NCBI RefSeq assembly: GCF_006716885.1
Contig: NZ_VFPU01000003.1
Span: 62,001-126,000 of the forward strand
DNA: 64,000 nucleotides
Source of the DNA: Ornithinimicrobium humiphilum
GTDB taxonomy: Bacteria > Actinomycetota > Actinomycetes > Actinomycetales > Dermatophilaceae
Direction of reading: 5' to 3'
Numbering within the stretch: position 1 is the stretch's first letter; each line of letters starts with the position of its first letter. The notes below the pieces were generated by a model, which was given only the letters and a program-made list of their open reading frames with translations, did no database searches and was not told the origin of the DNA. The translations under genes were made by a program, and so were the position numbers. Positions 1-64,000 of the stretch are shown here, in pieces.

Positions 1-1379
1 CGACCTTCGCGATGACCCTCGAGGAGGGTGTCGACGGCGAGGCCTTCGGCGAGGAGCTGACCTCGCACGTCGAGGAGGAGCTCGTCGAGGGCGCGACCAT
101 CACCGCCAGCGCCGGGCAGCAGATGGGCACCAGCGAGCTCGAGGTCGTCGTGCAGGCCCAGGACGAGGACGACCTGCGCACCGCCGCCGAGGCCGTGACC
201 GGGCTGCTGCAGGAGGTCGGCGCCGCCGACGTCACCAACAACCTCACCGACACCGTCCCCTCGCTGCGCGTCTCGGTCGACCGCGCCGCCGCGGCCGAGG
301 TCGGCCTGACCGAGGCCCAGATCGGCCAGCTGGTGCAGGCCGCGACCGACGGCGCCCAGGTCGGCCGGGTCGAGTTCGACGCCCAGCAGGTCGACGTGGT
401 CGTCCGCCAGGGGAGCGCCGAGGACCTCGACGCGCTCTCCGCCCTGGAGGTCGCGGCCACCGCCGACGGCGAGCCGGTCACCCTCGGCGAGCTGGCCGAG
501 CTGGAGACGGTCGAGGAGGCCGTGACGATCACCCGCGTCGACGGCCTGCGCGCCGCCTCGGTGACCGGTCGCCCGACCGGTGACGACCTCGGTGCGCTGA
601 GCGGCGAGATCGGCGACCGGCTGGAGACGCTCGACGTCCCGGCCGGCGTGCAGGTCGAGCTGGGCGGCATCTCCGCCGATCAGGAGGCGGCCTTCAGCGC
701 GCTGGGGCTGGCGCTGCTCGCGGCGATCGCGATCGTCTACCTGGTCATGGTGGCGACCTTCAACTCGCTGGTGCAGCCGCTCATCCTGCTCGTCTCGGTG
801 CCCTTCGCGGCGACCGGCTCGATCGGTCTGCTGCTCATCACCGACAAGCCGCTCGACGTCGCCTCGATGGTCGGCATGCTCATGCTCGTCGGCATCGTCG
901 TGACCAACGCGATCGTGCTCATCGACCTCGTCAACCAGTACCGCGTCCGCGGCCTGCAGCGGACCGAGGCGCTCTTCGAGGGCGCCCGTCACCGTCTGCG
1001 GCCGATCATCATGACGGCGCTGGCGACCATCCTGGCGCTGACCCCGATGGCGCTGGCGATCACCGGCGGCGGTGCGTTCATCTCCCAGCCGCTGGCGATC
1101 GTCGTCATCGGCGGCCTGATCAGCTCGACCCTGCTGACGCTGATCCTCGTGCCGGTCCTCTACGAGCTCGTCGAGCGCGGCGCGTCCTGGGCCTCCGGCC
1201 TGCGCGGCCGTCGCGCGGAGAAGAAGGCGCAGCGCGCGTCCGACCGCGGCGACGGCCGCCGGTCGCGACGCGGCTCGCCGCGCGCTTCGTCGCGGGCGCA
1301 GCCGGTCGGCGGCCCGCACCAGGGTGGTGGCGCTGGCGGCGCCGGCGACGCCGGAGGTGCCGCGCCCGCCGGCGCCTGA
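1..1379 (+). CDS. RND (AcrB/HAE1-type) multidrug efflux permease, C-terminal part, cut by window edge
   Basis: The reading frame is open from the first complete codon (position 3), so the true start lies outside the window; the first ATG at 12 is internal. About 458 residues remain. The first ~220 form a periplasmic-type docking/pore region. The remainder carries the second-half membrane block, including the stretch ending RLRPIIMTALATILALTPMA, which is typical of AcrB-like proton-driven exporters. The last ~60 residues are an unusual basic and Gly/Ala-rich tail (RGRRAEKKAQR onward) with no obvious domain. Such proteins export drugs or lipids across the inner membrane using the proton gradient; the substrate cannot be told. 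A convergent BCCT transporter gene follows, separated by a large inverted repeat. Family call is firm, specificity unknown. Confidence 0.88.
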   Translation, partial: TFAMTLEEGVDGEAFGEELTSHVEEELVEGATITASAGQQMGTSELEVVVQAQDEDDLRTAAEAVTGLLQEVGAADVTNNLTDTVPSLRVSVDRAAAAEVGLTEAQIGQLVQAATDGAQVGRVEFDAQQVDVVVRQGSAEDLDALSALEVAATADGEPVTLGELAELETVEEAVTITRVDGLRAASVTGRPTGDDLGALSGEIGDRLETLDVPAGVQVELGGISADQEAAFSALGLALLAAIAIVYLVMVATFNSLVQPLILLVSVPFAATGSIGLLLITDKPLDVASMVGMLMLVGIVVTNAIVLIDLVNQYRVRGLQRTEALFEGARHRLRPIIMTALATILALTPMALAITGGGAFISQPLAIVVIGGLISSTLLTLILVPVLYELVERGASWASGLRGRRAEKKAQRASDRGDGRRSRRGSPRASSRAQPVGGPHQGGGAGGAGDAGGAAPAGA

Positions 1380-1410
1380 GCACGGCATACCCCGGTGGCG
1401 CGGAGCGCGA

Positions 1411-1494
1411 CCCACTCCCCACACGTCGTTGTCGTGATGGACCGATGCATCAGGCCATCAGGACAACGACGTGAGGTGAGTGCGCGGGAGTGGG
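1411..1494. terminator. Nested inverted repeat, likely bidirectional terminator
   Basis: Perfect 12-base arms CACGTCGTTGTC (1422-1433) and GACAACGACGTG (1462-1473) enclose shorter ATGG/CCAT arms (1437-1440, 1455-1458). Outer 9-base arms CCCACTCCC (1411-1419) and GGGAGTGGG (1486-1494) flank them. The structure lies between two convergent genes, so a terminator for both is the simplest reading. There is no T tract, as is common in high-GC actinobacteria. Confidence 0.6.
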
Positions 1495-1543
1495 CCGGAC
1501 CAGGGCGTATGCCGTGCCGCCAGGCGGACGCGCGCGTCAGCGG

Positions 1544-3217
1544 TTAGCGGTCGGAGGCGGCCTGCCGCTCGGCCTCCGCGACCTGAGCCTCGGCACGCTC
1601 ACCCTCGACCTCGCCCACCGGCTCGTCGACCGGAGCCAGTGCCGCCTCGCCCGCGGGCACGACGCCGCGCTGCACGACGAACTTCTCCTGCCGCAGCGCC
1701 AGGAAGAGCGTGACGAGCATCGCGAAGACGAGCACGAAGATCGGCAGGCCCATCACGGTGATGACCTGCTGCAGGGTCTCCAGCGCCTCGTCGCCGCCGA
1801 GCACGATCAGGCTCGCCGCGATCGCACCGAGGGAGATGCCCCAGAAGGCCCGCTGGCGCACCGGGCCGGCCTCGCCGTCGCCCGAGCAGAGCATGTCGAC
1901 GACCAGCGAGGCGGAGTCGGCGGAGGTCGCGAAGAAGAGGGCGACGACCACGATCGCGACGCCGGACACCAGCGTCGCCGCCGGGAAGTTGTCGAAGAAG
2001 GCGAACATCGCCAGCGGCACGCTCTCGGCCACCGCCGCCGACAGCGGACCCCCGTCACCACCGATGCCGTCGATCTTCATCGCCGACCACCCGAAGACGA
2101 CGAACCAGATCAGCGTGAAGACCGACGGGGCGATGAGCACGCCCGCGACGAACTCCCGCACCGTGCGACCGCGCGAGATGCGGGCCAGGAAGATGCCCAT
2201 GAACGGCGACCAGGTCACGGTCCACGCCCAGTAGAAGACGGTCCAGCTGCCCTGCCAGCCCCAGCCGTCCTCCTTGTTGAACTCCGCCATCGCGTCGTTC
2301 CAGAAGGCCAGCCGGACGACGTCCTGCAGGTAGAGGCCGAGGCTCTCGAAGAGCTGCCGCAGCAGGAAGACGGTCTCGCCGAAGACCAGCACGAAGATCA
2401 TCAGGCCGATGGCCATGCCGATGTTGATGTTGGAGAGCCGCTTCACCCCCTTGTCGAGGCCGGCGACGATCGACGCGGTCGCGACCGCGGTGAGCAGGGT
2501 GATGATGAGCACCCGCACCCAGACGGCGTCGGGCACGCCCAGCAGCTCGGTGAGCCCGGCGTTGATCTGCGAGGTGCCGAGCCCGAGCGAGACCGCCAGG
2601 CCGAAGAGCGTGCCGAGCACGGCGAAGACGTCGATCGTGCGCCCGACCGGCCCGTGGATGCGCTCCTTGAGCACCGGGTAGAACGCCGAGGAGAAGCGCA
2701 GCGGCAGGCCCTTGCGGTAGACGAAGTAGCCGAACGCCAGCCCGGGCAGCGTGAAGATCGCCCAGGTGTGGATGCTCAGGTGGTAGAGCGCGATGCTCAT
2801 CGCGTTGCGCGCCGCCTCGACCGAGTAGGGCTCCACGTCGCGGAAGGGCGGGTCGGCGAAGTGCGACATCGGCTCGGCGACGCCCCAGAACATCAGCACC
2901 GTGCCGATGCCACCGGCGAAGAGCATCGCGAACCACGACAGGTTGGAGTACTGCGGACGGTCGTCGTCCTTGCCGAGCCGCAGCTGCCCGTAGCGGCTGA
3001 ACGCCACCCAGACCAGGAAGATCACCCAGGCCGTCACGCCGAGGATGAAGAACCACCCCAGGTTGGTCACGATCCAGTCGCGGCCGTGGCCGAAGGCCGT
3101 CCCGATCGGCCCCGGAGCAAGCAGCAGGAGCGCCAGGATGACGATCATCAGGCCCGCGGACCAGAAGAAGATGTAGGGGTCCGTCCGCAGCCCGAGGCGC
3201 CGCGCGAGGTCTCTCAT
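1544..3217 (-). CDS. BCCT family betaine/carnitine/choline-type transporter
   Basis: 557 residues with about 12 membrane segments. The BCCT signature is present in the middle: a Trp-rich stretch WAWTVTWSPFMGIFLARISR, preceded by the TM-region motif GGIGTVLMFWGVAEPMSH. These proteins take up zwitterionic quaternary ammonium solutes (glycine betaine, choline, carnitine) with Na+ or H+, usually for osmoprotection; the substrate here is not resolved. The start at 3217 is chosen because GGAGAG precedes the ATG at a proper distance. The open frame extends 30 codons further upstream without a good ribosome site. The C-terminal ~45 residues are charged and cytosolic, the kind of tail that senses osmolarity in BetP, but no homology to it is evident. 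It stands alone. Confidence 0.9.
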   Translation of the reverse strand: MRDLARRLGLRTDPYIFFWSAGLMIVILALLLLAPGPIGTAFGHGRDWIVTNLGWFFILGVTAWVIFLVWVAFSRYGQLRLGKDDDRPQYSNLSWFAMLFAGGIGTVLMFWGVAEPMSHFADPPFRDVEPYSVEAARNAMSIALYHLSIHTWAIFTLPGLAFGYFVYRKGLPLRFSSAFYPVLKERIHGPVGRTIDVFAVLGTLFGLAVSLGLGTSQINAGLTELLGVPDAVWVRVLIITLLTAVATASIVAGLDKGVKRLSNINIGMAIGLMIFVLVFGETVFLLRQLFESLGLYLQDVVRLAFWNDAMAEFNKEDGWGWQGSWTVFYWAWTVTWSPFMGIFLARISRGRTVREFVAGVLIAPSVFTLIWFVVFGWSAMKIDGIGGDGGPLSAAVAESVPLAMFAFFDNFPAATLVSGVAIVVVALFFATSADSASLVVDMLCSGDGEAGPVRQRAFWGISLGAIAASLIVLGGDEALETLQQVITVMGLPIFVLVFAMLVTLFLALRQEKFVVQRGVVPAGEAALAPVDEPVGEVEGERAEAQVAEAERQAASDR

Positions 3218-3326
3218 GCTCTCTCCGTCCTGACGGGCACGCGGAGGCGTGGTCAGGTGGAGGGAGGTCGTGTCGAGAAGGTCCCCCGCGGTCCCGTCAT
3301 CGGCCAACCAGGGTCACGCAGGTCGG

Positions 3327-3352
3327 CGGGGCTGTCCACCCCAACAGCCCCG
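3327..3352 (-). terminator. Hairpin downstream of the zwf homologue
   Basis: Nine-base arms CGGGGCTGT (3327-3335) and ACAGCCCCG (3344-3352) around an 8-base loop, 78 bases past the zwf stop codon in the direction of transcription. It would separate zwf from the BCCT gene that follows on the same strand. No T tract. Confidence 0.5.
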
Positions 3353-3429
3353 GGGGTATGCCGCACCGCCGGGTCGGCAGGGGCCGCCCGGCACGGTCCT
3401 GGGGAGCCTGGGACCCCGAGAGCGCCGAC

Positions 3430-4809
3430 TCAGCCGGGGACGGTCCCCCAGCCCTCCGGACCGTCCGAGCCCGCGGCATACTCCTCGAGCTCGACCTTGC
3501 CGTCGCGCCACGCCTCGAGCACCGGCTCGACGATCCGCCAGAGCTCCTCGGCCTCGTCGCCGCGGATGGTGAGCAGCGGGTCGCCGTCGAGGATGGCACC
3601 GAGGATCTCGCCGTAGGGCAGCATCCGGGCCTTGCCGAGCTGGGCCTGCAGCTCCTTCTGCTCCAGCACGAAGGGGTCCCCCTCGGCGTTCATCGACAGG
3701 TCGAGCACGACCGCGCCGGGCTTGAGCTCGAGGACGAGCCGGTCGTTGGCGTCGGTGTCCTGGAGGCCGGTCGGCACGTGGGCGGGCGGGCGGAAGGTGA
3801 CCACGACCTCCTTGCGGGCCTGCCCCAGGGCCTTGCCGGAGCGGAGCACGAAGGGGACGTCGGCCCAGCGCGCGTTGTCGAGCTGGACGACCAGCTCAGC
3901 CAGCGTCTCGGTGCCCCGCGAGGGGTCGACGCCCTCCTCGGCGGCGTAGTCGGGCACCTCGCGGCCCTCGAGGGTGCCCGCGGTGTAGCGCGCCCGGCGG
4001 GAGGAGGCGACCGGGTCGTGGCGCCACGGGTGGACGGCCCGGAGCACCTGCGCCTTGAGCGAGCGCACCTCCTTGGCGTCCATCGTCGCGGGCGCCTCCA
4101 TCGCGAAGAACGCCAGGATCTGCAGCAGGTGCGACTGCAGCATGTCCATGAGCGCGCCAGCGCCGTCGTAGTAGCCGGCGCGGCCCTCGAGAGCGAGCGT
4201 CTCGTCGTAGAGGATCTCGACCTTCTCGATGTGGTCGCGTGACCAGATCGGCTGGAGCAGCCGGTTGGCGAAGCGCAGGCCCACGAGGTTGAGGATCGTG
4301 TTGACGCCCAGGAAGTGGTCGATGCGGAAGATGTCGTCCTCGGGCACGACCCGCAGCAGCTGGCGGTTGAGCTCGCGGGCGGTGTCGAGGTCGTTGCCGA
4401 AGGGCTTCTCCAGCGCCAGCCGGGTGCCGCGCGGCACGCCGATCCGCTCCAGGAGCGCGCAGACCTGCACCGTCACCGACGGCGGGAGGGCGAAGTAGAG
4501 GACCAGGGGGGCCTCGACCTGGTCGAGCAGCGCCCGCAGCTGCCCCTCGTCGAGCGCGTCCGTGCGCACGTAGCGTGTCTCCTCCACGACCGGCCCGGCG
4601 GCCGCCTCGTCGAGCTCGGCCTCGGCGAACGCCTCCCCCACCCGGGTCGACCAGTCCTCGTCGGAGAGCTCGACCCGGTCGGCGCCGACCACCCGGACGG
4701 CTCGCTCCGGCTCGACCGACAGGAGGGTCCCGAGGCCCGGCAGCAGCAGGCGTCGGGTGAGGTCGCCGGAGGCGCCGAGGATGACCAGCGTCGTGGGTGC
4801 GTGCGGCAT
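3430..4809 (-). CDS. zwf: Glucose-6-phosphate dehydrogenase homologue (divergent)
   Basis: 459 residues. The N-terminal Rossmann motif GASGDLTRR (12-20), the EKPFG motif (134-138) and the glucose-6-phosphate dehydrogenase active-site region RIDHFLG (162-168) are recognisable, as is the catalytic His in DMLQSHLLQ (His226). The Lys that normally follows in the family's RIDHxLGK signature is Val here (residue 169). The enzyme would oxidise glucose 6-phosphate to the lactone with NADP+, the first step of the oxidative pentose phosphate path. A lactonase-family gene lies 0.6 kb away on the same strand but is separated by an opposing gene. Start is one of two nearby ATGs (4809 or 4818); 4809 keeps MPHAPTTLVILGASGD. 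A function on another sugar phosphate is possible given the Lys change. Confidence 0.82.
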   Translation of the reverse strand: MPHAPTTLVILGASGDLTRRLLLPGLGTLLSVEPERAVRVVGADRVELSDEDWSTRVGEAFAEAELDEAAAGPVVEETRYVRTDALDEGQLRALLDQVEAPLVLYFALPPSVTVQVCALLERIGVPRGTRLALEKPFGNDLDTARELNRQLLRVVPEDDIFRIDHFLGVNTILNLVGLRFANRLLQPIWSRDHIEKVEILYDETLALEGRAGYYDGAGALMDMLQSHLLQILAFFAMEAPATMDAKEVRSLKAQVLRAVHPWRHDPVASSRRARYTAGTLEGREVPDYAAEEGVDPSRGTETLAELVVQLDNARWADVPFVLRSGKALGQARKEVVVTFRPPAHVPTGLQDTDANDRLVLELKPGAVVLDLSMNAEGDPFVLEQKELQAQLGKARMLPYGEILGAILDGDPLLTIRGDEAEELWRIVEPVLEAWRDGKVELEEYAAGSDGPEGWGTVPG

Positions 4810-4870
4810 GCGTCCCATCCTCGCAGCGCCCGGCCGACCGCGCCGGTCGCGGCGATACCCTGGCTGGGCC

Positions 4871-5410
4871 ATGGACACCGTTCTGGCCGGCGCGACCGGC
4901 AGCGAGGGCTTCTTCTGGGAGCGGCACGGCTTCGCCGTCGCCTTCGGCTTCCTGCTCCTCGTGGCCATGGCTCGCGGCCAGGCGACCTACTGGATCGCGC
5001 GGGTCGTGACCGAGCAGACGCTGCGCCGCACCGCCCCGACCACCGGGTGGAAGGCAGCGGTGCACACCTGGCTGTCCGGGGAGGGCGTCGCCCGGGGCCG
5101 GGCGTCGATCCACCGCTGGGGCCTGGTGGTCATCCCGCTGTGCTACCTCACCGTCGGCTTCCAGACCCTGGTCCTGGGTGCCGCCGGACTGCTCCGCATC
5201 CCCTGGCCGACCTTCACCCTCGCCCAGCTGCCCGGGGCGGCCGCCTGGGCGCTGATCTACAGCACGATCGGCCTCGCCGTGTGGGCCGCCGCGGTCGGTG
5301 CGCTGGCCCGCGAGCCGCTCGCGATCGCGGGCCTCGTCGCGGTCGTCGTCGTGGTGGCCAGCACCGTGCTGTGGCGCCGCCACCAGCGGCGCGCGGTCGA
5401 GAGCGTCTAG
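4871..5410 (+). CDS. Small integral membrane protein, DedA-like
   Basis: 179 residues, about four hydrophobic segments. The N-terminal stretch FAVAFGFLLLVAMARGQATY, followed by WIARV, resembles the region of actinobacterial DedA-type (VTT) proteins that reads AR-Q-TYWLGR. The rest of the protein lacks enough signature for a firm family call. The C-terminal end is basic (RRHQRRAVESV), probably cytoplasmic. It starts 61 bases from the divergent zwf start; an in-frame upstream extension would run into zwf and is rejected. Function not known. DedA relatives are linked to lipid flipping and membrane-potential maintenance, but that should not be assumed here. Confidence 0.6.
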   Translation: MDTVLAGATGSEGFFWERHGFAVAFGFLLLVAMARGQATYWIARVVTEQTLRRTAPTTGWKAAVHTWLSGEGVARGRASIHRWGLVVIPLCYLTVGFQTLVLGAAGLLRIPWPTFTLAQLPGAAAWALIYSTIGLAVWAAAVGALAREPLAIAGLVAVVVVVASTVLWRRHQRRAVESV

Positions 5411-5417
5411 CGGCGCG

Positions 5418-6407
5418 TCAGCCGGCCCAGGTGGGTGCCGACCAGGCCACGCTGTGGCCGGTCTCCTCGAGCAGGCCCTCGTCCACCGCCCAGACGTCGA
5501 CGGCGTCGTCGCGCTCCGCCGCCACGAGGAGCAGCCGCCCCTCCGCCCCCGGCACCCAGCCGACGAAGCGTGGCCAGCTCGCCACGACGACCTGCTGCCG
5601 CAGGGCCAGGGCGCCGACGACGTCGACGGCGAGGACCGAGACGGTGTCGGCGCCCCGCGTCGAGACGTAGACGTGCGCGCCGTCGGGCGCCACGACGATC
5701 CCGCCGGTCGTGGTCTCCCCCGGCCCCGGGCCCTCCGGCGTGGTGGTCAGGGTCTGCGCCACCTCCCAGGCGCCGTCCTCGCGCCGCAGCGTCGAGACGC
5801 TCTGGTCGAGCTCGCCGACGACCCACGCCAGGTCGTCCCTCCCCGGGGCGAGGGCGAGGTGGCGCGGCCCCGCGCCCGGGGGCATCTCCACGTCCCCGGT
5901 ATGCCGCAGCTCGCCGTCCTCGATCCGCACCTCCCGCACGCGGTCGGCTCCGAGGTCGCAGACCAGGAGCCGGGCGTCGTCGAGGAAGACCGACTGGTGG
6001 ACGTGCGGGGCGTCCTGCCGCTCGTGCGGCCCGTCGCCGGTGAAGGACAGCGACGACACCGGCTCCAGCGACCCTGCGTCGAGCAGCCCCAGGCTGCCGC
6101 TGCCGTAGCCGGAGGCCACCAGCCACCGCCCGTCGGGCGAGACCGCCAGGTGGGCCGGCCCCTCGACGCCGGCCGCGGCGGTCGCGACCACACCCTCCCC
6201 GGGGCGCACCCTGGCGACCCGGGAGGCCGACTCGGACACGGCATATACGTCCTCCGAGAGGGGGTCGCGCACCACCCAGGAGGGGTCCGCGAGGTCCGCC
6301 AGGGGCTCGGGGTCGCCGAATCCCTGCTCGGTGAGCGTCACCCGTGCGAGGCCGCTGCGGCCCTCCGGCCGGTCGCTCGTGTATCCGCCGAGGTAGAGGG
6401 TCGTCAT
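5418..6407 (-). CDS. Lactonase family seven-bladed beta-propeller protein (6-phosphogluconolactonase-like)
   Basis: 329 residues built from repeated ~45-residue units, with the family markers APHVHQSVF, GAGPRHLALAP and a C-terminal PRFVGWVP. This matches the YbhE/Pgl-type lactonase fold rather than the DevB/SOL type. The likely role is hydrolysis of 6-phosphogluconolactone, consistent with a zwf homologue nearby. Many members of this propeller family are uncharacterised, so a different lactone is possible. There is no signal peptide, so it is cytosolic. Two ATGs compete (6407 and 6416); neither has a strong ribosome site, and 6407 gives the conserved start MTTLYLGGYT. It is divergent from the malic enzyme gene. 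Confidence 0.78.
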   Translation of the reverse strand: MTTLYLGGYTSDRPEGRSGLARVTLTEQGFGDPEPLADLADPSWVVRDPLSEDVYAVSESASRVARVRPGEGVVATAAAGVEGPAHLAVSPDGRWLVASGYGSGSLGLLDAGSLEPVSSLSFTGDGPHERQDAPHVHQSVFLDDARLLVCDLGADRVREVRIEDGELRHTGDVEMPPGAGPRHLALAPGRDDLAWVVGELDQSVSTLRREDGAWEVAQTLTTTPEGPGPGETTTGGIVVAPDGAHVYVSTRGADTVSVLAVDVVGALALRQQVVVASWPRFVGWVPGAEGRLLLVAAERDDAVDVWAVDEGLLEETGHSVAWSAPTWAG

Positions 6408-6471
6408 GCCGCCCATCGTGGCAGCGGGACTCGGCCGTCACCACCGGACCGCACGGTCCTAGAGTGGGTTC

Positions 6472-8187
6472 ATGGGCAGGGAGTACGACCAGGACACGAC
6501 CGTCGGCAACAGCGTGCTGCGGATCCGCACCCGCGGGCGAGCGGTCCTGTCGAACCCGATGACCAACCGCGGCACGGCCTTCACCTCCGAGCAGCGCGAG
6601 CTGCTGGAGATCGACGGGCTGATGCCCACCGGCTTCACGACGCTGGAGAACCAGACGCGCCGGGTCTACGAGCAGTACCGCTCCAACAAGTCGATGCTCG
6701 GCAAGTTCCTCACGCTCAACGCGCTGCGCGACCGCAACGAGGTGCTCTTCTACCACCTGCTCTCCTCCCACCTGGAGGAGATGCTCCCGGTCATCTACAC
6801 GCCGACGATCGGTGAGGCGATCGAGCGCTTCAGCTCGACCTACAACCGCCCCCGCGGCGTCTTCCTCTCCATCGACCATCCCGAGAAGATGGAGCAGGCC
6901 CTCAAGAACTACGGCCTGAGCGCCGAGGACGTCGACCTGCTCTGCGTGACCGACTCCGAGGGCATCCTGGGCATCGGCGACCAGGGCATCGGCGGCATCC
7001 AGATCGCGATCGGCAAGCTGTCGGTCTACACCGCCGCCGCCGGCATCCACCCCCGGCGCACCATCCCGGTCGTCCTCGACACCGGCACCGACAACCTCGG
7101 GCTGCTGTCCAGCGACCTCTACCTCGGCGAGCGCCACGGTCGGGTGCGCGGGCAGCGCTACGACGACTTCATCGACCAGTTCGTCCAGACGGTCACCACG
7201 CTCTTCCCCCACGCGATGATCCACTGGGAGGACGTCGGCACCGCCAACGCCTACCGGATCCTCGACCGCTACAAGGACGAGGTCTGCACCTTCAACGACG
7301 ACATCCAGGGCACGGCCGCGGTCGTGCTGGCCGCGCTCCTCGCGGCGGTCGACGTCACCGGCATCGACCTCGAGGACCACCGGATCGTGGTCTTCGGCGC
7401 GGGCAGCGCCGGCATGGGGATCGCGGGCCTGGTGCGCGACGAGATGCTCCGGACGGGGCGCTCGACGACGCCGGAGGACGCCTACTCGCGCTTCTGGCCG
7501 ATCGGCATCCAGGGCCTCTACCTCGAGGGCGACCACCGGCTGCACGACTTCCAGAAGCCGTGGGCGCGCAGCCGGCTCGACGTGGCGGGCTGGGACGTCA
7601 AGGACCCGTCCTCGATCGGGCTGCTCGACGTCGTGCGCAACGTCAGGCCGACCATCCTCATCGGCACCTCCACCAAGGGCGGGGCCTTCACCGAGGAGGT
7701 CGTCCGGGAGATGGCGGCGCACACGCCGCGGCCGATCATCTTCCCGCTGTCCAACCCCACGAGCCGGGCCGAGGCCACGCCCGCCGACGTGCTGGAGTGG
7801 ACCGACGGGCGGGCGCTCATCGCGACCGGCAGCCCGTTCGAGGCGGTCGACCACCAGGGCGTGCGCCACACGATCGCCCAGTCCAACAACGCGCTGATCT
7901 TCCCGGGCCTGGGCCTGGGCGTGGCCGCCTGCCGGGCCAACCGCGTGACGCCGGGCATGATCTCGGCGGCCGCCCAGGCGCTGGCCGGGCTGGTCAACAC
8001 CTGGCGTCCCGGTGCGCCGCTGCTGCCGAGCATGAGCGACCTGCGCCTCGTCTCCGCGACCGTGGCGATCGCGGTCGCCACGCAGGCCGCCGAGGAGGGC
8101 GTGGCCGAGCGGCCGCTGTCCGACCCGATCCAGCAGGTCTACGAGCGGATGTGGCAGCCGCGCTATCCCGAGATCGAGGTCATCTAG
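6472..8187 (+). CDS. maeA: Malic enzyme (NAD-type, MaeA/SfcA-like)
   Basis: 571 residues, the size of the large NAD-dependent malic enzymes. The substrate-binding region has YTPTIGEA, with the catalytic Tyr, and the Lys-containing GKLSVYTA. The signature TFNDDIQGTAAVVLAA and the dinucleotide-binding GAGSAGMGI follow in order. It decarboxylates malate to pyruvate with reduction of NAD(P)+, linking the citric acid cycle to pyruvate. Cofactor preference is inferred from length and similarity only. Its end overlaps the end of the convergent MFS gene by 8 bases, so no terminator fits between them. Confidence 0.93.
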   Translation: MGREYDQDTTVGNSVLRIRTRGRAVLSNPMTNRGTAFTSEQRELLEIDGLMPTGFTTLENQTRRVYEQYRSNKSMLGKFLTLNALRDRNEVLFYHLLSSHLEEMLPVIYTPTIGEAIERFSSTYNRPRGVFLSIDHPEKMEQALKNYGLSAEDVDLLCVTDSEGILGIGDQGIGGIQIAIGKLSVYTAAAGIHPRRTIPVVLDTGTDNLGLLSSDLYLGERHGRVRGQRYDDFIDQFVQTVTTLFPHAMIHWEDVGTANAYRILDRYKDEVCTFNDDIQGTAAVVLAALLAAVDVTGIDLEDHRIVVFGAGSAGMGIAGLVRDEMLRTGRSTTPEDAYSRFWPIGIQGLYLEGDHRLHDFQKPWARSRLDVAGWDVKDPSSIGLLDVVRNVRPTILIGTSTKGGAFTEEVVREMAAHTPRPIIFPLSNPTSRAEATPADVLEWTDGRALIATGSPFEAVDHQGVRHTIAQSNNALIFPGLGLGVAACRANRVTPGMISAAAQALAGLVNTWRPGAPLLPSMSDLRLVSATVAIAVATQAAEEGVAERPLSDPIQQVYERMWQPRYPEIEVI

Positions 8188-9400
8188 CCGGGGCCGGGCG
8201 GGTGTCGCGCCGGTGCACGAGCAGCGACACCCCGAGCAGCACCAGCCCGCCGAGCGAGAGCGCCGCGCCGACCAGCGACGGCGCCCGGTAGCCGTGGCCG
8301 GCCGCGATGACCAGGCCGCCGACCCATGCGCCGAGGGCGTTGGCGATGTTGAGCGAGGAGTGGTTCATCGCCGCGCCCAGCGTCCTGGCCGGGCCCGCCA
8401 CCGACATCAGCCGCAGCTGCAGCGCGATCACCCAGGCCGAGCCGGAGAGCGCGATGAGCGGGAGCACGAGCAGGGCGGGGACCGGCCAGCGGGCCGCCTG
8501 CCAGAAGGCCAGCAACGAGCCCGCCGACACCAGGCCCATGAGCAGCAGGGTGCGCAGCACCGACCAGTCGCCCAGCCGGCCGCCGAGCCAGGTGCCGACG
8601 ATCGAGAAGGCGCCGTGGACGAGCAGGAAGACCGGCACCCACGACTGGCTCAGCCCGGTGACCTCGGTGACCGTGGGGGCGATGTAGGAGTACATCGCGA
8701 ACATCCCGCCGAAGCCGACCGCGCCGATGAGCATGGTCAGCCAGAACTGCAGGCTGGTGAAGGCCCGCAGCTCGGTGCGCGCGGTCGCCGTGCGCTCGGG
8801 CGCGAAGGCCGGCACCCAGAGGCGCACGAGCACCGCGGTGAGCACCGCGATGCCGGCGACCGCCCAGTAGACGAGCTGCCAGCCCAGCTGCTGCCCGGCC
8901 CAGGTGCCCAGCGGCACCCCGGCGACCATGGCGATGGGCAGGCCCAGCATGACGGTGCCGACCGCCCGTCCGCCGCGGCCGGGAGGTGCGAGCGCCACCG
9001 CGACCAGGGCGGCGAGCCCGAAGTAGGCCCCGTGGGGCAGGCCGGCGAGCACCCGGGCGGCGAGGAGCGTGCCGTAGCCGGGGGCCAGCGCGGTCAGCGC
9101 GTTGCCCACGGCGAAGACGAGCATGAGACCGACCAGCACGCCGCGGCGCGGCAGCCGGGCGGCGCCCAGGGCGATGAGCGGGGCACCGATCACCACGCCC
9201 ACGGCATAGGCGGAGATGACGTGGCCCGCGGTGGGGATGTCGACGCCGACCCCCTCGGCGATCTGCGGCAGCAGGCCCATCGTGACGAACTCGGTGATGC
9301 CCACCCCGAAGCCGCCCAGCAGGAGGGCGAGGACGACCAGCGCCAGGTTGCGGGCGCGCGGGGGCGCCGGCGCGGCGGTGGCGGGAGCAGGCAGGGTCAA
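8180..9400 (-). CDS. MFS exporter, AraJ/DHA1-like
   Basis: 406 residues, 12 predicted membrane helices. The N-terminal GITEFVTMGLLPQIAEGVGV matches the AraJ/sugar-efflux and DHA1 drug-efflux group of the major facilitator superfamily. The start is TTG at 9400, supported by AGAGGG about 8 bases upstream. No alternative ATG or GTG with a better ribosome site lies before the first helix. Export of sugars, nucleosides or small drugs is typical; the substrate cannot be assigned. No regulator gene is adjacent. Confidence 0.85.
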   Translation of the reverse strand: MTLPAPATAAPAPPRARNLALVVLALLLGGFGVGITEFVTMGLLPQIAEGVGVDIPTAGHVISAYAVGVVIGAPLIALGAARLPRRGVLVGLMLVFAVGNALTALAPGYGTLLAARVLAGLPHGAYFGLAALVAVALAPPGRGGRAVGTVMLGLPIAMVAGVPLGTWAGQQLGWQLVYWAVAGIAVLTAVLVRLWVPAFAPERTATARTELRAFTSLQFWLTMLIGAVGFGGMFAMYSYIAPTVTEVTGLSQSWVPVFLLVHGAFSIVGTWLGGRLGDWSVLRTLLLMGLVSAGSLLAFWQAARWPVPALLVLPLIALSGSAWVIALQLRLMSVAGPARTLGAAMNHSSLNIANALGAWVGGLVIAAGHGYRAPSLVGAALSLGGLVLLGVSLLVHRRDTRPAPAR

Positions 9401-9527
9401 CGAGGGAACCCTCTTTCGGGAGGCACGACGGTGGGGGATCTTTCAAGAGTAGGGCCTCGGCGACCCCTGCCCGGACCGGCGCCCGCGGGCCCTCCCGCGG
9501 CGCTCGCCTCCGTGCCACAGTGGTCCC

Positions 9528-10640
9528 ATGGTCACGCGCGTGGCGACGTTCAACGTGGAGAACCTCTTCGACCGGGCGCGGATCCTCGCCGCGGACACCT
9601 GGGAGGTGCACCGCGACGACCTCGAGGCGTATGCCGAGCTCACGCGGGTGCTGCAGCAGGACACCTACTCCGCGGTCGACAAGGAACGGATCGTCGAGCT
9701 GCTCGTGCGGCTCGGGCTGGGGGCCTCCGACGAGGCGCCGCTGATGCGGCTGCGGCAGAACCGCGGCCGGCTCGTGCGCCGGAGGACCGGCGGGGAGATC
9801 GTCGTCGAGGCCGACGGGCGCGGTGACTGGATCGGCTGGCTGGAGCTGCGGCGGCAGTCCCCCACCGAGCTGGCGCTGCGGCATACCGCCCGGGTGGTGG
9901 CCGACCTGGCCCCCGACGTGCTCGGGGTCGTGGAGGCCGAGGACCGCGTCGCGCTGGGCCACTTCAGCCACGACCTCGTGCGGCCCGCTGCGGGCTGGGA
10001 GTTCGAGCACGTCATGCTCATCGACGGCAACGACGAACGTGGCATCGACGTCGGGCTGATGACCCGGGAGGGCTATCCGATCGGCCGGGTGACCAGCCAC
10101 GTGGACGACCGGACGCCGGAGGGGCAGCGGATCTTCTCGCGCGACTGCCCCGAGCTCGAGGTGGGCCTACCCGGGGGCGGGCGGCTGGTCGTGATGGTCA
10201 ACCACCTCAAGTCCAAGGGCTACGGCAGCCAGGCCAGCTCGAACCGCGCCCGGGCCAGGCAGGCGACGCGGGTGCGCGAGATCTACGAGGCGCGGCTGGC
10301 CGCGGGCGAGGAGCTGGTGGTGATCCTCGGCGACCTCAACGACACCCCGGACTCCGAGCCGCTCGCGCCGCTGCTCGGGAACGGCGGGCCGCGCGACGTG
10401 AGCACCCACCCCGCCTTCGACGACGGCGGCTGGCCCGGGACCTACACGACCGGGCGGGCCGGCAACAAGATCGACTACGTCCTCTGCTCGCCGGCGGTCT
10501 TCGACGCGGTCCGGGCCGGCGGCATGCACCGCAGGGGTGTGTGGACCGCGTCCGGGCGGTGGCCGATGTACGAGACGCTCACCCGCCCGGTGGACGCGGC
10601 CAGCGACCACCACGCGGTCTGGGTCGACCTCGACCTCTGA
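9528..10640 (+). CDS. Endonuclease/exonuclease/phosphatase (EEP) family protein
   Basis: 370 residues. EEP-fold landmarks are in order: N-terminal ATFNVENLFD, the Glu in VVEAED, the NHLKSK strand, the metal/active-site GDLNDTPDSEPL and the C-terminal SDHHAVW. These supply the conserved Asn, Glu, Asp and His of Mg2+-dependent phosphodiesterases. An insertion of about 80 residues after the first strand (roughly 15-95) is charged and lacks an assignable domain. There is no signal peptide, so a cytosolic role. The substrate could be nucleic acid, a phospholipid headgroup or an inositol phosphate. The ATG follows a weak ribosome site. Family firm, substrate unknown. Confidence 0.85.
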   Translation: MVTRVATFNVENLFDRARILAADTWEVHRDDLEAYAELTRVLQQDTYSAVDKERIVELLVRLGLGASDEAPLMRLRQNRGRLVRRRTGGEIVVEADGRGDWIGWLELRRQSPTELALRHTARVVADLAPDVLGVVEAEDRVALGHFSHDLVRPAAGWEFEHVMLIDGNDERGIDVGLMTREGYPIGRVTSHVDDRTPEGQRIFSRDCPELEVGLPGGGRLVVMVNHLKSKGYGSQASSNRARARQATRVREIYEARLAAGEELVVILGDLNDTPDSEPLAPLLGNGGPRDVSTHPAFDDGGWPGTYTTGRAGNKIDYVLCSPAVFDAVRAGGMHRRGVWTASGRWPMYETLTRPVDAASDHHAVWVDLDL

Positions 10641-10649
10641 GGCGGTCCC

Positions 10650-12560
10650 TCAGCGTCCCTCGGGCCGTGGCTGGACGAGGGCGACGAGCGTGGCGCCCGA
10701 GCGGGGCACGGCGGTGTCCTGCCCGATCACCGTCGCGTGGCCCTCGGAGACGACGAACATCAGCACCGCCTCCGGCTGGCGCGCGAGGAAGTCGTCGAGG
10801 GTGTGCTGCTCGGTGAGCTTGGTCTGCCGCACCGTCATGCCCTCGCGCAGGCGCTGCTCGAGCTCGGGCGCCGAGAGCGCGGGACGGAAGGCGACCCGGG
10901 CCGTGAGCTTGCCCGCGGTCCGCTGCTTGGACTCGACGGCCGAGCCCGCGCCGCGCCGGGCGTGGGAGCTGTCGTCGAGCGGCTCGCTCTGGCGCCGCAG
11001 CTGGAAGGTCTGCTGGCTGCCGAGCGTGTGGGCGAACTCGCGGGCCGCCGTGGCGTTGGTCTCGTCGTCGTAGGTCACCGCGACGAGGGAGCCTATGCCG
11101 GCCAGCTCCATCGTCTCGACGGCGTACTCCGAGAGGATGTGGGTGCGCTCGACGCGCAGCCCCGCCATCCGGGCCTGGCTGACCTCCGCCGGCGACACCG
11201 AGACGAGCAGGGTCGGCACGCCGAGGCCCTGGAGGATGCCGGCGGCCTGCCGGGCCCAGAGCGGAGCGCCGGCGAAGAGGATGCCGGTGGGGCTGGTCGT
11301 GGCCAGACCGAGGCGCTCGGCGAGGCGCCCGACGCCCAGGCCGTAGACGGCCACGGTGACGACGATCGTGACGAAGACCAGCGGCACCAGGTGCTCGGCC
11401 TCGGCCACCAGCGCGGTGAGGCGCTCGGCCTCGGCCTCGAGGGCGAGGGTCTCGAGCGGGGGCAGCCCGAACTGCCGGGAGGCCAGCACCGCCTCCTCGG
11501 CGGCGGTGTCGATCTCGAGGGCGAAGATGCTCGTGACCGCCGCGGCGACGATGCCGCGGGGGGCCATGAAGGACAGCAGCGTCCGCTCCTCGCGGGTGGC
11601 GGGCGTGCCGAGCAGACCGAGCCACACCGAGGCCGGGCGCACGACGAGGATGAGCAGCGCGACGAAGACGAGCGCGGTGGGGGCCACCGAGACGACCTCG
11701 GCCGGGGAGATCCGTCCCGCGAGCAGCACGAAGAGCGCGCCCACGATGAGCACCTGGAGGTGCTCCTTGAACTCTCGGACGTGGTCCAGCCGCAGCCCCG
11801 GCCGGTTGGCCAGGTAGATGCCGAGCATGGTCACGGTGAGCAGGCCGCTCTCGGGCTGCAGCACGTTGGACAGGACCAGGGCGCCGACCGCGGCGGCGAG
11901 GAAGACCACGCCCTCGAGGAAGTCGGGGATGAGGTGGCGGCGCATGGCGACCTCGAGCGCGCCCCCGATGACGAGCATGAGCACGGTGGAGATGAGCACC
12001 AGCCGCCCGAGCGTGAGCAGGGCCGGCCCGAGGGAGAGCTCCGGTCCGCCGATGATGACGGTCTGGAAGACGATGACGGCCAGCACCGCACCGATGGGGT
12101 CGACGACGATGCCCTCCCAGCGCAGCATCGAGGAGACCCGGCGCGTGGGTCGCAGCTGCCGGACGATCGGCGCGATGACGGTCGGGCCGGTGACGACGAG
12201 CAGCGCGCCGATGAGCAGCGAGAGCTGCCAACCGACGCCGGCGATCATGCCGGAGGCGGTGATGAGCGCCCAGGCGATCGCCACCACGACCGTGCACAGC
12301 CGCACGACCGCCTTGCCCAGCCCCTGCAGGTCGCGGAAGCGCAGCGACAACGACCCCTCGAAGAGGATGATGCCGACGGAGACGCTCACCCCGGCGAAGA
12401 GGACGTCCCGGCCCAGCACCGCCTCGGGCGTGACGACCTGACCCAGCAGGAAGCCGGCGACCAGCAGCAGGAGGATCGAGGGCACCCGCAGCCGGTACGC
12501 CACCAGCTGGCACGTCGCGCCGAGCGCGAGGACCAGGGCGAGGTAGGGGGCGACAGGCAC
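10650..12560 (-). CDS. Cation:proton antiporter (NhaP/CPA type) with cytosolic regulatory tail
   Basis: 636 residues. The first ~400 form about 12 membrane helices with the exchanger motifs VTGPTVIAPIVRQLRPTRR and RWEGIVVDPIGA, which replace the NhaA-type Asp pair. The following ~100 residues alternate strand and helix (ILFAGAPLWARQ to SLVAVTYDDETNATAAREF), resembling an RCK/TrkA-N nucleotide-binding unit without a classical GxGxxG. A further C-terminal domain ends the protein. It probably exchanges K+ or Na+ for H+ and is gated by a nucleotide or redox ligand. The start codon GTG at 12560 has no visible ribosome site. It lies 46 bases after the PqqD-like gene on the same strand and may be cotranscribed with it. 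Confidence 0.85.
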   Translation of the reverse strand: MPVAPYLALVLALGATCQLVAYRLRVPSILLLLVAGFLLGQVVTPEAVLGRDVLFAGVSVSVGIILFEGSLSLRFRDLQGLGKAVVRLCTVVVAIAWALITASGMIAGVGWQLSLLIGALLVVTGPTVIAPIVRQLRPTRRVSSMLRWEGIVVDPIGAVLAVIVFQTVIIGGPELSLGPALLTLGRLVLISTVLMLVIGGALEVAMRRHLIPDFLEGVVFLAAAVGALVLSNVLQPESGLLTVTMLGIYLANRPGLRLDHVREFKEHLQVLIVGALFVLLAGRISPAEVVSVAPTALVFVALLILVVRPASVWLGLLGTPATREERTLLSFMAPRGIVAAAVTSIFALEIDTAAEEAVLASRQFGLPPLETLALEAEAERLTALVAEAEHLVPLVFVTIVVTVAVYGLGVGRLAERLGLATTSPTGILFAGAPLWARQAAGILQGLGVPTLLVSVSPAEVSQARMAGLRVERTHILSEYAVETMELAGIGSLVAVTYDDETNATAAREFAHTLGSQQTFQLRRQSEPLDDSSHARRGAGSAVESKQRTAGKLTARVAFRPALSAPELEQRLREGMTVRQTKLTEQHTLDDFLARQPEAVLMFVVSEGHATVIGQDTAVPRSGATLVALVQPRPEGR

Positions 12561-12606
12561 GCGTGACAGTGTGCTGCATGACCGGCCGTCGGTGCCGGAG
12601 GTCCGG

Positions 12607-12873
12607 CTACCGGCCGTCGACGGTCTCCAACAGCCCGGCGTCGAGGAGCACCTGGACGGCCTCGCCGGTCATGCCCAGGGCGTTCCCGTCCGGAGGGGGC
12701 CCGAAGACCTCGACGAGGGCCTCGGCCAGCTCCTCGACGGTCGCCGGGACGGCGGCGCGCTCGCGGAGGACGGTGCCGAGCGCCGACACCCGGTGCACCT
12801 GGCCGTCGACCAGGACGAGCGACTCGCCCTCACGGTGCAGCTCGTCGTGGGCCGGCACGGCGCGGACGCTCAC
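12607..12873 (-). CDS. PqqD-like small protein (RiPP-recognition-element fold)
   Basis: 88 residues. The layout matches the PqqD/RRE winged-helix family: an N-terminal strand block (ELHREGESLVLVDGQVHRVS), then ALGTVLRERAAVPATVEELA and a C-terminal helix ending VLLDAGLLETV. PqqD-type proteins bind leader peptides and present them to modifying enzymes. GTG at 12873 overlaps the stop of the upstream kinase-like gene (GTGA), so the two are translationally coupled. HprK-like kinase/PqqD pairs are known in other bacteria (the HPr-rel-A group); no precursor peptide or radical-SAM enzyme is visible here. Its peptide partner, if any, is unknown. Confidence 0.72.
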   Translation of the reverse strand: MSVRAVPAHDELHREGESLVLVDGQVHRVSALGTVLRERAAVPATVEELAEALVEVFGPPPDGNALGMTGEAVQVLLDAGLLETVDGR

Positions 12874-13724
12874 CACGGCGACTCCCGGTCGCAGGTCTCC
12901 GCGACGAGGGGCTCGAGGTCGGCGACGTGGGCGCAGACGACGCGGCGGGCGCCCCCGGTGCGCTCGAGCACGTCGGCGAGCCAGCGCAGCGGCCCCTCGG
13001 TCCGCATGAAGCCCGAGGTCTCCGGGGTCAGCTCGAGCACCGCGTCGAGGACGTCGAGCTCCTCGACGACCGGCGGGCCCCCGTGCCCAGGCTCGCGGCG
13101 GAGGAGGACGACGCCCGCGACCCACGGCGTCACCTGCGGGGCGGCGAGCCCGGCGCTGCCGGGGGCCTGCTCGTCCTTGGTCCCGGCCCAGTCGTCGCGG
13201 CGGGTGGACAGCGGCTTGAGGTAGGGCGCGACCGTGCCGTCACGACGGATGCCGACCGTCTCGTCGCTGACGTAGGCGCGGCCGGGCCCGAGCACGCGGC
13301 ACAGTGTGGTCTTGCCCGTGTTGCCGGGCGCGACGAAGACCGCGGTCGCGCCGGTGGCGGGGTGGGCCAGCCCGGCGGCGTGGAGCATGAGCAGCTCGCC
13401 GGTGCGGGCCGTGATGACCGCGTGCGTGATGGTCTGGGTGAGGCGCTGCAGGAGCCGGCGCGCGTCGGTGTCCTGGACGACGGGGCTCTCCCGGGACCAG
13501 GGGGCCGCGGGCTCCTCCTCGGCGAGGAGGGCCGCCCGGACGACGAGCGGGGCCCCTGTCGTGCTGCTGTCGCCCGGAGCACCCGGTGGCACGGCGTCGC
13601 GCAGCGCCAGGTGCCAGCGCTCGCGGACCTCGGCGGCCAGCTGCGCCGGCTCCGGGCCGCCGACCTCGACGTCCACGTCGGTGCCCAGCGCGTGGAGCGG
13701 CACGACGGTGGTCACGAGCGTCAC
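12870..13724 (-). CDS. HprK-related P-loop kinase-like protein
   Basis: 284 residues. A Walker A motif APGNTGKTT (132-140) is followed about 20 residues later by YVSDETVGI (151-159). This spacing and the Ser-Asp-Glu element match the C-terminal catalytic domain of HPr kinase/phosphorylase relatives. There is no HPr or PTS gene nearby. The C-terminal end has two Cys (CAHVADLEPLVAETC). Start is GTG at 13724 or 13715; a GGGTGA-like ribosome site favours either. The stop overlaps the PqqD-like start by four bases. In the known HPr-rel-A systems this kinase acts with the PqqD-like chaperone on an unidentified target; the same role is inferred here. It could instead be an inactive nucleotide-binding scaffold. 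Confidence 0.7.
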   Translation of the reverse strand: MTLVTTVVPLHALGTDVDVEVGGPEPAQLAAEVRERWHLALRDAVPPGAPGDSSTTGAPLVVRAALLAEEEPAAPWSRESPVVQDTDARRLLQRLTQTITHAVITARTGELLMLHAAGLAHPATGATAVFVAPGNTGKTTLCRVLGPGRAYVSDETVGIRRDGTVAPYLKPLSTRRDDWAGTKDEQAPGSAGLAAPQVTPWVAGVVLLRREPGHGGPPVVEELDVLDAVLELTPETSGFMRTEGPLRWLADVLERTGGARRVVCAHVADLEPLVAETCDRESPW

Positions 13725-13770
13725 CCTAGCCGGGCCGCGCGGGGCCGCCGACGCCACTAGGGTCGCTGCC

Positions 13771-14739
13771 ATGGGCGAGGAGCAGGTCGATAGCGCGGAC
13801 GAGGCGCTGGCCCGCGCCGTCGACGCGGTGTATGCCGTGGAGCCCACCGACTTCGTCGCCACCCGCAAGGAGTGGGTCACCAGGCTGCGCTCGGAGGGGC
13901 TGCGGGAGGTGGCCAAGGAGGTCGCGGCGCTGCGCAAGCCCAGCGTCGCCGCGGCCGCCGTCAACAAGCTCGTCCGCGCCGATGACCCCGTGGTGGAGCG
14001 GCTGCGCGACGTGGGTGCCCGGATGCGGCACGCCCAGTCGACCCTCGACGCGAAGGCCCTCGCCGCGCTGCGCGAGGACCGTGACGCGGTGCTCACGGCC
14101 TGGGTGGCGGCGGCGCGCGAGCACGCCGGCGGATCGCTGACCGCCGCCGTGGAGTCGGAGGTGCGCGACACCGCCGTCGCCGCGCTGGCCGACGCGGACG
14201 CGACCGAGGTGGTGACGAGCGGCACGCTGACCCGCGCGCTCTCCTACAGCGGGTTCGGCGAGGTCGACATCGCCGACGCCGTCGCGACCACGAGCACCGG
14301 TGTCGTGCTGACGCGGATCGAGGGTGGCGGGGCTGACGCGACCGAGGAGGACGAGGAGGACGAGGACCTCGAGGAGGACGAGGGCGTCGAGGAGCCGGGG
14401 GACGACGCCGACGACGAGCCGGAGGACGACGGCGACGACGACCTCTCCGAGCTCGAGATGGAGCTCGACGAGGCCGAGAAGGTCGTGGCCGCCGCCCGCG
14501 CCGCCCGCCGGACGGCGATCCAGGAGGAGGAGAAGGCGGCCGCCCAGCTGCAGGACGCCCGCGCCCGCCTCGCCGAGGTCGAGGAGCTGCTGGCCGCGGC
14601 TCGGGCCGCCGTCGAGGAGGCCGAGGAGGACCACGAGCGCACCTCGACCGCCCTGGAGGATGCCGAGGAGGAGCTGCGCCGCAGCCGTCGCCACCGGGAC
14701 GACGCCCGCGCCGCCCTCGAGGAGGCCGAGGACCGCTAG
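13771..14739 (+). CDS. Conserved actinobacterial protein with acidic linker and C-terminal coiled coil
   Basis: 322 residues, three parts. Residues ~10-75 hold a helical domain with VEPTDFVATRKEWV and RKPSVAAAAVNKLVR, a pattern I recognise from uncharacterised actinobacterial proteins. Residues ~190-230 are almost entirely Asp/Glu. The last ~95 residues show heptad-like Ala/Glu/Arg patterning consistent with a long coiled coil. No catalytic motif is seen. The protein is strongly acidic and probably cytosolic. The start ATG at 13771 is followed by the conserved domain; no strong ribosome site is visible. It is divergent from the HprK-like/PqqD-like pair with 46 bases between starts. Function unknown. 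Confidence 0.8.
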   Translation: MGEEQVDSADEALARAVDAVYAVEPTDFVATRKEWVTRLRSEGLREVAKEVAALRKPSVAAAAVNKLVRADDPVVERLRDVGARMRHAQSTLDAKALAALREDRDAVLTAWVAAAREHAGGSLTAAVESEVRDTAVAALADADATEVVTSGTLTRALSYSGFGEVDIADAVATTSTGVVLTRIEGGGADATEEDEEDEDLEEDEGVEEPGDDADDEPEDDGDDDLSELEMELDEAEKVVAAARAARRTAIQEEEKAAAQLQDARARLAEVEELLAAARAAVEEAEEDHERTSTALEDAEEELRRSRRHRDDARAALEEAEDR

Positions 14740-14772
14740 TCCGGCCTCACCTCATACCCCCGGGGAGACGGC

Positions 14773-14804
14773 GACGGGGCGGCCGCCGGAGCGGCCACCC
14801 CGTC
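14773..14804. terminator. Hairpin between convergent genes (13.8 kb gene and bioY)
   Basis: Arms GACGGGG (14773-14779) and CCCCGTC (14798-14804), extended after one mismatch by GGCC on each side, with an 8-base loop. It lies between two convergent stop codons and could serve both. No T tract. Confidence 0.6.
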
Positions 14805-14825
14805 GCACGGGAAGGAGTCGGAGCG

Positions 14826-15428
14826 TCAGTGGCGCTCGTCGACGGCGCGGATGAGGCGCCAGGCCAGCGGGAAGGCCGCGGCGGCCAGACCGGCCTTGAT
14901 CAGGCCCGGGACGATGAAGGGCGTGATGCCGTAGGCGGCGATCGTGGCCGGGTCGGTCAGGCCGAGCAGGGCCGCCATGTAGGGGACGCCCACGAGGAAG
15001 GGCGTGATCGTCGCGAGGCAGAAGCCGGCCATCGCCAGCAGCGGCTTGCGGTCCCAGGCGCGCTCGGCGAACCAGCCGGCCACGGCGGCGGCGGCGATGA
15101 AGCCGACGACGAAGCCGAAGGACGGCTTGAGCAGGTAGGCGGGGCCGCCGCCGAGCTCGGCGAACCACGGCACGCCGGCCAGGCCGAGGACCATGTAGGT
15201 CGTGAGCGCGGCCGCGCCGCGACGCATGCCCAGCGCACCGCCGACGAGCATGACGGCCAGCGTCTGGCCGGTGATCGGCACCGGCCACATCGGGATCGTC
15301 ACCTGCGCGAGCAGGCCCACGACGGCGGCGCCGGTCACGACGAGCGCGACGTCGGTGACACGGGTGCTGCGGGCGACGAAGCGGTCGGCGAGCACGCCCG
15401 GACGGGCGGCGAGAGCGGCGGTCGACAC
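14826..15428 (-). CDS. bioY: BioY biotin transporter substrate-binding (S) component
   Basis: 200 residues, six hydrophobic segments. The BioY hallmarks are present: PMWPVPITGQTLAVMLVGGA, followed by GMRRGAAALTTYMVLGLAGV and PSFGFVVGF. BioY binds biotin in the membrane and, with an ECF energy module (BioMN), imports it; no ECF ATPase lies beside it, so it would rely on a module elsewhere or act alone. Start is GTG at 15428, chosen for the AGGAGG ribosome site 7 bases upstream; a longer open frame to 15713 overlaps the pfkA region and is rejected. It is divergent from pfkA. Confidence 0.93.
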   Translation of the reverse strand: MSTAALAARPGVLADRFVARSTRVTDVALVVTGAAVVGLLAQVTIPMWPVPITGQTLAVMLVGGALGMRRGAAALTTYMVLGLAGVPWFAELGGGPAYLLKPSFGFVVGFIAAAAVAGWFAERAWDRKPLLAMAGFCLATITPFLVGVPYMAALLGLTDPATIAAYGITPFIVPGLIKAGLAAAAFPLAWRLIRAVDERH

Positions 15429-15514
15429 GAGGGTCCTCCTGGGAGCGGGGACGGGCAGATCGAGCCACAGCCTGCCACAGCCCCGGCCACCCCTGCACCG
15501 GGCCCGGCCCGACG

Positions 15515-15543
15515 TTGACGGGGAGGCAAGGGCACCGCATACC
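15515..15543 (+). promoter_or_regulatory. Possible sigma-70-type promoter for pfkA
   Basis: TTGACG (15515-15520), a 17-base spacer, then CATACC (15538-15543), about 85 bases before the pfkA ATG. The -35 element is strong and the -10 weak. The -10 falls in one of few AT-containing stretches of this 199-base intergenic region. Confidence 0.4.
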
Positions 15544-15627
15544 CTTGGGAGCGCATCGGCGCCGGTCAGGGCCTCCGGGCCGGGCCGGCACCCGTCCGTT
15601 CCGGACCGTCCTGCGAGGAAGAATCCC

Positions 15628-16650
15628 ATGAAGATCGCCGTGCTGACCGCCGGGGGCGACTGCCCCGGTCTCAACGCCGTCATCCGCGGCATCGTGCTCA
15701 AGGGCGACCGCATCTACGACCACGAGTTCGTGGGGGTGCGCGACGGCTTCCGCGGCCTGGTCGAGGACGACCTGGTCCCGCTGCCGCGCCAGCGGGTCCG
15801 CGGCCTGTCCAAGGTCGGCGGCACGATCCTGGGCACCTCGCGCGTCAGCCCGATGACCAACGGCGGCACCGACCGCGTCAAGGAGGTCATGGACAAGCAC
15901 GACATCGAGGCGCTCATCGCGATCGGCGGCGAGGGCACGCTGACGGTGGCGCGGATGTTCCACGACGCCGGGATCAACGTGGTCGGCGTCCCCAAGACGA
16001 TCGACAACGACCTGTCGGCGACCGACCGGACCTTCGGCTTCGACACCGCCGTCTCGGTGGCCACCGAGTCGATCGACCGGCTGCGGACCACCGGCGAGGC
16101 GCACAGCCGCTGCATGGTCGTGGAGGTGATGGGCCGCAACGTCGGCTGGATCGCCCTGCACGCCGGCATCGCCTCCGGAGCCCACGCCATCCTCATCCCC
16201 GAGGTGCCGGTGACGCCCTCGCAGCTCTTCGGCTGGGTGCGTCACGCGATGGACCGTGGCCGCGCGCCGGTGGTCGTCGTGGCCGAGGGCTTCACCTTCG
16301 CCGGGGAGGAGGGGGCGGTCGCCAGCGACCGCACCGACGGCTTCGGCCGCCAGCTGCTCGGCGGCATCGGCGAGCGGGTGACCCGGATGATCGAGGAGGC
16401 CACCGGCGTCGAGACCCGCAACACCACGCTGGGCCACCTGCAGCGCGGCGGCGTCCCGAGCTCCTACGACCGGGTGCTCGCCACCCGGTTCGGCACCGCG
16501 GCGGTCGACGCCGTGAGCGACCGGATGTGGGGCACGATGGTCGCCCTCCACGGCATCGACATCGTCAACGTCCGCCTCCGTGACGCCACCAGCGCGCTCA
16601 AGGTCGTCCCCCGCGACCAGTGGGACGAGGCCGCGATCCTCTTCGGCTGA
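15628..16650 (+). CDS. pfkA: 6-phosphofructokinase
   Basis: 340 residues, the single-domain bacterial length. Motifs: GGDCPGLNA (10-18), IGGEGTL with Gly103, PKTIDND with Lys123, MGRNVGW and the C-terminal HLQRGG. The enzyme phosphorylates fructose 6-phosphate in glycolysis. The Gly/Lys combination at the positions that separate ATP-PFK (Gly/Gly) from pyrophosphate-PFK (Asp/Lys) is the mixed type seen in actinobacteria, where ATP use has been shown for some members; ATP is therefore more likely than PPi but not certain. GAGGA precedes the ATG. The threonine dehydratase gene follows 49 bases later. Confidence 0.94.
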   Translation: MKIAVLTAGGDCPGLNAVIRGIVLKGDRIYDHEFVGVRDGFRGLVEDDLVPLPRQRVRGLSKVGGTILGTSRVSPMTNGGTDRVKEVMDKHDIEALIAIGGEGTLTVARMFHDAGINVVGVPKTIDNDLSATDRTFGFDTAVSVATESIDRLRTTGEAHSRCMVVEVMGRNVGWIALHAGIASGAHAILIPEVPVTPSQLFGWVRHAMDRGRAPVVVVAEGFTFAGEEGAVASDRTDGFGRQLLGGIGERVTRMIEEATGVETRNTTLGHLQRGGVPSSYDRVLATRFGTAAVDAVSDRMWGTMVALHGIDIVNVRLRDATSALKVVPRDQWDEAAILFG

Positions 16651-16699
16651 GCCGGTCCTCGCGGGTCCAGTCCTCCGCGGGCGCGCCTAGGATCTCCGC

Positions 16700-17986
16700 A
16701 TGGAGACCGCGCCGCCCACCGCTCCCCCTCCCGGCCCGCTGCCGACCGCGGCCGACGTCGAGGCGGCCGCCGAGCGGATCCGCGGCCGGGTCGCCCGCAC
16801 CGGCCTGACCGCGAGCCAGCGGCTGTCGGAGCAGACCGGCGCGCAGGTCTACCTCAAGCGCGAGGACCAGCAGCCGGTCCGCTCCTACAAGGGCCGCGGC
16901 GCGGCCAACCTCATCGCGCAGCTCGACACCGAGCAGGTCTGGGCGGGCGTCGTCTGCGCCAGCGCCGGCAACCACGCCCAGGGCGTCGCCCACGCCTGCG
17001 CCTCCCTCGGCGTCAACGCCCGCATCTACCTGCCCGCGCGCACCCCGCGCCAGAAGCGCGAGCGGGTGGCCGCGATCGGCGGCGACTGGGTCGAGACCGT
17101 GGTGTGCGGGGCGACCTACGACGAGGCCGCGGCCGCGGCGCTGGAGGACGTGCAGCGCACCGGCGCCACGCTCGTGCCGGCCTTCGACCACCCGGACACC
17201 ATCGCCGGCCAGGGCACCATCGCCATGGAGATCGTCGAGGACCTCGAGGCGCAGGGCCGCAGCGTCGACGTGCTCGTGGTGCCGGTCGGGGGCGGCGGGT
17301 TGCTGGCCGGCTGCCTCACCTGGATCCGTGAGCGCCACCCCGGCGTGCGCGTGGTCGGCGTCGAGCCGGCCGGGGCCGCGAGCATGATCGAGGCCACCTG
17401 GCGCGGCGGGCCCACCACGCTGGAGGAGATCGACGTCTTCGTCGACGGGGCGGCCGTGCGGCGCGCGGGCGACTGGACGTATGCCGTGGTCGCCCGGCAC
17501 GAGCCGGAGCTGCTGGCGGTGCCCGAGGGCCGGATCTGCACCGAGATGATCGCGCTCTACCAGACCGAGGGCATCATCACCGAGCCTGCCGGGGCGCTGG
17601 CCGCCTCGGCCCTGGACCGCATCGGCGTCGAGCCCGGGCAGACGGTCGTGGCCGTCGTCTCGGGCGGCAACAACGACGTGCTGCGCTATCCGGAGGTCGT
17701 CGAGCGCTCGCTCATCGACCAGGGGCTCAAGCACTACTTCCTCGTGGACTTCCCGCAGGAGCCGGGGATGCTGCGCCGGTTCCTCGACGAGGTGCTGGGG
17801 CCGGACGACGACATCTCGCTCTTCGAGTACGTCAAGCGCAACAACCGCGAGACCGGCCCGGCGCTGGTCGGCATCGAGCTGGGCCGCCGGGAGGACCTGC
17901 CCGGCCTGCTGGAACGGATGGATGCCTCGTCGATGGACGTCGAGCCGATCCCGCACGACAGCCCGCTGTTCCGCTTCATCCTCTGA
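16700..17986 (+). CDS. ilvA: Threonine ammonia-lyase (threonine dehydratase)
   Basis: 428 residues. The PLP-binding Lys64 lies in RSYKGRGA, and the glycine loop GGGGLLAG binds the cofactor phosphate. The N-terminal catalytic domain is followed by a C-terminal regulatory part starting near HYFLVDFPQEPGMLRRF with a single ACT-like unit. This is the shorter B. subtilis/C. glutamicum IlvA architecture, compared with two units in E. coli. It deaminates threonine to 2-oxobutanoate, the first step of isoleucine synthesis, and isoleucine feedback is expected through that domain. A catabolic threonine dehydratase is the alternative, made less likely by the C-terminal domain. Confidence 0.92.
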   Translation: METAPPTAPPPGPLPTAADVEAAAERIRGRVARTGLTASQRLSEQTGAQVYLKREDQQPVRSYKGRGAANLIAQLDTEQVWAGVVCASAGNHAQGVAHACASLGVNARIYLPARTPRQKRERVAAIGGDWVETVVCGATYDEAAAAALEDVQRTGATLVPAFDHPDTIAGQGTIAMEIVEDLEAQGRSVDVLVVPVGGGGLLAGCLTWIRERHPGVRVVGVEPAGAASMIEATWRGGPTTLEEIDVFVDGAAVRRAGDWTYAVVARHEPELLAVPEGRICTEMIALYQTEGIITEPAGALAASALDRIGVEPGQTVVAVVSGGNNDVLRYPEVVERSLIDQGLKHYFLVDFPQEPGMLRRFLDEVLGPDDDISLFEYVKRNNRETGPALVGIELGRREDLPGLLERMDASSMDVEPIPHDSPLFRFIL

Positions 17987-17993
17987 GACGCGA

Positions 17994-18031
17994 CGACGGC
18001 GCGCCGATCCGGAGGGATCGACGCGCCGTCG
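17994..18031. terminator. Strong hairpin between convergent ilvA and MMPL genes
   Basis: Ten-base arms CGACGGCGCG (17994-18003) and CGCGCCGTCG (18022-18031), continued by CGATCC/GGATCG after one mismatch, starting 8 bases after the ilvA stop. It can act in both directions. Confidence 0.75.
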
Positions 18032-18042
18032 GCGACCGGAGG

Positions 18043-20313
18043 TCAGGAGGCGGGGACCGCCTCGGCGGCCTCGACCGCGGCCGGGGTGTGCTTCGGGCCG
18101 TGGCCCGGGCCGACCTTGCGGGGCCACCAGAAGCGCTCACCGAGCACCCGGACGATCGCCGGCACCAGGACGGTGCGGACCACGAGGGTGTCGAGCAGGA
18201 CGCCGATGCAGATGACGACACCGATCTGGGCCAGCACGACCAGCGGCAGGACGCCGAGGACCGCGAAGACGGCCGCGAGCAGGATGCCCGCGCTGGTGAT
18301 GACGCCACCCGTGGCACCCAGGGCGCGCAGGACGCCCTCCCGGGTGCCGTGGACGTCGGCCTCCTCGAGCGTGCGGGTGATGAGGAAGATGTTGTAGTCC
18401 ACGCCGAGGGCGACGAGGAAGACGAAGGCCAGCAGGGGCATCGTCGCGTCGATCGCACCGAAGTCGAAGACCCCGGTGAACAACCACCACGAGACACCGA
18501 GCGCCGCGCAGAAGGTCATGACCACGCTGCTGACCAGGATCACCGGGGCCAGGATCGAGCGCAGCAGCAGCGCCAGGGCCAGCAGCACACCGGCGAGGAT
18601 CAGCGGCATGACGAGCCAGCGGTCCTGGACCGCACCGGCGTCCGCATCGGCGGTCGAGGCGTCTCCACCGGTCAGGTAGACGTCGCCGCTGCCGTCGAGG
18701 GCTGCGCGGACGGCCTCCACCGTGGCCGTGGCCTCCTCGCTGCCGGGCTCGGCGTCGAGGACGACCTGCACCTGGCCGATGCCGACCTGCGGCTCCAGCG
18801 GGGTCGCCTGGTCGACGCCGTCGACGGCAGCGACTGTCTCGGCCAGGTCCTCGAGCACGGCGGTGTCCTCGGTGCGGGTGACGACGAGCACCGGGTCGGA
18901 GGTGCCGGCCGGGAAGGACTCGCCCAGGCGCTGGGCCGCGGTGATCGCCTCCGGGGTGTCGAGGAACTGGTCCTCCTGCGACAGGCCGCTCTGCAGCTGG
19001 GTCAGGCCGAAGGCCATGGCGCCGAGCACGACGAGCGTGCCCACGATGTAGGCGGCGGGCGCCTTGGCGACGGTGTCGCCGATGCGGCGCCAGAGGGAGC
19101 GCGACTCGGCCAGCACGGCCTGGCCCTCGCGGGGCACCTGCGGCCAGAAGATCCAGCGGCCGAAGATGACCAGCGCGGCCGGCAGGATGACGAGCACGGC
19201 GGTCATCGCGACGAGGACGCCCACGGCACAGGCCAGGCCCAGACCGCGGGTCGAGGGGAAGACCGACAGCAGCAGGCACAGGACGCCGATGACGACGGTG
19301 CTGGCGCTGAAGATGATCGGCTCGGCCGCCCGGCGGAGCGCGACGCGCATGGCCTCGAAGCGGTCCTCGTGCAGCCGGAGCTCGTCGCGGTAGCGACTGA
19401 TGAGGAGCAAGGCGTAGTTCGTCCCGGCACCGAAGACGAGCACCGAGAGGATGCCGATCGTCGACTCGTCCCACGGGACGCCGGTGGCCTTGAGCACGTG
19501 GGTCGCGGCGGTGGCGGCGGCCTGGTCGGCGGCCCCGACGACGGAGAGCGGGATGATCCAGAGGACCGGGCTGCGGTAGGTGATGATGAGCAGCAGCGCG
19601 ACGACACCCGCGGTGACGGCGAGCAGCGTGAAGTTGGCCCCGTCGAAGACGGAGGCGAGGTCGGCGCGGATGGCGGCCGGACCGGTGACCTGCGCGGCCA
19701 CCCCCTCCGGGGCGGAGGCGGTCAGACCGGTGCGCAGCTCGGCGACGGCGTCGCGGGCCTGGGTGGCGTCACGGGCGTCCAGCGTGAGCACGCCGATGGC
19801 GGCGGTGCCGTCCTCGGACGGGATGACGGGGAAGGCGCCGTCGGCGACACCCGGAGGCGGACCACCGGCCTCGCCGCCCTCGGCACCGGCGGGCGGGCCA
19901 CCCTGGCCGGCGCCCTCCCCCACGCCCTCGCGCGGGCCGGCCTGGTCGCCGGCGGGCGCACCCTCGGCGGGAGCGCCCTCGGCGGCCGGGGCACCGCCAC
20001 CGGACCCGGGCGCCTCGGCGCCGTCCGGGGCGACGTCCTCGAGCAGCTGGGCGAGCTCGGGGATGCGCTCGGCGATGCTGTCGTCCTCGACGGTGAAGAG
20101 GACGATCGCGGTCTGCGTGCCCTCGTCCGGCAGCTCGTCGAGCAGGGCCTGACCCTCGGTGCTCTCGAAGCCGGCGGGCAGCTGGTCGAGGGCCGACGAG
20201 TCGCGCTCGGCCTGACCGACGCCGACGATGGCGCCCAGCGCGATGGCCATGCCCACCAGGGCGACCACCCAGGACGAGCGTCGTGAGGCGATGAGATTCG
20301 CAAGTCGTGACAT
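18043..20313 (-). CDS. MMPL family (RND superfamily) transporter
   Basis: 756 residues with two six-helix halves, each preceded by an extracytoplasmic domain. The second half has the family's Asp-Tyr pair in VDYNIFLITR (about residue 638), which carries protons in MmpL3. In the first half the matching site is GTNYALLLISRYRDELR, with Asn299 where Asp is usual. The first extracytoplasmic loop contains a low-complexity insertion rich in Gly, Ala, Pro and Glu (about residues 96-160). MMPL proteins export lipids or hydrophobic compounds. The gene stands alone, with an AT-rich possible operator upstream. AGGTG precedes the ATG. Substrate unknown. Confidence 0.9.
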   Translation of the reverse strand: MSRLANLIASRRSSWVVALVGMAIALGAIVGVGQAERDSSALDQLPAGFESTEGQALLDELPDEGTQTAIVLFTVEDDSIAERIPELAQLLEDVAPDGAEAPGSGGGAPAAEGAPAEGAPAGDQAGPREGVGEGAGQGGPPAGAEGGEAGGPPPGVADGAFPVIPSEDGTAAIGVLTLDARDATQARDAVAELRTGLTASAPEGVAAQVTGPAAIRADLASVFDGANFTLLAVTAGVVALLLIITYRSPVLWIIPLSVVGAADQAAATAATHVLKATGVPWDESTIGILSVLVFGAGTNYALLLISRYRDELRLHEDRFEAMRVALRRAAEPIIFSASTVVIGVLCLLLSVFPSTRGLGLACAVGVLVAMTAVLVILPAALVIFGRWIFWPQVPREGQAVLAESRSLWRRIGDTVAKAPAAYIVGTLVVLGAMAFGLTQLQSGLSQEDQFLDTPEAITAAQRLGESFPAGTSDPVLVVTRTEDTAVLEDLAETVAAVDGVDQATPLEPQVGIGQVQVVLDAEPGSEEATATVEAVRAALDGSGDVYLTGGDASTADADAGAVQDRWLVMPLILAGVLLALALLLRSILAPVILVSSVVMTFCAALGVSWWLFTGVFDFGAIDATMPLLAFVFLVALGVDYNIFLITRTLEEADVHGTREGVLRALGATGGVITSAGILLAAVFAVLGVLPLVVLAQIGVVICIGVLLDTLVVRTVLVPAIVRVLGERFWWPRKVGPGHGPKHTPAAVEAAEAVPAS

Positions 20314-20401
20314 GGGGCACCTTCGGGCTCGGACGGGAGACTGCAGCTGACCATTACGGCCGGATGCTCATCGCTGTGCTCTCCCAACAGTAGTTCGTCT
20401 G

Positions 20402-20418
20402 CAAAGGTACAATCTTTG
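20402..20418 (-). promoter_or_regulatory. Possible operator upstream of the MMPL gene
   Basis: Inverted repeat CAAAG (20402-20406), 7-base spacer, CTTTG (20414-20418), in an unusually AT-rich stretch from about 20390 to 20431 that also repeats TTGTCC twice (around 20416-20431). It lies ~90 bases upstream of the MMPL start. MMPL exporters are often repressed by TetR/MarR proteins binding such sites; no such gene is in the window. Confidence 0.35.
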
Positions 20419-20600
20419 TCCAATGTTGTCCAGCCTGCCTCGACATCCTGTCGGGATCGCCGGCGAGGATTCGGGCACCGATCTCTCCCAAGACACGCCA
20501 CGGGCCCGGAAGAGCCTGCCCCAGGCGCTCCTCCAGCGTCTGCTCGTGCGGCTCCGCGAGCGGTGGCCCGGTTCCTCTGAGCGGCGGTTATCCTGGGACG

Positions 20601-21128
20601 GTGAGCACTCACGACGCCCGTCCGGGCGGTCGGACCGCCGTAGCCATCTCGGTCTCCGACCGCAGCTCCGACGGGCGCCGGGAGGACGAGTCGGGCCGTC
20701 GCCTCGTCGCCGCGCTCCGCGCGCTGGGGTTCGTCGTGGACGACGCGCCGGTGCTCATCCCCGACGGCATCGACACCGTGGCCGGGGCGATCCGTGAGGC
20801 GGTCACCGCGGGCCACCGCCTGGTCGTCACGACCGGGGGGACCGGGATTGGCCCCCGCGACCTCACGCCCGAGGGCACCCGCCAGGTCATCACCCGCGAG
20901 AACCCCGGCCTCGCCGAACTCATGCGCCGCGAGGGCGCACGTCATACCCCGTATGCCGCCGCCTCCCGGGGCGTGGTCGGCGTCGTCGACTGGTCCGCCG
21001 AGCAGGGCGTCGGCGGCACCCTGGTCGTCAACCTGCCCGGCCGGCCGTCCGCGGTCGACGAGGACATGGCGGTCCTCGGCCCGCTGCTGGGGCACCTCCT
21101 CGACCAGGTGGCCGGGGGCGACCACTAG
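20601..21128 (+). CDS. Molybdopterin adenylyltransferase-like protein (MogA/MoaB family)
   Basis: 175 residues. The MogA/MoaB signature VVTTGGTGIGPRDLTPEGT is intact, as is the N-terminal ISVSDRSSDG and the C-terminal NLPGRPSAVDEDM. It should adenylylate molybdopterin before metal insertion. MogA and MoaB cannot be told apart by sequence inspection alone. GTG start with a weak GGGA ribosome site. Its stop is immediately followed by the moaA ATG, so the two form an operon. The product would be needed by the nitrate reductase and formate dehydrogenase encoded in this window. Confidence 0.9.
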   Translation: MSTHDARPGGRTAVAISVSDRSSDGRREDESGRRLVAALRALGFVVDDAPVLIPDGIDTVAGAIREAVTAGHRLVVTTGGTGIGPRDLTPEGTRQVITRENPGLAELMRREGARHTPYAAASRGVVGVVDWSAEQGVGGTLVVNLPGRPSAVDEDMAVLGPLLGHLLDQVAGGDH

Positions 21129-22121
21129 ATGACGGGCCTCGTCGACCGCTACGGACGCGTCCACCGTGACCTGCGCATCTCCGTCACCGACCGCTGCTCG
21201 CTGCGGTGCACCTACTGCATGCCCGAGCAGGGCGTGCCGTGGCTGCCGCGCGACACGATGCTGACCACCGAGGAGGTCGTGCGCCTCGCCGGGGTCGCGG
21301 TCTCCCTCGGGATCGAGGAGATCCGGCTGACCGGCGGCGAGCCGCTGCTGCGCCGCGACCTCGTGGACGTCGTCGCCGGCCTCGCCGCGCTCGACCCGGC
21401 CCCCGAGATCTCGATGACCACCAACGGCGTCGGTCTCGACAAGACCGCCGCCGCGCTGCGCGACGCCGGCCTGACCCGCGTCAACGTCAGCATCGACACC
21501 CTGCGCCGCGAGCGCTTCCTCGAGCTGGCCAAGCGCGACCGGATCCGCGACACCCTGGCCGGCATCGAGGCGGCCGCCGCGGCCGGCCTGGTCCCGGTCA
21601 AGCTCAACACCGTGCTCATGCGCGGGGTCAACGACGACGAGGCCGTCGACCTGCTGGCCTTCGCCCTGGAGCACGACTACCAGCTGCGCTTCATCGAGCA
21701 GATGCCGCTGGACGCCCAGCACGCCTGGGACCGCTCGCAGATGATCACCGGCGAGGAGATCCTGGAGCGGCTGCGCACGGCCTACGAGCTGACGCCGCTG
21801 CCCGACGAGGCCCGCGGCAGCGCACCCGCCGAGCTCTTCCTCGTCGACGGCGGCCCGGCCACGGTCGGCGTCATCGCCTCGGTGACGATGCCCTTCTGCG
21901 GCACCTGCGACCGGGTCCGCCTCACCGCCGACGGCATGATCCGCAACTGCCTCTTCGCGACCGGCGAGACCGACCTGCGCACTCCGCTGCGCTCGGGCGC
22001 GTCCGACGCCGAGCTGGCCGACCTCTTCCGCGAGTCGATCGGCGCCAAGCTGCCGGGCCACGGCATCAACGAGCCGGGCTTCCTGCAGCCGCCGCGGCCG
22101 ATGAGCCGCATCGGCGGCTGA
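21129..22121 (+). CDS. moaA: GTP 3',8-cyclase (MoaA), radical SAM
   Basis: 330 residues. The radical-SAM cluster CSLRCTYC is near the N terminus, RLTGGEPLLRRDL binds SAM, and the second 4Fe-4S site is FCGTCDRVRLTADGMIRNC. The protein ends with the double glycine (RIGG) required for activity. MoaA makes 3',8-cyclo-GTP, the first step of molybdenum-cofactor synthesis. It starts directly after the mogA-like gene. Its partner moaC is not in the window. Confidence 0.97.
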   Translation: MTGLVDRYGRVHRDLRISVTDRCSLRCTYCMPEQGVPWLPRDTMLTTEEVVRLAGVAVSLGIEEIRLTGGEPLLRRDLVDVVAGLAALDPAPEISMTTNGVGLDKTAAALRDAGLTRVNVSIDTLRRERFLELAKRDRIRDTLAGIEAAAAAGLVPVKLNTVLMRGVNDDEAVDLLAFALEHDYQLRFIEQMPLDAQHAWDRSQMITGEEILERLRTAYELTPLPDEARGSAPAELFLVDGGPATVGVIASVTMPFCGTCDRVRLTADGMIRNCLFATGETDLRTPLRSGASDAELADLFRESIGAKLPGHGINEPGFLQPPRPMSRIGG

Positions 22122-22160
22122 GAGAGCACGTCTGGCCCTCGCGGGCCCAGGCGCCCACTC

Positions 22161-22220
22161 ACGTACTCGTCATGCAGCTCACTCACGATCGATCACGAGT
22201 GATCTACGCGACGAGTACGT
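22161..22220. repeat. Perfect 11-base inverted repeat in the moaA 3' region
   Basis: ACGTACTCGTC (22161-22171) and GACGAGTACGT (22210-22220) are perfect inverted arms, extendable to 15 bases with one mismatch. Between them is an imperfect inner palindrome centred on GATCGATC (about 22181-22200). The site lies 40 bases past moaA and ~50 bases before the pseudogene end. It may be a terminator for both. Confidence 0.5.
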
Positions 22221-22272
22221 CAGTCGGGGCTCGGAGCGTGGTCGCCGGGGTACGCCGGCCCACCCCACCCCG

Positions 22273-23406
22273 TCAGCGCATCCCGTAGACCTTTCGCGCC
22301 AGCAGCAGACCGACGAGGGAGAGCACGCAGACGGCGATGTAGTAGATCGCCGGACTGACGTCGGCGATGGTCGAGACGAGCCACGCCAGCACCAGCGGGG
22401 TCAGGCCGCCGAGCGTCGTGACGCCGACGTTGTAGGCCACCGACATACCCGTGGTGCGCACCTCGGTCGGGAAGATCGAGGCGATCATCGACGGGAGCGG
22501 GGCGAAGTACGCAGCCATGACGAGGCCGAGCACGACCTCGACCACGGTCAGCATGAGGACGCTCGGGCTGGCGATGAGCACGAGGAAGAGCGGGTAGACC
22601 ACGACCGCGCCGACGACGGCGACCGCCGTGACCGGGACCGTCCCGACCCGGTCGGCCAGGTGCCCGACGAAGGGCGACACCGTGAAGGTGACGGGCCCGG
22701 CGATCGCGGCACCGATGTAGCCGGCGTAGGCCGGCAGCTCGAGCGCGGTGACCGCGAAGGTCGGCATGTAGAGGATGAGGTAGACCGACATCGTCGCGAC
22801 GCCGACGCGGGCGGCCGCGGTGAAGACGCGCCCCAGGTGGGAGCGCAGCACAGTGCCGAGCGGCACGTCCACCTTCTCGGCCTCCTGGAACTCCGCGGTG
22901 TCCTCCATCGAGCGGCGGATCCACCAGCCGACGGGGCCGATGAGCAGGCCGAACACACGAAGGGCACCCGCTGCGGTCCGGGCTGTGCTCGATCATGAAG
23001 GCTGTCGCCGAGCCGAACTCGCCACCGGCGGAGAAGCCCTGGATCAGCCGCGAGAGCAGCATGAGGAGCGGCGCCAGCACGCCGATCGTGGCGTAGGTCG
23101 GGGTGAACGCCATGATGCCGACGCCCAGCGTCAGGAGCGCGATCGTCAGCGTCAGCGCCGCCTTGCGCCCGTGGCGGTCGCCGTAGTTGCCGATGACCAT
23201 CGCGCCGACCGGGCGGATGAAGTAGGTCAGGGCGAGCGTGCCGAAGGTGGCGAGGAGCGCGACCGTGGGGTCGCTCTCGGGGAAGAGAGCTCGGAGATCA
23301 CCACGGCGAAGGAGCCGTAGACGATGATGTCGAACCACTCGAGGGCGTTGCCGAGCGAGGCGGCCACGACGGCCCGGCGGTCGCGGGCACGCTGCTGGGG
23401 CGTCAC
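22273..23406 (-). pseudogene. Decayed MHS-family (metabolite:H+ symporter) transporter
   Basis: Three pieces of one MFS/MHS transporter lie in two reading frames. From GTG 23406 the frame gives ASLGNALEWFDIIVYGSFAV, the typical MHS N terminus. Near 23288 it shifts to the frame giving FPESDPTVALLATFGTLALT to FSAGGEFGSATAFMIEHSP. Near 22965 it jumps to the frame giving VFGLLIGPVGWWIRRSMEDT through to the C terminus at 22273. At the second break, sequence normally ~60 residues apart in the family is joined, so a segment is deleted. Even if the first shift were a sequencing error, the deletion would remain. Substrates of intact relatives include shikimate, proline and dicarboxylates; none can be assigned. 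Confidence 0.8.
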
Positions 23407-23516
23407 CTCCTCACCAGCACGGTGGCGGGCTGGGACACGGGTGCAACCTTTGCGTCGGGGTCGTTTCCGGACCCGGCGACGCTACCTCCGGCTCGCGCGA
23501 GGGTCGCGCCGGACGG

Positions 23517-23756
23517 TCAGCCCCCGGCGAAGGGCGGGAGCACGTCGAGCACCGCGTCGGAGGTCAGCGGCAGGCCCGGGTCGCTGACGTACTGCCCCTC
23601 GTGGAGCACGCTGCTGCGCCGCAGCACACGCCCCAGCTCGGCCCCGTGCAGCTCGACCAGCCGGTCGAGCAGCGTGCCCAGGTCGTCGGCGTGGACCTGC
23701 TCGGTCTCGGTGCCGGCCGCCTCCGCCGCAGCGGCGAAGTACCTCACGGTCGCCAT
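23517..23756 (-). CDS. moaD: MoaD, small subunit of molybdopterin synthase
   Basis: 79 residues, a ubiquitin-like sulfur carrier ending in the essential Gly-Gly (PPFAGG). It is thiocarboxylated by MoeB-type enzymes and donates sulfur to precursor Z within the MoaDE complex. GGAGGAG lies 8 bases before the ATG. It follows mobA by 5 bases and is the last gene of the leftward nar/moco run. No moaE is seen in the window. Confidence 0.93.
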   Translation of the reverse strand: MATVRYFAAAAEAAGTETEQVHADDLGTLLDRLVELHGAELGRVLRRSSVLHEGQYVSDPGLPLTSDAVLDVLPPFAGG

Positions 23757-23761
23757 CGTCG

Positions 23762-24379
23762 TCACTCCTCCAGATCGGGTCGGTCCATCGCGATTGTCAC
23801 AGATCCGAGGCGGCGTTCCCAGCCCTCGGCGTCGGCCCAGGTGTCCACGTCGCCCACGTGCTCCGCGCCGGCGGCGACGGTCCGCCACCGCAGGTCGGCG
23901 ACCAACCGCCGCACCGAGGTATGCCGTGCCTCGCCGAGCCCGGCGAGCGCACCCTCGAGCGCCTCGCGTCGGTAGAGGGCGAGCAGCCACTGGCGGTGGC
24001 CCTCCGCGTCCTCGTGGCTGATCGCGTCCACGTCGACGCCGACCTCGGCCACGGCACCGACCAGCGCTTCTAGGGCCCCCGCGGCCCCCGGCTGGTCGAC
24101 GGCCACGACCGCGACCCACGGAGCACCGGCCCCCAGCGCCGCCAGCCCGGCGGCGATCCCGGCGACCGGCCCGCCGTCGGACGGGTCCTCCAGGGTGCGC
24201 AGCACCCCGTCCGGCACGACGGTGTCGCCCACGACGACCACCCGGCCGCCCAGCACGGGCGCGGCGTCGAGCACCCGGTCGAGCAGCGGACGACCTGCGA
24301 CGGTCAGCGCCGCCTTGTCCCGGCCGCCGAGCCGTGCGCCCCGGCCCCCGGCGAGCACCAGCAGGTCGACCGTCGGCAC
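23762..24379 (-). CDS. mobA: Molybdenum cofactor guanylyltransferase (MobA-like)
   Basis: 205 residues with the nucleotidyltransferase signature LAGGRGARLGGRDKAAL at the N terminus and a second motif VVAVDQPG where MobA normally has an Asp-x-Pro. It would attach GMP to Mo-molybdopterin, giving the bis-MGD cofactor used by NarG- and FdhA-type enzymes, both encoded nearby. GTG start one base after the moeB/moeZ-like stop. MocA/MobA relatives with other nucleotides are possible, but the operon with nar genes favours MobA. Confidence 0.87.
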   Translation of the reverse strand: MPTVDLLVLAGGRGARLGGRDKAALTVAGRPLLDRVLDAAPVLGGRVVVVGDTVVPDGVLRTLEDPSDGGPVAGIAAGLAALGAGAPWVAVVAVDQPGAAGALEALVGAVAEVGVDVDAISHEDAEGHRQWLLALYRREALEGALAGLGEARHTSVRRLVADLRWRTVAAGAEHVGDVDTWADAEGWERRLGSVTIAMDRPDLEE

Positions 24380-24380
24380 G

Positions 24381-25520
24381 TCAGTAGCTCGGCAGCGAGG
24401 GGTCGACGCGCTCGATCCAGGCGAGCATGCCCCCGGTCATGACCCGCACGTCCGGGTGGCCGATCCTGACCAGGTGGGCCGCCGCTCGCCGGGCCCGCGG
24501 GCCGGCCTTGCAGTAGACGACGACCGGTCCGTCGGGCAGCGGAGCACGACCGTCCTCCCAGGTCAGCACCTCGCCCACCGGGATCGTCAGCGCGCCGGGC
24601 ACGGTGCCGAGGGCGTGCTCGGCGGGCTCGCGGACGTCGAGCAGCACCGGCCGCGGTGTGCGCCTCAGCAAGGCGGCCACCTCCTCCGGCTCGACCTCGT
24701 CGAGCGGCACGAGCTCGCGGACCGGCTCCGGGACGCGGGGCGGCACGACCGCACCGACCGGGCGCAGCGGGATCTCACGGGTCCGCTGCGAGAGGGCGTC
24801 GATCAGCAGCACCCGCCCGACGAGCGGCTCGCCGAAACCGCACAGCAGCTTGACCGCCTCGCCGGCCATGATCGAGCCGACCTGTCCGACGAGGGCTCCG
24901 AGCACCCCGGCCTCGGAGCAGGACGGCACGTCCTCGGGCAGCGGCGGCACGGGGTAGAGGTCGCGCAGCGAGACCGCCCCGTCCACACCCGGCACGAAGG
25001 CGCTGATCTGCGCGTCGAAGCGCAGCACGGCCGCCCACACCACCGGCAGGCCGAGCGCGGCGCAGGCGTCGGACACGGCATACCGGGTGGGGAAGTTGTC
25101 AGCGCCGTCGAGCACGAGGTCGTGCCCGGCGAGCAGCTCCTCGGCGTTCTCCGGCGTGATGCGGGTGTGCCGCACCTCGACGGTGACGTCCGGGTTGAGC
25201 CCCCGGACGAACTCCGCGGCCGAGTCGGCCTTGCGCCGGCCGACGTCGTCGGTGCGGTGCAGGACCTGGCGCTGCAGGTTGGTGACGTCGACGACGTCGT
25301 CGTCGATCACGGTGAGGTGCCCGGCGCCCGCCGCGGCCAGGTAGGCCAGGATCGGGCTGCCCAGGCCGCCCGCCCCGACGACCGCGACCCGGGCGTTGAG
25401 CAGCCGGCGCTGGGCGTCCAGGCCCATGCCCGGCACGAGCAGGTGGCGCGAGTAGCGCGACACCTGGGTCGGGGTCAGCTCGGGACCCGGCTCGGCGAGC
25501 GGCGGGATGCGGGTGGTCAC
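24381..25520 (-). CDS. moeZ: MoeB/MoeZ: ThiF-type adenylyltransferase fused to rhodanese
   Basis: 379 residues. The N-terminal ThiF/E1-like domain has GAGGLGSPILAYLAAAGAG, the DNLQRQ-like TNLQRQVLHR and DGADNFPTRY. The C-terminal rhodanese domain has its active-site loop CKAGPRARR. The fusion is the actinobacterial MoeZ form, which activates MoaD (and often CysO or ThiS) by adenylylation and sulfur transfer. Zinc-binding CxxC pairs of E. coli MoeB are not evident. GTG start at 25520 lacks a clear ribosome site but gives the expected N terminus. It lies 23 bases after the cupin gene and one base before mobA. Confidence 0.92.
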   Translation of the reverse strand: MTTRIPPLAEPGPELTPTQVSRYSRHLLVPGMGLDAQRRLLNARVAVVGAGGLGSPILAYLAAAGAGHLTVIDDDVVDVTNLQRQVLHRTDDVGRRKADSAAEFVRGLNPDVTVEVRHTRITPENAEELLAGHDLVLDGADNFPTRYAVSDACAALGLPVVWAAVLRFDAQISAFVPGVDGAVSLRDLYPVPPLPEDVPSCSEAGVLGALVGQVGSIMAGEAVKLLCGFGEPLVGRVLLIDALSQRTREIPLRPVGAVVPPRVPEPVRELVPLDEVEPEEVAALLRRTPRPVLLDVREPAEHALGTVPGALTIPVGEVLTWEDGRAPLPDGPVVVYCKAGPRARRAAAHLVRIGHPDVRVMTGGMLAWIERVDPSLPSY

Positions 25521-25543
25521 GGTCTGCAGCGTACGCACCGGCC

Positions 25544-25930
25544 TCACCGGGCGGCAGAGAGCGTCAGCACGCACAGGCTGTCCACCTCGGCGAGCACGTC
25601 GTGGCGCGCGTCGGGGATCGCGTGCAGCGACCCGGCGGGCAGCCGCCACGACGCACCGGCCGTGCTCAGCACCACCTCGCCGGTCAGGCAGAGCAGCGAG
25701 GCCGGGCCGGGGGCGTCGTGCTCGGGCAGGCCACCGCCGGCGGGCAGCGCGAGCAGGACGACGTTCTGCCCGGGCTGCCGCACGACCGAGCGCACCGCAC
25801 GCCCGCGCCCCTGCACGCGGGCCTGCTCCAGCAGCCGCTCGCCCTCGACGAGCAGGTCGACGACCCGCGAGGCGTCGTCCTCGACCGGGGTGAGCTCGCC
25901 GAGCACCGGGTGGCCGGAGGGCCCCGTCAC
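25544..25930 (-). CDS. Small cupin-like protein coupled to narI
   Basis: 128 residues. The C-terminal half shows a cupin barrel pattern: LPEHDAPGPASLLCLTGEVV, then LPAGSLHAIPDARHDVLAE. The His/Glu residues there could bind a metal, although the canonical first cupin motif is incomplete. GTG overlaps the narI stop (GTGA), indicating translational coupling. Its presence between narI and the MoeZ-type gene suggests an accessory role in nitrate reduction or in sensing a product of it, but this is only context. Function unknown. Confidence 0.7.
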   Translation of the reverse strand: MTGPSGHPVLGELTPVEDDASRVVDLLVEGERLLEQARVQGRGRAVRSVVRQPGQNVVLLALPAGGGLPEHDAPGPASLLCLTGEVVLSTAGASWRLPAGSLHAIPDARHDVLAEVDSLCVLTLSAAR

Positions 25931-26673
25931 TGGACCCGCTCCCAGCCGCGCTTCTGCGCCCGGGTGCCGGTCGCCGTGCCCGGCCGGCTGTCGCGGCTGC
26001 GGTAGACGATGTAGGGCCGGGTCAGGTAGCCCAGCGGCGCCGAGAAGACGTGCACCAGCCGGGTGAACGGCCACATCGCCACGAGCAGGAAGGCGGCCAG
26101 CGCGTGCAGCTGGAAGCCGATCGGCGCGCCCGACATGAGCGAGGCGTCGGGCTGGAACCAGAAGACCTGACGGAACCACACCGAGACGCCCTCGCGGTAG
26201 TTGTAGTGGTCGCCGGCGATGCCCAGGTTGAGCAGGCTGCCCGCGACGGTGTTCCACATGCCGAGCACGATGACCACGCCGAGCACGGCATACATGACCT
26301 TGTCGTTGACCGTGGTCGCCCGGAAGACGGGACCGACGGTGCGGCGCCGGTAGACGAGGATCGCCAGGCCGACGAGCGCGGCGATGCCCGCGGGGATGCC
26401 GCCGGCGAGCGCCACGACGTGGTAGACCTCGTGGCTCAGCCCGGCCCCGTCGGTCCAGCTCTGCGGCACGACCAGGCCCATGAAGTGCCCGACCACGACG
26501 AAGAGCATCCCGAAGTGGAACAGCGGGCTGCCGATCCGCAGCAGCCTGTCCTCGTAGAGCTGGCTGCTGCGGGTGGTCCACCCGAACTTGTCGTAGCGGT
26601 AGCGCCAGACGTGGCCGACCACGAAGGTCGCCAGGCAGATGTACGGGAAGATCACCCAGAGGAAGGTGCTCAT
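25927..26673 (-). CDS. narI: Respiratory nitrate reductase gamma subunit (cytochrome b)
   Basis: 248 residues, five membrane helices. Heme-ligand His residues are present in FHFGMLFVVVGHFMG and in the last helices (QLHALAAFLL, TRLVHVFSAP). NarI takes electrons from quinol and passes them through two b hemes to NarH. ATG at 26673 overlaps the narJ stop, and its own stop overlaps the cupin start. Confidence 0.97.
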   Translation of the reverse strand: MSTFLWVIFPYICLATFVVGHVWRYRYDKFGWTTRSSQLYEDRLLRIGSPLFHFGMLFVVVGHFMGLVVPQSWTDGAGLSHEVYHVVALAGGIPAGIAALVGLAILVYRRRTVGPVFRATTVNDKVMYAVLGVVIVLGMWNTVAGSLLNLGIAGDHYNYREGVSVWFRQVFWFQPDASLMSGAPIGFQLHALAAFLLVAMWPFTRLVHVFSAPLGYLTRPYIVYRSRDSRPGTATGTRAQKRGWERVQ

Positions 26674-27443
26674 CGGGGGGCTCCTACGGGGATGGTGGTG
26701 CCGAGGGACTCAGGGGTGTGCGGTGCCGCACCGGCGGGCGCGCAGCCCGAGGTCGGCGGGGTGCGGAGGCCGTCGAGCGCGGGGTCGACGGCGTAGGGGC
26801 TGTCGTCGAGGCCGACCGACTCCTGCGGCGGGCCCTCGGCGATGAGCCGGGCGAGCGCCTGCTCGTCGTCGCCGTCGAGCTCGGGCAGCGTCGCCCGCAG
26901 CGCCCGCACGACGTCGAGCCACGGGGAGTCGCGCCGCTCCAGCGCGCGACGCAGCAGCTCGATGCCGACCCGGTGGTCGTTGAGCACCTTCCAGGCGGCG
27001 TCGGGCGCGACGGTTGCGCCGAACTCGAGCACGACGGGCAGGTAGTCGGGCAGCTCGCCCGCGTGCTCCCCCTCGCCCTCGAGCACGACCCCGTGGGAGC
27101 GGTAGAGCTGGGTGAACTGCACGAGCGCGACGCCGCGGTTCCGGGTGTCGCCGTGCAGGAAGTAGGTCAGGTGCAGGGCGCAGCGCCGCGTCACGTCGAA
27201 GGTGTCGACGTAGTCGCGCTGCAGCTCGGCGAGCCCGACCCGCTCGGCGTGGTCGAGGAAACGGCCCAGGGGCTCCCCGACGGTGCCGGGCAGCCCGGCC
27301 ACCACCGCGCGCAGCGCGGGCAGCTGCTCCGGCAGGCCGGCCTCGGGGTGGTCCAGGAGGAGCGAGCACAGCTGCCAGGCGTCGGCCTGCTGGTGCGCGT
27401 CGAGCGTCGGGGCGGCCTTCCGGTGGCGGCGCCAGGGCATCAT
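26670..27443 (-). CDS. narJ: Nitrate reductase assembly chaperone NarJ
   Basis: 257 residues. The conserved chaperone region RDYVDTFDVTRRCALHLTYF, followed by LHGDTRNRG, is present. NarJ inserts the molybdenum cofactor and assembles NarGH before it docks to NarI. The first of two adjacent ATGs (27443) overlaps the narH stop; a GGAGGG ribosome site lies upstream. The C-terminal ~35 residues after the helical core are Pro/Gly-rich and probably flexible. Confidence 0.95.
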   Translation of the reverse strand: MMPWRRHRKAAPTLDAHQQADAWQLCSLLLDHPEAGLPEQLPALRAVVAGLPGTVGEPLGRFLDHAERVGLAELQRDYVDTFDVTRRCALHLTYFLHGDTRNRGVALVQFTQLYRSHGVVLEGEGEHAGELPDYLPVVLEFGATVAPDAAWKVLNDHRVGIELLRRALERRDSPWLDVVRALRATLPELDGDDEQALARLIAEGPPQESVGLDDSPYAVDPALDGLRTPPTSGCAPAGAAPHTPESLGTTIPVGAPR

Positions 27444-29200
27444 GACCGCGGCCCTCCGTCGGCGCCGGCCACGTTGTCGGGCCGGGCCTGGCCGTCGTCG
27501 AGCAGCGCCTGCGGGTCGGTCGGGTCGGCCGCGGCCGTCGCCTCCCCGGCGGAGCGCTCGGGGAAGAGCCCCTCGGGCATGCCCCGCCCGTCCCAGTTGA
27601 GCAGGTTGACGCGGCCGCGCTTCTGCCCGCCGGAGACGAGCGTGGAGCCGGAGCGCTCCTGCAGCATCCGGAGGTTCTCGACCGCGACCGGGGTGACCGC
27701 GCCGCGGCCCGAACCCTCGCCGAACGGGCCGGAGGTGTCGAGCAGCTCGTCGTCGAAGGAGCTGACCGGGCAGTCGGTCGCCAGCTCCTCGAGGGCGTGC
27801 GCCTGCTCGCCGTGGGCCGTCGGGATGACGTAGCGGTCGCCGTACTTGGCGATCGCCAGCAGGCGGAACATCTCGTACATCTCCTCCTCGGTCATGCCGA
27901 CCGCCTCGGGGATGTGCGCCTGCGGGTCGCGGCCCAGGTTGATGTCGCGCATGTAGGAGCGCATCGCGGCCAGGCGCCGCAGCACCGCCTCGACCGGCGC
28001 GGTGGCGCCGGCGGTGAAGAGGTTGGCGAGGTACTCGACCGGGATGCGCAGGGCCTCGATCGCCGCGAAGAGGTTGTCCTTGTCCTCGGCGTCGTGCCCG
28101 GTGTCCTTGATGACGTCGACGACGGGAGACAGCGGCGGGATGTACCAGACCATCGGCATGGTGCGGTACTCCGGGTGCAGCGGCAGCGCCACCTTGTAGT
28201 CGTTGATCAGCCGCAGCACGGGCGAGCGCTTGGCGGCGTCCACCCAGTCCTGCGGGATGCCGGCCCGCAGCGCCTCGCGCTCGACCTCGGGGTCGCGCGG
28301 GTCGAGGAAGACCGAGCGCTGCGCCTCGTAGAGGTCGTGCTCGTCCTCGACGGCCGCGGCCTCCAGCACGCGGTCCGCGTCGTAGAGCATCAGGCCGATG
28401 TAGCGCAGCCGGCCCACGCAGGTCTCCGCGCACACGGTCGGGATGCCGACCTCGATGCGGGGGTAGCAGAAGGTGCACTTCTCGGCCTTGCCGGTCTTGT
28501 GGTTGAAGTAGACCTTCTTGTAGGGGCAGCCGGTCACGCACATCCGCCAGCCGCGGCAGCGGTCCTGGTCGACGAGGACGATGCCGTCCTCCTCGCGCTT
28601 GTAGATCGCGCCGGAGGGGCAGGACGCGGCGCAGCTGGGGTTGAGGCAGTGCTCGCAGATGCGCGGCAGGTAGAACATGAAGGTCTGCTCGAACTCGAGC
28701 TTGACCTTGTCCTCGAGGCCCTTGAGCATCGGGTCCTTGACCGCGTGCTCCTGCGAGCCGCCGAGGTCGTCGTCCCAGTTGGCCGACCACTCGATGTTGA
28801 TCTGCTTGCCCGAGATGAGCGAGCGCGGGACGGCCACCGGGAAGGTGTCCTGCGCCGGCGCGTTGAGCAGCGTCTCGTAGTCGTAGGTCCAGGGCTCGTA
28901 GTAGTCCTGGATCGAGGGCATCTTGGGGTTGGAGAAGATCGTCAGCAGCTTGTTGATCCGGCCGCCCCCGCGCAGCTTGAGCCGCCCGTTGTCGGTGCGG
29001 ATCCAGCCGCCCTTCCACTGCTCCTGGTCCTCGTAGCCGCGGGGGTAGCCCAGCCCCGGCCGCGTCTCGACGTTGTTGAACCAGACGTACTCCATACCCT
29101 GGCGGTTGGTCCACGCCTGCTTGCAGGTCACCGAGCAGGTGTGGCACCCGATGCACTTGTCCAGGTTCATGACCATCGCCATCTGGGCCATCACGCGCAT
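27440..29200 (-). CDS. narH: Respiratory nitrate reductase beta subunit (Fe-S)
   Basis: 586 residues with four cysteine clusters: CIGCHTCSVTCK (from Cys16), CEHCLNPSCAASCP, CRGWRMCVTGCP and CTFCYPRIEVGIPTVC. In the third, Trp replaces one Cys, the usual NarH feature that makes a 3Fe-4S centre. NarH wires NarG to the NarI hemes. The ATG at 29200 is preceded by AGGAG at 8 bases, and 35 bases separate it from the narG stop. The ~80-residue C-terminal extension past the core is typical of gram-positive NarH. Confidence 0.97.
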   Translation of the reverse strand: MRVMAQMAMVMNLDKCIGCHTCSVTCKQAWTNRQGMEYVWFNNVETRPGLGYPRGYEDQEQWKGGWIRTDNGRLKLRGGGRINKLLTIFSNPKMPSIQDYYEPWTYDYETLLNAPAQDTFPVAVPRSLISGKQINIEWSANWDDDLGGSQEHAVKDPMLKGLEDKVKLEFEQTFMFYLPRICEHCLNPSCAASCPSGAIYKREEDGIVLVDQDRCRGWRMCVTGCPYKKVYFNHKTGKAEKCTFCYPRIEVGIPTVCAETCVGRLRYIGLMLYDADRVLEAAAVEDEHDLYEAQRSVFLDPRDPEVEREALRAGIPQDWVDAAKRSPVLRLINDYKVALPLHPEYRTMPMVWYIPPLSPVVDVIKDTGHDAEDKDNLFAAIEALRIPVEYLANLFTAGATAPVEAVLRRLAAMRSYMRDINLGRDPQAHIPEAVGMTEEEMYEMFRLLAIAKYGDRYVIPTAHGEQAHALEELATDCPVSSFDDELLDTSGPFGEGSGRGAVTPVAVENLRMLQERSGSTLVSGGQKRGRVNLLNWDGRGMPEGLFPERSAGEATAAADPTDPQALLDDGQARPDNVAGADGGPRS

Positions 29201-29235
29201 GTTCGTCGCTCCTGTATGTGGTGGGGCCGGGGCGG

Positions 29236-32200
29236 TCAGTAGGTCACCGGGGCGGTGCGACGGCGGATGACCGTCACCTCGTCGCGGTTGCTGCCGATGG
29301 GGCCGATGTAGTTGAAGAAGTAGGAGAGCTGCGCGTAGCCGCCCACGAGGTGGCTCGGCTTGAGCAGGATCCGCGTCAGGCTGTTGTGGATGCCGCCGCG
29401 CTTGTCGTTGGTCTCGGTGCGGGGCACGTCGATGAGCCGGTCCTGGGCGTGGTGCATGAAGACCGTGCCCTCGGGCATCCGGTGGCTGACCACGGCGCGG
29501 CAGGCGACGACGCCGTTGCGGTTGACCGCCTCGATCCAGTCGTTGTCGCGGACCCCGATCTTGGCCGCGTCGACGTCGGACATCCAGATCGTCTGCCCGC
29601 CGCGGGAGAGCGAGAGCATGAAGAGGTTGTCCTGGTACTCGCTGTGGATCGACCACTTGTTGTGCGGGGTCAGGTAGCGCACCGAGACCGCGACGGCACC
29701 CTCGTGGTCGCTCTGCGAGCCGAGCGGGGCCTCGCCGAAGAGCGTGGTCATGTTGAGCGGCGGCCGGTAGGTCGGCAGCGACTCGCCCATCCCCTGCACC
29801 CAGTCGTGGTCGAGGTAGAAGTGCTGCCGGCCGGTCAGGGTGTGGAACGGCTTGGAGCGCTCGACGTTGATGGTGAAGGGCGCGTAGCGGCGGCCGCCGC
29901 TCTCCGAGCCCGACCATTCCGGGGAGGTGATGACCGGCACCGGCGCGGCCTGGGTGTCGGCGAAGGTGATCTGCTTGCCCTCGTGCTCGGCCGACAGGTC
30001 GTGCAGCTGGGTGCCGGTCCGCTTCTCCAGGAACCGGAAGCCCTGGGTGGCGAGGTGGCCGTTGCTCACGCCCGACAGGTGCATGATCGCGTCGGCGACC
30101 TGCACGTCGGTCTCCAGCCGTGGCTGGCCGGCGCCGGGGCCGGAGGCGACGGTGCCGTGGCGCTGGCGGAGCAGGTCGACCTCGCGGCCCACCTGGTAGG
30201 CGACACCCTTGGTGACCATGCCGACCTTCTCCAGCAGCGGTCCGATCGAGGTCATCTTGGCGTAGACCGCGGGGTAGTCGCGCTCGACCTGGGCGACGAC
30301 GGGGAGCGTCTTGCCGGGCACCGCCTCGACCTCGCCGTCGCGCCAGTCGAGGACCCGCCCGTGGACCGTGGCCATGGCCTCGGGGGTGTCGTGCCACAGC
30401 GGCTTGGTGACGACGTCGGTGCGGGTGCCGAGGTGGTCCTCGGCCAGCTCGGAGAACCGGCGCGCGATGGCCTTCCACGCCTCCCAGTCGCTCTTGGCCT
30501 GCCACGGCGGGGCGATCGCCGGGTTGAAGGAGTGGATGAACGGGTGCATGTCCGTGGTGTTGAGGTCGTGCTTCTCGTACCAGGTGGCGGCGGGGAGCAC
30601 GACGTCGGAGAACAGCGTGGAGCTCGTCATCCGGAAGTCGAGGGTGAGCAGCAGGTCGAGCTTGCCCTCCAGGGCCCGCTCCGGCCAGACGACGTCGCGG
30701 GGGCGCAGCTCGGGCGGCGCCTCGCTGGCCCGCACCGCGTTGTCGGTGCCGAGCAGGTGCTTGAGGAAGTACTCGTTGCCCTTGGCGGAGGAGCCGAGCA
30801 GGTTGGAGCGCCACAGCGCGAGGACTCGCGGGTGGTTCTCGGGGTTCTCCGGGTCCTCGACGGCGAAGCGCAGCGTGCCGTCCTGCAGGGAGCGGGCGAC
30901 GTAGTCCGGCGCCGGCATCCCGGCCTGGGCCGCCTCGTCGGCGACGTCCAGGGAGCTGCGGTCGAACTGCGGGTAGGACGGGGTCCACCCCAGGCGGACC
31001 GACTGCGCCAGCAGGTCCATCGTCGCCCGGCCCGCGAAGGCGCCGGTCCCGCCGTTGACCCCGTCGGTGTCGAAGGTGTCGTAGCGGTACTGGCTGGTGT
31101 GGACGTACCAGTAGGCGGTCTGGTTCATGTGCCGCGGCGGCCGGGCCCAGTCGAGCGCGAAGGCCAGGTGCTGGAAGCCCATGATCGGCCGGACCTTCTC
31201 CTGGCCGACGTAGTGCGCCCAGCCGCCGCCGTTGCGACCCTGGCAGCCGGTGATCGAGGTGAGCACCAGGAGCGCACGGTAGATCTGGTCGGAGTGGTAC
31301 CAGTGGTTGATGCCGGCGCCCATGAGGATCATGCCGCGGCCCTGGCTGTCGATGGCGTTCTGCGCCCACTCCCGGGCCAGGCGCACGATCTGCTCCTCCG
31401 GGACGCCGGTGACCTGGGCGGCCCAGGCCGGCGTGGCCGGTGCGGACGGGTCGTCGTAGCCGGTCGGCCACGCCCCCGGCAGGCCCTCGCGGCCGACGCC
31501 GTAGTGGGCGAGCAGCAGGTCCAGCACGGTGGTGACCAGACGGTCGCCGACCCGGCGGACCGGGACGCCGCGGCGCTCCAGGACCTGGTGGCCCTCGAGG
31601 TTGTCGAAGCGCGGCAGCGCCACCTCGACCGCGCCGTCGGCGACGCCGTGGAGGGTGAGCACCGGGCGCAGGTCGCCGAGCTCGAGGTTCCAGCGGCCCA
31701 GGCCCTCGTCGCCGAAGCGGTGGCCGAGGGTGCCGTTGGGGATCGCGATCTCCCCGGTCGCCCCGTCGAGCACGGCGGGCTTCCACATGGCGTTCTCGCT
31801 GCCCGACTCCGGGTGGTCCGGCAGGTCGCCGGCGACGAGGAACTTGCCGGGCCGGTAGCTGCCGTCGTCGGCCTCGTCGAGGGTGACGAGGAAGGGCAGG
31901 TCGGTGAAGCGCTGGTTGTAGTCGGTGAAGAAGTCGACCTGCCGGTCGGCGAAGAACTCCCGCAGGACGACGTGCCCCATCCCCATCGCGAGCGCGCCGT
32001 CGGTGCCGGGCGCGGCGGCGACCCACTCGTCGGCGAACTTGACGTTCTCGGCGTAGTCGGGGGCGACGGCGATGACCTTCTGCCCCCGGTAGCGCGCCTC
32101 GGTCATCCAGTGGGCGTCGGGGGTCCGGGTGAGCGGGACGTTGGAGCCCCACATGATGAGGTAGCCGGCGTCCCACCAGTCACCGGACTCGGGCACGTCG

Positions 32201-32943
32201 GTCTGGTCGCCGAACATCTGCGGGGAGGCGTTGGGCAGGTCGGCGTACCAGTCGTAGAAGGACAGCATCGGGGCGCCGACGAGCTCGTGGAAGCGGGCGC
32301 CGGAGGCGTAGGAGACGGGCGACATCGCGGGGATCGGCGAGAAGCCGGCGATCCGGTCGGGCCCGTAGCGCTTGACCGTGTAGACGTAGGCCGCGGCGAC
32401 GAGGTCGACGACCTCCTCCCAGCTGGCGCGCATCAGCCCGCCCTTGCCGCGGGCCGACTTGTAGGTGCGCACGCGCTCCTCGTCCTGGACGATCGAGGCC
32501 CAGGCCAGCACGGGGTCGCCGTACTCCTCCCGGGCGGCGCGGAACATCTCCAGGAGCACCCCGCGGACGTAGGGATAGCGCACCCGCGTCGGGCTGTAGG
32601 TGTACCAGGAGAAGGCGGCCCCGCGGGGGCACCCGCGGGGCTCGTACTCGGGGCGGTCGGCGCCGGCCGAGGGGTAGTCGGTCTGCTGCGCCTCCCAGGT
32701 GATGATCCCGTCCTTGACGTAGACCTTCCACGAGCAGGACCCGGTGCAGTTGACGCCGTGCGTGGAGCGGACCACCTTGTCGTGGCTCCAGCGGTCGCGG
32801 TAGAAGGCGTCACCGGAGCGGCCACCCTCCAGGCGCAGCGTGCGCCGGTCGTCGGAGACGGTCCCCCGGGTGAAGAACCGGCGGGTGCCGACGAGAGCGT
32901 CGCTGAGGGGGCCGTCGAGGCGCGGGGTCGATACGTCACTCAT
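29236..32943 (-). CDS. narG: Respiratory nitrate reductase alpha subunit (Mo-bisMGD)
   Basis: 1235 residues. The N-terminal FeS ligands are His62, Cys66, Cys70 (HGVNCTGSC) and Cys105. The stretch YDWYADLPNASPQMFGDQTD holds the Asp that coordinates molybdenum in NarG. It reduces nitrate to nitrite on the cytoplasmic side with two electrons from NarH. There is no Tat signal, as expected for membrane-bound Nar. ATG overlaps the stop of the upstream regulator (ATGA), and AGGAG lies 9 bases upstream. Confidence 0.98.
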   Translation of the reverse strand: MSDVSTPRLDGPLSDALVGTRRFFTRGTVSDDRRTLRLEGGRSGDAFYRDRWSHDKVVRSTHGVNCTGSCSWKVYVKDGIITWEAQQTDYPSAGADRPEYEPRGCPRGAAFSWYTYSPTRVRYPYVRGVLLEMFRAAREEYGDPVLAWASIVQDEERVRTYKSARGKGGLMRASWEEVVDLVAAAYVYTVKRYGPDRIAGFSPIPAMSPVSYASGARFHELVGAPMLSFYDWYADLPNASPQMFGDQTDVPESGDWWDAGYLIMWGSNVPLTRTPDAHWMTEARYRGQKVIAVAPDYAENVKFADEWVAAAPGTDGALAMGMGHVVLREFFADRQVDFFTDYNQRFTDLPFLVTLDEADDGSYRPGKFLVAGDLPDHPESGSENAMWKPAVLDGATGEIAIPNGTLGHRFGDEGLGRWNLELGDLRPVLTLHGVADGAVEVALPRFDNLEGHQVLERRGVPVRRVGDRLVTTVLDLLLAHYGVGREGLPGAWPTGYDDPSAPATPAWAAQVTGVPEEQIVRLAREWAQNAIDSQGRGMILMGAGINHWYHSDQIYRALLVLTSITGCQGRNGGGWAHYVGQEKVRPIMGFQHLAFALDWARPPRHMNQTAYWYVHTSQYRYDTFDTDGVNGGTGAFAGRATMDLLAQSVRLGWTPSYPQFDRSSLDVADEAAQAGMPAPDYVARSLQDGTLRFAVEDPENPENHPRVLALWRSNLLGSSAKGNEYFLKHLLGTDNAVRASEAPPELRPRDVVWPERALEGKLDLLLTLDFRMTSSTLFSDVVLPAATWYEKHDLNTTDMHPFIHSFNPAIAPPWQAKSDWEAWKAIARRFSELAEDHLGTRTDVVTKPLWHDTPEAMATVHGRVLDWRDGEVEAVPGKTLPVVAQVERDYPAVYAKMTSIGPLLEKVGMVTKGVAYQVGREVDLLRQRHGTVASGPGAGQPRLETDVQVADAIMHLSGVSNGHLATQGFRFLEKRTGTQLHDLSAEHEGKQITFADTQAAPVPVITSPEWSGSESGGRRYAPFTINVERSKPFHTLTGRQHFYLDHDWVQGMGESLPTYRPPLNMTTLFGEAPLGSQSDHEGAVAVSVRYLTPHNKWSIHSEYQDNLFMLSLSRGGQTIWMSDVDAAKIGVRDNDWIEAVNRNGVVACRAVVSHRMPEGTVFMHHAQDRLIDVPRTETNDKRGGIHNSLTRILLKPSHLVGGYAQLSYFFNYIGPIGSNRDEVTVIRRRTAPVTY

Positions 32944-33764
32944 CGGGGGGTCTCCTGGTCGGTGCCGGTGGGCAGGGGCTCGGTCGGATTGGTGGGTCGG
33001 TCGGAGGGGCGGTCGCGGTCGCGCCGCAGGTGGGCCTGGCAGGTGCGCGGCCCGGTGAACGGCTGGAGCGTCACCCGGGCGCCGGACTCGCCGGCCATCT
33101 CGAGGGCCCCGCGCAGCAGCCCGCGGTGGACGCCGCAGACCACCTCCGGGCGCACACGGGCGAGGTCGAGGAAGGGGCAGTCGCGCAGCACGAGGTGGGC
33201 GTCACCCTGCCGGCCGTCGACCTCGAGGTCCGGGAAGTAGCCCCACTCCTCGAGCAGGTCGACGACCCCGCCGACGGCGGCCAGCCACTCGCCGGTCGTG
33301 GCGGCCGGTGCGGCCTCTCCCCGCGGCCCCGTCACGTCGGGCACGACACCCAGGCGCTCGCGGACCCAGCGCCGACCGGCCTCCTCGGGGGTGGGCGTCT
33401 CCCCCGCCGGGTCCAGCGCGCCGGCCAGCAGCCCGGCGAGCACCTGGTAGGGGCCCACCTGCGGCGCGCTCTCGACCGGCACCTCCTCCCGCGCGACGAA
33501 GTAGCGCTTGGAAGGCCGCCCGACGCGTCCCGCCCGCACGAAGTGCGCCTCGACGAGGCCGCCCGCGACGAGCTGGTCGAGGTGGAAACGCACGGTGGTC
33601 GCATGCAGCCCCAGGACCTCGCCGAGCTCGGCCGCGGTCATCCCGCTCGAGCGCGTGGGCTGGCCCTCGAGGGCCAGCCGGGGCAGCGCGGCGAGGTGCT
33701 CGACGATCCTGCGCCGCACGGCCGAGGCGAGCAGGGAGGCCCTGCCGTCCACCGAGTTCGTCAT
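32940..33764 (-). CDS. HTH regulator with putative Fe-S cysteine cluster, first gene of the nar operon
   Basis: 274 residues. An N-terminal winged HTH (about 10-90, core TAAELGEVLGLHATTVRFHL) resembles the ArsR/DeoR-like fold of SufR. The C-terminal half contains Cys196, Cys210, His213, Cys242 and His245, in a spacing (C-x13-C-x2-H, then C-x2-H) reminiscent of Fe-S-binding SufR-type regulators. It may sense oxygen, NO or Fe-S status and control the divergent nar/narK promoters. ATG 33764 is chosen for AAGGA at 8 bases; a GTG 33 bases upstream is less likely. Its stop overlaps the narG start, so regulator and enzyme are translationally coupled. DNA target and cofactor are inferred. Confidence 0.78.
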   Translation of the reverse strand: MTNSVDGRASLLASAVRRRIVEHLAALPRLALEGQPTRSSGMTAAELGEVLGLHATTVRFHLDQLVAGGLVEAHFVRAGRVGRPSKRYFVAREEVPVESAPQVGPYQVLAGLLAGALDPAGETPTPEEAGRRWVRERLGVVPDVTGPRGEAAPAATTGEWLAAVGGVVDLLEEWGYFPDLEVDGRQGDAHLVLRDCPFLDLARVRPEVVCGVHRGLLRGALEMAGESGARVTLQPFTGPRTCQAHLRRDRDRPSDRPTNPTEPLPTGTDQETPR

Positions 33765-33813
33765 GTCGAGGGTCCTTTTGGATGAGCGGTTGCGCACAAT
33801 CTAGGGCTGCCGT

Positions 33814-33839
33814 CCGGGGGTGGCAACTACCTCCCCCGG
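33814..33839 (-). promoter_or_regulatory. Inverted repeat in the 5' leader of the nar operon
   Basis: CCGGGGG-T-GG (33814-33823) and CC-T-CCCCCGG (33830-33839) form 9 pairs with one T-T mismatch around CAACTA. It would fall at the very 5' end of the leader if the proposed promoter at 33853-33881 is right. Could be an operator or a transcript-stabilising hairpin. Confidence 0.4.
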
Positions 33840-33852
33840 GCGTCGGCCCGGA

Positions 33853-33881
33853 ACTATCCTACGAGTGTCGTCGCAGGTCAA
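33853..33881 (-). promoter_or_regulatory. Proposed promoter of the regulator-nar operon
   Basis: Read on the minus strand: TTGACC (33881-33876), 17-base spacer, GATAGT (33858-33853). The -35 matches the consensus in 5 of 6 positions and the -10 in 4 of 6. The regulator ATG lies about 90 bases downstream. No FNR-type TTGAT-N4-ATCAA site was found. Confidence 0.5.
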
Positions 33882-33954
33882 ACCCGGTTATAAGAGCAAC
33901 CTTCCGTGCCGTAAATCAGCACGGGGCCATCCGCCCGGGCGGTTGTCCGCAGCA

Positions 33955-33974
33955 TACTCCTACGCGGTGTAGGA
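33955..33974 (+). promoter_or_regulatory. TCCTAC palindrome upstream of narK
   Basis: TCCTAC (33958-33963), spacer GCGGT, GTAGGA (33969-33974) is a perfect inverted repeat about 55 bases before the first narK start. A further half-site ATCCTAC sits at 33856-33862, overlapping the proposed leftward promoter. The shared motif suggests one regulator acting on both divergent transcripts. An AT-rich TATAAG at 33889-33894 could be a rightward -10. Confidence 0.4.
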
Positions 33975-34026
33975 TCACACTCGGCAGCCATTTCGATGAT
34001 CTTTATCCTCCAAATCAGGAGCGCAG

Positions 34027-35406
34027 ATGAGCAGCAGCCCCTCGACGTCCGGCACCGCCCCGGACCGGGCCGACCGCAACGGATCCACCCGGGTGATGTG
34101 GGCGTCCACCGTGGCGTTCACCCTGATGTTCGCCGTCTGGCTGATGTTCGGGATCCTCGGCAAGCCGATCCAGGAGGAGTTCGGCCTCAGCGACACCCAG
34201 CTGTCGTGGGTCTCGGCCGTCGCCGTCCTCAACGGCTCGCTGTGGCGACTGCCGGCGGGGATGCTGGCCGACCGCGTCGGCGGTCGCAAGGTGCTCTCGG
34301 TGATGCTGGCGGTCACGGCCGTGCCGGCCTTCCTGGTCAGCCGGGCCGACAGCTACGCGATGCTGCTCGTGCTGGCCTTCCTCGTCGGCTTCGCCGGCAA
34401 CGCCTTCAGCGTCGGCATCGCGTGGAACGCCGCCTGGGCGCCCCGTGAGCGCCAGGGCTTCGCGCTCGGGCTCTTCGGCGCCGGCAACGTCGGAGCGTCG
34501 GTGACCAAGTTCATCGGCCCGCCGATCATCGCCGCCACGGCCGGCACCACCGTCGTGCTCGGGCTGCAGGGCGGGTGGCGCCTCATCCCGGTCGTCTACG
34601 CGGTGCTGCTGCTCGTCATGGCGGTCGTGCTCTGGGTCGTGACCCCGTCCCAGGACCGCATGCCCGGCGCCACCCGGCCGCTGCGCGAGATGCTCGCGCC
34701 GCTGTCGCAGCCCCGCGTCTGGCGCTTCAGCCTCTACTACGTCGCCGTCTTCGGCGCCTACGTCGCGCTGTCGGCCTGGATGCCCCTCTACTACATGAAC
34801 AACTTCGGGGTCTCGCTCACGACGGCCGGGCTGCTCACCGCGCTGTTCATCTTCCCGGCCTCGCTGCTCCGGCCCGTCGGCGGCTGGTTCTCCGACCGCT
34901 GGGGCGCCCGCCGGGCGATGTACGGCACGTTCGTGGTCATGCTCGTCACCACGGGCCTCCTCATGATGCCCAACGGCCACGTCGTCATCGAGCACGCCGA
35001 CGGCAGCCGGACCGAGCACCTGGCCTACGCGATGCACATCGTCCCGTTCACCGCCCTGCTCTTCCTGCTCGGCTGCGCCATGGGCGTGGGCAAGGCCGCC
35101 GTCTACAAGCACATCCCCGAGTACTTCCCCGGCGCCGTCGGCCCCGTCGGCGGGCTGGTCGGCATGCTCGGCGGTCTCGGCGGCTTCTTCCTGCCGCCGC
35201 TGTTCGCCTACACCCAGGCGTGGTCGGGCTTCCCGACCTCGACCTTCTTCGTGCTCTTCCTGCTCACCGCCGTCTGCCTGGTGTGGATGCACCTGACGGT
35301 CGTGCGGATGCTGCACGAGCGCTCCCCCGAGGTCTCCGACGACCTCGAGGCCCCCGTCCCCACCGCCCCTGCCCCGGCCGCCGTGGCCGTCGGCACGACC
35401 CTCTGA
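34027..35406 (+). CDS. narK: Nitrate/nitrite transporter, NarK1-like MFS
   Basis: 459 residues, 12 helices. The nitrate-porter motifs are AGNAFSVGIAWNAAW, FGAGNVGASVTKFIGP and the C-terminal PEYFPGAVGPVGGLVGMLGG. This grouping is closest to NarK1, a nitrate/proton symporter, by eye. AGGAG lies 5 bases before the ATG. It is the first gene of the rightward transcript, followed 12 bases later by a second transporter. A Pro/Ala-rich C-terminal tail is cytosolic. Confidence 0.93.
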   Translation: MSSSPSTSGTAPDRADRNGSTRVMWASTVAFTLMFAVWLMFGILGKPIQEEFGLSDTQLSWVSAVAVLNGSLWRLPAGMLADRVGGRKVLSVMLAVTAVPAFLVSRADSYAMLLVLAFLVGFAGNAFSVGIAWNAAWAPRERQGFALGLFGAGNVGASVTKFIGPPIIAATAGTTVVLGLQGGWRLIPVVYAVLLLVMAVVLWVVTPSQDRMPGATRPLREMLAPLSQPRVWRFSLYYVAVFGAYVALSAWMPLYYMNNFGVSLTTAGLLTALFIFPASLLRPVGGWFSDRWGARRAMYGTFVVMLVTTGLLMMPNGHVVIEHADGSRTEHLAYAMHIVPFTALLFLLGCAMGVGKAAVYKHIPEYFPGAVGPVGGLVGMLGGLGGFFLPPLFAYTQAWSGFPTSTFFVLFLLTAVCLVWMHLTVVRMLHERSPEVSDDLEAPVPTAPAPAAVAVGTTL

Positions 35407-35418
35407 GGAGACCTGCCC

Positions 35419-36816
35419 ATGAGCACCGTCGACGACCGCCGCACCGGAGGTGAGTGGCTGCAGTCCTGGGACCCCGAGAACGAGGAGACCTGGGACAGCG
35501 GGCTGGCCTGGCGCACCCTGTGGATCACCACCTTCTGCCTGACGCTGGCCTTCGTCGCCTGGTTCCTGCCCAGCGCGATCATCCCCAAGCTCAACGCCCT
35601 CGGCTACACCTTCAGCCAGGGTCAGCTCTACTGGATGGCCGCCATGCCCGGCCTGGCCGCCGGCCTCTTCCGCCTGGTGTGGATGGTCCTGCCGCCGATG
35701 ATGGGCACGCGCAAGATGGTGAGCCTGAGCACGCTGCTGCTCATCGCCTCCACGCTCGGCTGGGGCGTGCGCGTGCAGGAGCCGACCGCCCCCTACTGGG
35801 AGCTCATGGTGCTGGCCTTCCTCGCCGGCATCGGCGGCGGCGTCTTCTCCGGCTTCATGCCCTCGACCTCCTACTTCTTCCCCAAGCGCAAGCAGGGCAC
35901 CGCCCTGGGACTGCAGGCGGGCATCGGCAACTTCGGCGTCTCCTTCGTCCAGCTGCTCACGCCCTACCTCATCGGCCTCGGCGCGCTGGCGGTCTTCGGC
36001 GGCAGCCAGTCGATGACCTTCCCGGGCCAGGAGCCGCAGGAGGTCTGGTACCAGAACGCCGCCTTCGTGTGGATCCCGCTCATGGTGGTCGGCGCGGTGC
36101 TCGCCTGGACGATGCTCAAGTCGGTGCCGGTCAAGGCCAACATCCGCCAGCAGTTCGACATCTTCGGCAACCAGGACACCTGGTGGATGACGCTGCTCTA
36201 CATCATGACCTTCGGCACCTTCTCCGGGCTGTCGGCGCAGTTCGGCCTCCTCATGGCCAACCTCTACGGCATCGGCAACCCCGACATCGTCCAGGGTGCG
36301 GGGGCCGACGCCCAGATGCTCGTCGCCGGCTACGACGTGCCGGACGTGGCGGCCTTCGTCTTCCTCGGCCCGCTCGTCGGCGCCGGCGCCCGTGTGCTCT
36401 TCTCGCCGCTCACCGACCGGATGGGCGGCGCGATCTGGACGCTGATCTCGGGCCTGGGCCTCATCGGCTCGATCGCGATCACCATTCCGGCCCTGACCCC
36501 CGACACCAGCTCGGCCGAGGCCCTCAGCGGCGACTTCCGCCACTTCCTCCTCGGCATGATCGCGATCTTCCTCTTCGCCGGCATCGGCAACGCCTCGACC
36601 TTCAAGCAGATGCCGATGATCTTCGAGCGCCGACAGGCCGGTGGCGTCATCGGCTGGACCGCCGCGATCGCCGCCTTCGGGCCGTTCCTCTTCGGCGTCG
36701 GCCTGACGATCATGAGCCCGACCGCCTTCTACGTCATCGGCATCGCCTGGGCCGTGATGTGCGTCGCGATCACCTGGTGGCGCTACGCCCGCCCCGGCGC
36801 CCCGAAGCCCGGCTGA
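35419..36816 (+). CDS. narK2: Nitrate/nitrite transporter, NarK2-like MFS
   Basis: 465 residues, 12 helices. N-terminal WDPENEETWDSGLAWRTLWI is typical of the NarK2/NarU group, as are FFPKRKQGTALGLQAGIGNF and the C-terminal RRQAGGVIGWTAAIAAFGPF. Such proteins are thought to exchange nitrate for nitrite. With the preceding narK1-like gene it forms a tandem pair, like the fused NarK1-NarK2 of Paracoccus but as two proteins. The start has GGAG about 8 bases upstream. Confidence 0.93.
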   Translation: MSTVDDRRTGGEWLQSWDPENEETWDSGLAWRTLWITTFCLTLAFVAWFLPSAIIPKLNALGYTFSQGQLYWMAAMPGLAAGLFRLVWMVLPPMMGTRKMVSLSTLLLIASTLGWGVRVQEPTAPYWELMVLAFLAGIGGGVFSGFMPSTSYFFPKRKQGTALGLQAGIGNFGVSFVQLLTPYLIGLGALAVFGGSQSMTFPGQEPQEVWYQNAAFVWIPLMVVGAVLAWTMLKSVPVKANIRQQFDIFGNQDTWWMTLLYIMTFGTFSGLSAQFGLLMANLYGIGNPDIVQGAGADAQMLVAGYDVPDVAAFVFLGPLVGAGARVLFSPLTDRMGGAIWTLISGLGLIGSIAITIPALTPDTSSAEALSGDFRHFLLGMIAIFLFAGIGNASTFKQMPMIFERRQAGGVIGWTAAIAAFGPFLFGVGLTIMSPTAFYVIGIAWAVMCVAITWWRYARPGAPKPG

Positions 36817-36871
36817 CCGAGCCGGCGCACGGCATACCCCGCCACACCCCACCCCACCGAGAGGAACCCCC

Positions 36872-37162
36872 ATGACCGACCTGCCCATCTCCGCCGTCCG
36901 CGAGGGAGGCTGCGGCTGCGGCTGCACCGACGAGGGCGTGCCCGCGCTCGACGCCCGCGAGATCCCGCACGCCATCCGGCACGCGACGATCTTCGGCGCC
37001 CTGTCCGGCGTCCGCCCCGGCGCCCAGATGGACCTCGTGGCCCCGCACGACCCGCTGCCGCTGCTGGCCCAGATCGCCGACCGCGAGGGCGACGCGCTGA
37101 CGTGGGAGTACCTCGTCCGCGGCCCCGAGGCCTGGACGCTGCGCTTCACCCGCTCCGCCTGA
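36872..37162 (+). CDS. DUF2249 domain protein with N-terminal Cys cluster
   Basis: 96 residues. The DUF2249 core is clear: LDAREIPHAIRHATIFGALS and DLVAPHDPLPLLAQI. Ahead of it, Cys14, Cys16 and Cys18 (GGCGCGC) could bind a metal. DUF2249 proteins recur beside hemerythrins and denitrification genes; their biochemical role is unknown. GAGAGGAAC precedes the ATG. The hemerythrin starts two bases after its stop, so the pair is cotranscribed. Confidence 0.88.
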   Translation: MTDLPISAVREGGCGCGCTDEGVPALDAREIPHAIRHATIFGALSGVRPGAQMDLVAPHDPLPLLAQIADREGDALTWEYLVRGPEAWTLRFTRSA

Positions 37163-37164
37163 CG

Positions 37165-37614
37165 ATGTGCACCTACTGCGGCTGCGAGTCGATCTCGGTG
37201 ATCGGCCGGTTCATGGCCGAGCACACCGAGATCATCAATGCCGCCGGCGAGCTCCGCCGCGCCTGCGAGGGGGGCGACCCCTCGCAGGTGGCGGCGGCCG
37301 CCGACCGGGTGGAGGGCCTGCTGCACCCGCACACCCGCAGCGAGGAGGTCGGCCTCTTCGCGGTGATGCGGCGGCAGGAGGAGTTCACCGACCACATCGA
37401 CAGCCTCTGCGCCGAGCACACGACGCTCGACGCGCAGCTGGCGGCGATCCGGGGCGCCGACCCCGGCGACCCCGCGCTGGTCGACCGCTTCCTGCACGAC
37501 CTGCGGCACCACATCGACCGGGAGGACAACGGCCTCTTCCCCGCCTCCGCCATCGCGCTCGAGGGGCCCGACTGGGAGGAGGTCGACGACGTGACGCCCC
37601 CACCGGTGGCATGA
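37165..37614 (+). CDS. Hemerythrin HHE domain protein
   Basis: 149 residues. The four-helix hemerythrin pattern is present: EHTEII, LLHPHTRSEE, DHIDSLCAEHTTL and LRHHIDREDNGLFP supply the His and Glu/Asp ligands for a di-iron site. The protein starts MCTYCGCES, with Cys2, Cys5 and Cys7, a second cysteine cluster matching that of the DUF2249 neighbour. Possible roles are NO or O2 binding, or Fe-S repair, in line with RIC/YtfE relatives. Its stop overlaps the next start (ATGA). Confidence 0.88.
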   Translation: MCTYCGCESISVIGRFMAEHTEIINAAGELRRACEGGDPSQVAAAADRVEGLLHPHTRSEEVGLFAVMRRQEEFTDHIDSLCAEHTTLDAQLAAIRGADPGDPALVDRFLHDLRHHIDREDNGLFPASAIALEGPDWEEVDDVTPPPVA

Positions 37615-38771
37615 GCGTCGCCGGTCCTCCCCGAGCACCCCGCTGGGCCCCGCTCCTGCTCGTCCCGGGCGGGCTGGCCCTGCTCGCCGGCCTCGACGCC
37701 GCGCTGACCCTGGCCGGCGTGCCGGCCCCGGCGGGCAGCCCCCGCCTCGCCCTGCTCCACGGGCCCCTCATGGTGCTCGGCTTCCTCGGCACGGTGATCG
37801 CCCTCGAGCGCGCCGTGGCCCTGCGCGCGGCGTGGGGCCTGCTCGCCCCCGGGATGCTCGGGGCGGGAGCCCTCGCCCTCGTCGTGCTCCCCGACCCGCT
37901 CCTCGGCCGCCTGCTCATGGTGCAGGGCCTGGTGCTCCTCGTCGTGGTCTACGGCGCCCTGGGCCGACGCAACGGCGACCCGCTCGTCGGCGTCCAGGCG
38001 CTCGGGGCCGTGCTCGCCGCCTGCGCCGCCCTGCTGCTGACCCGGCTCGAGGTCGCGGCGGTCGTGCCGCTGCTCGTCGCCTTCGTCGTGCTGACCATCG
38101 CCGCCGAGCGCGTCGAGCTCGCCCGCCTCGCGATGCCCACCGGCGCGCACCGCGCCCTGACCGCCTTCGCCGCCGTCCTCACCGGCACCGCCCTGGCCGC
38201 GCTCCTGTGGCCCTCCCTCGGAGGGCGGGCCCAGGGCGTCGTCCTCGTCGCCCTGACGCTGTGGCTGCTGCAGCACGACGTCGCCCGCCGTCTGGTCCGC
38301 TCGACGGGTCTGCCCCGGTTCGCCGCGGCGGCCCTGCTGCTCGGCTACGGCTGGCTGCTCGTCGCCGGCCTCGGCCTGGCGGTGCTGGGCTCCCCCGACC
38401 CGACGACGGCGGGCTACGACGTCGTCGTCCACGCGACCTTCCTCGGCTTCGCGATGTCGATGATCCTGGCCCACGCGCCGGTCATCCTGCCCGCGGTCCT
38501 GCGGGCCCGGCTGCCCTACTCGACGCCGATGTGGGTGCCGCTCGCCGCACTGCACACGAGCCTGCTGGCCCGGGTGGTCACGGTGCTCCGGGACGCGTCG
38601 GACGGCTGGCAGGTCGCGCTCGTCGCCAACGTCGCCGCCGTCCTGCTCTTCCTCCTCGTCACGGTCGGCACGGCCGTGGCCGCACGCCGCCGACCGGAGC
38701 GTGCACCGCACACCCCTCCCGCGGCCATGGCCGCGGTCCCCCGACCGACCGCTCCGGAGGAGCACGCCTGA
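37611..38771 (+). CDS. NnrS-like multi-spanning membrane protein
   Basis: 386 residues with about 11 or 12 hydrophobic segments and few charged loops. Conserved His sites are LLHGPLMVLGFLG near the N terminus and VVHATFLGFAMSMILAHAPV in the second half. Both resemble the NnrS family of heme/copper membrane proteins associated with nitric oxide tolerance. The similarity is suggestive, not decisive. It overlaps the hemerythrin stop at its start and the nirK fusion start at its end, so it is translationally tied to both. A role in NO handling or copper/heme delivery to NirK is inferred from context. Confidence 0.65.
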   Translation: MSVAGPPRAPRWAPLLLVPGGLALLAGLDAALTLAGVPAPAGSPRLALLHGPLMVLGFLGTVIALERAVALRAAWGLLAPGMLGAGALALVVLPDPLLGRLLMVQGLVLLVVVYGALGRRNGDPLVGVQALGAVLAACAALLLTRLEVAAVVPLLVAFVVLTIAAERVELARLAMPTGAHRALTAFAAVLTGTALAALLWPSLGGRAQGVVLVALTLWLLQHDVARRLVRSTGLPRFAAAALLLGYGWLLVAGLGLAVLGSPDPTTAGYDVVVHATFLGFAMSMILAHAPVILPAVLRARLPYSTPMWVPLAALHTSLLARVVTVLRDASDGWQVALVANVAAVLLFLLVTVGTAVAARRRPERAPHTPPAAMAAVPRPTAPEEHA

Positions 38772-41557
38772 TGCCCACCCTGCCGATGTCCCCCTCGCGT
38801 CCCGCGCCCCCGGCCCGCCCGACCTCCGGGCGCGGCGCGCGCGGGCGCTGGCCGCTGCGCGACTACCCGGGTCTGCTGTGGATGGTGCTGGCCGTGGTCA
38901 CGACGCTCGTCCACCCGTTCCTGCCGGGATCGCGGTGGCTCATGGTGCACCTCGTCCTGCTCGGGGCCCTGACGCACTCGATCATGGTCTGGAGCACCCA
39001 CTTCACCCAGGCGCTGCTCAAGACCGCGCCGGGCCTGGACGAGCGGCGGCAGCAGAGCCGGCGGCTGGTCCTGCTGCTGGTCGGGACCGCGACCGTGCTC
39101 GTCGGGGTGCCGACGGCCACCTGGCCGGTGACGGTGGTCGGCGCGACCCTCGTGACGACCGCCGTGGTCTGGCACGGGGTGCAGCTCTTCCGCCGGCTCC
39201 GTGCCGCGCTGCCGGGTCGTTTCCGCGTCACGGTGCGCTACTACCTCGCGGCCGCCGTGTGCCTGCCCGTCGGCATCGCGCTGGGCGCCACCCTGGCCCT
39301 GGGGCTCGACGACCGGACCCACGGCCGGCTGCTGCTGGCGCACATCACCGTCAACGTGCTCGGCTGGGTCGGGCTGACCGTCACCGGCACGCTGCTCACC
39401 CTCTGGCCGACGATGCTGCGCACGACGATCGGGCCGCGGGCCGAGCGCCGGGCCGAGCAGGCGCTGCCCGGGCTGGTCGGTGCGGTCGGCCTCCTCGTCG
39501 CCGGCGCGCTGGCCGACCTGCGGTGGGTGACGGTCGCCGCCCTCGCCCTCTATGCCGTGTCCCTGCTGTGGTGGGGCTCGGCCGTGCTGGCGCCGGCGCG
39601 GACGGCCCGTCCGCGGGAGTTCGCGCCCGCGTCGGTCGGGCTGTCGCTGGTCTGGTGGCTGGCGGGGATCGTCGTTCTCCTGGTGCGGCTGTCGACCACG
39701 GAGACGTGGGCGGAGTTCACCGACGGCTTCGGGACCACGACCGCCATCCTCGTCGTGGGCTTCGCCGCGCAGCTGCTGCCGGGAGCCCTGTCCTACCTGG
39801 TGCCGAGCGCGCTCGGAGGAGGCAAGACGGTCGTGCGGGCGGGGCAGGCGTGGTTCGACCGCTGGGGCACCGCCCGGCTGGTCGTCGTCAACGGTGGGCT
39901 GCTGCTGTGCCTCCTGCCGGTGCCGAGCATCGTCCGGGTGATCCTGTCGATCCTGGTCGTGGTGGCCCTGGCGACCTTCGTGCCGCTCATGCTGGGCGGC
40001 ATCCTGGCCGCCGTGCGGGCGCGGCGCGAGGTCGAGGCGGCCCGCACCCGGGGCGAGCGGCCGGCGGGCGCCACCCCCTCCCCCGGCACGGCCCCCGGCG
40101 GTCCCGACCACCTGCCCTCGGTCTGGTCGGGCAGCCAGCTCGTCGCGGCCGTCTCGGCCCTCGTGCTCGCGGTCTCGGTCGGCGTCGCGCTCGACCCCGC
40201 GGCCGCGGGCCTGGGCGGGGTCGCCGGCGCGGGCGACGTCGCGGCGTCTGTCGTCGAGCCGACCGGTCGGACGACGACCGTGCAGGTGTCGGCCGTCGAC
40301 ATGCGCTTCGAGCCCTCCCGCATCGAGGTGCCGCGTGGCGACCGGCTCGTGGTCGAGCTCACCAACACCGACCCGACCAACGTGCACGACCTGCAGCTGC
40401 TCGGCGAGCGCACGCCCCGGCTGGGGGCAGGCGAGTCCGCCACCCTCGACCTGGGTGTCGTGGGAGCGTCGGCCCAGGGCTGGTGCACGATCGTCGGCCA
40501 CCGCCAGATGGGAATGGTCCTCGACGTCGTGGTCGTCGACGAGGGCGGGACACCGGCGGCCGGGGCGGACCCGGATCCGTCCGGCGCCGCCGCCGCGGAC
40601 CACGGGGGCCACGGCGCCGCCGCAGGAGCGGGCGCCGCCGACGGCACGGCATACCCCACGGTGGTGCTGGACCCGGAGGCCTCCGTCGCCGATCCCGTCG
40701 ACCCGGCCCTGCCGCCGCTGACCACCCCGGCCGGGACCACCCACCGTCTCACGCTGCGTGCGACCGAGCAGGAGCTCGAGGTGGCGCCGGGCGTCACCCA
40801 GCTGCGCTGGACGTTCGACGGGCAGGTGCCCGGGCCGACGCTGCGCGGCAAGGTCGGCGACACCTTCGAGATCACCCTCGTCAACGACGGCACGATGGGG
40901 CACTCCATCGACTTCCACGCCGGTGCGCTGGCCCCCGACGAGCCGATGCGCACCATCCCGCCGGGCGAGTCGCTGGTCTACACCTTCACCACCACCCGGG
41001 CCGGCATCTGGATGTACCACTGCTCCACCATGCCGATGAGCAGCCACATCGCCGCCGGCATGCACGGGGCGGTGATCGTGGAGCCGGCGGAGGGGCTGCC
41101 CGCGGTCGACCGGGAGTACGTCCTCGTCCAGTCGGAGGTCTACCTCGCGGCGGGGACCGGGCAGGGCGGCGCCGAGGCGGCCGAGGTGGACGCCGACGCG
41201 ATCGGGGCCGAGCGGCCGACGTTCGTGACCTTCAACGGGATCGCCAACCAGTACGACGAGCACGTGCTGACCGCCCGCGTGGGCGAGCGGGTGCGGATCT
41301 GGGTGCTCGACGCCGGGCCCAACCGGGCGAGCTCCTTCCACGTGGTGGGCGGGCAGTTCGACACCGTCTACTCCGAGGGTGCCTACCTGCTCGGGCCGGA
41401 GGCGGAGGGCGCGGGCTCGCAGGCCCTCGGGCTGCAGGCGGCCCAGGGCGGCTTCGTCGAGCTCACCTTCCCCGAGGCGGGCACCTATCCGGTGGTCACC
41501 CACGTCATGGTCGACGCCGAGCGGGGCGCCCATGGGTTCGTGCGGGTGAGCGACTGA
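38771..41557 (+). CDS. nirK: Membrane domain-cupredoxin-copper nitrite reductase fusion
   Basis: 928 residues. Residues ~30-430 form about ten membrane helices with His-containing segments (LTHSIMVWSTHF, LLAHITVNVLG), similar in style to the preceding NnrS-like protein. Residues ~500-595 form a cupredoxin with type-1 ligands NVHDLQL, WCTIVGH and MGM. A His/Gly-rich linker leads to a NirK domain (~655-928) with GHSIDFH, MYHCSTMPMSSH, SSFHVVGG and VTHVMVDAERG. These cover the type-1 and type-2 copper ligands of AniA/NirK. It would reduce nitrite to NO outside the membrane, with its own electron-transfer domain. Its start overlaps the previous stop by one base. Confidence 0.9.
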   Translation: MPTLPMSPSRPAPPARPTSGRGARGRWPLRDYPGLLWMVLAVVTTLVHPFLPGSRWLMVHLVLLGALTHSIMVWSTHFTQALLKTAPGLDERRQQSRRLVLLLVGTATVLVGVPTATWPVTVVGATLVTTAVVWHGVQLFRRLRAALPGRFRVTVRYYLAAAVCLPVGIALGATLALGLDDRTHGRLLLAHITVNVLGWVGLTVTGTLLTLWPTMLRTTIGPRAERRAEQALPGLVGAVGLLVAGALADLRWVTVAALALYAVSLLWWGSAVLAPARTARPREFAPASVGLSLVWWLAGIVVLLVRLSTTETWAEFTDGFGTTTAILVVGFAAQLLPGALSYLVPSALGGGKTVVRAGQAWFDRWGTARLVVVNGGLLLCLLPVPSIVRVILSILVVVALATFVPLMLGGILAAVRARREVEAARTRGERPAGATPSPGTAPGGPDHLPSVWSGSQLVAAVSALVLAVSVGVALDPAAAGLGGVAGAGDVAASVVEPTGRTTTVQVSAVDMRFEPSRIEVPRGDRLVVELTNTDPTNVHDLQLLGERTPRLGAGESATLDLGVVGASAQGWCTIVGHRQMGMVLDVVVVDEGGTPAAGADPDPSGAAAADHGGHGAAAGAGAADGTAYPTVVLDPEASVADPVDPALPPLTTPAGTTHRLTLRATEQELEVAPGVTQLRWTFDGQVPGPTLRGKVGDTFEITLVNDGTMGHSIDFHAGALAPDEPMRTIPPGESLVYTFTTTRAGIWMYHCSTMPMSSHIAAGMHGAVIVEPAEGLPAVDREYVLVQSEVYLAAGTGQGGAEAAEVDADAIGAERPTFVTFNGIANQYDEHVLTARVGERVRIWVLDAGPNRASSFHVVGGQFDTVYSEGAYLLGPEAEGAGSQALGLQAAQGGFVELTFPEAGTYPVVTHVMVDAERGAHGFVRVSD

Positions 41558-41606
41558 CGCACCCCCCGGGTCGGGGCCCGCTCGGTCAGGGTCTGCCGGG
41601 ACAGGC

Positions 41607-41650
41607 GGGCGCCTGCATCCTCAACCCCGAGTCCGAGGATGCAGGCGCCC
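41607..41650. terminator. 16-base-pair perfect hairpin after nirK
   Basis: GGGCGCCTGCATCCTC (41607-41622) and GAGGATGCAGGCGCCC (41635-41650) around a 12-base loop, 50 bases past the nirK stop and before the convergent glycosyltransferase-like gene. Confidence 0.75.
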
Positions 41651-41652
41651 TG

Positions 41653-41680
41653 GGCCCCGGGATGCGAACAGCCCGGGGCC
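41653..41680. terminator. Second hairpin after nirK
   Basis: GGCCCCGGG (41653-41661) and CCCGGGGCC (41672-41680) around a 10-base loop, two bases after the first hairpin. The two in tandem between convergent genes could each serve one strand. Confidence 0.55.
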
Positions 41681-41777
41681 GCTCGGTGGAGCTCTTCCCC
41701 CGCCGCGACGGGAGCGGTCCGAAGGCCCTTCGGGATCACGCTCGCAACCACGAGGACCGGATGAGCAGCCGGGAGCG

Positions 41778-42632
41778 TCAGACGGCGACGAATCCGCCGG
41801 TCTCGGCGCGCTGGAGCACGCCGGCGCCGAGCAGCCGGTCGAAGAGCGGGTGGTCGGGGTCCTCGGCCCAGCGCGCCCGCCAGGTGGTGGCGTGGCGCAG
41901 GGCGATGCGCAGCTCGTCGGCGATCTCCGGCGCCGGGACGGGCTGGCGGTAGGAGGCGGCGCCGCCGACCCAGACCAGCGAGCCGCCGGCCCGCTTCAGC
42001 TTCTCGGCGAAGTCGGCATCCTCGAGGCCGTGCCCCGCGTAGTCGGCGCAGAATCCGCCGACCTCGGCGAAGTCGGCGACGGTCATCGCGAAGGAGTAGC
42101 CGCGGAAGTGGCCCCAGTCGGTCTCGACCGCGAGCTGCCCCGGCTCCAGGAGCGGGTCGCTGGCCACGGGCGTGGCGATCTCGGCGAGGCGACCGAAGGG
42201 GTAGCCCAGCGCGGGGTTCTCCACCGGCGGAAGGTCGAGGAGGGGGCCCTGCCAGACGATCGGGCCGGTCGCGCCCTCCGGCGGGCCGGCGGCGATGGCG
42301 TCGGAAAAGCGCTCCAGCGCGCGCTTGCCGGGGATGATGTCGCCACCGAGGAAGAACAGCAGGTCGGCGCCGTTCTCGGCGGCGATCTCCGCACCGGTGT
42401 TGCGCGCCTGGGCGAAGGGCAGGGCGCGGCGGTCGGACTGGACGGGGCGCACCACGGTGCGCCAGCGGTCGGTGCCGAGGGGAAGGCGGCCCCGGGTCAG
42501 GTCGCGGTCGCCCATCGAGATGACGCCGTGGACGACAGGCGGCATTGAGCCGACGGACAACCCGTCGACCTGGCCCAGGAGGTGGTCATGACGACCTTTG
42601 GCCATGGTCAGAACTGCGATTGTCGAAGACAC
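41778..42632 (-). CDS. Glycosyltransferase family 2/GalT-like protein
   Basis: 284 residues. The start STIAVLTMAKGRHDHL, the segment ADLLFFLGGDIIPGKRAL (an Asp replaced DxD-type position) and GYSFAMTVADFAEVGGF plus GHGLEDADFAEKLKRAGG are typical of GT-A fold enzymes with a C-terminal galactosyltransferase-like segment. The donor and acceptor sugars are unknown. Start is GTG at 42632, which keeps the first beta strand; the next ATG at 42605 would remove it. It is divergent from the LuxR-type regulator gene. No other cell-wall or polysaccharide genes are adjacent. Confidence 0.75.
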   Translation of the reverse strand: MSSTIAVLTMAKGRHDHLLGQVDGLSVGSMPPVVHGVISMGDRDLTRGRLPLGTDRWRTVVRPVQSDRRALPFAQARNTGAEIAAENGADLLFFLGGDIIPGKRALERFSDAIAAGPPEGATGPIVWQGPLLDLPPVENPALGYPFGRLAEIATPVASDPLLEPGQLAVETDWGHFRGYSFAMTVADFAEVGGFCADYAGHGLEDADFAEKLKRAGGSLVWVGGAASYRQPVPAPEIADELRIALRHATTWRARWAEDPDHPLFDRLLGAGVLQRAETGGFVAV

Positions 42633-42728
42633 GCCCCGAGCCTAGTCGCGCGGTTCAAGTCGGGCCACCCCCCTGGGGGTGTGGCACGGGTGCGGCACGA
42701 CGGTCCGACCACCCCCTATCCTGCCTGG

Positions 42729-43415
42729 ATGAGCGCTCCCCGCCCCGTGCGCATCGCGATCCTCAACGACTACGAGGTCGTGGTGCGCGGCCTGGCCGCC
42801 ATGCTCGAGCCCTACCGGCACCGGGTCGAGGTGGTCGAGCTGGACATCGACGGCGACCTCCGCCACCCGGTCGACGTCAGCCTCCTCGACACCTTCGCCG
42901 GCCACCCGGTGCCCGACGAGCACCTCGACGCGGTGGTGGCCGACCGACGCTCGGGGCGGGTGGTCGTCTTCACCTGGGACACGCCCCGCGAGCTCGTGGA
43001 CGCCGCGCTCGCCAAGGGGGCCTGCGGCTTCCTCGCCAAGAGCACCCCCGCCGAGGACCTCGTCGACGCGATCGAGCGGGTCGCCGGTGGTGAGGTCGTG
43101 GTGTCCGGGACCGCCGACCGAGGTGGGGACGGCACGGACGTCGTGACGAACGTGGCGCCCGAGCAGGCCACGGGCGACTGGCCCGGGCGCGCCGCCGGGC
43201 TCTCCGGCCGTGAGGCCGAGGTGCTCGCGCTGATCACCCAGGGCCTGACCAACGAGGAGATCGCGCAGCGCACCTACCTGTCGATCAACTCGGTCAAGAC
43301 CTACATCCGGCAGGCCTACCGCAAGATCGGGGTGACCCGCCGGTCGCAGGCGGTGCGCTGGGGGGTCGAGCACGGTATGGCGCCACGCAGCGCGCGGAGC
43401 GACCTGCGGCCCTGA
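42729..43415 (+). CDS. LuxR/NarL-type response regulator
   Basis: 228 residues. The N-terminal receiver-like domain starts RIAILNDYEVVVRGLAAML. It has LLD at the expected phospho-acceptor strand and the conserved Lys in FLAKSTPAEDL. The first acidic pair is Asn-Asp rather than Asp-Asp, so phosphorylation is uncertain. The C-terminal HTH is standard: LSGREAEVLALITQGLTNEE followed by SINSVKTYIRQAYRKIGVTR. There is no sensor kinase next to it. Target genes unknown; the divergent glycosyltransferase or the convergent GH13 gene are neighbours only. The start lacks a strong ribosome site. Confidence 0.88.
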   Translation: MSAPRPVRIAILNDYEVVVRGLAAMLEPYRHRVEVVELDIDGDLRHPVDVSLLDTFAGHPVPDEHLDAVVADRRSGRVVVFTWDTPRELVDAALAKGACGFLAKSTPAEDLVDAIERVAGGEVVVSGTADRGGDGTDVVTNVAPEQATGDWPGRAAGLSGREAEVLALITQGLTNEEIAQRTYLSINSVKTYIRQAYRKIGVTRRSQAVRWGVEHGMAPRSARSDLRP

Positions 43416-43428
43416 GTTCGCCCCCGCC

Positions 43429-45174
43429 TCAGGCCGGCAGGAAGAGCGCGGCCGAGTAGGGGCCGATGTCGAGCATGGCGCGCCCGTCCTCGACGACCAG
43501 GTCCGGCGTGGGGTGGTCCCCGAAGAGCTGGCTGTAACGCCTGGCGTCGGTGTTGAGCACCAGGCGCCAGTGGCTGCCGGGCACCTCCACCTCGCGCTGC
43601 ACCGGCTCGGCGGTGAGGTTGATCGCGACGAGGACGTGCTGGTCGTCGTCGGTCGAGCGCACGTAGGCGAGCAGGTTGGCGTCGTCGTCGAGGGTGACGA
43701 GCGTGGTGTTCGGGCCGGTCAGACCGGCGGAGGTGCCGTCGAGGTTGCGGCGCATCGAGACCAGGTCGCGGAAGAGCTGGGTGATGTCGCGGAAGGCCCA
43801 GGCCCGCTCCCAGTCCAGCGGCACGGTGTCGCGGAACCACTCGTCCTCCAGGAACTCCTGCCCCTGGAAGAGCATCGGCATTCCCGGGGCGGTGAGGACC
43901 AGCGCCGCACCCAGGGTGGCGCGCTTCTGCGCGTGCCAGCCGTCGGAGTCGTCGCCGGCGACCTCGGTGGTGATCCGGGCCTTGCCGTTGGCGACCTCGT
44001 CGTGGGACTCGACGTAGACGACGCGGTCGAAGGCGTGCTGGTAGCGGTGGAGCACGGCCTTCGCGACGGCCGGCACCGAGCGGTCCTCGTCGGCGGGAGT
44101 GATGAGCGCCTCGCGCACCGGGTGGACGAACTCGCTGTCCCACTGGGCGTGCATCGCGGCCCCGCCCTCCTCGACGGAGGTGACCGCGGGCTCGGCGTGC
44201 AGGTCCTCGGCGATGGCCAGGCGACCGGGGAACTCGGTGCGCACCAGCTCGCCCACCGCACGCATCGTCGCCCAGCCCTCGGGGATGTCGCCGCTGAAGC
44301 CGTCGACGTGCCGCATGTAGGGCGTCATGTCGAGGCGCAGGCCGTCGGCGTGGTAGTCGCGCAGCCACATGCGGGCGTTGTCGAGGATGAAGGCGCGCAC
44401 CTCGGGCCGGCCGTAGTCCGGGCGGGTGTCGCCCCACGGAGTGTTCGACCGCTCGTCGTTGTAGAAGTAGATCCCGCCCTTGCCGTCCTCGCTCCAGCCG
44501 TCGAACTGCCACAGCGACAGGTCGCTGGGCCCGAAGTGGTTGTAGACGACGTCGACGAGGACCGCGATGCCGTGGCGGTGCGCCTCCCGGACGAAGGTCT
44601 TGAGGGCGTCCGGGCCGCCGTAGGTGTGCTCGACGGCGAAGACGTGCGCCGGGTTGTAGCCCCAGGAGTAGTCGCCGGCGAACTCCATGAGCGGCATGAG
44701 CTCGATCGCGTTGACGCCCAGACCGTGGAGGTAGTCGAGGCGGCCGCTGAGGTCGTGCAGGTCGGCCGGGCCACCCTCGGGGGTGGGCATGAACGAGCCG
44801 ATGTGGGTCTCGTAGATGACGAGCTCGTGCTGCGCCGGGGTGTCGAACCGCTCGTCGCCCTCCCAGTCGAAGCGGCCCTGGTCGTAGAGGATGCCGTTGC
44901 CGACGGAGTTGGTCACCGCGAGCGCTCGCGGGTCGATCCGCAGAAAGCTGGCCTCGCCGTTGGTGAGGAGGAACTGGTATTCCTGGCCGTGCTCGGCGCC
45001 CGGCACCTCGGCATACCAGTGGCCGTTCTCCTCGGCCGTCATCGGGTGCGCGGACCCGTCCCACCCGTTGAAGTCGCCGACGACGGCGACGGCGTCGGCG
45101 TGCGGGGCCCAGACGCGGAAGGCGAATCCCCCGTCGACGGGGAAGGCGCCCATGCCGGGCCGGTGCTCGCTCAT
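43429..45174 (-). CDS. GH13 alpha-glucan branching-enzyme-like protein
   Basis: 581 residues. An N-terminal CBM48-type domain (GFAFRVWAPHADAVAVVGDF) precedes a GH13 barrel with MPLMEFAGDYSWGYNPAHVF, DVVYNHFGPSD, nucleophile region ADGLRLDMT, acid region AIAEDLHAEP and ESHDEVANGKARI. This order and the SHDE-x5-K element match branching enzymes, though it is shorter than E. coli GlgB (no extra N-terminal module). Malto-oligosyltrehalose trehalohydrolase-like activity is the main alternative. AGGAG precedes the ATG by 9 bases. It stands alone, without glgA/glgC nearby. Confidence 0.8.
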   Translation of the reverse strand: MSEHRPGMGAFPVDGGFAFRVWAPHADAVAVVGDFNGWDGSAHPMTAEENGHWYAEVPGAEHGQEYQFLLTNGEASFLRIDPRALAVTNSVGNGILYDQGRFDWEGDERFDTPAQHELVIYETHIGSFMPTPEGGPADLHDLSGRLDYLHGLGVNAIELMPLMEFAGDYSWGYNPAHVFAVEHTYGGPDALKTFVREAHRHGIAVLVDVVYNHFGPSDLSLWQFDGWSEDGKGGIYFYNDERSNTPWGDTRPDYGRPEVRAFILDNARMWLRDYHADGLRLDMTPYMRHVDGFSGDIPEGWATMRAVGELVRTEFPGRLAIAEDLHAEPAVTSVEEGGAAMHAQWDSEFVHPVREALITPADEDRSVPAVAKAVLHRYQHAFDRVVYVESHDEVANGKARITTEVAGDDSDGWHAQKRATLGAALVLTAPGMPMLFQGQEFLEDEWFRDTVPLDWERAWAFRDITQLFRDLVSMRRNLDGTSAGLTGPNTTLVTLDDDANLLAYVRSTDDDQHVLVAINLTAEPVQREVEVPGSHWRLVLNTDARRYSQLFGDHPTPDLVVEDGRAMLDIGPYSAALFLPA

Positions 45175-45265
45175 GGCGGTGTTCTCCTGCGGGTCGGGAC
45201 GAGGGGACGTCCTCACTGTAGGGCTGACCGGGGCAGCCCGCCCCTCGTCCGGCACACTGGCGCTC

Positions 45266-45931
45266 GTGTTCCGAACCCCTGCCCCGAGGCGCCAGCTGGC
45301 CAACCTCGGCCCGATCGAGCAGCTGCGCGCCGGCCGGCTCGCGCCCCGGCTGACGCTGCTGCTCGTCGGGCTCTTCCTCTACGGCGCCTCGATGGCGATG
45401 GTCGTGCGCAGCGTGCTGGGGCTGATCCCCTGGGACGTGCTCCACGTGGGTCTGCAGGAGCAGTTGCCGCTGAGCTTCGGCACGGTGGTCGTCGGCGTCT
45501 CGATCCTCGTGCTGCTGCTGTGGATCCCGCTGCGGCAGCGCCCGGGCCTGGGGACCGTGCTCAACGCCCTGCTCATCGGCCCGTCGGCCGACCTGACGCT
45601 GGCCCTGCTGCCGGAGACCGACGAGCTCGGGTGGCGGGTCCTGCTCCTGCTCGGCGGCATCCTCCTCAACGGCGTGGCCACCGGCATGTACATCGGCTCG
45701 CAGTTCGGCCCCGGCCCGCGCGACGGGCTGATGACCGGGCTGGCGCGCGTCTCCGGGCGCTCGATCCGGCTGGTCCGGACCGTCCTGGAGGTCGTCGTGG
45801 TGGCCGTGGGGTGGCTGCTCGGCGGGGTCGTCGGTCTCGGCACCGTCCTCTACGCGGTCCTCATCGGGCCGCTCGCGCACTTCTTCCTGCCGCTGTTCAC
45901 CGTGGAGCTGCCGGAGGGTCCTCGCCGGTGA
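45266..45931 (+). CDS. YczE/YitT-like integral membrane protein
   Basis: 221 residues, five or six helices. The N-terminal block LYGASMAMVVRSVLGLIPWD, followed by VLHVGL, and the central GMYIGSQFGPGPRDGLMTGL are recognisable YczE-family features. The function of the family is unknown. GTG start at 45266 without a clear ribosome site. Its stop overlaps the start of the Bcr/CflA exporter (GTGA), so the two are an operon and may act together. Confidence 0.8.
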   Translation: MFRTPAPRRQLANLGPIEQLRAGRLAPRLTLLLVGLFLYGASMAMVVRSVLGLIPWDVLHVGLQEQLPLSFGTVVVGVSILVLLLWIPLRQRPGLGTVLNALLIGPSADLTLALLPETDELGWRVLLLLGGILLNGVATGMYIGSQFGPGPRDGLMTGLARVSGRSIRLVRTVLEVVVVAVGWLLGGVVGLGTVLYAVLIGPLAHFFLPLFTVELPEGPRR

Positions 45932-47127
45932 GGGCTCGTGGAGCGCCTCCCGCCTGGGCCGTGACGACCGTCGTGGCCGCTCTGGCCATGCTCGGGCCCT
46001 TCACGATCGACACGATCTTCCCCGGCTTCGTCTCGCTCGGGGAACAGTTCGACGCCGACGCCGCCTCGCTGCAGCAGGTGACGAGCGTCTACCTGCTCTC
46101 CTTCGCCGCGATGAGCGTCCTGCACGGGCCGCTCTCGGACGCCCTGGGCCGCAAGCCGGTGATGCTCGTCGGGCTCCTCGGGTATGTCGTGGCCTCCGTG
46201 GTCTGCGCGCTCGCCCCCACCCTCGGCTGGCTGCTCGTCGGGCGCGGGGTGCAGGGGATCTTCGCCGGGGCCGCGACGGTGGTGAGCCGCGCGGTGATCC
46301 GCGACCTCTACTCCGGGGCTCGGGCGCAGCGCCTCATGAGCCAGGTCATGCTGATCTTCGCGATCGCGCCGGCCATGGCGCCGATCATCGGCGGCTGGCT
46401 GCTCCAGCTCGGGACCTGGCCGGTGATCTTCTGGTTCGTCGGCACCTACGCGCTCGTGGTCGCGGTGGCCATGGTGCTGGTCCTGCCCGAGACCCTCGAC
46501 CCGGCCGACCGGGTCCCCCTGCGCGTCGGCCCGATCCTCGCCGGCCTCTGGGCGGTCGCCCGGTCCTTCACCTTCCTGCGCCTCTCGGTGGCGATGGTGG
46601 CGACCTTCGGCGCCTACATCTTCTACGTGCTGGCCGCGCCGATCATCGTCGTCGACCTGCTCGGGCTGGGCGAGCAGGACTTCTGGATGCTCTTCGTGCC
46701 GCTGGTGGGCGGCATGGCCGTCGGCTCCTGGATCAGCGGTCGCGTCGCCGGGCGGGTCTCCGGCCCTGTGCTGGTCGACCGCACGATGATCCTCGTGCTC
46801 GTCGCCGCGTCCGCCAACGTCGCCCTCGCGGCCCTCGCACCCCGGCTGCCGTGGGTGCTCGTCGGGCCGACGCTGCTGGGGACGGCGATCGGCGTGGCCT
46901 TCCCGGTCCTGCAGCTGGCGCTGCTCGACCTCTTCCCGCACCGGCTCGGGTCGGCCGCCTCGATGTCGGCCTTCGCCGTGCTGATCTCCAACGCCCTGCT
47001 CGCCGGCGTGCTCGCGCCGCTGGTGACGGGCAGCCTGCTCACGGCGGCCCTGACGAGCGCCGCGCTGTCGGCCGTCGGGGCGACGCTCTGGCGGTGGCAC
47101 CGGCGGGCGGTGGCGACCCCGGCCTGA
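45928..47127 (+). CDS. Bcr/CflA-type MFS multidrug exporter
   Basis: 399 residues, 12 helices. The MFS signature between helices 2 and 3 reads HGPLSDALGRKPVMLVGLLG, and SLQQVTSVYLLSFAAMSVL is typical of the Bcr/CflA drug-efflux group. Helix 5 motif C is AIAPAMAPIIGGWLL. It exports small drugs such as bicyclomycin or chloramphenicol in characterised relatives; the substrate here is unknown. GTG start is coupled to the preceding YczE-like gene. A large inverted repeat follows. Confidence 0.87.
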   Translation: MRARGAPPAWAVTTVVAALAMLGPFTIDTIFPGFVSLGEQFDADAASLQQVTSVYLLSFAAMSVLHGPLSDALGRKPVMLVGLLGYVVASVVCALAPTLGWLLVGRGVQGIFAGAATVVSRAVIRDLYSGARAQRLMSQVMLIFAIAPAMAPIIGGWLLQLGTWPVIFWFVGTYALVVAVAMVLVLPETLDPADRVPLRVGPILAGLWAVARSFTFLRLSVAMVATFGAYIFYVLAAPIIVVDLLGLGEQDFWMLFVPLVGGMAVGSWISGRVAGRVSGPVLVDRTMILVLVAASANVALAALAPRLPWVLVGPTLLGTAIGVAFPVLQLALLDLFPHRLGSAASMSAFAVLISNALLAGVLAPLVTGSLLTAALTSAALSAVGATLWRWHRRAVATPA

Positions 47128-47151
47128 GCGGCAGGCGGGTCCCGCGCCAGG

Positions 47152-47206
47152 CAAGGTTGTGCCGGTCGGACGTCGTTCGCGACGGCGCACCAGCGGCACA
47201 ACCTTG
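47152..47206. terminator. Large three-level inverted repeat between convergent genes
   Basis: CAAGGTTGTGCCG (47152-47164) and CGGCACAACCTTG (47194-47206) are perfect 13-base arms. Inside them CGTCG-TTCG-CGACG forms a tight stem-loop, and outside them GCGGGTC/GACCCGC add a further level. It lies between the Bcr/CflA stop and the selB stop and could terminate both. Confidence 0.65.
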
Positions 47207-47281
47207 TCCGACCCGCGAGGGACGAGCCACGAGCGGGAGCCGCCAGCCGCGCCCGGCGAGGGAAGCCCGCGAGGCGCGGAG

Positions 47282-49087
47282 CTAGCGCACGACCTGGCGC
47301 AGCCGCCCGTCCAGGCGGCGGGTCCAGCCGCGCCCGTCGAGGTGCTCCAGCAGCGGGACGGCCACCCGCCGCGTCGTGCCGAGGGCCTGCCGCGCCTCGC
47401 TGAGCGTGAACGGCTGCGGCAGCGTCGCGAGCTCGCGCATCGCCCGGGCCGGGGCGTCGGGCAGCAGCACCACGTCGTCGGGCAGCCGCAGCAGCCGACC
47501 CACCCGTGCGGCGGCCGCGAGCTCGGCCGGGCCCAGGCCGAGCCGGTCGAGGTCCTCGCGCTCCGGAGCCGCGAACGGCGACCCGCGCAGCCGCGCCTCG
47601 AGCTCGGCGACGGCGGCCTCGGCCGGACCCAGCCCGGCGTCGCGGGGCAGGTGCACGCGCCCGTCGGTGATCTCCAGCCCCGCGCGCGGGGCGACGTGCC
47701 GCACGAGGTCGGGGCCCAGGTCCTCCAGGTGGTCGGGCAGGTCGAGCCGGCGGGCCAGCTCGACGACGGGCACCCCGGCGCTGAGGGGCTGGGCCTCGGA
47801 CTGGGCACGAACCACCTGCCCGGCCCGGGCGGTCCAGCCCCGCACCGCCTCCTCGTCCACCCACCAGGAGCCGACCCGCGCCCCGGCAGTGGGTTCCGGC
47901 AGGGCCAGCCGCCGCAGCTCGTCCGGGCTCACGGCCGACCGCGACCGCAACCGCAGGTCGGCGAGCGGGCCGCCGGTCTCCAGGTCCTCGGCCCGCCGGC
48001 GAGCAGCACCCCGGCGGCGCAGCGGCAGCGGGTCGACGTCCACGACGGTGGCGGACCACAGGCGACGGGTGCCCGGGTCGCGCAGGAGCAGGCGGTCGCC
48101 GACGTGCCACGGCAGCGGCGAGGGCAGGGTGAGCCGGGCGTGCCGCTCGCCCAGCGGCCGCACGTGCACCGGCCGGTCGGTCGTGCCGACGTGGAGCACG
48201 GCGTGCTGGGGAGGCAGCGGCCGCCCGGGACGCGGGTCGAGGTCGAGCGGGACCGGCGCCACCGCGACGTCGAGGACGACCGCCTCGCCGAAGGCGTCGG
48301 GCGTCACCAGCACCGAGCCGCGCGGCACGTCGGCCGCCTCGACCCGGCGCACGTTGACGGCCACCCGCGAGACCGGGCCGACGCTCTCGCGGGCCACGTC
48401 CGCGCTGTGCAGCCCCCGGACGACGACCTCCCGCGCCCGGTCGGGACCGAACGCCACCAGCCGGTCCCCGCCGGCCAGGGTCCCGCCGCCCAGGGTGCCC
48501 GTGACGACCGTGCCGGCGCCGGGCACCGTGAAGGACCGGTCGCACCACAGCCGGACGGGGGCCGCCGGGTCGGGCTCGGGCAACCTCGCCACCAGCCGCC
48601 CAAGCGCTTCCCGGAGCTGCGGCACACCCGCACCGGTGCGGGCGGAGACCACGACCGTCTCGGCGGTGACCCCGGCGCCGCGCAGCCGCCGCTCGGCCTC
48701 CTCGCGGGTCCGCGCCGTCCGCTCCTCGTCGGCGAGATCGGCCCGGGCGAGCACGAGCAGCCCGTCGGGGATGCCGAGGGCACGGACCGCGGCGAGGTGC
48801 TCGCTGCTCTGGGCCTGCCAGCCCTGGTCGGCGGCGACGACGAAGACGACGGCGGGGGCGGGCCCGAGACCGGTCAGCGTCGTCGCGACGAACCGCTGGT
48901 GCCCCGGCACGTCGACGAACGCCACGTCGGTGCCGTCCGGCAGCGTGGTCCAGGCGAAGCCCAGCTCGATCGTCAGCCCGCGGGCCTGCTCCTCCGCCAG
49001 CCGGTCGGGATCCCGCCCGGTCAGCGCCCGGACGAGCGTGGACTTGCCGTGGTCGACGTGCCCGGCCGTGGCGAGGACCCGCCTCAT
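47282..49087 (-). CDS. selB: Selenocysteine-specific elongation factor SelB
   Basis: 601 residues. GTPase motifs: GHVDHGKSTL, the G2/G3 segment with DVPGHQRFV, and a G4 site reading ARADLAD in place of TKxD. The EF-Tu-like domains II and III follow, then about 240 residues of winged-helix repeats that bind the SECIS hairpin. SelB carries Sec-tRNA to in-frame UGA codons; the likely client is the formate dehydrogenase gene at 54.3-57.7 kb. ATG overlaps the selA stop (ATGA). Confidence 0.95.
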   Translation of the reverse strand: MRRVLATAGHVDHGKSTLVRALTGRDPDRLAEEQARGLTIELGFAWTTLPDGTDVAFVDVPGHQRFVATTLTGLGPAPAVVFVVAADQGWQAQSSEHLAAVRALGIPDGLLVLARADLADEERTARTREEAERRLRGAGVTAETVVVSARTGAGVPQLREALGRLVARLPEPDPAAPVRLWCDRSFTVPGAGTVVTGTLGGGTLAGGDRLVAFGPDRAREVVVRGLHSADVARESVGPVSRVAVNVRRVEAADVPRGSVLVTPDAFGEAVVLDVAVAPVPLDLDPRPGRPLPPQHAVLHVGTTDRPVHVRPLGERHARLTLPSPLPWHVGDRLLLRDPGTRRLWSATVVDVDPLPLRRRGAARRRAEDLETGGPLADLRLRSRSAVSPDELRRLALPEPTAGARVGSWWVDEEAVRGWTARAGQVVRAQSEAQPLSAGVPVVELARRLDLPDHLEDLGPDLVRHVAPRAGLEITDGRVHLPRDAGLGPAEAAVAELEARLRGSPFAAPEREDLDRLGLGPAELAAAARVGRLLRLPDDVVLLPDAPARAMRELATLPQPFTLSEARQALGTTRRVAVPLLEHLDGRGWTRRLDGRLRQVVR

Positions 49088-50406
49088 GCCGGCGGGGCCG
49101 CGAGCGCCTCGCGCAGAGCCCGCAGCAGGTCGGCGTCCCGGTCCGGGGGTATGCAGCGCACGTCCACAAGTCCGAGGCCGTCGTCGACGCGCGCGAGGAC
49201 GGCGGGCACGTCGCCGGTCGGCTGCCGCAGCCGGGAGACCGCCTCGACGGGAACCTCGACGGCCCAGCCCGGGAGCGGGACCCCGGGCGCCCCGCCGCCG
49301 CCGACCCGGCCCTCGACCGGCACGACCTCGCGGCCGAGCTCGTCGGCCAGCCGCCGCGCCCGGCGGCGCAGCTCGTCGACGGGTGCGTGGAGAGCGTCGT
49401 GGACCGGCGTCGAGGGGCCGCGGAGCGTGGCCTCGAGGGCGGCGACCGTGAGCTTGTCGACGCGGAGCGCGCGGGCGAGCGGGTGGCGACGCAGGCGCTC
49501 GACGACGTCGGCGTCGCCGAGCACGAGCCCCGCCTGCGGCCCACCGAGCAGCTTGTCGCCGCTGGCGGTGACGACGGTCGCGCCGGCGCGCAGGGTGGTG
49601 GTGGCGTCGGGCTCGTCGGGCAGGAGCGGGTCGGGCCGCAGCAGCCCGGAGCCGATGTCGGCGACCACGGGGACCGGGCTGCCGTCGGGGCGACGGAGGG
49701 TCGCGAGCTCCGCCAGGCCCACCCCGGAGACGAAGCCCTCGACCCGGAAGTTGCTGGGGTGCACCTTGAGGACGCACCCGGTGTCCGGCCCGATCGCGTC
49801 GGCGTAGTCGCGCAGGTGCGTGCGGTTGGTCGTGCCGACCTCGCGCAGCCGCGCCCCCGTCGAGGCGATGAGGTCGGGCAGCCGGAAGCCGTCGCCGATC
49901 TCGACCATCTCCCCGCGGGAGACGACCACCTCCCGCCCCGCCGCCAGCGCGGTGGTCGCGAGGACGAGGGCGGCCGCGCCGTTGTTGACGACGAGCGCCC
50001 CGCCGGCGTCGGGCACCGCCGCGCGCAGGGCCGCCAGCATCCCGGCCCCCCGGCGCCCGCGCGCGCCGCTGGTCAGGTCGAGCTCGACGTCGACGTGCCC
50101 GGCGGCGTCGAGGACGGCCTCGAGCGCCGCCGCGGAGAGCGGGGCGCGACCCAGGTTGGTGTGGACGACGACCCCCGTGGCGTTGAGCACCGGGGTCAGC
50201 GAGCTGGCACGCGTCGGCAGCGCCGCGAGCGCGGCCGCCTCCACCTCGGCGGGCGGGATCTCGCCGCGCCGGGCGCGCTCCTGGGCACCGGTGACCGCGG
50301 CCCGGACCGTGTCGCGGCCCAGGCGCGCGGCCGCCTCCACCAGGGCCGGGGAGGCGAGCAGCGCGTCGGTGCGCGGGATCGCGCGACGCGGGTCGGACTG
50401 GCTCAC
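49084..50406 (-). CDS. selA: L-seryl-tRNA(Sec) selenium transferase SelA
   Basis: 440 residues, PLP-dependent. The cofactor Lys285 is in TASGDKLLGGPQAGL; N-terminal NATGVVVHTNLGRAPLS and KVHPSNFRVEGF are SelA hallmarks. It converts Ser-tRNA(Sec) to Sec-tRNA(Sec) with selenophosphate from SelD. GTG start with AAGGGAG 6 bases upstream. It lies 48 bases after tRNA-Sec on the same strand and overlaps selB. Confidence 0.96.
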   Translation of the reverse strand: MSQSDPRRAIPRTDALLASPALVEAAARLGRDTVRAAVTGAQERARRGEIPPAEVEAAALAALPTRASSLTPVLNATGVVVHTNLGRAPLSAAALEAVLDAAGHVDVELDLTSGARGRRGAGMLAALRAAVPDAGGALVVNNGAAALVLATTALAAGREVVVSRGEMVEIGDGFRLPDLIASTGARLREVGTTNRTHLRDYADAIGPDTGCVLKVHPSNFRVEGFVSGVGLAELATLRRPDGSPVPVVADIGSGLLRPDPLLPDEPDATTTLRAGATVVTASGDKLLGGPQAGLVLGDADVVERLRRHPLARALRVDKLTVAALEATLRGPSTPVHDALHAPVDELRRRARRLADELGREVVPVEGRVGGGGAPGVPLPGWAVEVPVEAVSRLRQPTGDVPAVLARVDDGLGLVDVRCIPPDRDADLLRALREALAAPPA

Positions 50407-50454
50407 CGTGCTCCCTTCGGCTGCGCGGGCGGGCGTCGGCGCCCGTGGACGAGT

Positions 50455-50550
50455 TGGCGGAGGCGGACGGGAATCGAACCCGCCAGACCGAGATGCTCGG
50501 TCTCACCGGTGTTGAAGACCGGGGGGCCCACCAGGAACCCGGACGCCTCC
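50455..50550 (-). tRNA. selC: tRNA-Sec (anticodon TCA)
   Basis: Read on the minus strand, the gene starts GGAGGCG and ends in CCTCC, then GCCA, so the CCA end is encoded. The anticodon loop CTTCAAC between CCGGT/ACCGG arms gives anticodon TCA (50513-50515). A long extra arm built from AGACCGAG/CTCGGTCT and the T loop GGTTCGATTCC follow. The total of 96 bases and the long variable arm are diagnostic of bacterial tRNA-Sec. It precedes selA and selB on the same strand. Confidence 0.96.
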
Positions 50551-50587
50551 ACGGGTCAGCCTAGATCCCTGCTCCTAGGGTGGGCTT

Positions 50588-51586
50588 ATGCAACCTCTTC
50601 GGCTGACCCAGCTCGCCCGCGGCGGCGGCTGCGCCTGCAAGATCCCCGCCGGTGAGCTCGAGGACCTCGTCGCCGGCCTGCGCGGCGTCGACCCGGCCAT
50701 CGGCGCGGACGTCCTCGTCGGGCTCGACGACGGCGACGACGCCGCGGCCGTCCGCGTCGAGGGCGGGATCGCCGTGATCTCCACCGCCGACTTCTTCACC
50801 CCGGTCGTCGACGACCCCTACGACTGGGGCCGGATCGCCGCGGCGAACGCGCTCTCGGACGTCTACGCGATGGGCGGCACGCCGGTCATGGCGATCAACC
50901 TCGTCGGCTGGCCGCGCGAGGCCCTCGACCAGGGGCTGCTGCGCGAGGTGCTCCAGGGCGGGCTGGACGTCGCGTCGGTGGCCGGCTGCCCCGTGCTCGG
51001 CGGCCACAGCATCGACGCGCCCGAGCCCGTCTACGGCATGGCCGTCACCGGCACCGCCGACCCGGACCGGCTGCTGCGCAACGACGCGGCCGAGCCGGGT
51101 CTGCCGATCAGCCTCACCAAGCCCCTCGGCGTCGGGGTGCTCAACAACCGGGCCAAGGCCACCGGCGACGTCAGCGCCGACGCGGTCGCGAGCATGGTGC
51201 GGCTCAACCGCGACGCGTCACTGGCTGCGCTGGCAGCGGGTGCCCGCGCGGCGACGGACGTCACCGGCTTCGGGCTGCTCGGCCACCTCTACAAGATGTG
51301 CCGCGCCTCGCGCGTGACGGCGCGTATCGACTCCGCCGCCGTGCCCTACCTGCCGGGTGCCCGCGCGGCCCTGGCCGCCGGCCACGTCCCGGGCGGCTCG
51401 CGGCGCAACCTCGACTGGGTGCGGCCGCACCTCGTGCCGCGGGTCGGCGAGGACGAGCTGCTGCTGCTCGCCGACGCCCAGACCTCCGGCGGCCTGCTCG
51501 TGGTCGGCGAGGTGCCGGGCGCCCCGGTCGTCGGCGAGACGCTGCCGGTCGACGCCCTCGGCGGCGCGATGGTCGAGGTCGTCTGA
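50588..51586 (+). CDS. selD: Selenide, water dikinase SelD
   Basis: 332 residues. The N-terminal catalytic segment is GGGCACKIP with Cys15, Cys17 and Lys18; Cys is used here where some SelD proteins have Sec. DDGDDAAAVR and TADFFTPVVDDPYDWGRIAA are the ATP/metal-binding parts. It makes selenophosphate from selenide and ATP. The start lies 37 bases from the divergent tRNA-Sec gene, so one short region may drive both directions. Confidence 0.97.
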   Translation: MQPLRLTQLARGGGCACKIPAGELEDLVAGLRGVDPAIGADVLVGLDDGDDAAAVRVEGGIAVISTADFFTPVVDDPYDWGRIAAANALSDVYAMGGTPVMAINLVGWPREALDQGLLREVLQGGLDVASVAGCPVLGGHSIDAPEPVYGMAVTGTADPDRLLRNDAAEPGLPISLTKPLGVGVLNNRAKATGDVSADAVASMVRLNRDASLAALAAGARAATDVTGFGLLGHLYKMCRASRVTARIDSAAVPYLPGARAALAAGHVPGGSRRNLDWVRPHLVPRVGEDELLLLADAQTSGGLLVVGEVPGAPVVGETLPVDALGGAMVEVV

Positions 51587-51613
51587 GGGCTCGGGTCGGA
51601 GCGCCGGCCCCCG

Positions 51614-52015
51614 TCAGTCGCGCGCGGCCCAGGCGGCCGCGACCAGCTCGCGCAGCACCTCGAGGTCGATCCCGCCGAAGCGCCCCACCCAGACGCACGA
51701 GGCCCCGCGCTTGTGGGGCCCGAGCCGGTCGAGCAGCGCCTCGCGGTCGGGGTGCTGCAGACCGTAGAGCGCCATCGAGGCCTTGCGCGGGGAGAAGGCG
51801 ACGACGGGCCAGTCCCCCGTGCGGCCGCTGGCGTAGGCGTAGGCCTGCGAGCCGAAGCCCACGATCGACGGCCCCCACATCACGGGCTCCTCGCCGGTCA
51901 CCTCCGACATCAGCTGCACGAGCACCCGGGCGTCCTCACGACGCCCGGCGGGCTCGGCCCCCGCGAGGAAGTCCTCCACGGAGGCGCCGGTCGGGACGGT
52001 CACGGGATCGCTCAT
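51614..52015 (-). CDS. DUF1801 (YdhG-like) domain protein
   Basis: 133 residues. The DUF1801 pattern is present: VQLMSEVTGEEPVMWGPSIVGFG followed by VAFSPRKASMALYG and a C-terminal Gly-x-Cys-Val-Trp strand. The family folds like a small iron-chaperone (frataxin-like) domain, but no function is established. ATG at 52015. It is convergent with selD and separated by 22 bases from the stop of the formate dehydrogenase membrane subunit, on the same strand. Confidence 0.8.
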   Translation of the reverse strand: MSDPVTVPTGASVEDFLAGAEPAGRREDARVLVQLMSEVTGEEPVMWGPSIVGFGSQAYAYASGRTGDWPVVAFSPRKASMALYGLQHPDREALLDRLGPHKRGASCVWVGRFGGIDLEVLRELVAAAWAARD

Positions 52016-52037
52016 GCGGCCCAGCGTCGCACGGCGG

Positions 52038-53177
52038 TCAGCCGACGGTCGTGATGCTGTCGTGGACCGCGCCGCGGGCGCGTCGCTCCTCGAGCCGGCG
52101 GCGCTGCGGACCGACGGTGTAGCGCGGGTCCCTCGCCGACTCGAGGCCGGCCTCGACGATGCCGAAGCGGGTCAGCGCCGAGGCCGCCGCGAGCGCGACG
52201 CCCGACGCCACGGCGAGCGCGCGACTGCGGCGGGCCCCGAGGGCCCCGAGGCCGCCCGCGACCGTGAGCGCCTTGGCCAGCCGCAGCTTGCGTCCGGCGG
52301 GGCCGGTCTCGAGCGGCTCGCGCAGCTCCAGGCCCTCCAGGTGCTGCTCCAGCCGGTGCGTCGCGACCAGGTCGGTGGCGGCGCCGAGCACCGCGAGCCG
52401 CTGCACCGGCCCCGTCCGGCCGGGACCGAGCGCCAGCTGCACACCCGCCGAGGCCATCGCCGCCGACGCCACGAAGACGAAGGGCAGCTGCCGCCGGCTC
52501 TCGAACCAGACCGGCGTCACGGTGTCCGAGAGCAGCACCGCGGTGTAGGCCGCCAGCGGCGGCGCGAAGAGCGCCTGCCCGACCGTCGCCGGGGCCTCCA
52601 CGACCCCCAGCGCCGTCCTCGCCACGGCGAGCGGTCCCGTGGCGGGCAGCGGCACCATCCGCGACACCTCGGCCGCCGTGGCCGCACCGGCGAAGGCGGC
52701 GTAGCCGGAGAGGATCCAGGTGCCGACCGACATCGGCGAGGTGAGCTTGACCGTCCGCAGCATGTTGAGGAAGCGCTCCGGCCGGCCCAGGTCGGCCACC
52801 AGCGTCGCCCCGCTGAGCGCGACCGCGGTCATCGCCGTCAGCCGGCTGCTCCGGCGCAGACCCGGACGCCCGGTCGCCGCGGCACCCGCGGCGATCAGGC
52901 CGGAGCCCGCGGCCACGCCGCCCAGGAAGAGGTAGGCCGGGATCTCGTGCTTCCACGGCACCGGCTTGATGACGGGCTGGCCGTAGTAGTCGACGAACTC
53001 GGCGTCGGGCACCGCGGGCGCCTCGCGCCGACCACCGCCGTCACGGTCCAGCCAGCTGCGGCCGCCCTGCACGACGTCGCGGGCGGCCCCGGTCACCGCG
53101 TCGCGCACCGAGGTGCGGCGCCGGCGTCGCGGCCCGTCCTCCGGCGGCCGGTAGCTGTCGAAGCGGGACGTCGTCAC
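52038..53177 (-). CDS. NrfD/PsrC-type membrane subunit of formate dehydrogenase
   Basis: 379 residues, eight or so helices after a ~75-residue polar N terminus. WKHEIPAYLFLGGVAAGSGL is the family's quinone-site opening. Helix patterns with DLGRPERFLNMLRTVKLTSP and SPMSVGTWILSGYAAFAG are typical of NrfD. It anchors the enzyme and passes electrons to or from the quinone pool without heme. GTG start overlaps the Fe-S subunit stop (GTGA). Confidence 0.9.
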   Translation of the reverse strand: MTTSRFDSYRPPEDGPRRRRRTSVRDAVTGAARDVVQGGRSWLDRDGGGRREAPAVPDAEFVDYYGQPVIKPVPWKHEIPAYLFLGGVAAGSGLIAAGAAATGRPGLRRSSRLTAMTAVALSGATLVADLGRPERFLNMLRTVKLTSPMSVGTWILSGYAAFAGAATAAEVSRMVPLPATGPLAVARTALGVVEAPATVGQALFAPPLAAYTAVLLSDTVTPVWFESRRQLPFVFVASAAMASAGVQLALGPGRTGPVQRLAVLGAATDLVATHRLEQHLEGLELREPLETGPAGRKLRLAKALTVAGGLGALGARRSRALAVASGVALAAASALTRFGIVEAGLESARDPRYTVGPQRRRLEERRARGAVHDSITTVG

Positions 53178-54283
53178 GGGCGCCTCCCCAGGAACGCGAC
53201 GGCGGCAGCCCCGAGGAGCCCCAGCCCGGCGATGCCCGCGGTGCGGAACATCTCGGCCAGCCGCGCCGTGGGCACGACCGGGTCCGGGGGCAGGCCGTAG
53301 ACCTCGGGCTCGTCCAGGAGCAGGAAGACCGAGCCCGTGCCCCCCACGCCGTCGTCGTCGTTGGCGCCGTAGAGCCGCGCCTCCGTGAACCCCTGCTCGT
53401 GCAGCTGCGCGACGCGGGCCCGGGCTAGCGCGACCATCTCCTCGCGCGTGCCGAAGCGGATCGAGGTCGTCGGGCAGGTCTGGGCGCAGGCCGGCGTCTG
53501 GCCGTCGGTGAGCCGGTCGTAGCAGAGCGTGCACTTCTGGGCGACGCCGACGTCGGGCACGTGCCCGTCGGCCCGCACCGAGACGGCCGAGTCGGTGCGC
53601 CGCTCGATGACGCCGAACGGGCAGGCCCCCACGCAGTAGCCGCAGCCGTTGCACACGTCGGCCTGCACCACCACCGTGCCGTGCTCGCTCCGGAAGAGCG
53701 CCCCGGTGGGACAGACGTCGAGGCAGCCGGCGTGCGTGCAGTGCTTGCAGACGTCGGAGGCCATCAGCCAGCGGAAGTCCGGCAGCGGGGCCCCCATCGC
53801 GCTCACCTCGGCGGCGGTGACCTCACCACCACCCGGGTATGCCGTCTCCTCGGTCCCCGCGCCGTTCGCCGCCGCGAGCAGGTCGCGCAGGTCCGGGCCG
53901 TGACCCTCCGGGGCCGGGGGCAGCGAAGGGGTCGCCGAGGGAGAGGGCGCCGGGGACGGGGCGCCGACCTGCGGCATACCCAGGTCGACCAGGCGCCGCC
54001 CGGACGCGCGGGCCTCGAGGATGCGGTCCTTGCTCTGCTCGACGAAGGCGACGTGCCGCCAGGTGCTGGCGCCCAGGCCGCCGGTGTTGTCGTAGGAGTT
54101 GCCGCTCAGGCCCAGGCCGTCGAGGGGCAGGGCGTTCCACTCCTTGCAGGCCACCTCGCAGGCCTTGCAGCCGATGCAGATCGAGGTGTCGGTGAAGAAG
54201 CCCTTGCGCTCCGGCGCCTCCTCCCAGCCCGCGTCGGGGGCGGGGTCGGTGCGGCCGGCCAGCTGGCGCGCGAGGTAGCCCAT
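53174..54283 (-). CDS. fdhB: Formate dehydrogenase Fe-S (beta) subunit
   Basis: 369 residues. Four 4Fe-4S clusters: CIGCKACEVACKEW (from Cys36), CKHCTHAGCLDVCP, CNGCGYCVGACPFG and CTLCYDRLTDGQTPACAQTC. Between the first and second is a ~75-residue insertion rich in Pro and Ser (about 108-160) not seen in FdnH. A C-terminal membrane helix (AGLGLLGAAAVAFL) anchors it. It links FdhA to the NrfD-like subunit. Its ATG overlaps the FdhA stop by one base. Confidence 0.92.
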   Translation of the reverse strand: MGYLARQLAGRTDPAPDAGWEEAPERKGFFTDTSICIGCKACEVACKEWNALPLDGLGLSGNSYDNTGGLGASTWRHVAFVEQSKDRILEARASGRRLVDLGMPQVGAPSPAPSPSATPSLPPAPEGHGPDLRDLLAAANGAGTEETAYPGGGEVTAAEVSAMGAPLPDFRWLMASDVCKHCTHAGCLDVCPTGALFRSEHGTVVVQADVCNGCGYCVGACPFGVIERRTDSAVSVRADGHVPDVGVAQKCTLCYDRLTDGQTPACAQTCPTTSIRFGTREEMVALARARVAQLHEQGFTEARLYGANDDDGVGGTGSVFLLLDEPEVYGLPPDPVVPTARLAEMFRTAGIAGLGLLGAAAVAFLGRRP

Positions 54284-57200
54284 CAGCCCTCCTTCTCCGT
54301 CTCGTCCGGGTCGTGCGGCGTCTCCGTCGTCCGTCCCGCGGCCTCCGCGCGGCGGCGGGCGACCTCCGGCGGCACCTCGTCGAGGCGCTCGTTGCCGGTC
54401 GTCACCGTGCTGCCGGCGCGCGACTGGTGCTCCGCGACCAGGCGCTGCAGCTCCTCGCCGCGGGGCCGACGGCCGGGCCGGATGTCGCAGGATCCCACCT
54501 TGGACTCCTGGATGTGGACGTTGGGGTCGAGCACCACGCCGAGCAGGTCGTTGGCGGAGTCGCCCTCGACGATCGCGTCGCGGCCCACGCCCCAGTGGTA
54601 GGGCAGGCCGATCTGGTGCAGCGTGCGGCCGTTGATCGTCAGCGGCCGGACCCGGTCGGTGACGAGCACCCTCGCCTCGATCGCGGACCGGGCCGAGATG
54701 ATCGTCGCCCAGCCGCCGTTCTCGAGCCCGACCTCGGCGGCGAGCTCGGGCGAGACCTCGCAGAACATCTCGGGCTGCAGCTCGGAGAGGTAGGGCAGCC
54801 AGCGGCTCATGCCGCCGGCGGTGTGGTGCTCGGTGAGCCGGTAGGTCGTGAAGACGTAGGGGTAGACGTCGCTGCCGGGCTCGTCGCCGGACGGGCTCCA
54901 CAGGTTGTCCTTGCGCGGGTAGACCAGCCGGCCGGGGTTGCGCTGCTGGCTGTGCAGCGGGTTGTCGACCGGGGACTCCTGCGCCTCGTAGTGGGTCGGC
55001 AGGGGACCGTCGACCATGCCCTTGGGCGCGAAGAGCCAGCCCTTGCCGTCGGCCTGCATGATGAACGGGTCGTCGCCGGCGAGGGCCGCCGGGCCGCCCA
55101 CGTCGGGGTCGGGCCGGTAGGAGGGGTCGCGGTCGACGGGGAAGTCGGGCACGTCCTTGCCGACCCAGCGGCCGGTCTCCTCGTCCCACCAGACGTACTT
55201 CTTGCGCTCGCTCCACGGCCGACCCTGCGGGTCGGCGGACGCCCGGTTGTAGAGCAGCCGGCGGTTGGCGGGCCAGGCCCAGCCCCACTGCGCGGCGACC
55301 TCGTCCTGCTCCTCCCGGGGGGCGCGGTTGGCGGCCCGGTTGACGCCGCCGGCGAAGACTCCGGTGTAGATCCAGCAGCCGCCCGCCGTCGAGCCGTCCG
55401 CCTTCATCTCGGTGAAGGTGTCCAGCGGTTGCCCGGCCTTCTCGCCGGTGACGTGGTAGCCGTTGATCTCGCGCAGCACCGCCTCGGCGTCGACGTCGCC
55501 GTGCTCGTCGGTGGGGTAGTCCCAGGTGAGGTCGAGCAGCGGCCGGTCGCGCTCGTCGGTCGAGCCGGCGAGCAGCTCGCGGATGCGGCAGCCGAGCTGG
55601 AAGTAGAAGTCGAGCTCGCTCTGCGCGTCGCCCGGCGGCTGCACGGCCTGGTGGCGCCACTGCAGCATGCGCTGCGTCTGGGTGAAGGTCCCGGACTTCT
55701 CCACGTGGGTCGCGGCCGGCAGGAAGAAGACCTCGGTCCGGATGTCCTCGGTGCGCAGCTCGCCGGAGGCGATCTCCGGGGAGTCCTTCCAGAAGGTCGC
55801 GGTCTCGATGAGCTGCAGGTCGCGCACCACCAGCCACTTCAGTCTGGTCAGCGCGAGCCGCTGCATGCGGGCGTGGGCCGAGCCGACCGCGGGGTTCTGG
55901 CCCACGACGAAGTAGCCCTCGACCTCGCCGTCGACCATCGCCATCGTCGTCTGGTAGGTGCCGTGCGCCCCGGTGAGGCGGGGCAGGTAGTCGTAGCAGA
56001 AGTCGTTGTCGGGCGTCGCGGCGTCGCCGAACCAGGCCTTGAGCAGGCTCGCGGTGTAGGCGGGCGCCTCCACCCAGAAGCCCTTCTGCAGCGGGGAGGA
56101 GATCTCGGAGAGGTAGTCCTCGAGGGTGTCGTGCTCGCCGGCCACGGGCATCGGCAGGTAGCCGGGCAGCAGGTTGAACAGGGTCGGGATGTCGGTGGAG
56201 CCCTGGATGCTCGCGTGGCCGCGCAGCGCCATGATGCCGCCGCCCGGGCGGCCCATGTTGCCGAGCAGCAGCTGGAGGATGGCCGCGGCGCGGATGAACT
56301 GCGCCCCGAGGCTGTGCTGGGTCCAGCCCAGCGCGTAGGCGAAGCAGGTGGTCCGCTCCCGCCCGGAGTTGTCGGTGATCGCCCGGGCCAGCTCGGCGAA
56401 CTGCTCCCCGTCGATGCCGCACACGTCGCGCACCATCTCCGGGGTGTAGCGCCGGTAGTGGCGACGCAGGATCTGGAAGACGGTCCGCGGGTGCTCCAGC
56501 GTCTCGTCGCGCTCCACGTCGGCGTGCGCGAGCGGCGAGCCGTAGGCACCGTGCTCGTGACCGCCGGCCCGGGCCCGGTCCTCCGCGTCGTCGTCCTCGT
56601 CCCCCGGCTCCTGGATGCCGTCGCTCCCGTCCGAGGAGCGCCGGGTCTGGTAGGCCCAGCTCTCGTTGTCGTAGGTGCCGGTGGCCGGGTCGTAGCCGGA
56701 GAAGATGCCGTCGAGGTCCTCGGTGTCGCGGTAGTCCTCGCTGACGAGCGTGGCGGCGTTGGTGTAGGACACGACGTAGTCGCGGAAGTAGAGGTCGTTG
56801 CTCAGCACGTGGTTGATCAGCGCGCCGAGCAGCACGACGTCGGTGCCGGCCCGGATGGGCACGTGCGTGTCAGCGACCGCCGAGGTCCGCGTGAAGCGCG
56901 GGTCGACGTGGATGACGCGCGCCCCACGGGCCTTGGCCTCCATCACCCACTGGAAGCCCACCGGATGGCACTCGGCCATGTTGGAGCCCTGGATGACGAT
57001 GCAGTCCGCGTTGGCCATGTCCTGCAGGGACTGGGTGGCGCCGCCGCGCCCGAACGAGGCCCCCAGACTGGGAACCGTGGAGCTGTGTCATATGCGGGCC
57101 TGGTTCTCGATCTGGATCGCCCCCGACGCCGTGTAGAGCTTCTTCATGAGGTAGTTCTCCTCGTTGTCGAGGGTGGCTCCCCCGAGCGAGGCGATCCCCA

Positions 57201-57660
57201 TGGTGCGGCGGACGCGGCGACCCTGGTCGTCGAGGTCCTGCCAGGTGCGGCGGCGGGTCTCGACGTAGCGGCGGGCGATCATGTCGATCGCGGTGTCGCG
57301 CTCGAGCGGCTGCCACTGCGTGGCACCCGGCGCGCGGTAGAGCACCTGGGTCTGACGTGATGGCGAGTTGACGAGCTGCTCGCTGGCCGCGCCCTTGGGG
57401 CACAGCCGGCCCCGGCTCACCGGCGAGTCCGGGTCGCCCTCGATCTGCACGACGCGCTCGCCGGAGACGAAGACCTTCTGCCCGCAGCCCACGGCGCAGT
57501 AGGGGCAGACGCTCTGCACGACCCGGTCGGCGGTGGAGGTGCGCGGCTCGACCTCGCGCGTCCGCCGGGAGGTGACCGCGGCGCCCCGCCCGAGCAGGTC
57601 GCCGCTGGCCAGCTGGCGCAGCGCGGGCCAGCCGAGGAAGGTCGCGCTCCTGCGGGTCAT
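54283..57660 (-). CDS. fdhA: Formate dehydrogenase catalytic subunit, selenoprotein (in-frame TGA = Sec191)
   Basis: 1125 residues if TGA at 57090-57088 is read as selenocysteine. Before it lies a 4Fe-4S site Cys52, Cys55, Cys59 and Cys87 and the context ENQARI; after it HSSTVPSLGASFGRGGATQS continues without a break to the stop at 54283. This matches the Sec site of FdnG/FdhF (Sec, His next to it). A charged insertion DGIQEPGDEDDDAEDRA lies near residue 350. No hydrophobic Tat signal is evident, so it may face the cytoplasm. It oxidises formate to CO2 at a Mo/W-bisMGD site. GGGGAGA precedes the ATG at 57660. Confidence 0.94.
57058..57090 (-). promoter_or_regulatory. Sec codon and bacterial SECIS-like hairpin in fdhA
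   Basis: TGA at 57090-57088. After 18 bases the loop AGUCU (57069-57065) is closed by GGUUCCC (57076-57070) pairing with GGGGGCC (57064-57058), two of the pairs being U-G. The loop contains the GU that SelB recognises and sits at nearly the same distance from UGA as in E. coli fdhF, whose upper stem also starts GGUU. Inside the coding sequence, as usual in bacteria. Confidence 0.85.
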
Positions 57661-57776
57661 GACGGCTTCTCCCCTCTGGCACGTCGGCGTCCGGTCGAGG
57701 CTCCACCGTAGCCCGACACGGCCCGCCCGGCGCGGAGGAGGTGCAGGTGGGACGGGGCATCCGCAGCTCGCCTTGA

Positions 57777-57793
57777 TACGACCGTCCGTCGTA
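57777..57793. promoter_or_regulatory. TACGAC palindrome at the promoter of the PPOX gene
   Basis: TACGAC (57777-57782), CGTCC, GTCGTA (57788-57793) is a perfect inverted repeat that runs into a possible -10 TAGAAT (57792-57797), with TTGATA just upstream (57773-57778). It lies between the divergent fdhA and PPOX genes and looks like an operator. Confidence 0.45.
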
Positions 57794-57837
57794 GAATGGC
57801 AGCACCGACATCCCAACCACCCGAGGAGACGGTGACC

Positions 57838-58275
57838 ATGACCCAGGAGCACCCCGTCACGATCCTGACCGAGGAGGAGTGCTGGGCCCGGTTGAGGGCC
57901 GAGGAGTTCGGCCGAATGGCCTACCACCTCGCCGACGAGGTCCACATCACCCCCGTCAACTTCGCGGTCGACGACCGGCGGCGTCTGGTCTTCCGCACCG
58001 CCGAGGGCTCCAAGCTGCTCGGCGTGGTGATGAACGCCGACGTGGCCTTCGAGGTCGACGACGTCGACGAGGAGAACGAGCGCGCCTGGAGCATCCTCGC
58101 GCGCGGGAAGGCCCAGATCCTCGAGGGCGCCGAGGCCCGCGACGCCGACAACCTGCGGCTCCGGCCGTGGATCGCCACGCCCAAGCACAACGTCGTCGCG
58201 ATCGAGGTCACCGAGCTCAGCGGGCGCGAGTTCGTGCTGGCGCGCCCCTGGGAGCACTACCTGCCGCAGAACTGA
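57838..58275 (+). CDS. Pyridoxamine 5'-phosphate oxidase-fold flavin protein
   Basis: 145 residues. ECWARLRAEEFGRMAYHLAD, then HITPVNFAVDDRRRLVFRTA and GKAQILEGAEARD give the split-barrel flavin-binding fold of the PPOX superfamily, in the group that binds FMN, FAD or F420 (nitroreductase-like or heme-degrading relatives). Exact substrate unknown. The start ATG at 57838 has GGAG 9 bases upstream; an upstream ATG (57796) would overlap the promoter-like element and is rejected. Downstream hairpin at 58315. Confidence 0.8.
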   Translation: MTQEHPVTILTEEECWARLRAEEFGRMAYHLADEVHITPVNFAVDDRRRLVFRTAEGSKLLGVVMNADVAFEVDDVDEENERAWSILARGKAQILEGAEARDADNLRLRPWIATPKHNVVAIEVTELSGREFVLARPWEHYLPQN

Positions 58276-58314
58276 CATCTACGACGGGCCCAGACCGAAG
58301 TGTCTTCGTCCTGA

Positions 58315-58332
58315 ACGGCCGAGAGGGGCCGT
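58315..58332 (+). terminator. Hairpin after the PPOX gene
   Basis: ACGGCC (58315-58320), loop GAGAGG, GGCCGT (58327-58332), 40 bases after the stop. A smaller CGAAG-TGT-CTTCG hairpin lies just before it (58296-58308). Both precede metB, so they could also be part of its leader. Confidence 0.4.
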
Positions 58333-58405
58333 GATCCGTCCATCGTTCGGCGTCGTGCTACGTTGGCACGGCTCCCGCATTCCCGACGTACGAGGACCGG
58401 CCCCC

Positions 58406-59608
58406 ATGACCGACTTCCCGCAGCGCTCCCGCACGCTCGCCGTGCGCGCCGGCATCGACACCGACGCGGCCGAGGGCGCGATCATCCCGCCGCTCTACCT
58501 GTCCTCGACCTACAGCTTCGCGGGCTTCGACGAGCCTCGCCGCTACGACTACAGCCGCTGCGGCAACCCCACGCGCGACCACGTCGGCGAGGCGATCGCC
58601 GCGCTGGAGGGCGGCGCCGGCGCCACGATCACCCCGAGCGGCCTGGCGTCCGTCACCCTCGTGACGCACCTGCTGCTGCGCCCGACCGACACGGTCCTCG
58701 TCGCGCACGACTGCTACGGCGGCACCTGGCGCCTCTTCGACACGCTCGCCGAGCACGGGACGCTGCGCTACCGCACCGTCGACCTCTCCGACCTCGCTGC
58801 GCTGGAGGCGGCGCTCGCCGACCCGGACGCGCCGTCCGTGGTCTGGGTCGAGACGCCCTCCAACCCGCTGCTGCGGGTCACCGACATCGCGGCGGTGAGC
58901 GAGCTGGCCCACCGCTTCGGCGCCACCGTCGTCGTCGACAACACCTTCCTCTCCCCCGCCCTGCAGCGACCCTTCGAGCACGGCGCCGACCTGGTCATCC
59001 ACTCGACGACCAAATTCCTCAACGGGCACAGCGACGTCGTCGGCGGTGCCGTGGTCGCCCGCACCCAGGAGCAGCACGAGGAGCTGCAGGAGCTCGCCAA
59101 CGTGCTGGGCCTGGTCGGCAGCGCCTTCGACTCCTACCTGACCCTGCGGGGCATCCGGACCCTGCACACCCGGCTGCGCGCCCACGACGAGAGCGCCCGG
59201 GCGGTGCTCGCCGAGGTGGTCGACCACCCCGCCGTCGCCGCCGTCCACCACCCGAGCCTGCCCGACCACCCCGGCCACGAGATCGCGGCCCGCCAGCAGG
59301 ACGGCTTCGGCTCGATGCTCTCCATCGACCTCGCCGGCGGGCTGCCGGCGGTGCGGGCCTTCCTCGACGGCCTGCGATGTCTGAGCCTGGCCGAGTCCCT
59401 CGGCGGCACCGAGAGCCTCGTGGCCCACCCCGCCACCATGACCCACCTGTCGATGACCCCCGAGGCCCGGGCCGAGGCCGGCATCGGCGACGGCCTGCTG
59501 CGCCTGTCCCTGGGCATCGAAGACCCCGAGGACCTGCGCGCCGACGTGCGCGCCGCCCTCGACCGGGCGGCCGCCGCCACGCACGCCGCCGCCCGGGTCG
59601 CCGTCTGA
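58406..59608 (+). CDS. metB: Cystathionine gamma-synthase-like PLP enzyme
   Basis: 400 residues, Cys/Met metabolism PLP family. The cofactor Lys lies in HSTTKFLNGHSD; YSRCGNPTRDHVGEAIAALE and VDNTFLSPALQRPFEHGADL are family hallmarks. MetB joins an activated homoserine with cysteine in methionine synthesis; cystathionine gamma-lyase or O-acetylhomoserine sulfhydrylase cannot be excluded by sequence reading. Start at 58406 has GAGGA about 10 bases upstream. No methionine genes are adjacent, and no SAM riboswitch pattern was recognised in the leader. Confidence 0.82.
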   Translation: MTDFPQRSRTLAVRAGIDTDAAEGAIIPPLYLSSTYSFAGFDEPRRYDYSRCGNPTRDHVGEAIAALEGGAGATITPSGLASVTLVTHLLLRPTDTVLVAHDCYGGTWRLFDTLAEHGTLRYRTVDLSDLAALEAALADPDAPSVVWVETPSNPLLRVTDIAAVSELAHRFGATVVVDNTFLSPALQRPFEHGADLVIHSTTKFLNGHSDVVGGAVVARTQEQHEELQELANVLGLVGSAFDSYLTLRGIRTLHTRLRAHDESARAVLAEVVDHPAVAAVHHPSLPDHPGHEIAARQQDGFGSMLSIDLAGGLPAVRAFLDGLRCLSLAESLGGTESLVAHPATMTHLSMTPEARAEAGIGDGLLRLSLGIEDPEDLRADVRAALDRAAAATHAAARVAV

Positions 59609-59638
59609 CGGCCTACCCGGGCGGCGGGGCGGAGCGGC

Positions 59639-61630
59639 TCAGTCCGAGGAACCCTTGGAGAGCCCCTCGCTGATCAGGCTCATGACCGAGGAGTCGGCGA
59701 GCGTCGTGACGTCCCCGACCTCGCGGTTCTCGGCGACGTCCTTGAGCAGGCGGCGCATGATCTTGCCCGAGCGGGTCTTCGGCAGCTCCGGCACGATCAT
59801 GATCTGACGCGGCTTGGCGATCGGGCCGATCTCCTTGGCCACGTGGTTGCGCAGCTCGGCGACCAGGTCGCCGCCCTCGCCCTGCTCGTCGGCCTCCTCG
59901 ACCGCCTCCGAGCGCAGGATGACGAAGGCGCAGATCGCCTGACCGGTCGTCTCGTCGGCGGCACCCACGACGGCGGCCTCGGCCACCTTGGGGTGGGAGA
60001 CCAGGGCCGACTCGATCTCGGCCGTCGACATCCGGTGGCCCGAGACGTTCATGACGTCGTCGACGCGGCCGAGGACCCAGATGTTGCCGTCCTCGTCGAG
60101 CTTGGCCCCGTCACCGGCGAAGTAGACGCCCTCGAAGCGGCTCCAGTAGGTCTCCTTGTAACGCTGCGGGTCGCCCCAGATGCCGCGCAGCATCGAGGGC
60201 CACGGCTCGGTGAGCACGAGGTAGCCGCCGGACCCCTTCTCCACGGGGACGCCGTTGTCGTCCACGACCTGGGCGACGATGCCCGGGATGGCGTGCTGGG
60301 CCGAGCCGGGACGGGTCGGGGTGACGCCCGGGAGCGGGCTGATCATGATCGCCCCGGTCTCGGTCTGCCACCAGGTGTCCACGATCGGGCAGCGGTCGCC
60401 GCCGATGACCTCGCGGTACCACATCCAGGCCTCGGGGTTGATCGGCTCGCCGACCGAGCCGAGCAGGCGCAGCGAGGAGAGGTCGTACTTCGCCGGGATC
60501 TCCTTGCCCCACTTCATGAAGGTCCGGATCGCCGTGGGGGCGGTGTAGAGGATCGTGACCTTCTTGTCCTGGACGATCTCCCAGAACCGGCCCTGGTGCG
60601 GGGTGTCCGGCGTGCCCTCGTACATCACCTGGGTGGCGCCGAGCGTCATCGGCCCGTAGACGATGTAGGAGTGGCCGGTGACCCAGCCGATGTCGGCGGT
60701 GCACCAGTAGACGTCGGACTCCGGGTGCACGTCGTGCACCACGGCGTTGGTGTAGGCCGTCTGCACCAGGTAGCCGCCGGTCGAGTGGAAGATGCCCTTC
60801 GGCTTCCCCGTCGTGCCCGAGGTGTAGAGGATGAACAGCGGGTGCTCGGCGTCGAAGTAGTCCGGCTCGTGGGTGTCCGCGGCCGCCTCGAGCGCCTCGT
60901 GCCACCACACGTCGCGGTCGTCGTCCCACTCGACGTCCTGCTCGGTGCGGCGCACCACCAGGACCTTCTCGACCGGGGACTCGCCGACCGCCAGGGCGGC
61001 GTCCACGGCGGGCTTCAGCGCGCCCGGCTTGCCGCGACGCCACCCGCCGTCGGCGGTGATGACGACCTTGGCGCCGGCGTCGTCGATCCGGCTGTGGAGG
61101 GCCTCGGCGGAGAAGCCGCCGAAGACCACCGAGTGCGGCGCACCCAGGCGGGCGCAGGCGAGCATCGCCACGACCGCCTCGGGGATCATCGGCAGGTAGA
61201 TCGCGACCGTGTCGCCCTGGCCCACGCCGAGGTCGGCGAGCGCGTTGGCGGCCTTCTGCACCTGCTGGTGCAGCTCGGCATACGTGATGTCGCGGGTGTC
61301 ACCCGGCTCGCCGACGAAGTGGATGGCGACCCGGTCACCGTTGCCGGCCTCCACGTGGCGGTCCACCGCGTTGACGGAGGCGTTGAGCCGGCCGCCGACG
61401 AACCACTTGGCGAAGGGGGCGTCCGACCAGTCGAGCACCTGGTCGAAGTCGGTCTCCCAGCTGACGTACCGCCGGGCCTGGTCGGCCCAGAAGCCTTCCC
61501 GGTCGGCCTCGGCCTGCTCGAAGAGCTCGGCCTTGCCGTTGGCGTGCGCCGCGAACTCCTCGCTCGGCGGGAAGGTCCGCTCCTCGTGGAGCAGGTTGGA
61601 CAGCGCGTCGGACGGAGTCTCGGTGGTCAT
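59639..61630 (-). CDS. acs: Acetyl-CoA synthetase
   Basis: 663 residues. The adenylation motifs are [28 protein letters not shown] and [17 protein letters not shown]; the C-terminal Lys623 in [11 protein letters not shown] is the site acetylated to inactivate Acs in other bacteria. It activates acetate to acetyl-CoA via acetyl-AMP. AGGAGG lies 4-5 bases before the ATG. The acetate permease gene lies upstream on the same strand with 51 bases between, so they form one acetate-use unit. Confidence 0.97.
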
Positions 61631-61681
61631 CGTGCCTCCTGGCGTCGTTGCTTTCGGGTCGAGTATGCCGTGAACTGCGGG

Positions 61682-63301
61682 TCAGTGGTCGACTGCTTCG
61701 GCCACCCCGTGCCCGGTCAGGCTCCGCACCTCGACCTCGGCCCACTTCTGCTCGTTGCGCTCCGGGCTGGTCACCGAGCCCAGCCAGCCGAGGAAGAAGG
61801 CCAGCGGGATGGAGACGATGCCGGGGTTGGCGAGGGGGAAGAAGGCGAAGTCCACGTCCGGGTTGGTGATCATCGCCGTCGGCGAGCCGGAGACGACCGG
61901 CGAGAAGGTGATGAGGACCAGGGCGGAGGCCAGGCCGCCGTAGATGCTCCACAGGGCGCCGCGGGTGTTGAAGCGGCTCCAGAACAGGCTGTAGAGGATC
62001 GTCGGCAGGTTGGCGCTCGCCGCGACCGCGAAGGCCAGGGCCACGAGGAAGGCGATGTTCTGGCCGTAGGCCAGGATCCCGCCGAGGATCGCGACGACAC
62101 CGATGATGATCGAGGCCCAGCGGGCGACCTTGACCTCCTCGTCCGGCGTGGCCTGGCCGCGCTTGAAGACGGAGTTGTAGAGGTCGTGGGCGAAGGTGGC
62201 CGAGCTGGCGATGGTCAGGCCGGCGACGACCGCGAGGATGGTGGCGAAGGCGATGCCGGAGATGATGCCCAGGAGCAGCGAGCCGCCAAGCTCGTAGGCG
62301 AGCAGGGGCGCGGCCGAGTTGGCCTTGCCGGGCGCGGCGTTGATGGCGTCGGGGCCGACGAGCGCCGCGGCGCCGTAGCCGACGACCAGGGTCAGCAGGT
62401 AGAAGCCGCCGATGAGCCAGATGGCCCACTCCACCGACTTGCGGGCCTGCTGGGAGGTCGGGACGGTGTAGAAGCGGATGAGCACGTGCGGCAGGCCGGC
62501 GGTGCCCAGGACCAGCGCCATCGACAGGCTGACGAAGTCGATCTTGGTGAGGTCGGACAGGCCGTACTTCAGGCCCGGGTCGAGCAGCGCGGCGCCGGCC
62601 TCGGGCGAGTTGTCCACCGCGCCCTGGAGCAGCGCGGAAAGGTTGAAGCCGAACTTGCCGAGCACCCAGACGGTGATGATCGCGGTCGCCGCGATGAGTA
62701 GCACGGCCTTGATCATCTGCACCCAGGTGGTGCCCTTCATCCCGCCGATGAGGACGTAGCCGATCATCACGGCGCCGACGACGGCGATGACGAGGTACTG
62801 CGCCCACAGCGAGTCCAGGCCGAGCAGGAGGGCCACCAGGCCGCCCGCGCCGGCCATCTGGGCCAGCAGGTAGAAGAAGGAGACCACCAGCGAGCTGGTC
62901 GCGGCCGCGATGCGGACGGGACGCTGGCGCAGCCGGTAGGAGAGCACGTCGGCGAGCGTGAAGCGGCCGGTGTTGCGCATGAGCTCGGCGGTCAGCAGGA
63001 GCGCGACGAGCCAGGCGACGAGGAAGCCGATCGAGTAGAGGAAGCCGTCGTAGCCCTGCAGCGCGATGGCCCCGGCGATGCCGAGGAAGGACGCGGCCGA
63101 GAGGTAGTCGCCGGCGATGGCCAGGCCGTTCTGACGGCCGGAGAAGGAGGCGCCGCCGGTGTAGTACTGCGCCGCGGTCTTCTTGCCGCCGGCCACCTTG
63201 ATGACGATGGTCAGGGTGGCGATGACGAAGGCCGCGAAGACGCCGATGTTCAGGGCCGGGTTGCCGACCTGCACCGTCGCGGTGGACATGATCAGGCTCA
63301 T
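61682..63301 (-). CDS. actP: Cation/acetate symporter ActP (SSS family)
   Basis: 539 residues, 13 helices. GRQNGLAIAGDYLSAASFLG and GFLYSIGFLVAWLVALLLTA match the ActP/YjcG group of the sodium:solute symporter family; FYTVPTSQQARKSVEWAIW is another ActP marker. It imports acetate (possibly propionate or pyruvate). ATG overlaps the stop of the DUF485 gene (ATGA). Its stop is followed by acs. Confidence 0.93.
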   Translation of the reverse strand: MSLIMSTATVQVGNPALNIGVFAAFVIATLTIVIKVAGGKKTAAQYYTGGASFSGRQNGLAIAGDYLSAASFLGIAGAIALQGYDGFLYSIGFLVAWLVALLLTAELMRNTGRFTLADVLSYRLRQRPVRIAAATSSLVVSFFYLLAQMAGAGGLVALLLGLDSLWAQYLVIAVVGAVMIGYVLIGGMKGTTWVQMIKAVLLIAATAIITVWVLGKFGFNLSALLQGAVDNSPEAGAALLDPGLKYGLSDLTKIDFVSLSMALVLGTAGLPHVLIRFYTVPTSQQARKSVEWAIWLIGGFYLLTLVVGYGAAALVGPDAINAAPGKANSAAPLLAYELGGSLLLGIISGIAFATILAVVAGLTIASSATFAHDLYNSVFKRGQATPDEEVKVARWASIIIGVVAILGGILAYGQNIAFLVALAFAVAASANLPTILYSLFWSRFNTRGALWSIYGGLASALVLITFSPVVSGSPTAMITNPDVDFAFFPLANPGIVSIPLAFFLGWLGSVTSPERNEQKWAEVEVRSLTGHGVAEAVDH

Positions 63302-63672
63302 CGGCCCGCACCTCCCAGCTGCTCCATGCGTGCCCCGAGGGCCTCGGCACGGGGGTCGAACTCGCGGTTGGCCCACCGCGCGTAGATGAACGTGATCGCG
63401 AAGGTGGTCACGAACTGGAGGAGCCCGAAGACCAGGCCCACGTTGATCACGCCCCAGATCCGCACCGACATGAACCCGGGCGCGAAGACCGCCGCGAGGA
63501 CGTAGGCGAAGTACCAGAGGAGGAAGAAGGCCGTCATCGGGAAGACGAAGGAGCGGAACCTGCGGCGCAGGTCCTGGAACTCGTCGGTGCGCTGCAGCTG
63601 GACGTAGGGGTCCACCGCGGGCTCCTCGGGACCGGCAGCGCCGCCGGCCTCGTCCGGGCGTGTCGTGCTCAC
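63298..63672 (-). CDS. DUF485 membrane protein, partner of ActP
   Basis: 124 residues, two helices (FPMTAFFLLWYFAYVLAAVF and VGLVFGLLQFVTTFAITFIY) after FRSFVFP, the DUF485/YjcH signature. YjcH-type proteins are always found with ActP and are thought to assist it. GTG start with AAAGGA 7 bases upstream, overlapping actP at its end. It is first in the acetate operon, with a long 5' region carrying a palindrome. Confidence 0.9.
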   Translation of the reverse strand: MSTTRPDEAGGAAGPEEPAVDPYVQLQRTDEFQDLRRRFRSFVFPMTAFFLLWYFAYVLAAVFAPGFMSVRIWGVINVGLVFGLLQFVTTFAITFIYARWANREFDPRAEALGARMEQLGGAGR

Positions 63673-64000
63673 GCGAGGTTCCTTTCACGAGGGGGTCCGG
63701 ACGGCAGGGGTGTGCCGCCGGCTGCGACCACTGTCCGACCCCGTGGCAGGGGGCGGAAGGGGCGTGGGAAGGACCTCCGACGAGAGGGACGGCGCGCGCG
63801 ACGAGTGGTCCGGGAGCCACGACGAGCGGCGGGCGGGCGGTCCGGCGCGACGAGCGGTCGTCGCCGGGGCTCCGGCCGGCGTCGGCGAGGCCGTCGCTGG
63901 GGGGCGGCGCGCATCCTAGGCCCGGACCGCCTTCTCGCGCTATGGGTACTTGTACCCATGGCCGGGGGCCCGGGGCGCTCCTAGCGTTGATCCGTCAACC
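63673..64000. other. Intergenic region upstream of the acetate operon, no gene seen
   Basis: 328 bases with no convincing coding frame: open frames here have random-like, Arg-rich composition on both strands. It contains the palindrome at 63942-63959 and presumably the leftward promoter. The right edge of the window cuts whatever lies beyond. Confidence 0.7.
63942..63959. promoter_or_regulatory. ATGGGTAC-TT-GTACCCAT palindrome
   Basis: Perfect 8-base arms with a 2-base centre, about 270 bases upstream of the DUF485-actP-acs start codon, in an otherwise GC-rich region. Likely a binding site for a dimeric regulator of the acetate genes or of a gene beyond the window edge. Which regulator is unknown. 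Confidence 0.5.

Follow-up and report, generated by a model that had tools for sequence, protein, structure and literature searches.

The fdhA gene and its neighbours

A frame on the minus strand of the window, that is, of the whole 64,000-nucleotide stretch of Ornithinimicrobium humiphilum DNA analysed here, encodes the alpha subunit of a formate dehydrogenase (fdhA, 57660-54283, 1125 residues). Its translation agrees with the original prediction that this frame is broken by a single internal stop, the TGA at 57090-57088; the end of the frame is TGA as well. The internal TGA corresponds to residue 191, in the context ENQARI-U-HSSTV, and is predicted to be read as selenocysteine (Sec). The translated protein scored 1960.6 bits against NF041513, the curated NCBIfam model formate_DH_Act for actinobacterial formate dehydrogenases (cut-off 1400), covering positions 3-1066 of the 1067 of this model, and 967.5 bits against TIGR01553 (cut-off 814.2), and the Pfam domains Molybdop_Fe4S4, Molybdopterin and Molydop_binding (Fe4S4, catalytic and dinucleotide-binding, respectively) were all detected. 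In the phmmer search of solved structures, 1h0h (725.2 bits), 8cm4 (717.9 bits), 1kqf (697.3 bits) and other formate dehydrogenases were matched, with homology on either side of the TGA. The 1h0h alignment spans the TGA, the aligned residue being an X between QARI and HSATV. The alignment to solved formate dehydrogenases (1h0h) agrees with the earlier assignment of this TGA to the Sec site of FdnG/FdhF, and the codon is followed by His, as expected of an actinobacterial Sec formate dehydrogenase. The further expectation that simple annotation would break the gene in two or call it a pseudogene is doubtful, since an NCBI model, NF041513, exists for the protein. The main import of the locus is its correct annotation, in which fdhA must be read through the UGA.

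Downstream from fdhA are located, on the same strand, fdhB (53174-54283), encoding a 4Fe-4S electron-transfer subunit (Pfam Fer4_11; TIGR01582 at 175.2 bits, below the cut-off of 334.7), and fdhC (52038-53177, its start being placed by the overlap with fdhB), encoding an NrfD-like membrane subunit (PF03916, 62.8 bits, cut-off 25.8). These are followed by selD on the plus strand (50588-51586; selenophosphate synthetase without inner TGA; TIGR00476, 381.2 bits, cut-off 125) and then, again on the minus strand, by the tRNA-Sec gene selC (50459-50550; RF01852, 72.6 bits, gathering score 47), selA (49084-50406; selenocysteine synthase; TIGR00474, 407.4 bits, cut-off 267.9) and selB (47282-49087; selenocysteine-specific elongation factor). 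SelB exceeded the TIGR00475 cut-off narrowly (248.4 versus 242.25 bits), and its C-terminal winged helix was found (PF09107, SelB-wing_3). The Sec-decoding trait is therefore complete, with tRNA-Sec, SelA, SelB and SelD all encoded beside fdhA within 11 kb. FdhD, which is needed for maturation of formate dehydrogenases, is encoded elsewhere in the genome (217.3 bits). A scan for promoters and terminators was uninformative, giving no promoter-like and one terminator-like element where shuffled sequences averaged 0.1 and 0.9, respectively. Upstream of fdhA and divergent from it lies the gene for a pyridoxamine 5'-phosphate oxidase-like protein (PF12900; 57796-58275, plus strand), for which tblastn gave no match at 1e-8 among the 86 loci tested.

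Conservation of the Sec codon and of the gene cluster

A total of 119 genomes of the family, including that of the window, were searched. A close relative of fdhA in the TGA form was present in 64 of these, the Sec codon being read directly in 34 and the others being classed by stop count. Five genomes carried a Cys form, with the Cys codon read in all five, two carried a fragment or a distant form, and 48 were without the gene. A strong tRNA-Sec, defined in this analysis by a score on the upper side of the empty interval from 55.6 to 64.2 bits, was detected in 61 of the 64 TGA-form genomes, in none of the five Cys genomes, in both genomes with the fragment or distant form, and in 4 of the 48 gene-less genomes, indicating that the Sec machinery is not tied to the FdhA gene alone. 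The three TGA-form genomes without a strong tRNA-Sec are two assemblies of hundreds of contigs (G034 and G050) and one that is 89% complete (G089).

For the reading of individual loci, 41 from the family genomes (own genome included) were combined with the best 80 of at least 596 confirmed loci among at least 597 pattern matches in named genomes, giving 121 loci in which a few contigs occur twice. The closest among the named matches listed were Ornithinimicrobium murale (81%) and species of Knoellia and Janibacter (80%). The Sec-site motif scan read 117 of the 121 loci, of which 110 had TGA and 7 a Cys codon; three of the four loci missed by the scan (L048, L085 and L090) show TGA, and the fourth (L105) yielded no codon. 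Stops were listed for 40 of the 41 family loci, and in 39 of these no further stop interrupted the frame from the start region through to the C-terminus, the single exception being a distant, fragmentary relative (L049). Second TGAs were flagged in some relatives. In the TGA forms examined, with the exception of L049, the next in-frame stop is located 868-949 codons beyond the Sec codon; these stops appear to be ordinary gene ends, although the alignment continues beyond them.

These counts bear on the possibility that the TGA is nothing more than a nonsense mutation, leaving fdhA dead or divided into two fragments. An ATG at 57018, downstream from the TGA, would indeed start a frame of 911 residues. 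Against such a pseudogene, however, the same TGA is found in loci from many genera, the protein downstream from it is conserved, the remaining seven loci carry Cys in its place, and the Sec machinery is both intact and adjacent, so that we regard inactivation of the gene as extremely improbable. The outcome named beforehand as counting against Sec, namely close homologues in which an ordinary stop here is followed by a start of its own for the second part, was absent among the loci read.

The neighbouring genes are also widely kept. Among the best 80 of the at least 596 named loci, FdhB was present in 77 and FdhC in 73, tRNA-Sec was found in the examined flank of 64, and selA, selB, selC and selD were found together in 57. 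Many of the named loci missing sel genes are short or are cut off early. No tRNA-Sec was detected in three Brevibacterium loci despite a long flank, and no sel genes were found in the flank of the two Actinomyces loci of the Cys form. The order and orientation of the sel genes differ among the relatives.

A bacterial SECIS hairpin behind UGA-191

Shortly 3' of the TGA, as had been predicted, the transcript contains a hairpin with an AGUCU loop (minus strand, 57076-57058), extending over nucleotides 15-33 as counted from the U of UGA, with the sequence GGUUCCC-AGUCU-GGGGGCC and the loop at 57069-57065, including G23-U24. RNAfold gave -12 kcal/mol for this element and closed one extra A-U pair, leaving 8 pairs and a 3-nt loop (GUC). 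By itself, the window hairpin folded no better than shuffled sequences (z -0.45; 63 of 200 shuffles folded equally well or better), and single-sequence folding was rejected as evidence. Such a fold is not above chance in this GC-rich DNA, and the support for the hairpin is comparative.

The comparison included 110 TGA rows with 65 distinct 36-mers, the window copy (L009) being one row; since many rows come from near relatives, the counts do not represent independent events. When nucleotides 13-36 were folded, the pair 21-27 was closed in all 110 TGA rows and in one of the seven Cys rows. The dinucleotide G23-U24 was present in 110/110 TGA rows, and U24 in none of the seven Cys rows. Over the 65 distinct sequences, 94.3% of the cells were paired, as compared with a mean of 89.8% and a maximum of 91.0% in 1000 shuffles, and sliding the partner by 1-3 positions left only 31-70% of the cells paired. 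Compensatory changes were detected at pair 18-30, which is U-A, C-G, U-G or G-C (U-A and C-G being compensatory), and at pair 21-27, where two loci (L103 and L111) have U-A in place of C-G. The hairpin itself thus holds in all 110 TGA rows, with compensatory changes, while the 7-pair stem first described for it does not: pair 17-31 is U-U in 13 and pair 15-33 is non-standard in 13 of the 65 distinct rows, leaving a conserved core of five pairs (16-32, 18-30, 19-29, 20-28 and 21-27), a U that may stay unpaired, and a bottom pair that is often broken.

This U, U17, is the second base of a Val codon and is invariant in the 110 TGA rows as well as in all seven Cys rows, the opposite base being G, A or U. 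U24 occupies a third codon position, which is free to vary. The codon carrying it was AGT in 65 and GGT in 45 of the 110 TGA rows; in the part of these genes that lies between the Sec site and the following stop, with the SECIS codon counted, AGT makes up 4.2% of the Ser codons and GGT 13.8% of the Gly codons. U17, G23 and U24 presumably carry identical numbers in E. coli fdhF. A stem-loop just 3' of the UGA with G-U in its loop is present; for bacterial SECIS elements, a bulged U and a loop with neighbouring G and U left unpaired are described in a passage of PMC8704476.

The same evidence bears on reading of the UGA without selenium, by near-cognate Trp or Cys insertion, yielding a dual product at low level. 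SECIS-independent read-through of about 5-8% is given for an E. coli fdhF reporter in a section of PMC4513850. Against such a process stand the G-U loop hairpin and the rare codons, which are preserved in the TGA form but not in the Cys forms, the co-occurrence of the TGA form with tRNA-Sec, and the selenite dependence described for another actinobacterium in part of PMC7176365. Selenium-free reading is therefore considered very improbable. It is almost certain, as judged from sequence, that FdhABC, as encoded by the locus, is a membrane-associated formate dehydrogenase of actinobacterial type that contains molybdopterin and Sec, with UGA-191 decoded as Sec.

By homology, SelB carrying Sec-tRNA-Sec would bind the hairpin just 3' of UGA-191 and deliver Sec, and ribosomes would pass the UGA to complete the 1125-residue alpha subunit. 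The Sec is the likely metal ligand of the active site, and would be supplied by SelA, SelB, tRNA-Sec and SelD of the same cluster. Electrons from formate would reach the NrfD-like subunit, and from there the quinone pool, by way of the FeS clusters in FdhA and FdhB. The locus suggests that oxidation of formate by this route requires selenium in this organism.

Known systems and sel genes without FdhA

The arrangement is already known, a textbook case in many actinobacteria, and the Sec reading is right but ordinary, since such clusters have been published (PMC2830990 and PMC7176365, each in the part considered). FdhA and SelD are the most widespread bacterial selenoproteins, FdhA being often located beside sel genes, according to passages of PMC1794560 and PMC5029168. 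In Corynebacterium aurimucosum, selABD, selC and a UGA-containing fdnG are placed in one cluster (excerpt of PMC2830990). For Actinomycetospora chiangmaiensis, a portion of PMC7176365 describes Sec formate dehydrogenases, with one cluster listing selA and selB, and a removal of formate that depended on selenite, formate formation being almost negligible when selenite was given. The window resembles these actinobacterial Sec formate dehydrogenases (NF041513; the C. aurimucosum fdnG cluster and A. chiangmaiensis FDH1, the proteins of the two papers being compared by description in those excerpts) in its full-model alpha subunit, internal UGA, FeS and membrane subunits and adjoining sel genes, and no substantive difference was found beyond the variable order and orientation of the sel genes.

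E. coli FDH-N (FdnGHI, 1kqf) is similar in that the window alpha subunit passes TIGR01553 and matches 1kqf. The third subunit of the window, however, is NrfD-like (PF03916) and not the cytochrome b556 gamma subunit, FdnI of E. coli being a cytochrome b. The alpha subunit of FDH-N has a Tat signal, whereas window FdhA lacks a Tat-like N-terminus in a simple test. In this test, a twin-Arg motif with a hydrophobic stretch was found in 0 of 106 FdhA N-termini, that of the window included; 11 of the 117 rows had no CxYC anchor and were left out. In 2 of the 106, a hydrophobic stretch occurred in the absence of the motif. As no Tat signal is evident at the FdhA N-terminus (57525-57660, minus strand) or in its relatives, the catalytic side of the enzyme may be cytoplasmic. 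The formate dehydrogenases of Desulfovibrio type (1h0h, 8cm4) are among the top solved-structure matches, with the Sec site aligned in 1h0h; these enzymes are periplasmic and have other partner subunits.

In the genus of the window, two genomes, G047 (L050) and G080 (L051), contain tRNA-Sec, SelA, SelB and SelD and no close FdhA relative, and a third, G104, gave neither a strong tRNA-Sec nor an FdhA match. In a tree of 68 SelA sequences, window SelA grouped with those of Janibacter and Knoellia (100/100), and SelA of G047 and G080 formed a separate pair (100/100), the bootstrap in both cases being not settled. Another sel cluster, with tRNA-Sec of 80-82 bits, SelA, SelB and SelD and without FdhA within 20 kb, was observed in G072 (L052), G098 (L053) and G115 (L055), the last of which also carries a TGA-containing FdhA and a second tRNA-Sec. 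In G007, an FdhA piece (L054, 7781-8356; residues 3-183 with two internal TAG) lies beside selD, selC, selA and selB; a distant FdhA (L048, 42-47% identical), whose Sec site has TGA, is also encoded in this genome. Part of PMC5029168 lists cases in which the Sec trait was transferred between actinobacteria.

Sec-decoding organisms without FdhA all have a Sec-containing SelD among those examined in a passage of PMC1794560; the SelD frames of G047, G080, G072, G098 and the second G115 cluster are open, without inner TGA. Pfam molybdopterin matches in G047, G080, G072 and G098 contained no stop, the same search having flagged the TGA of the window's own FdhA. The UGSC selenoprotein model gave no match in five genomes (G000, G047, G080, G072 and G098), and none in the control genomes either. 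No convincing selenoprotein was detected among TGA-read-through frames between tRNA-Sec and selA in L050 or near selA, selB and selD in L051, the long frames of this type being mostly GC-rich noise. It is conceivable, and in our judgement unlikely, that Sec serves more than formate oxidation in this genus, the congeners G047 and G080 with their different sel lineage, and perhaps the window's own genome, encoding an unrecognised selenoprotein.

The window also contains narGHJI, encoding a respiratory nitrate reductase (25927-32943, minus strand), at a distance of about 20 kb from the fdh genes. Because NarGHJI is encoded in the same window, respiration from formate to nitrate is plausible, and formate oxidation may feed this nitrate reductase. 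Two NarK-like transporters are encoded at 34027-36816 on the plus strand (TIGR00886, 217 and 231 bits, below the cut-off of 311.7).
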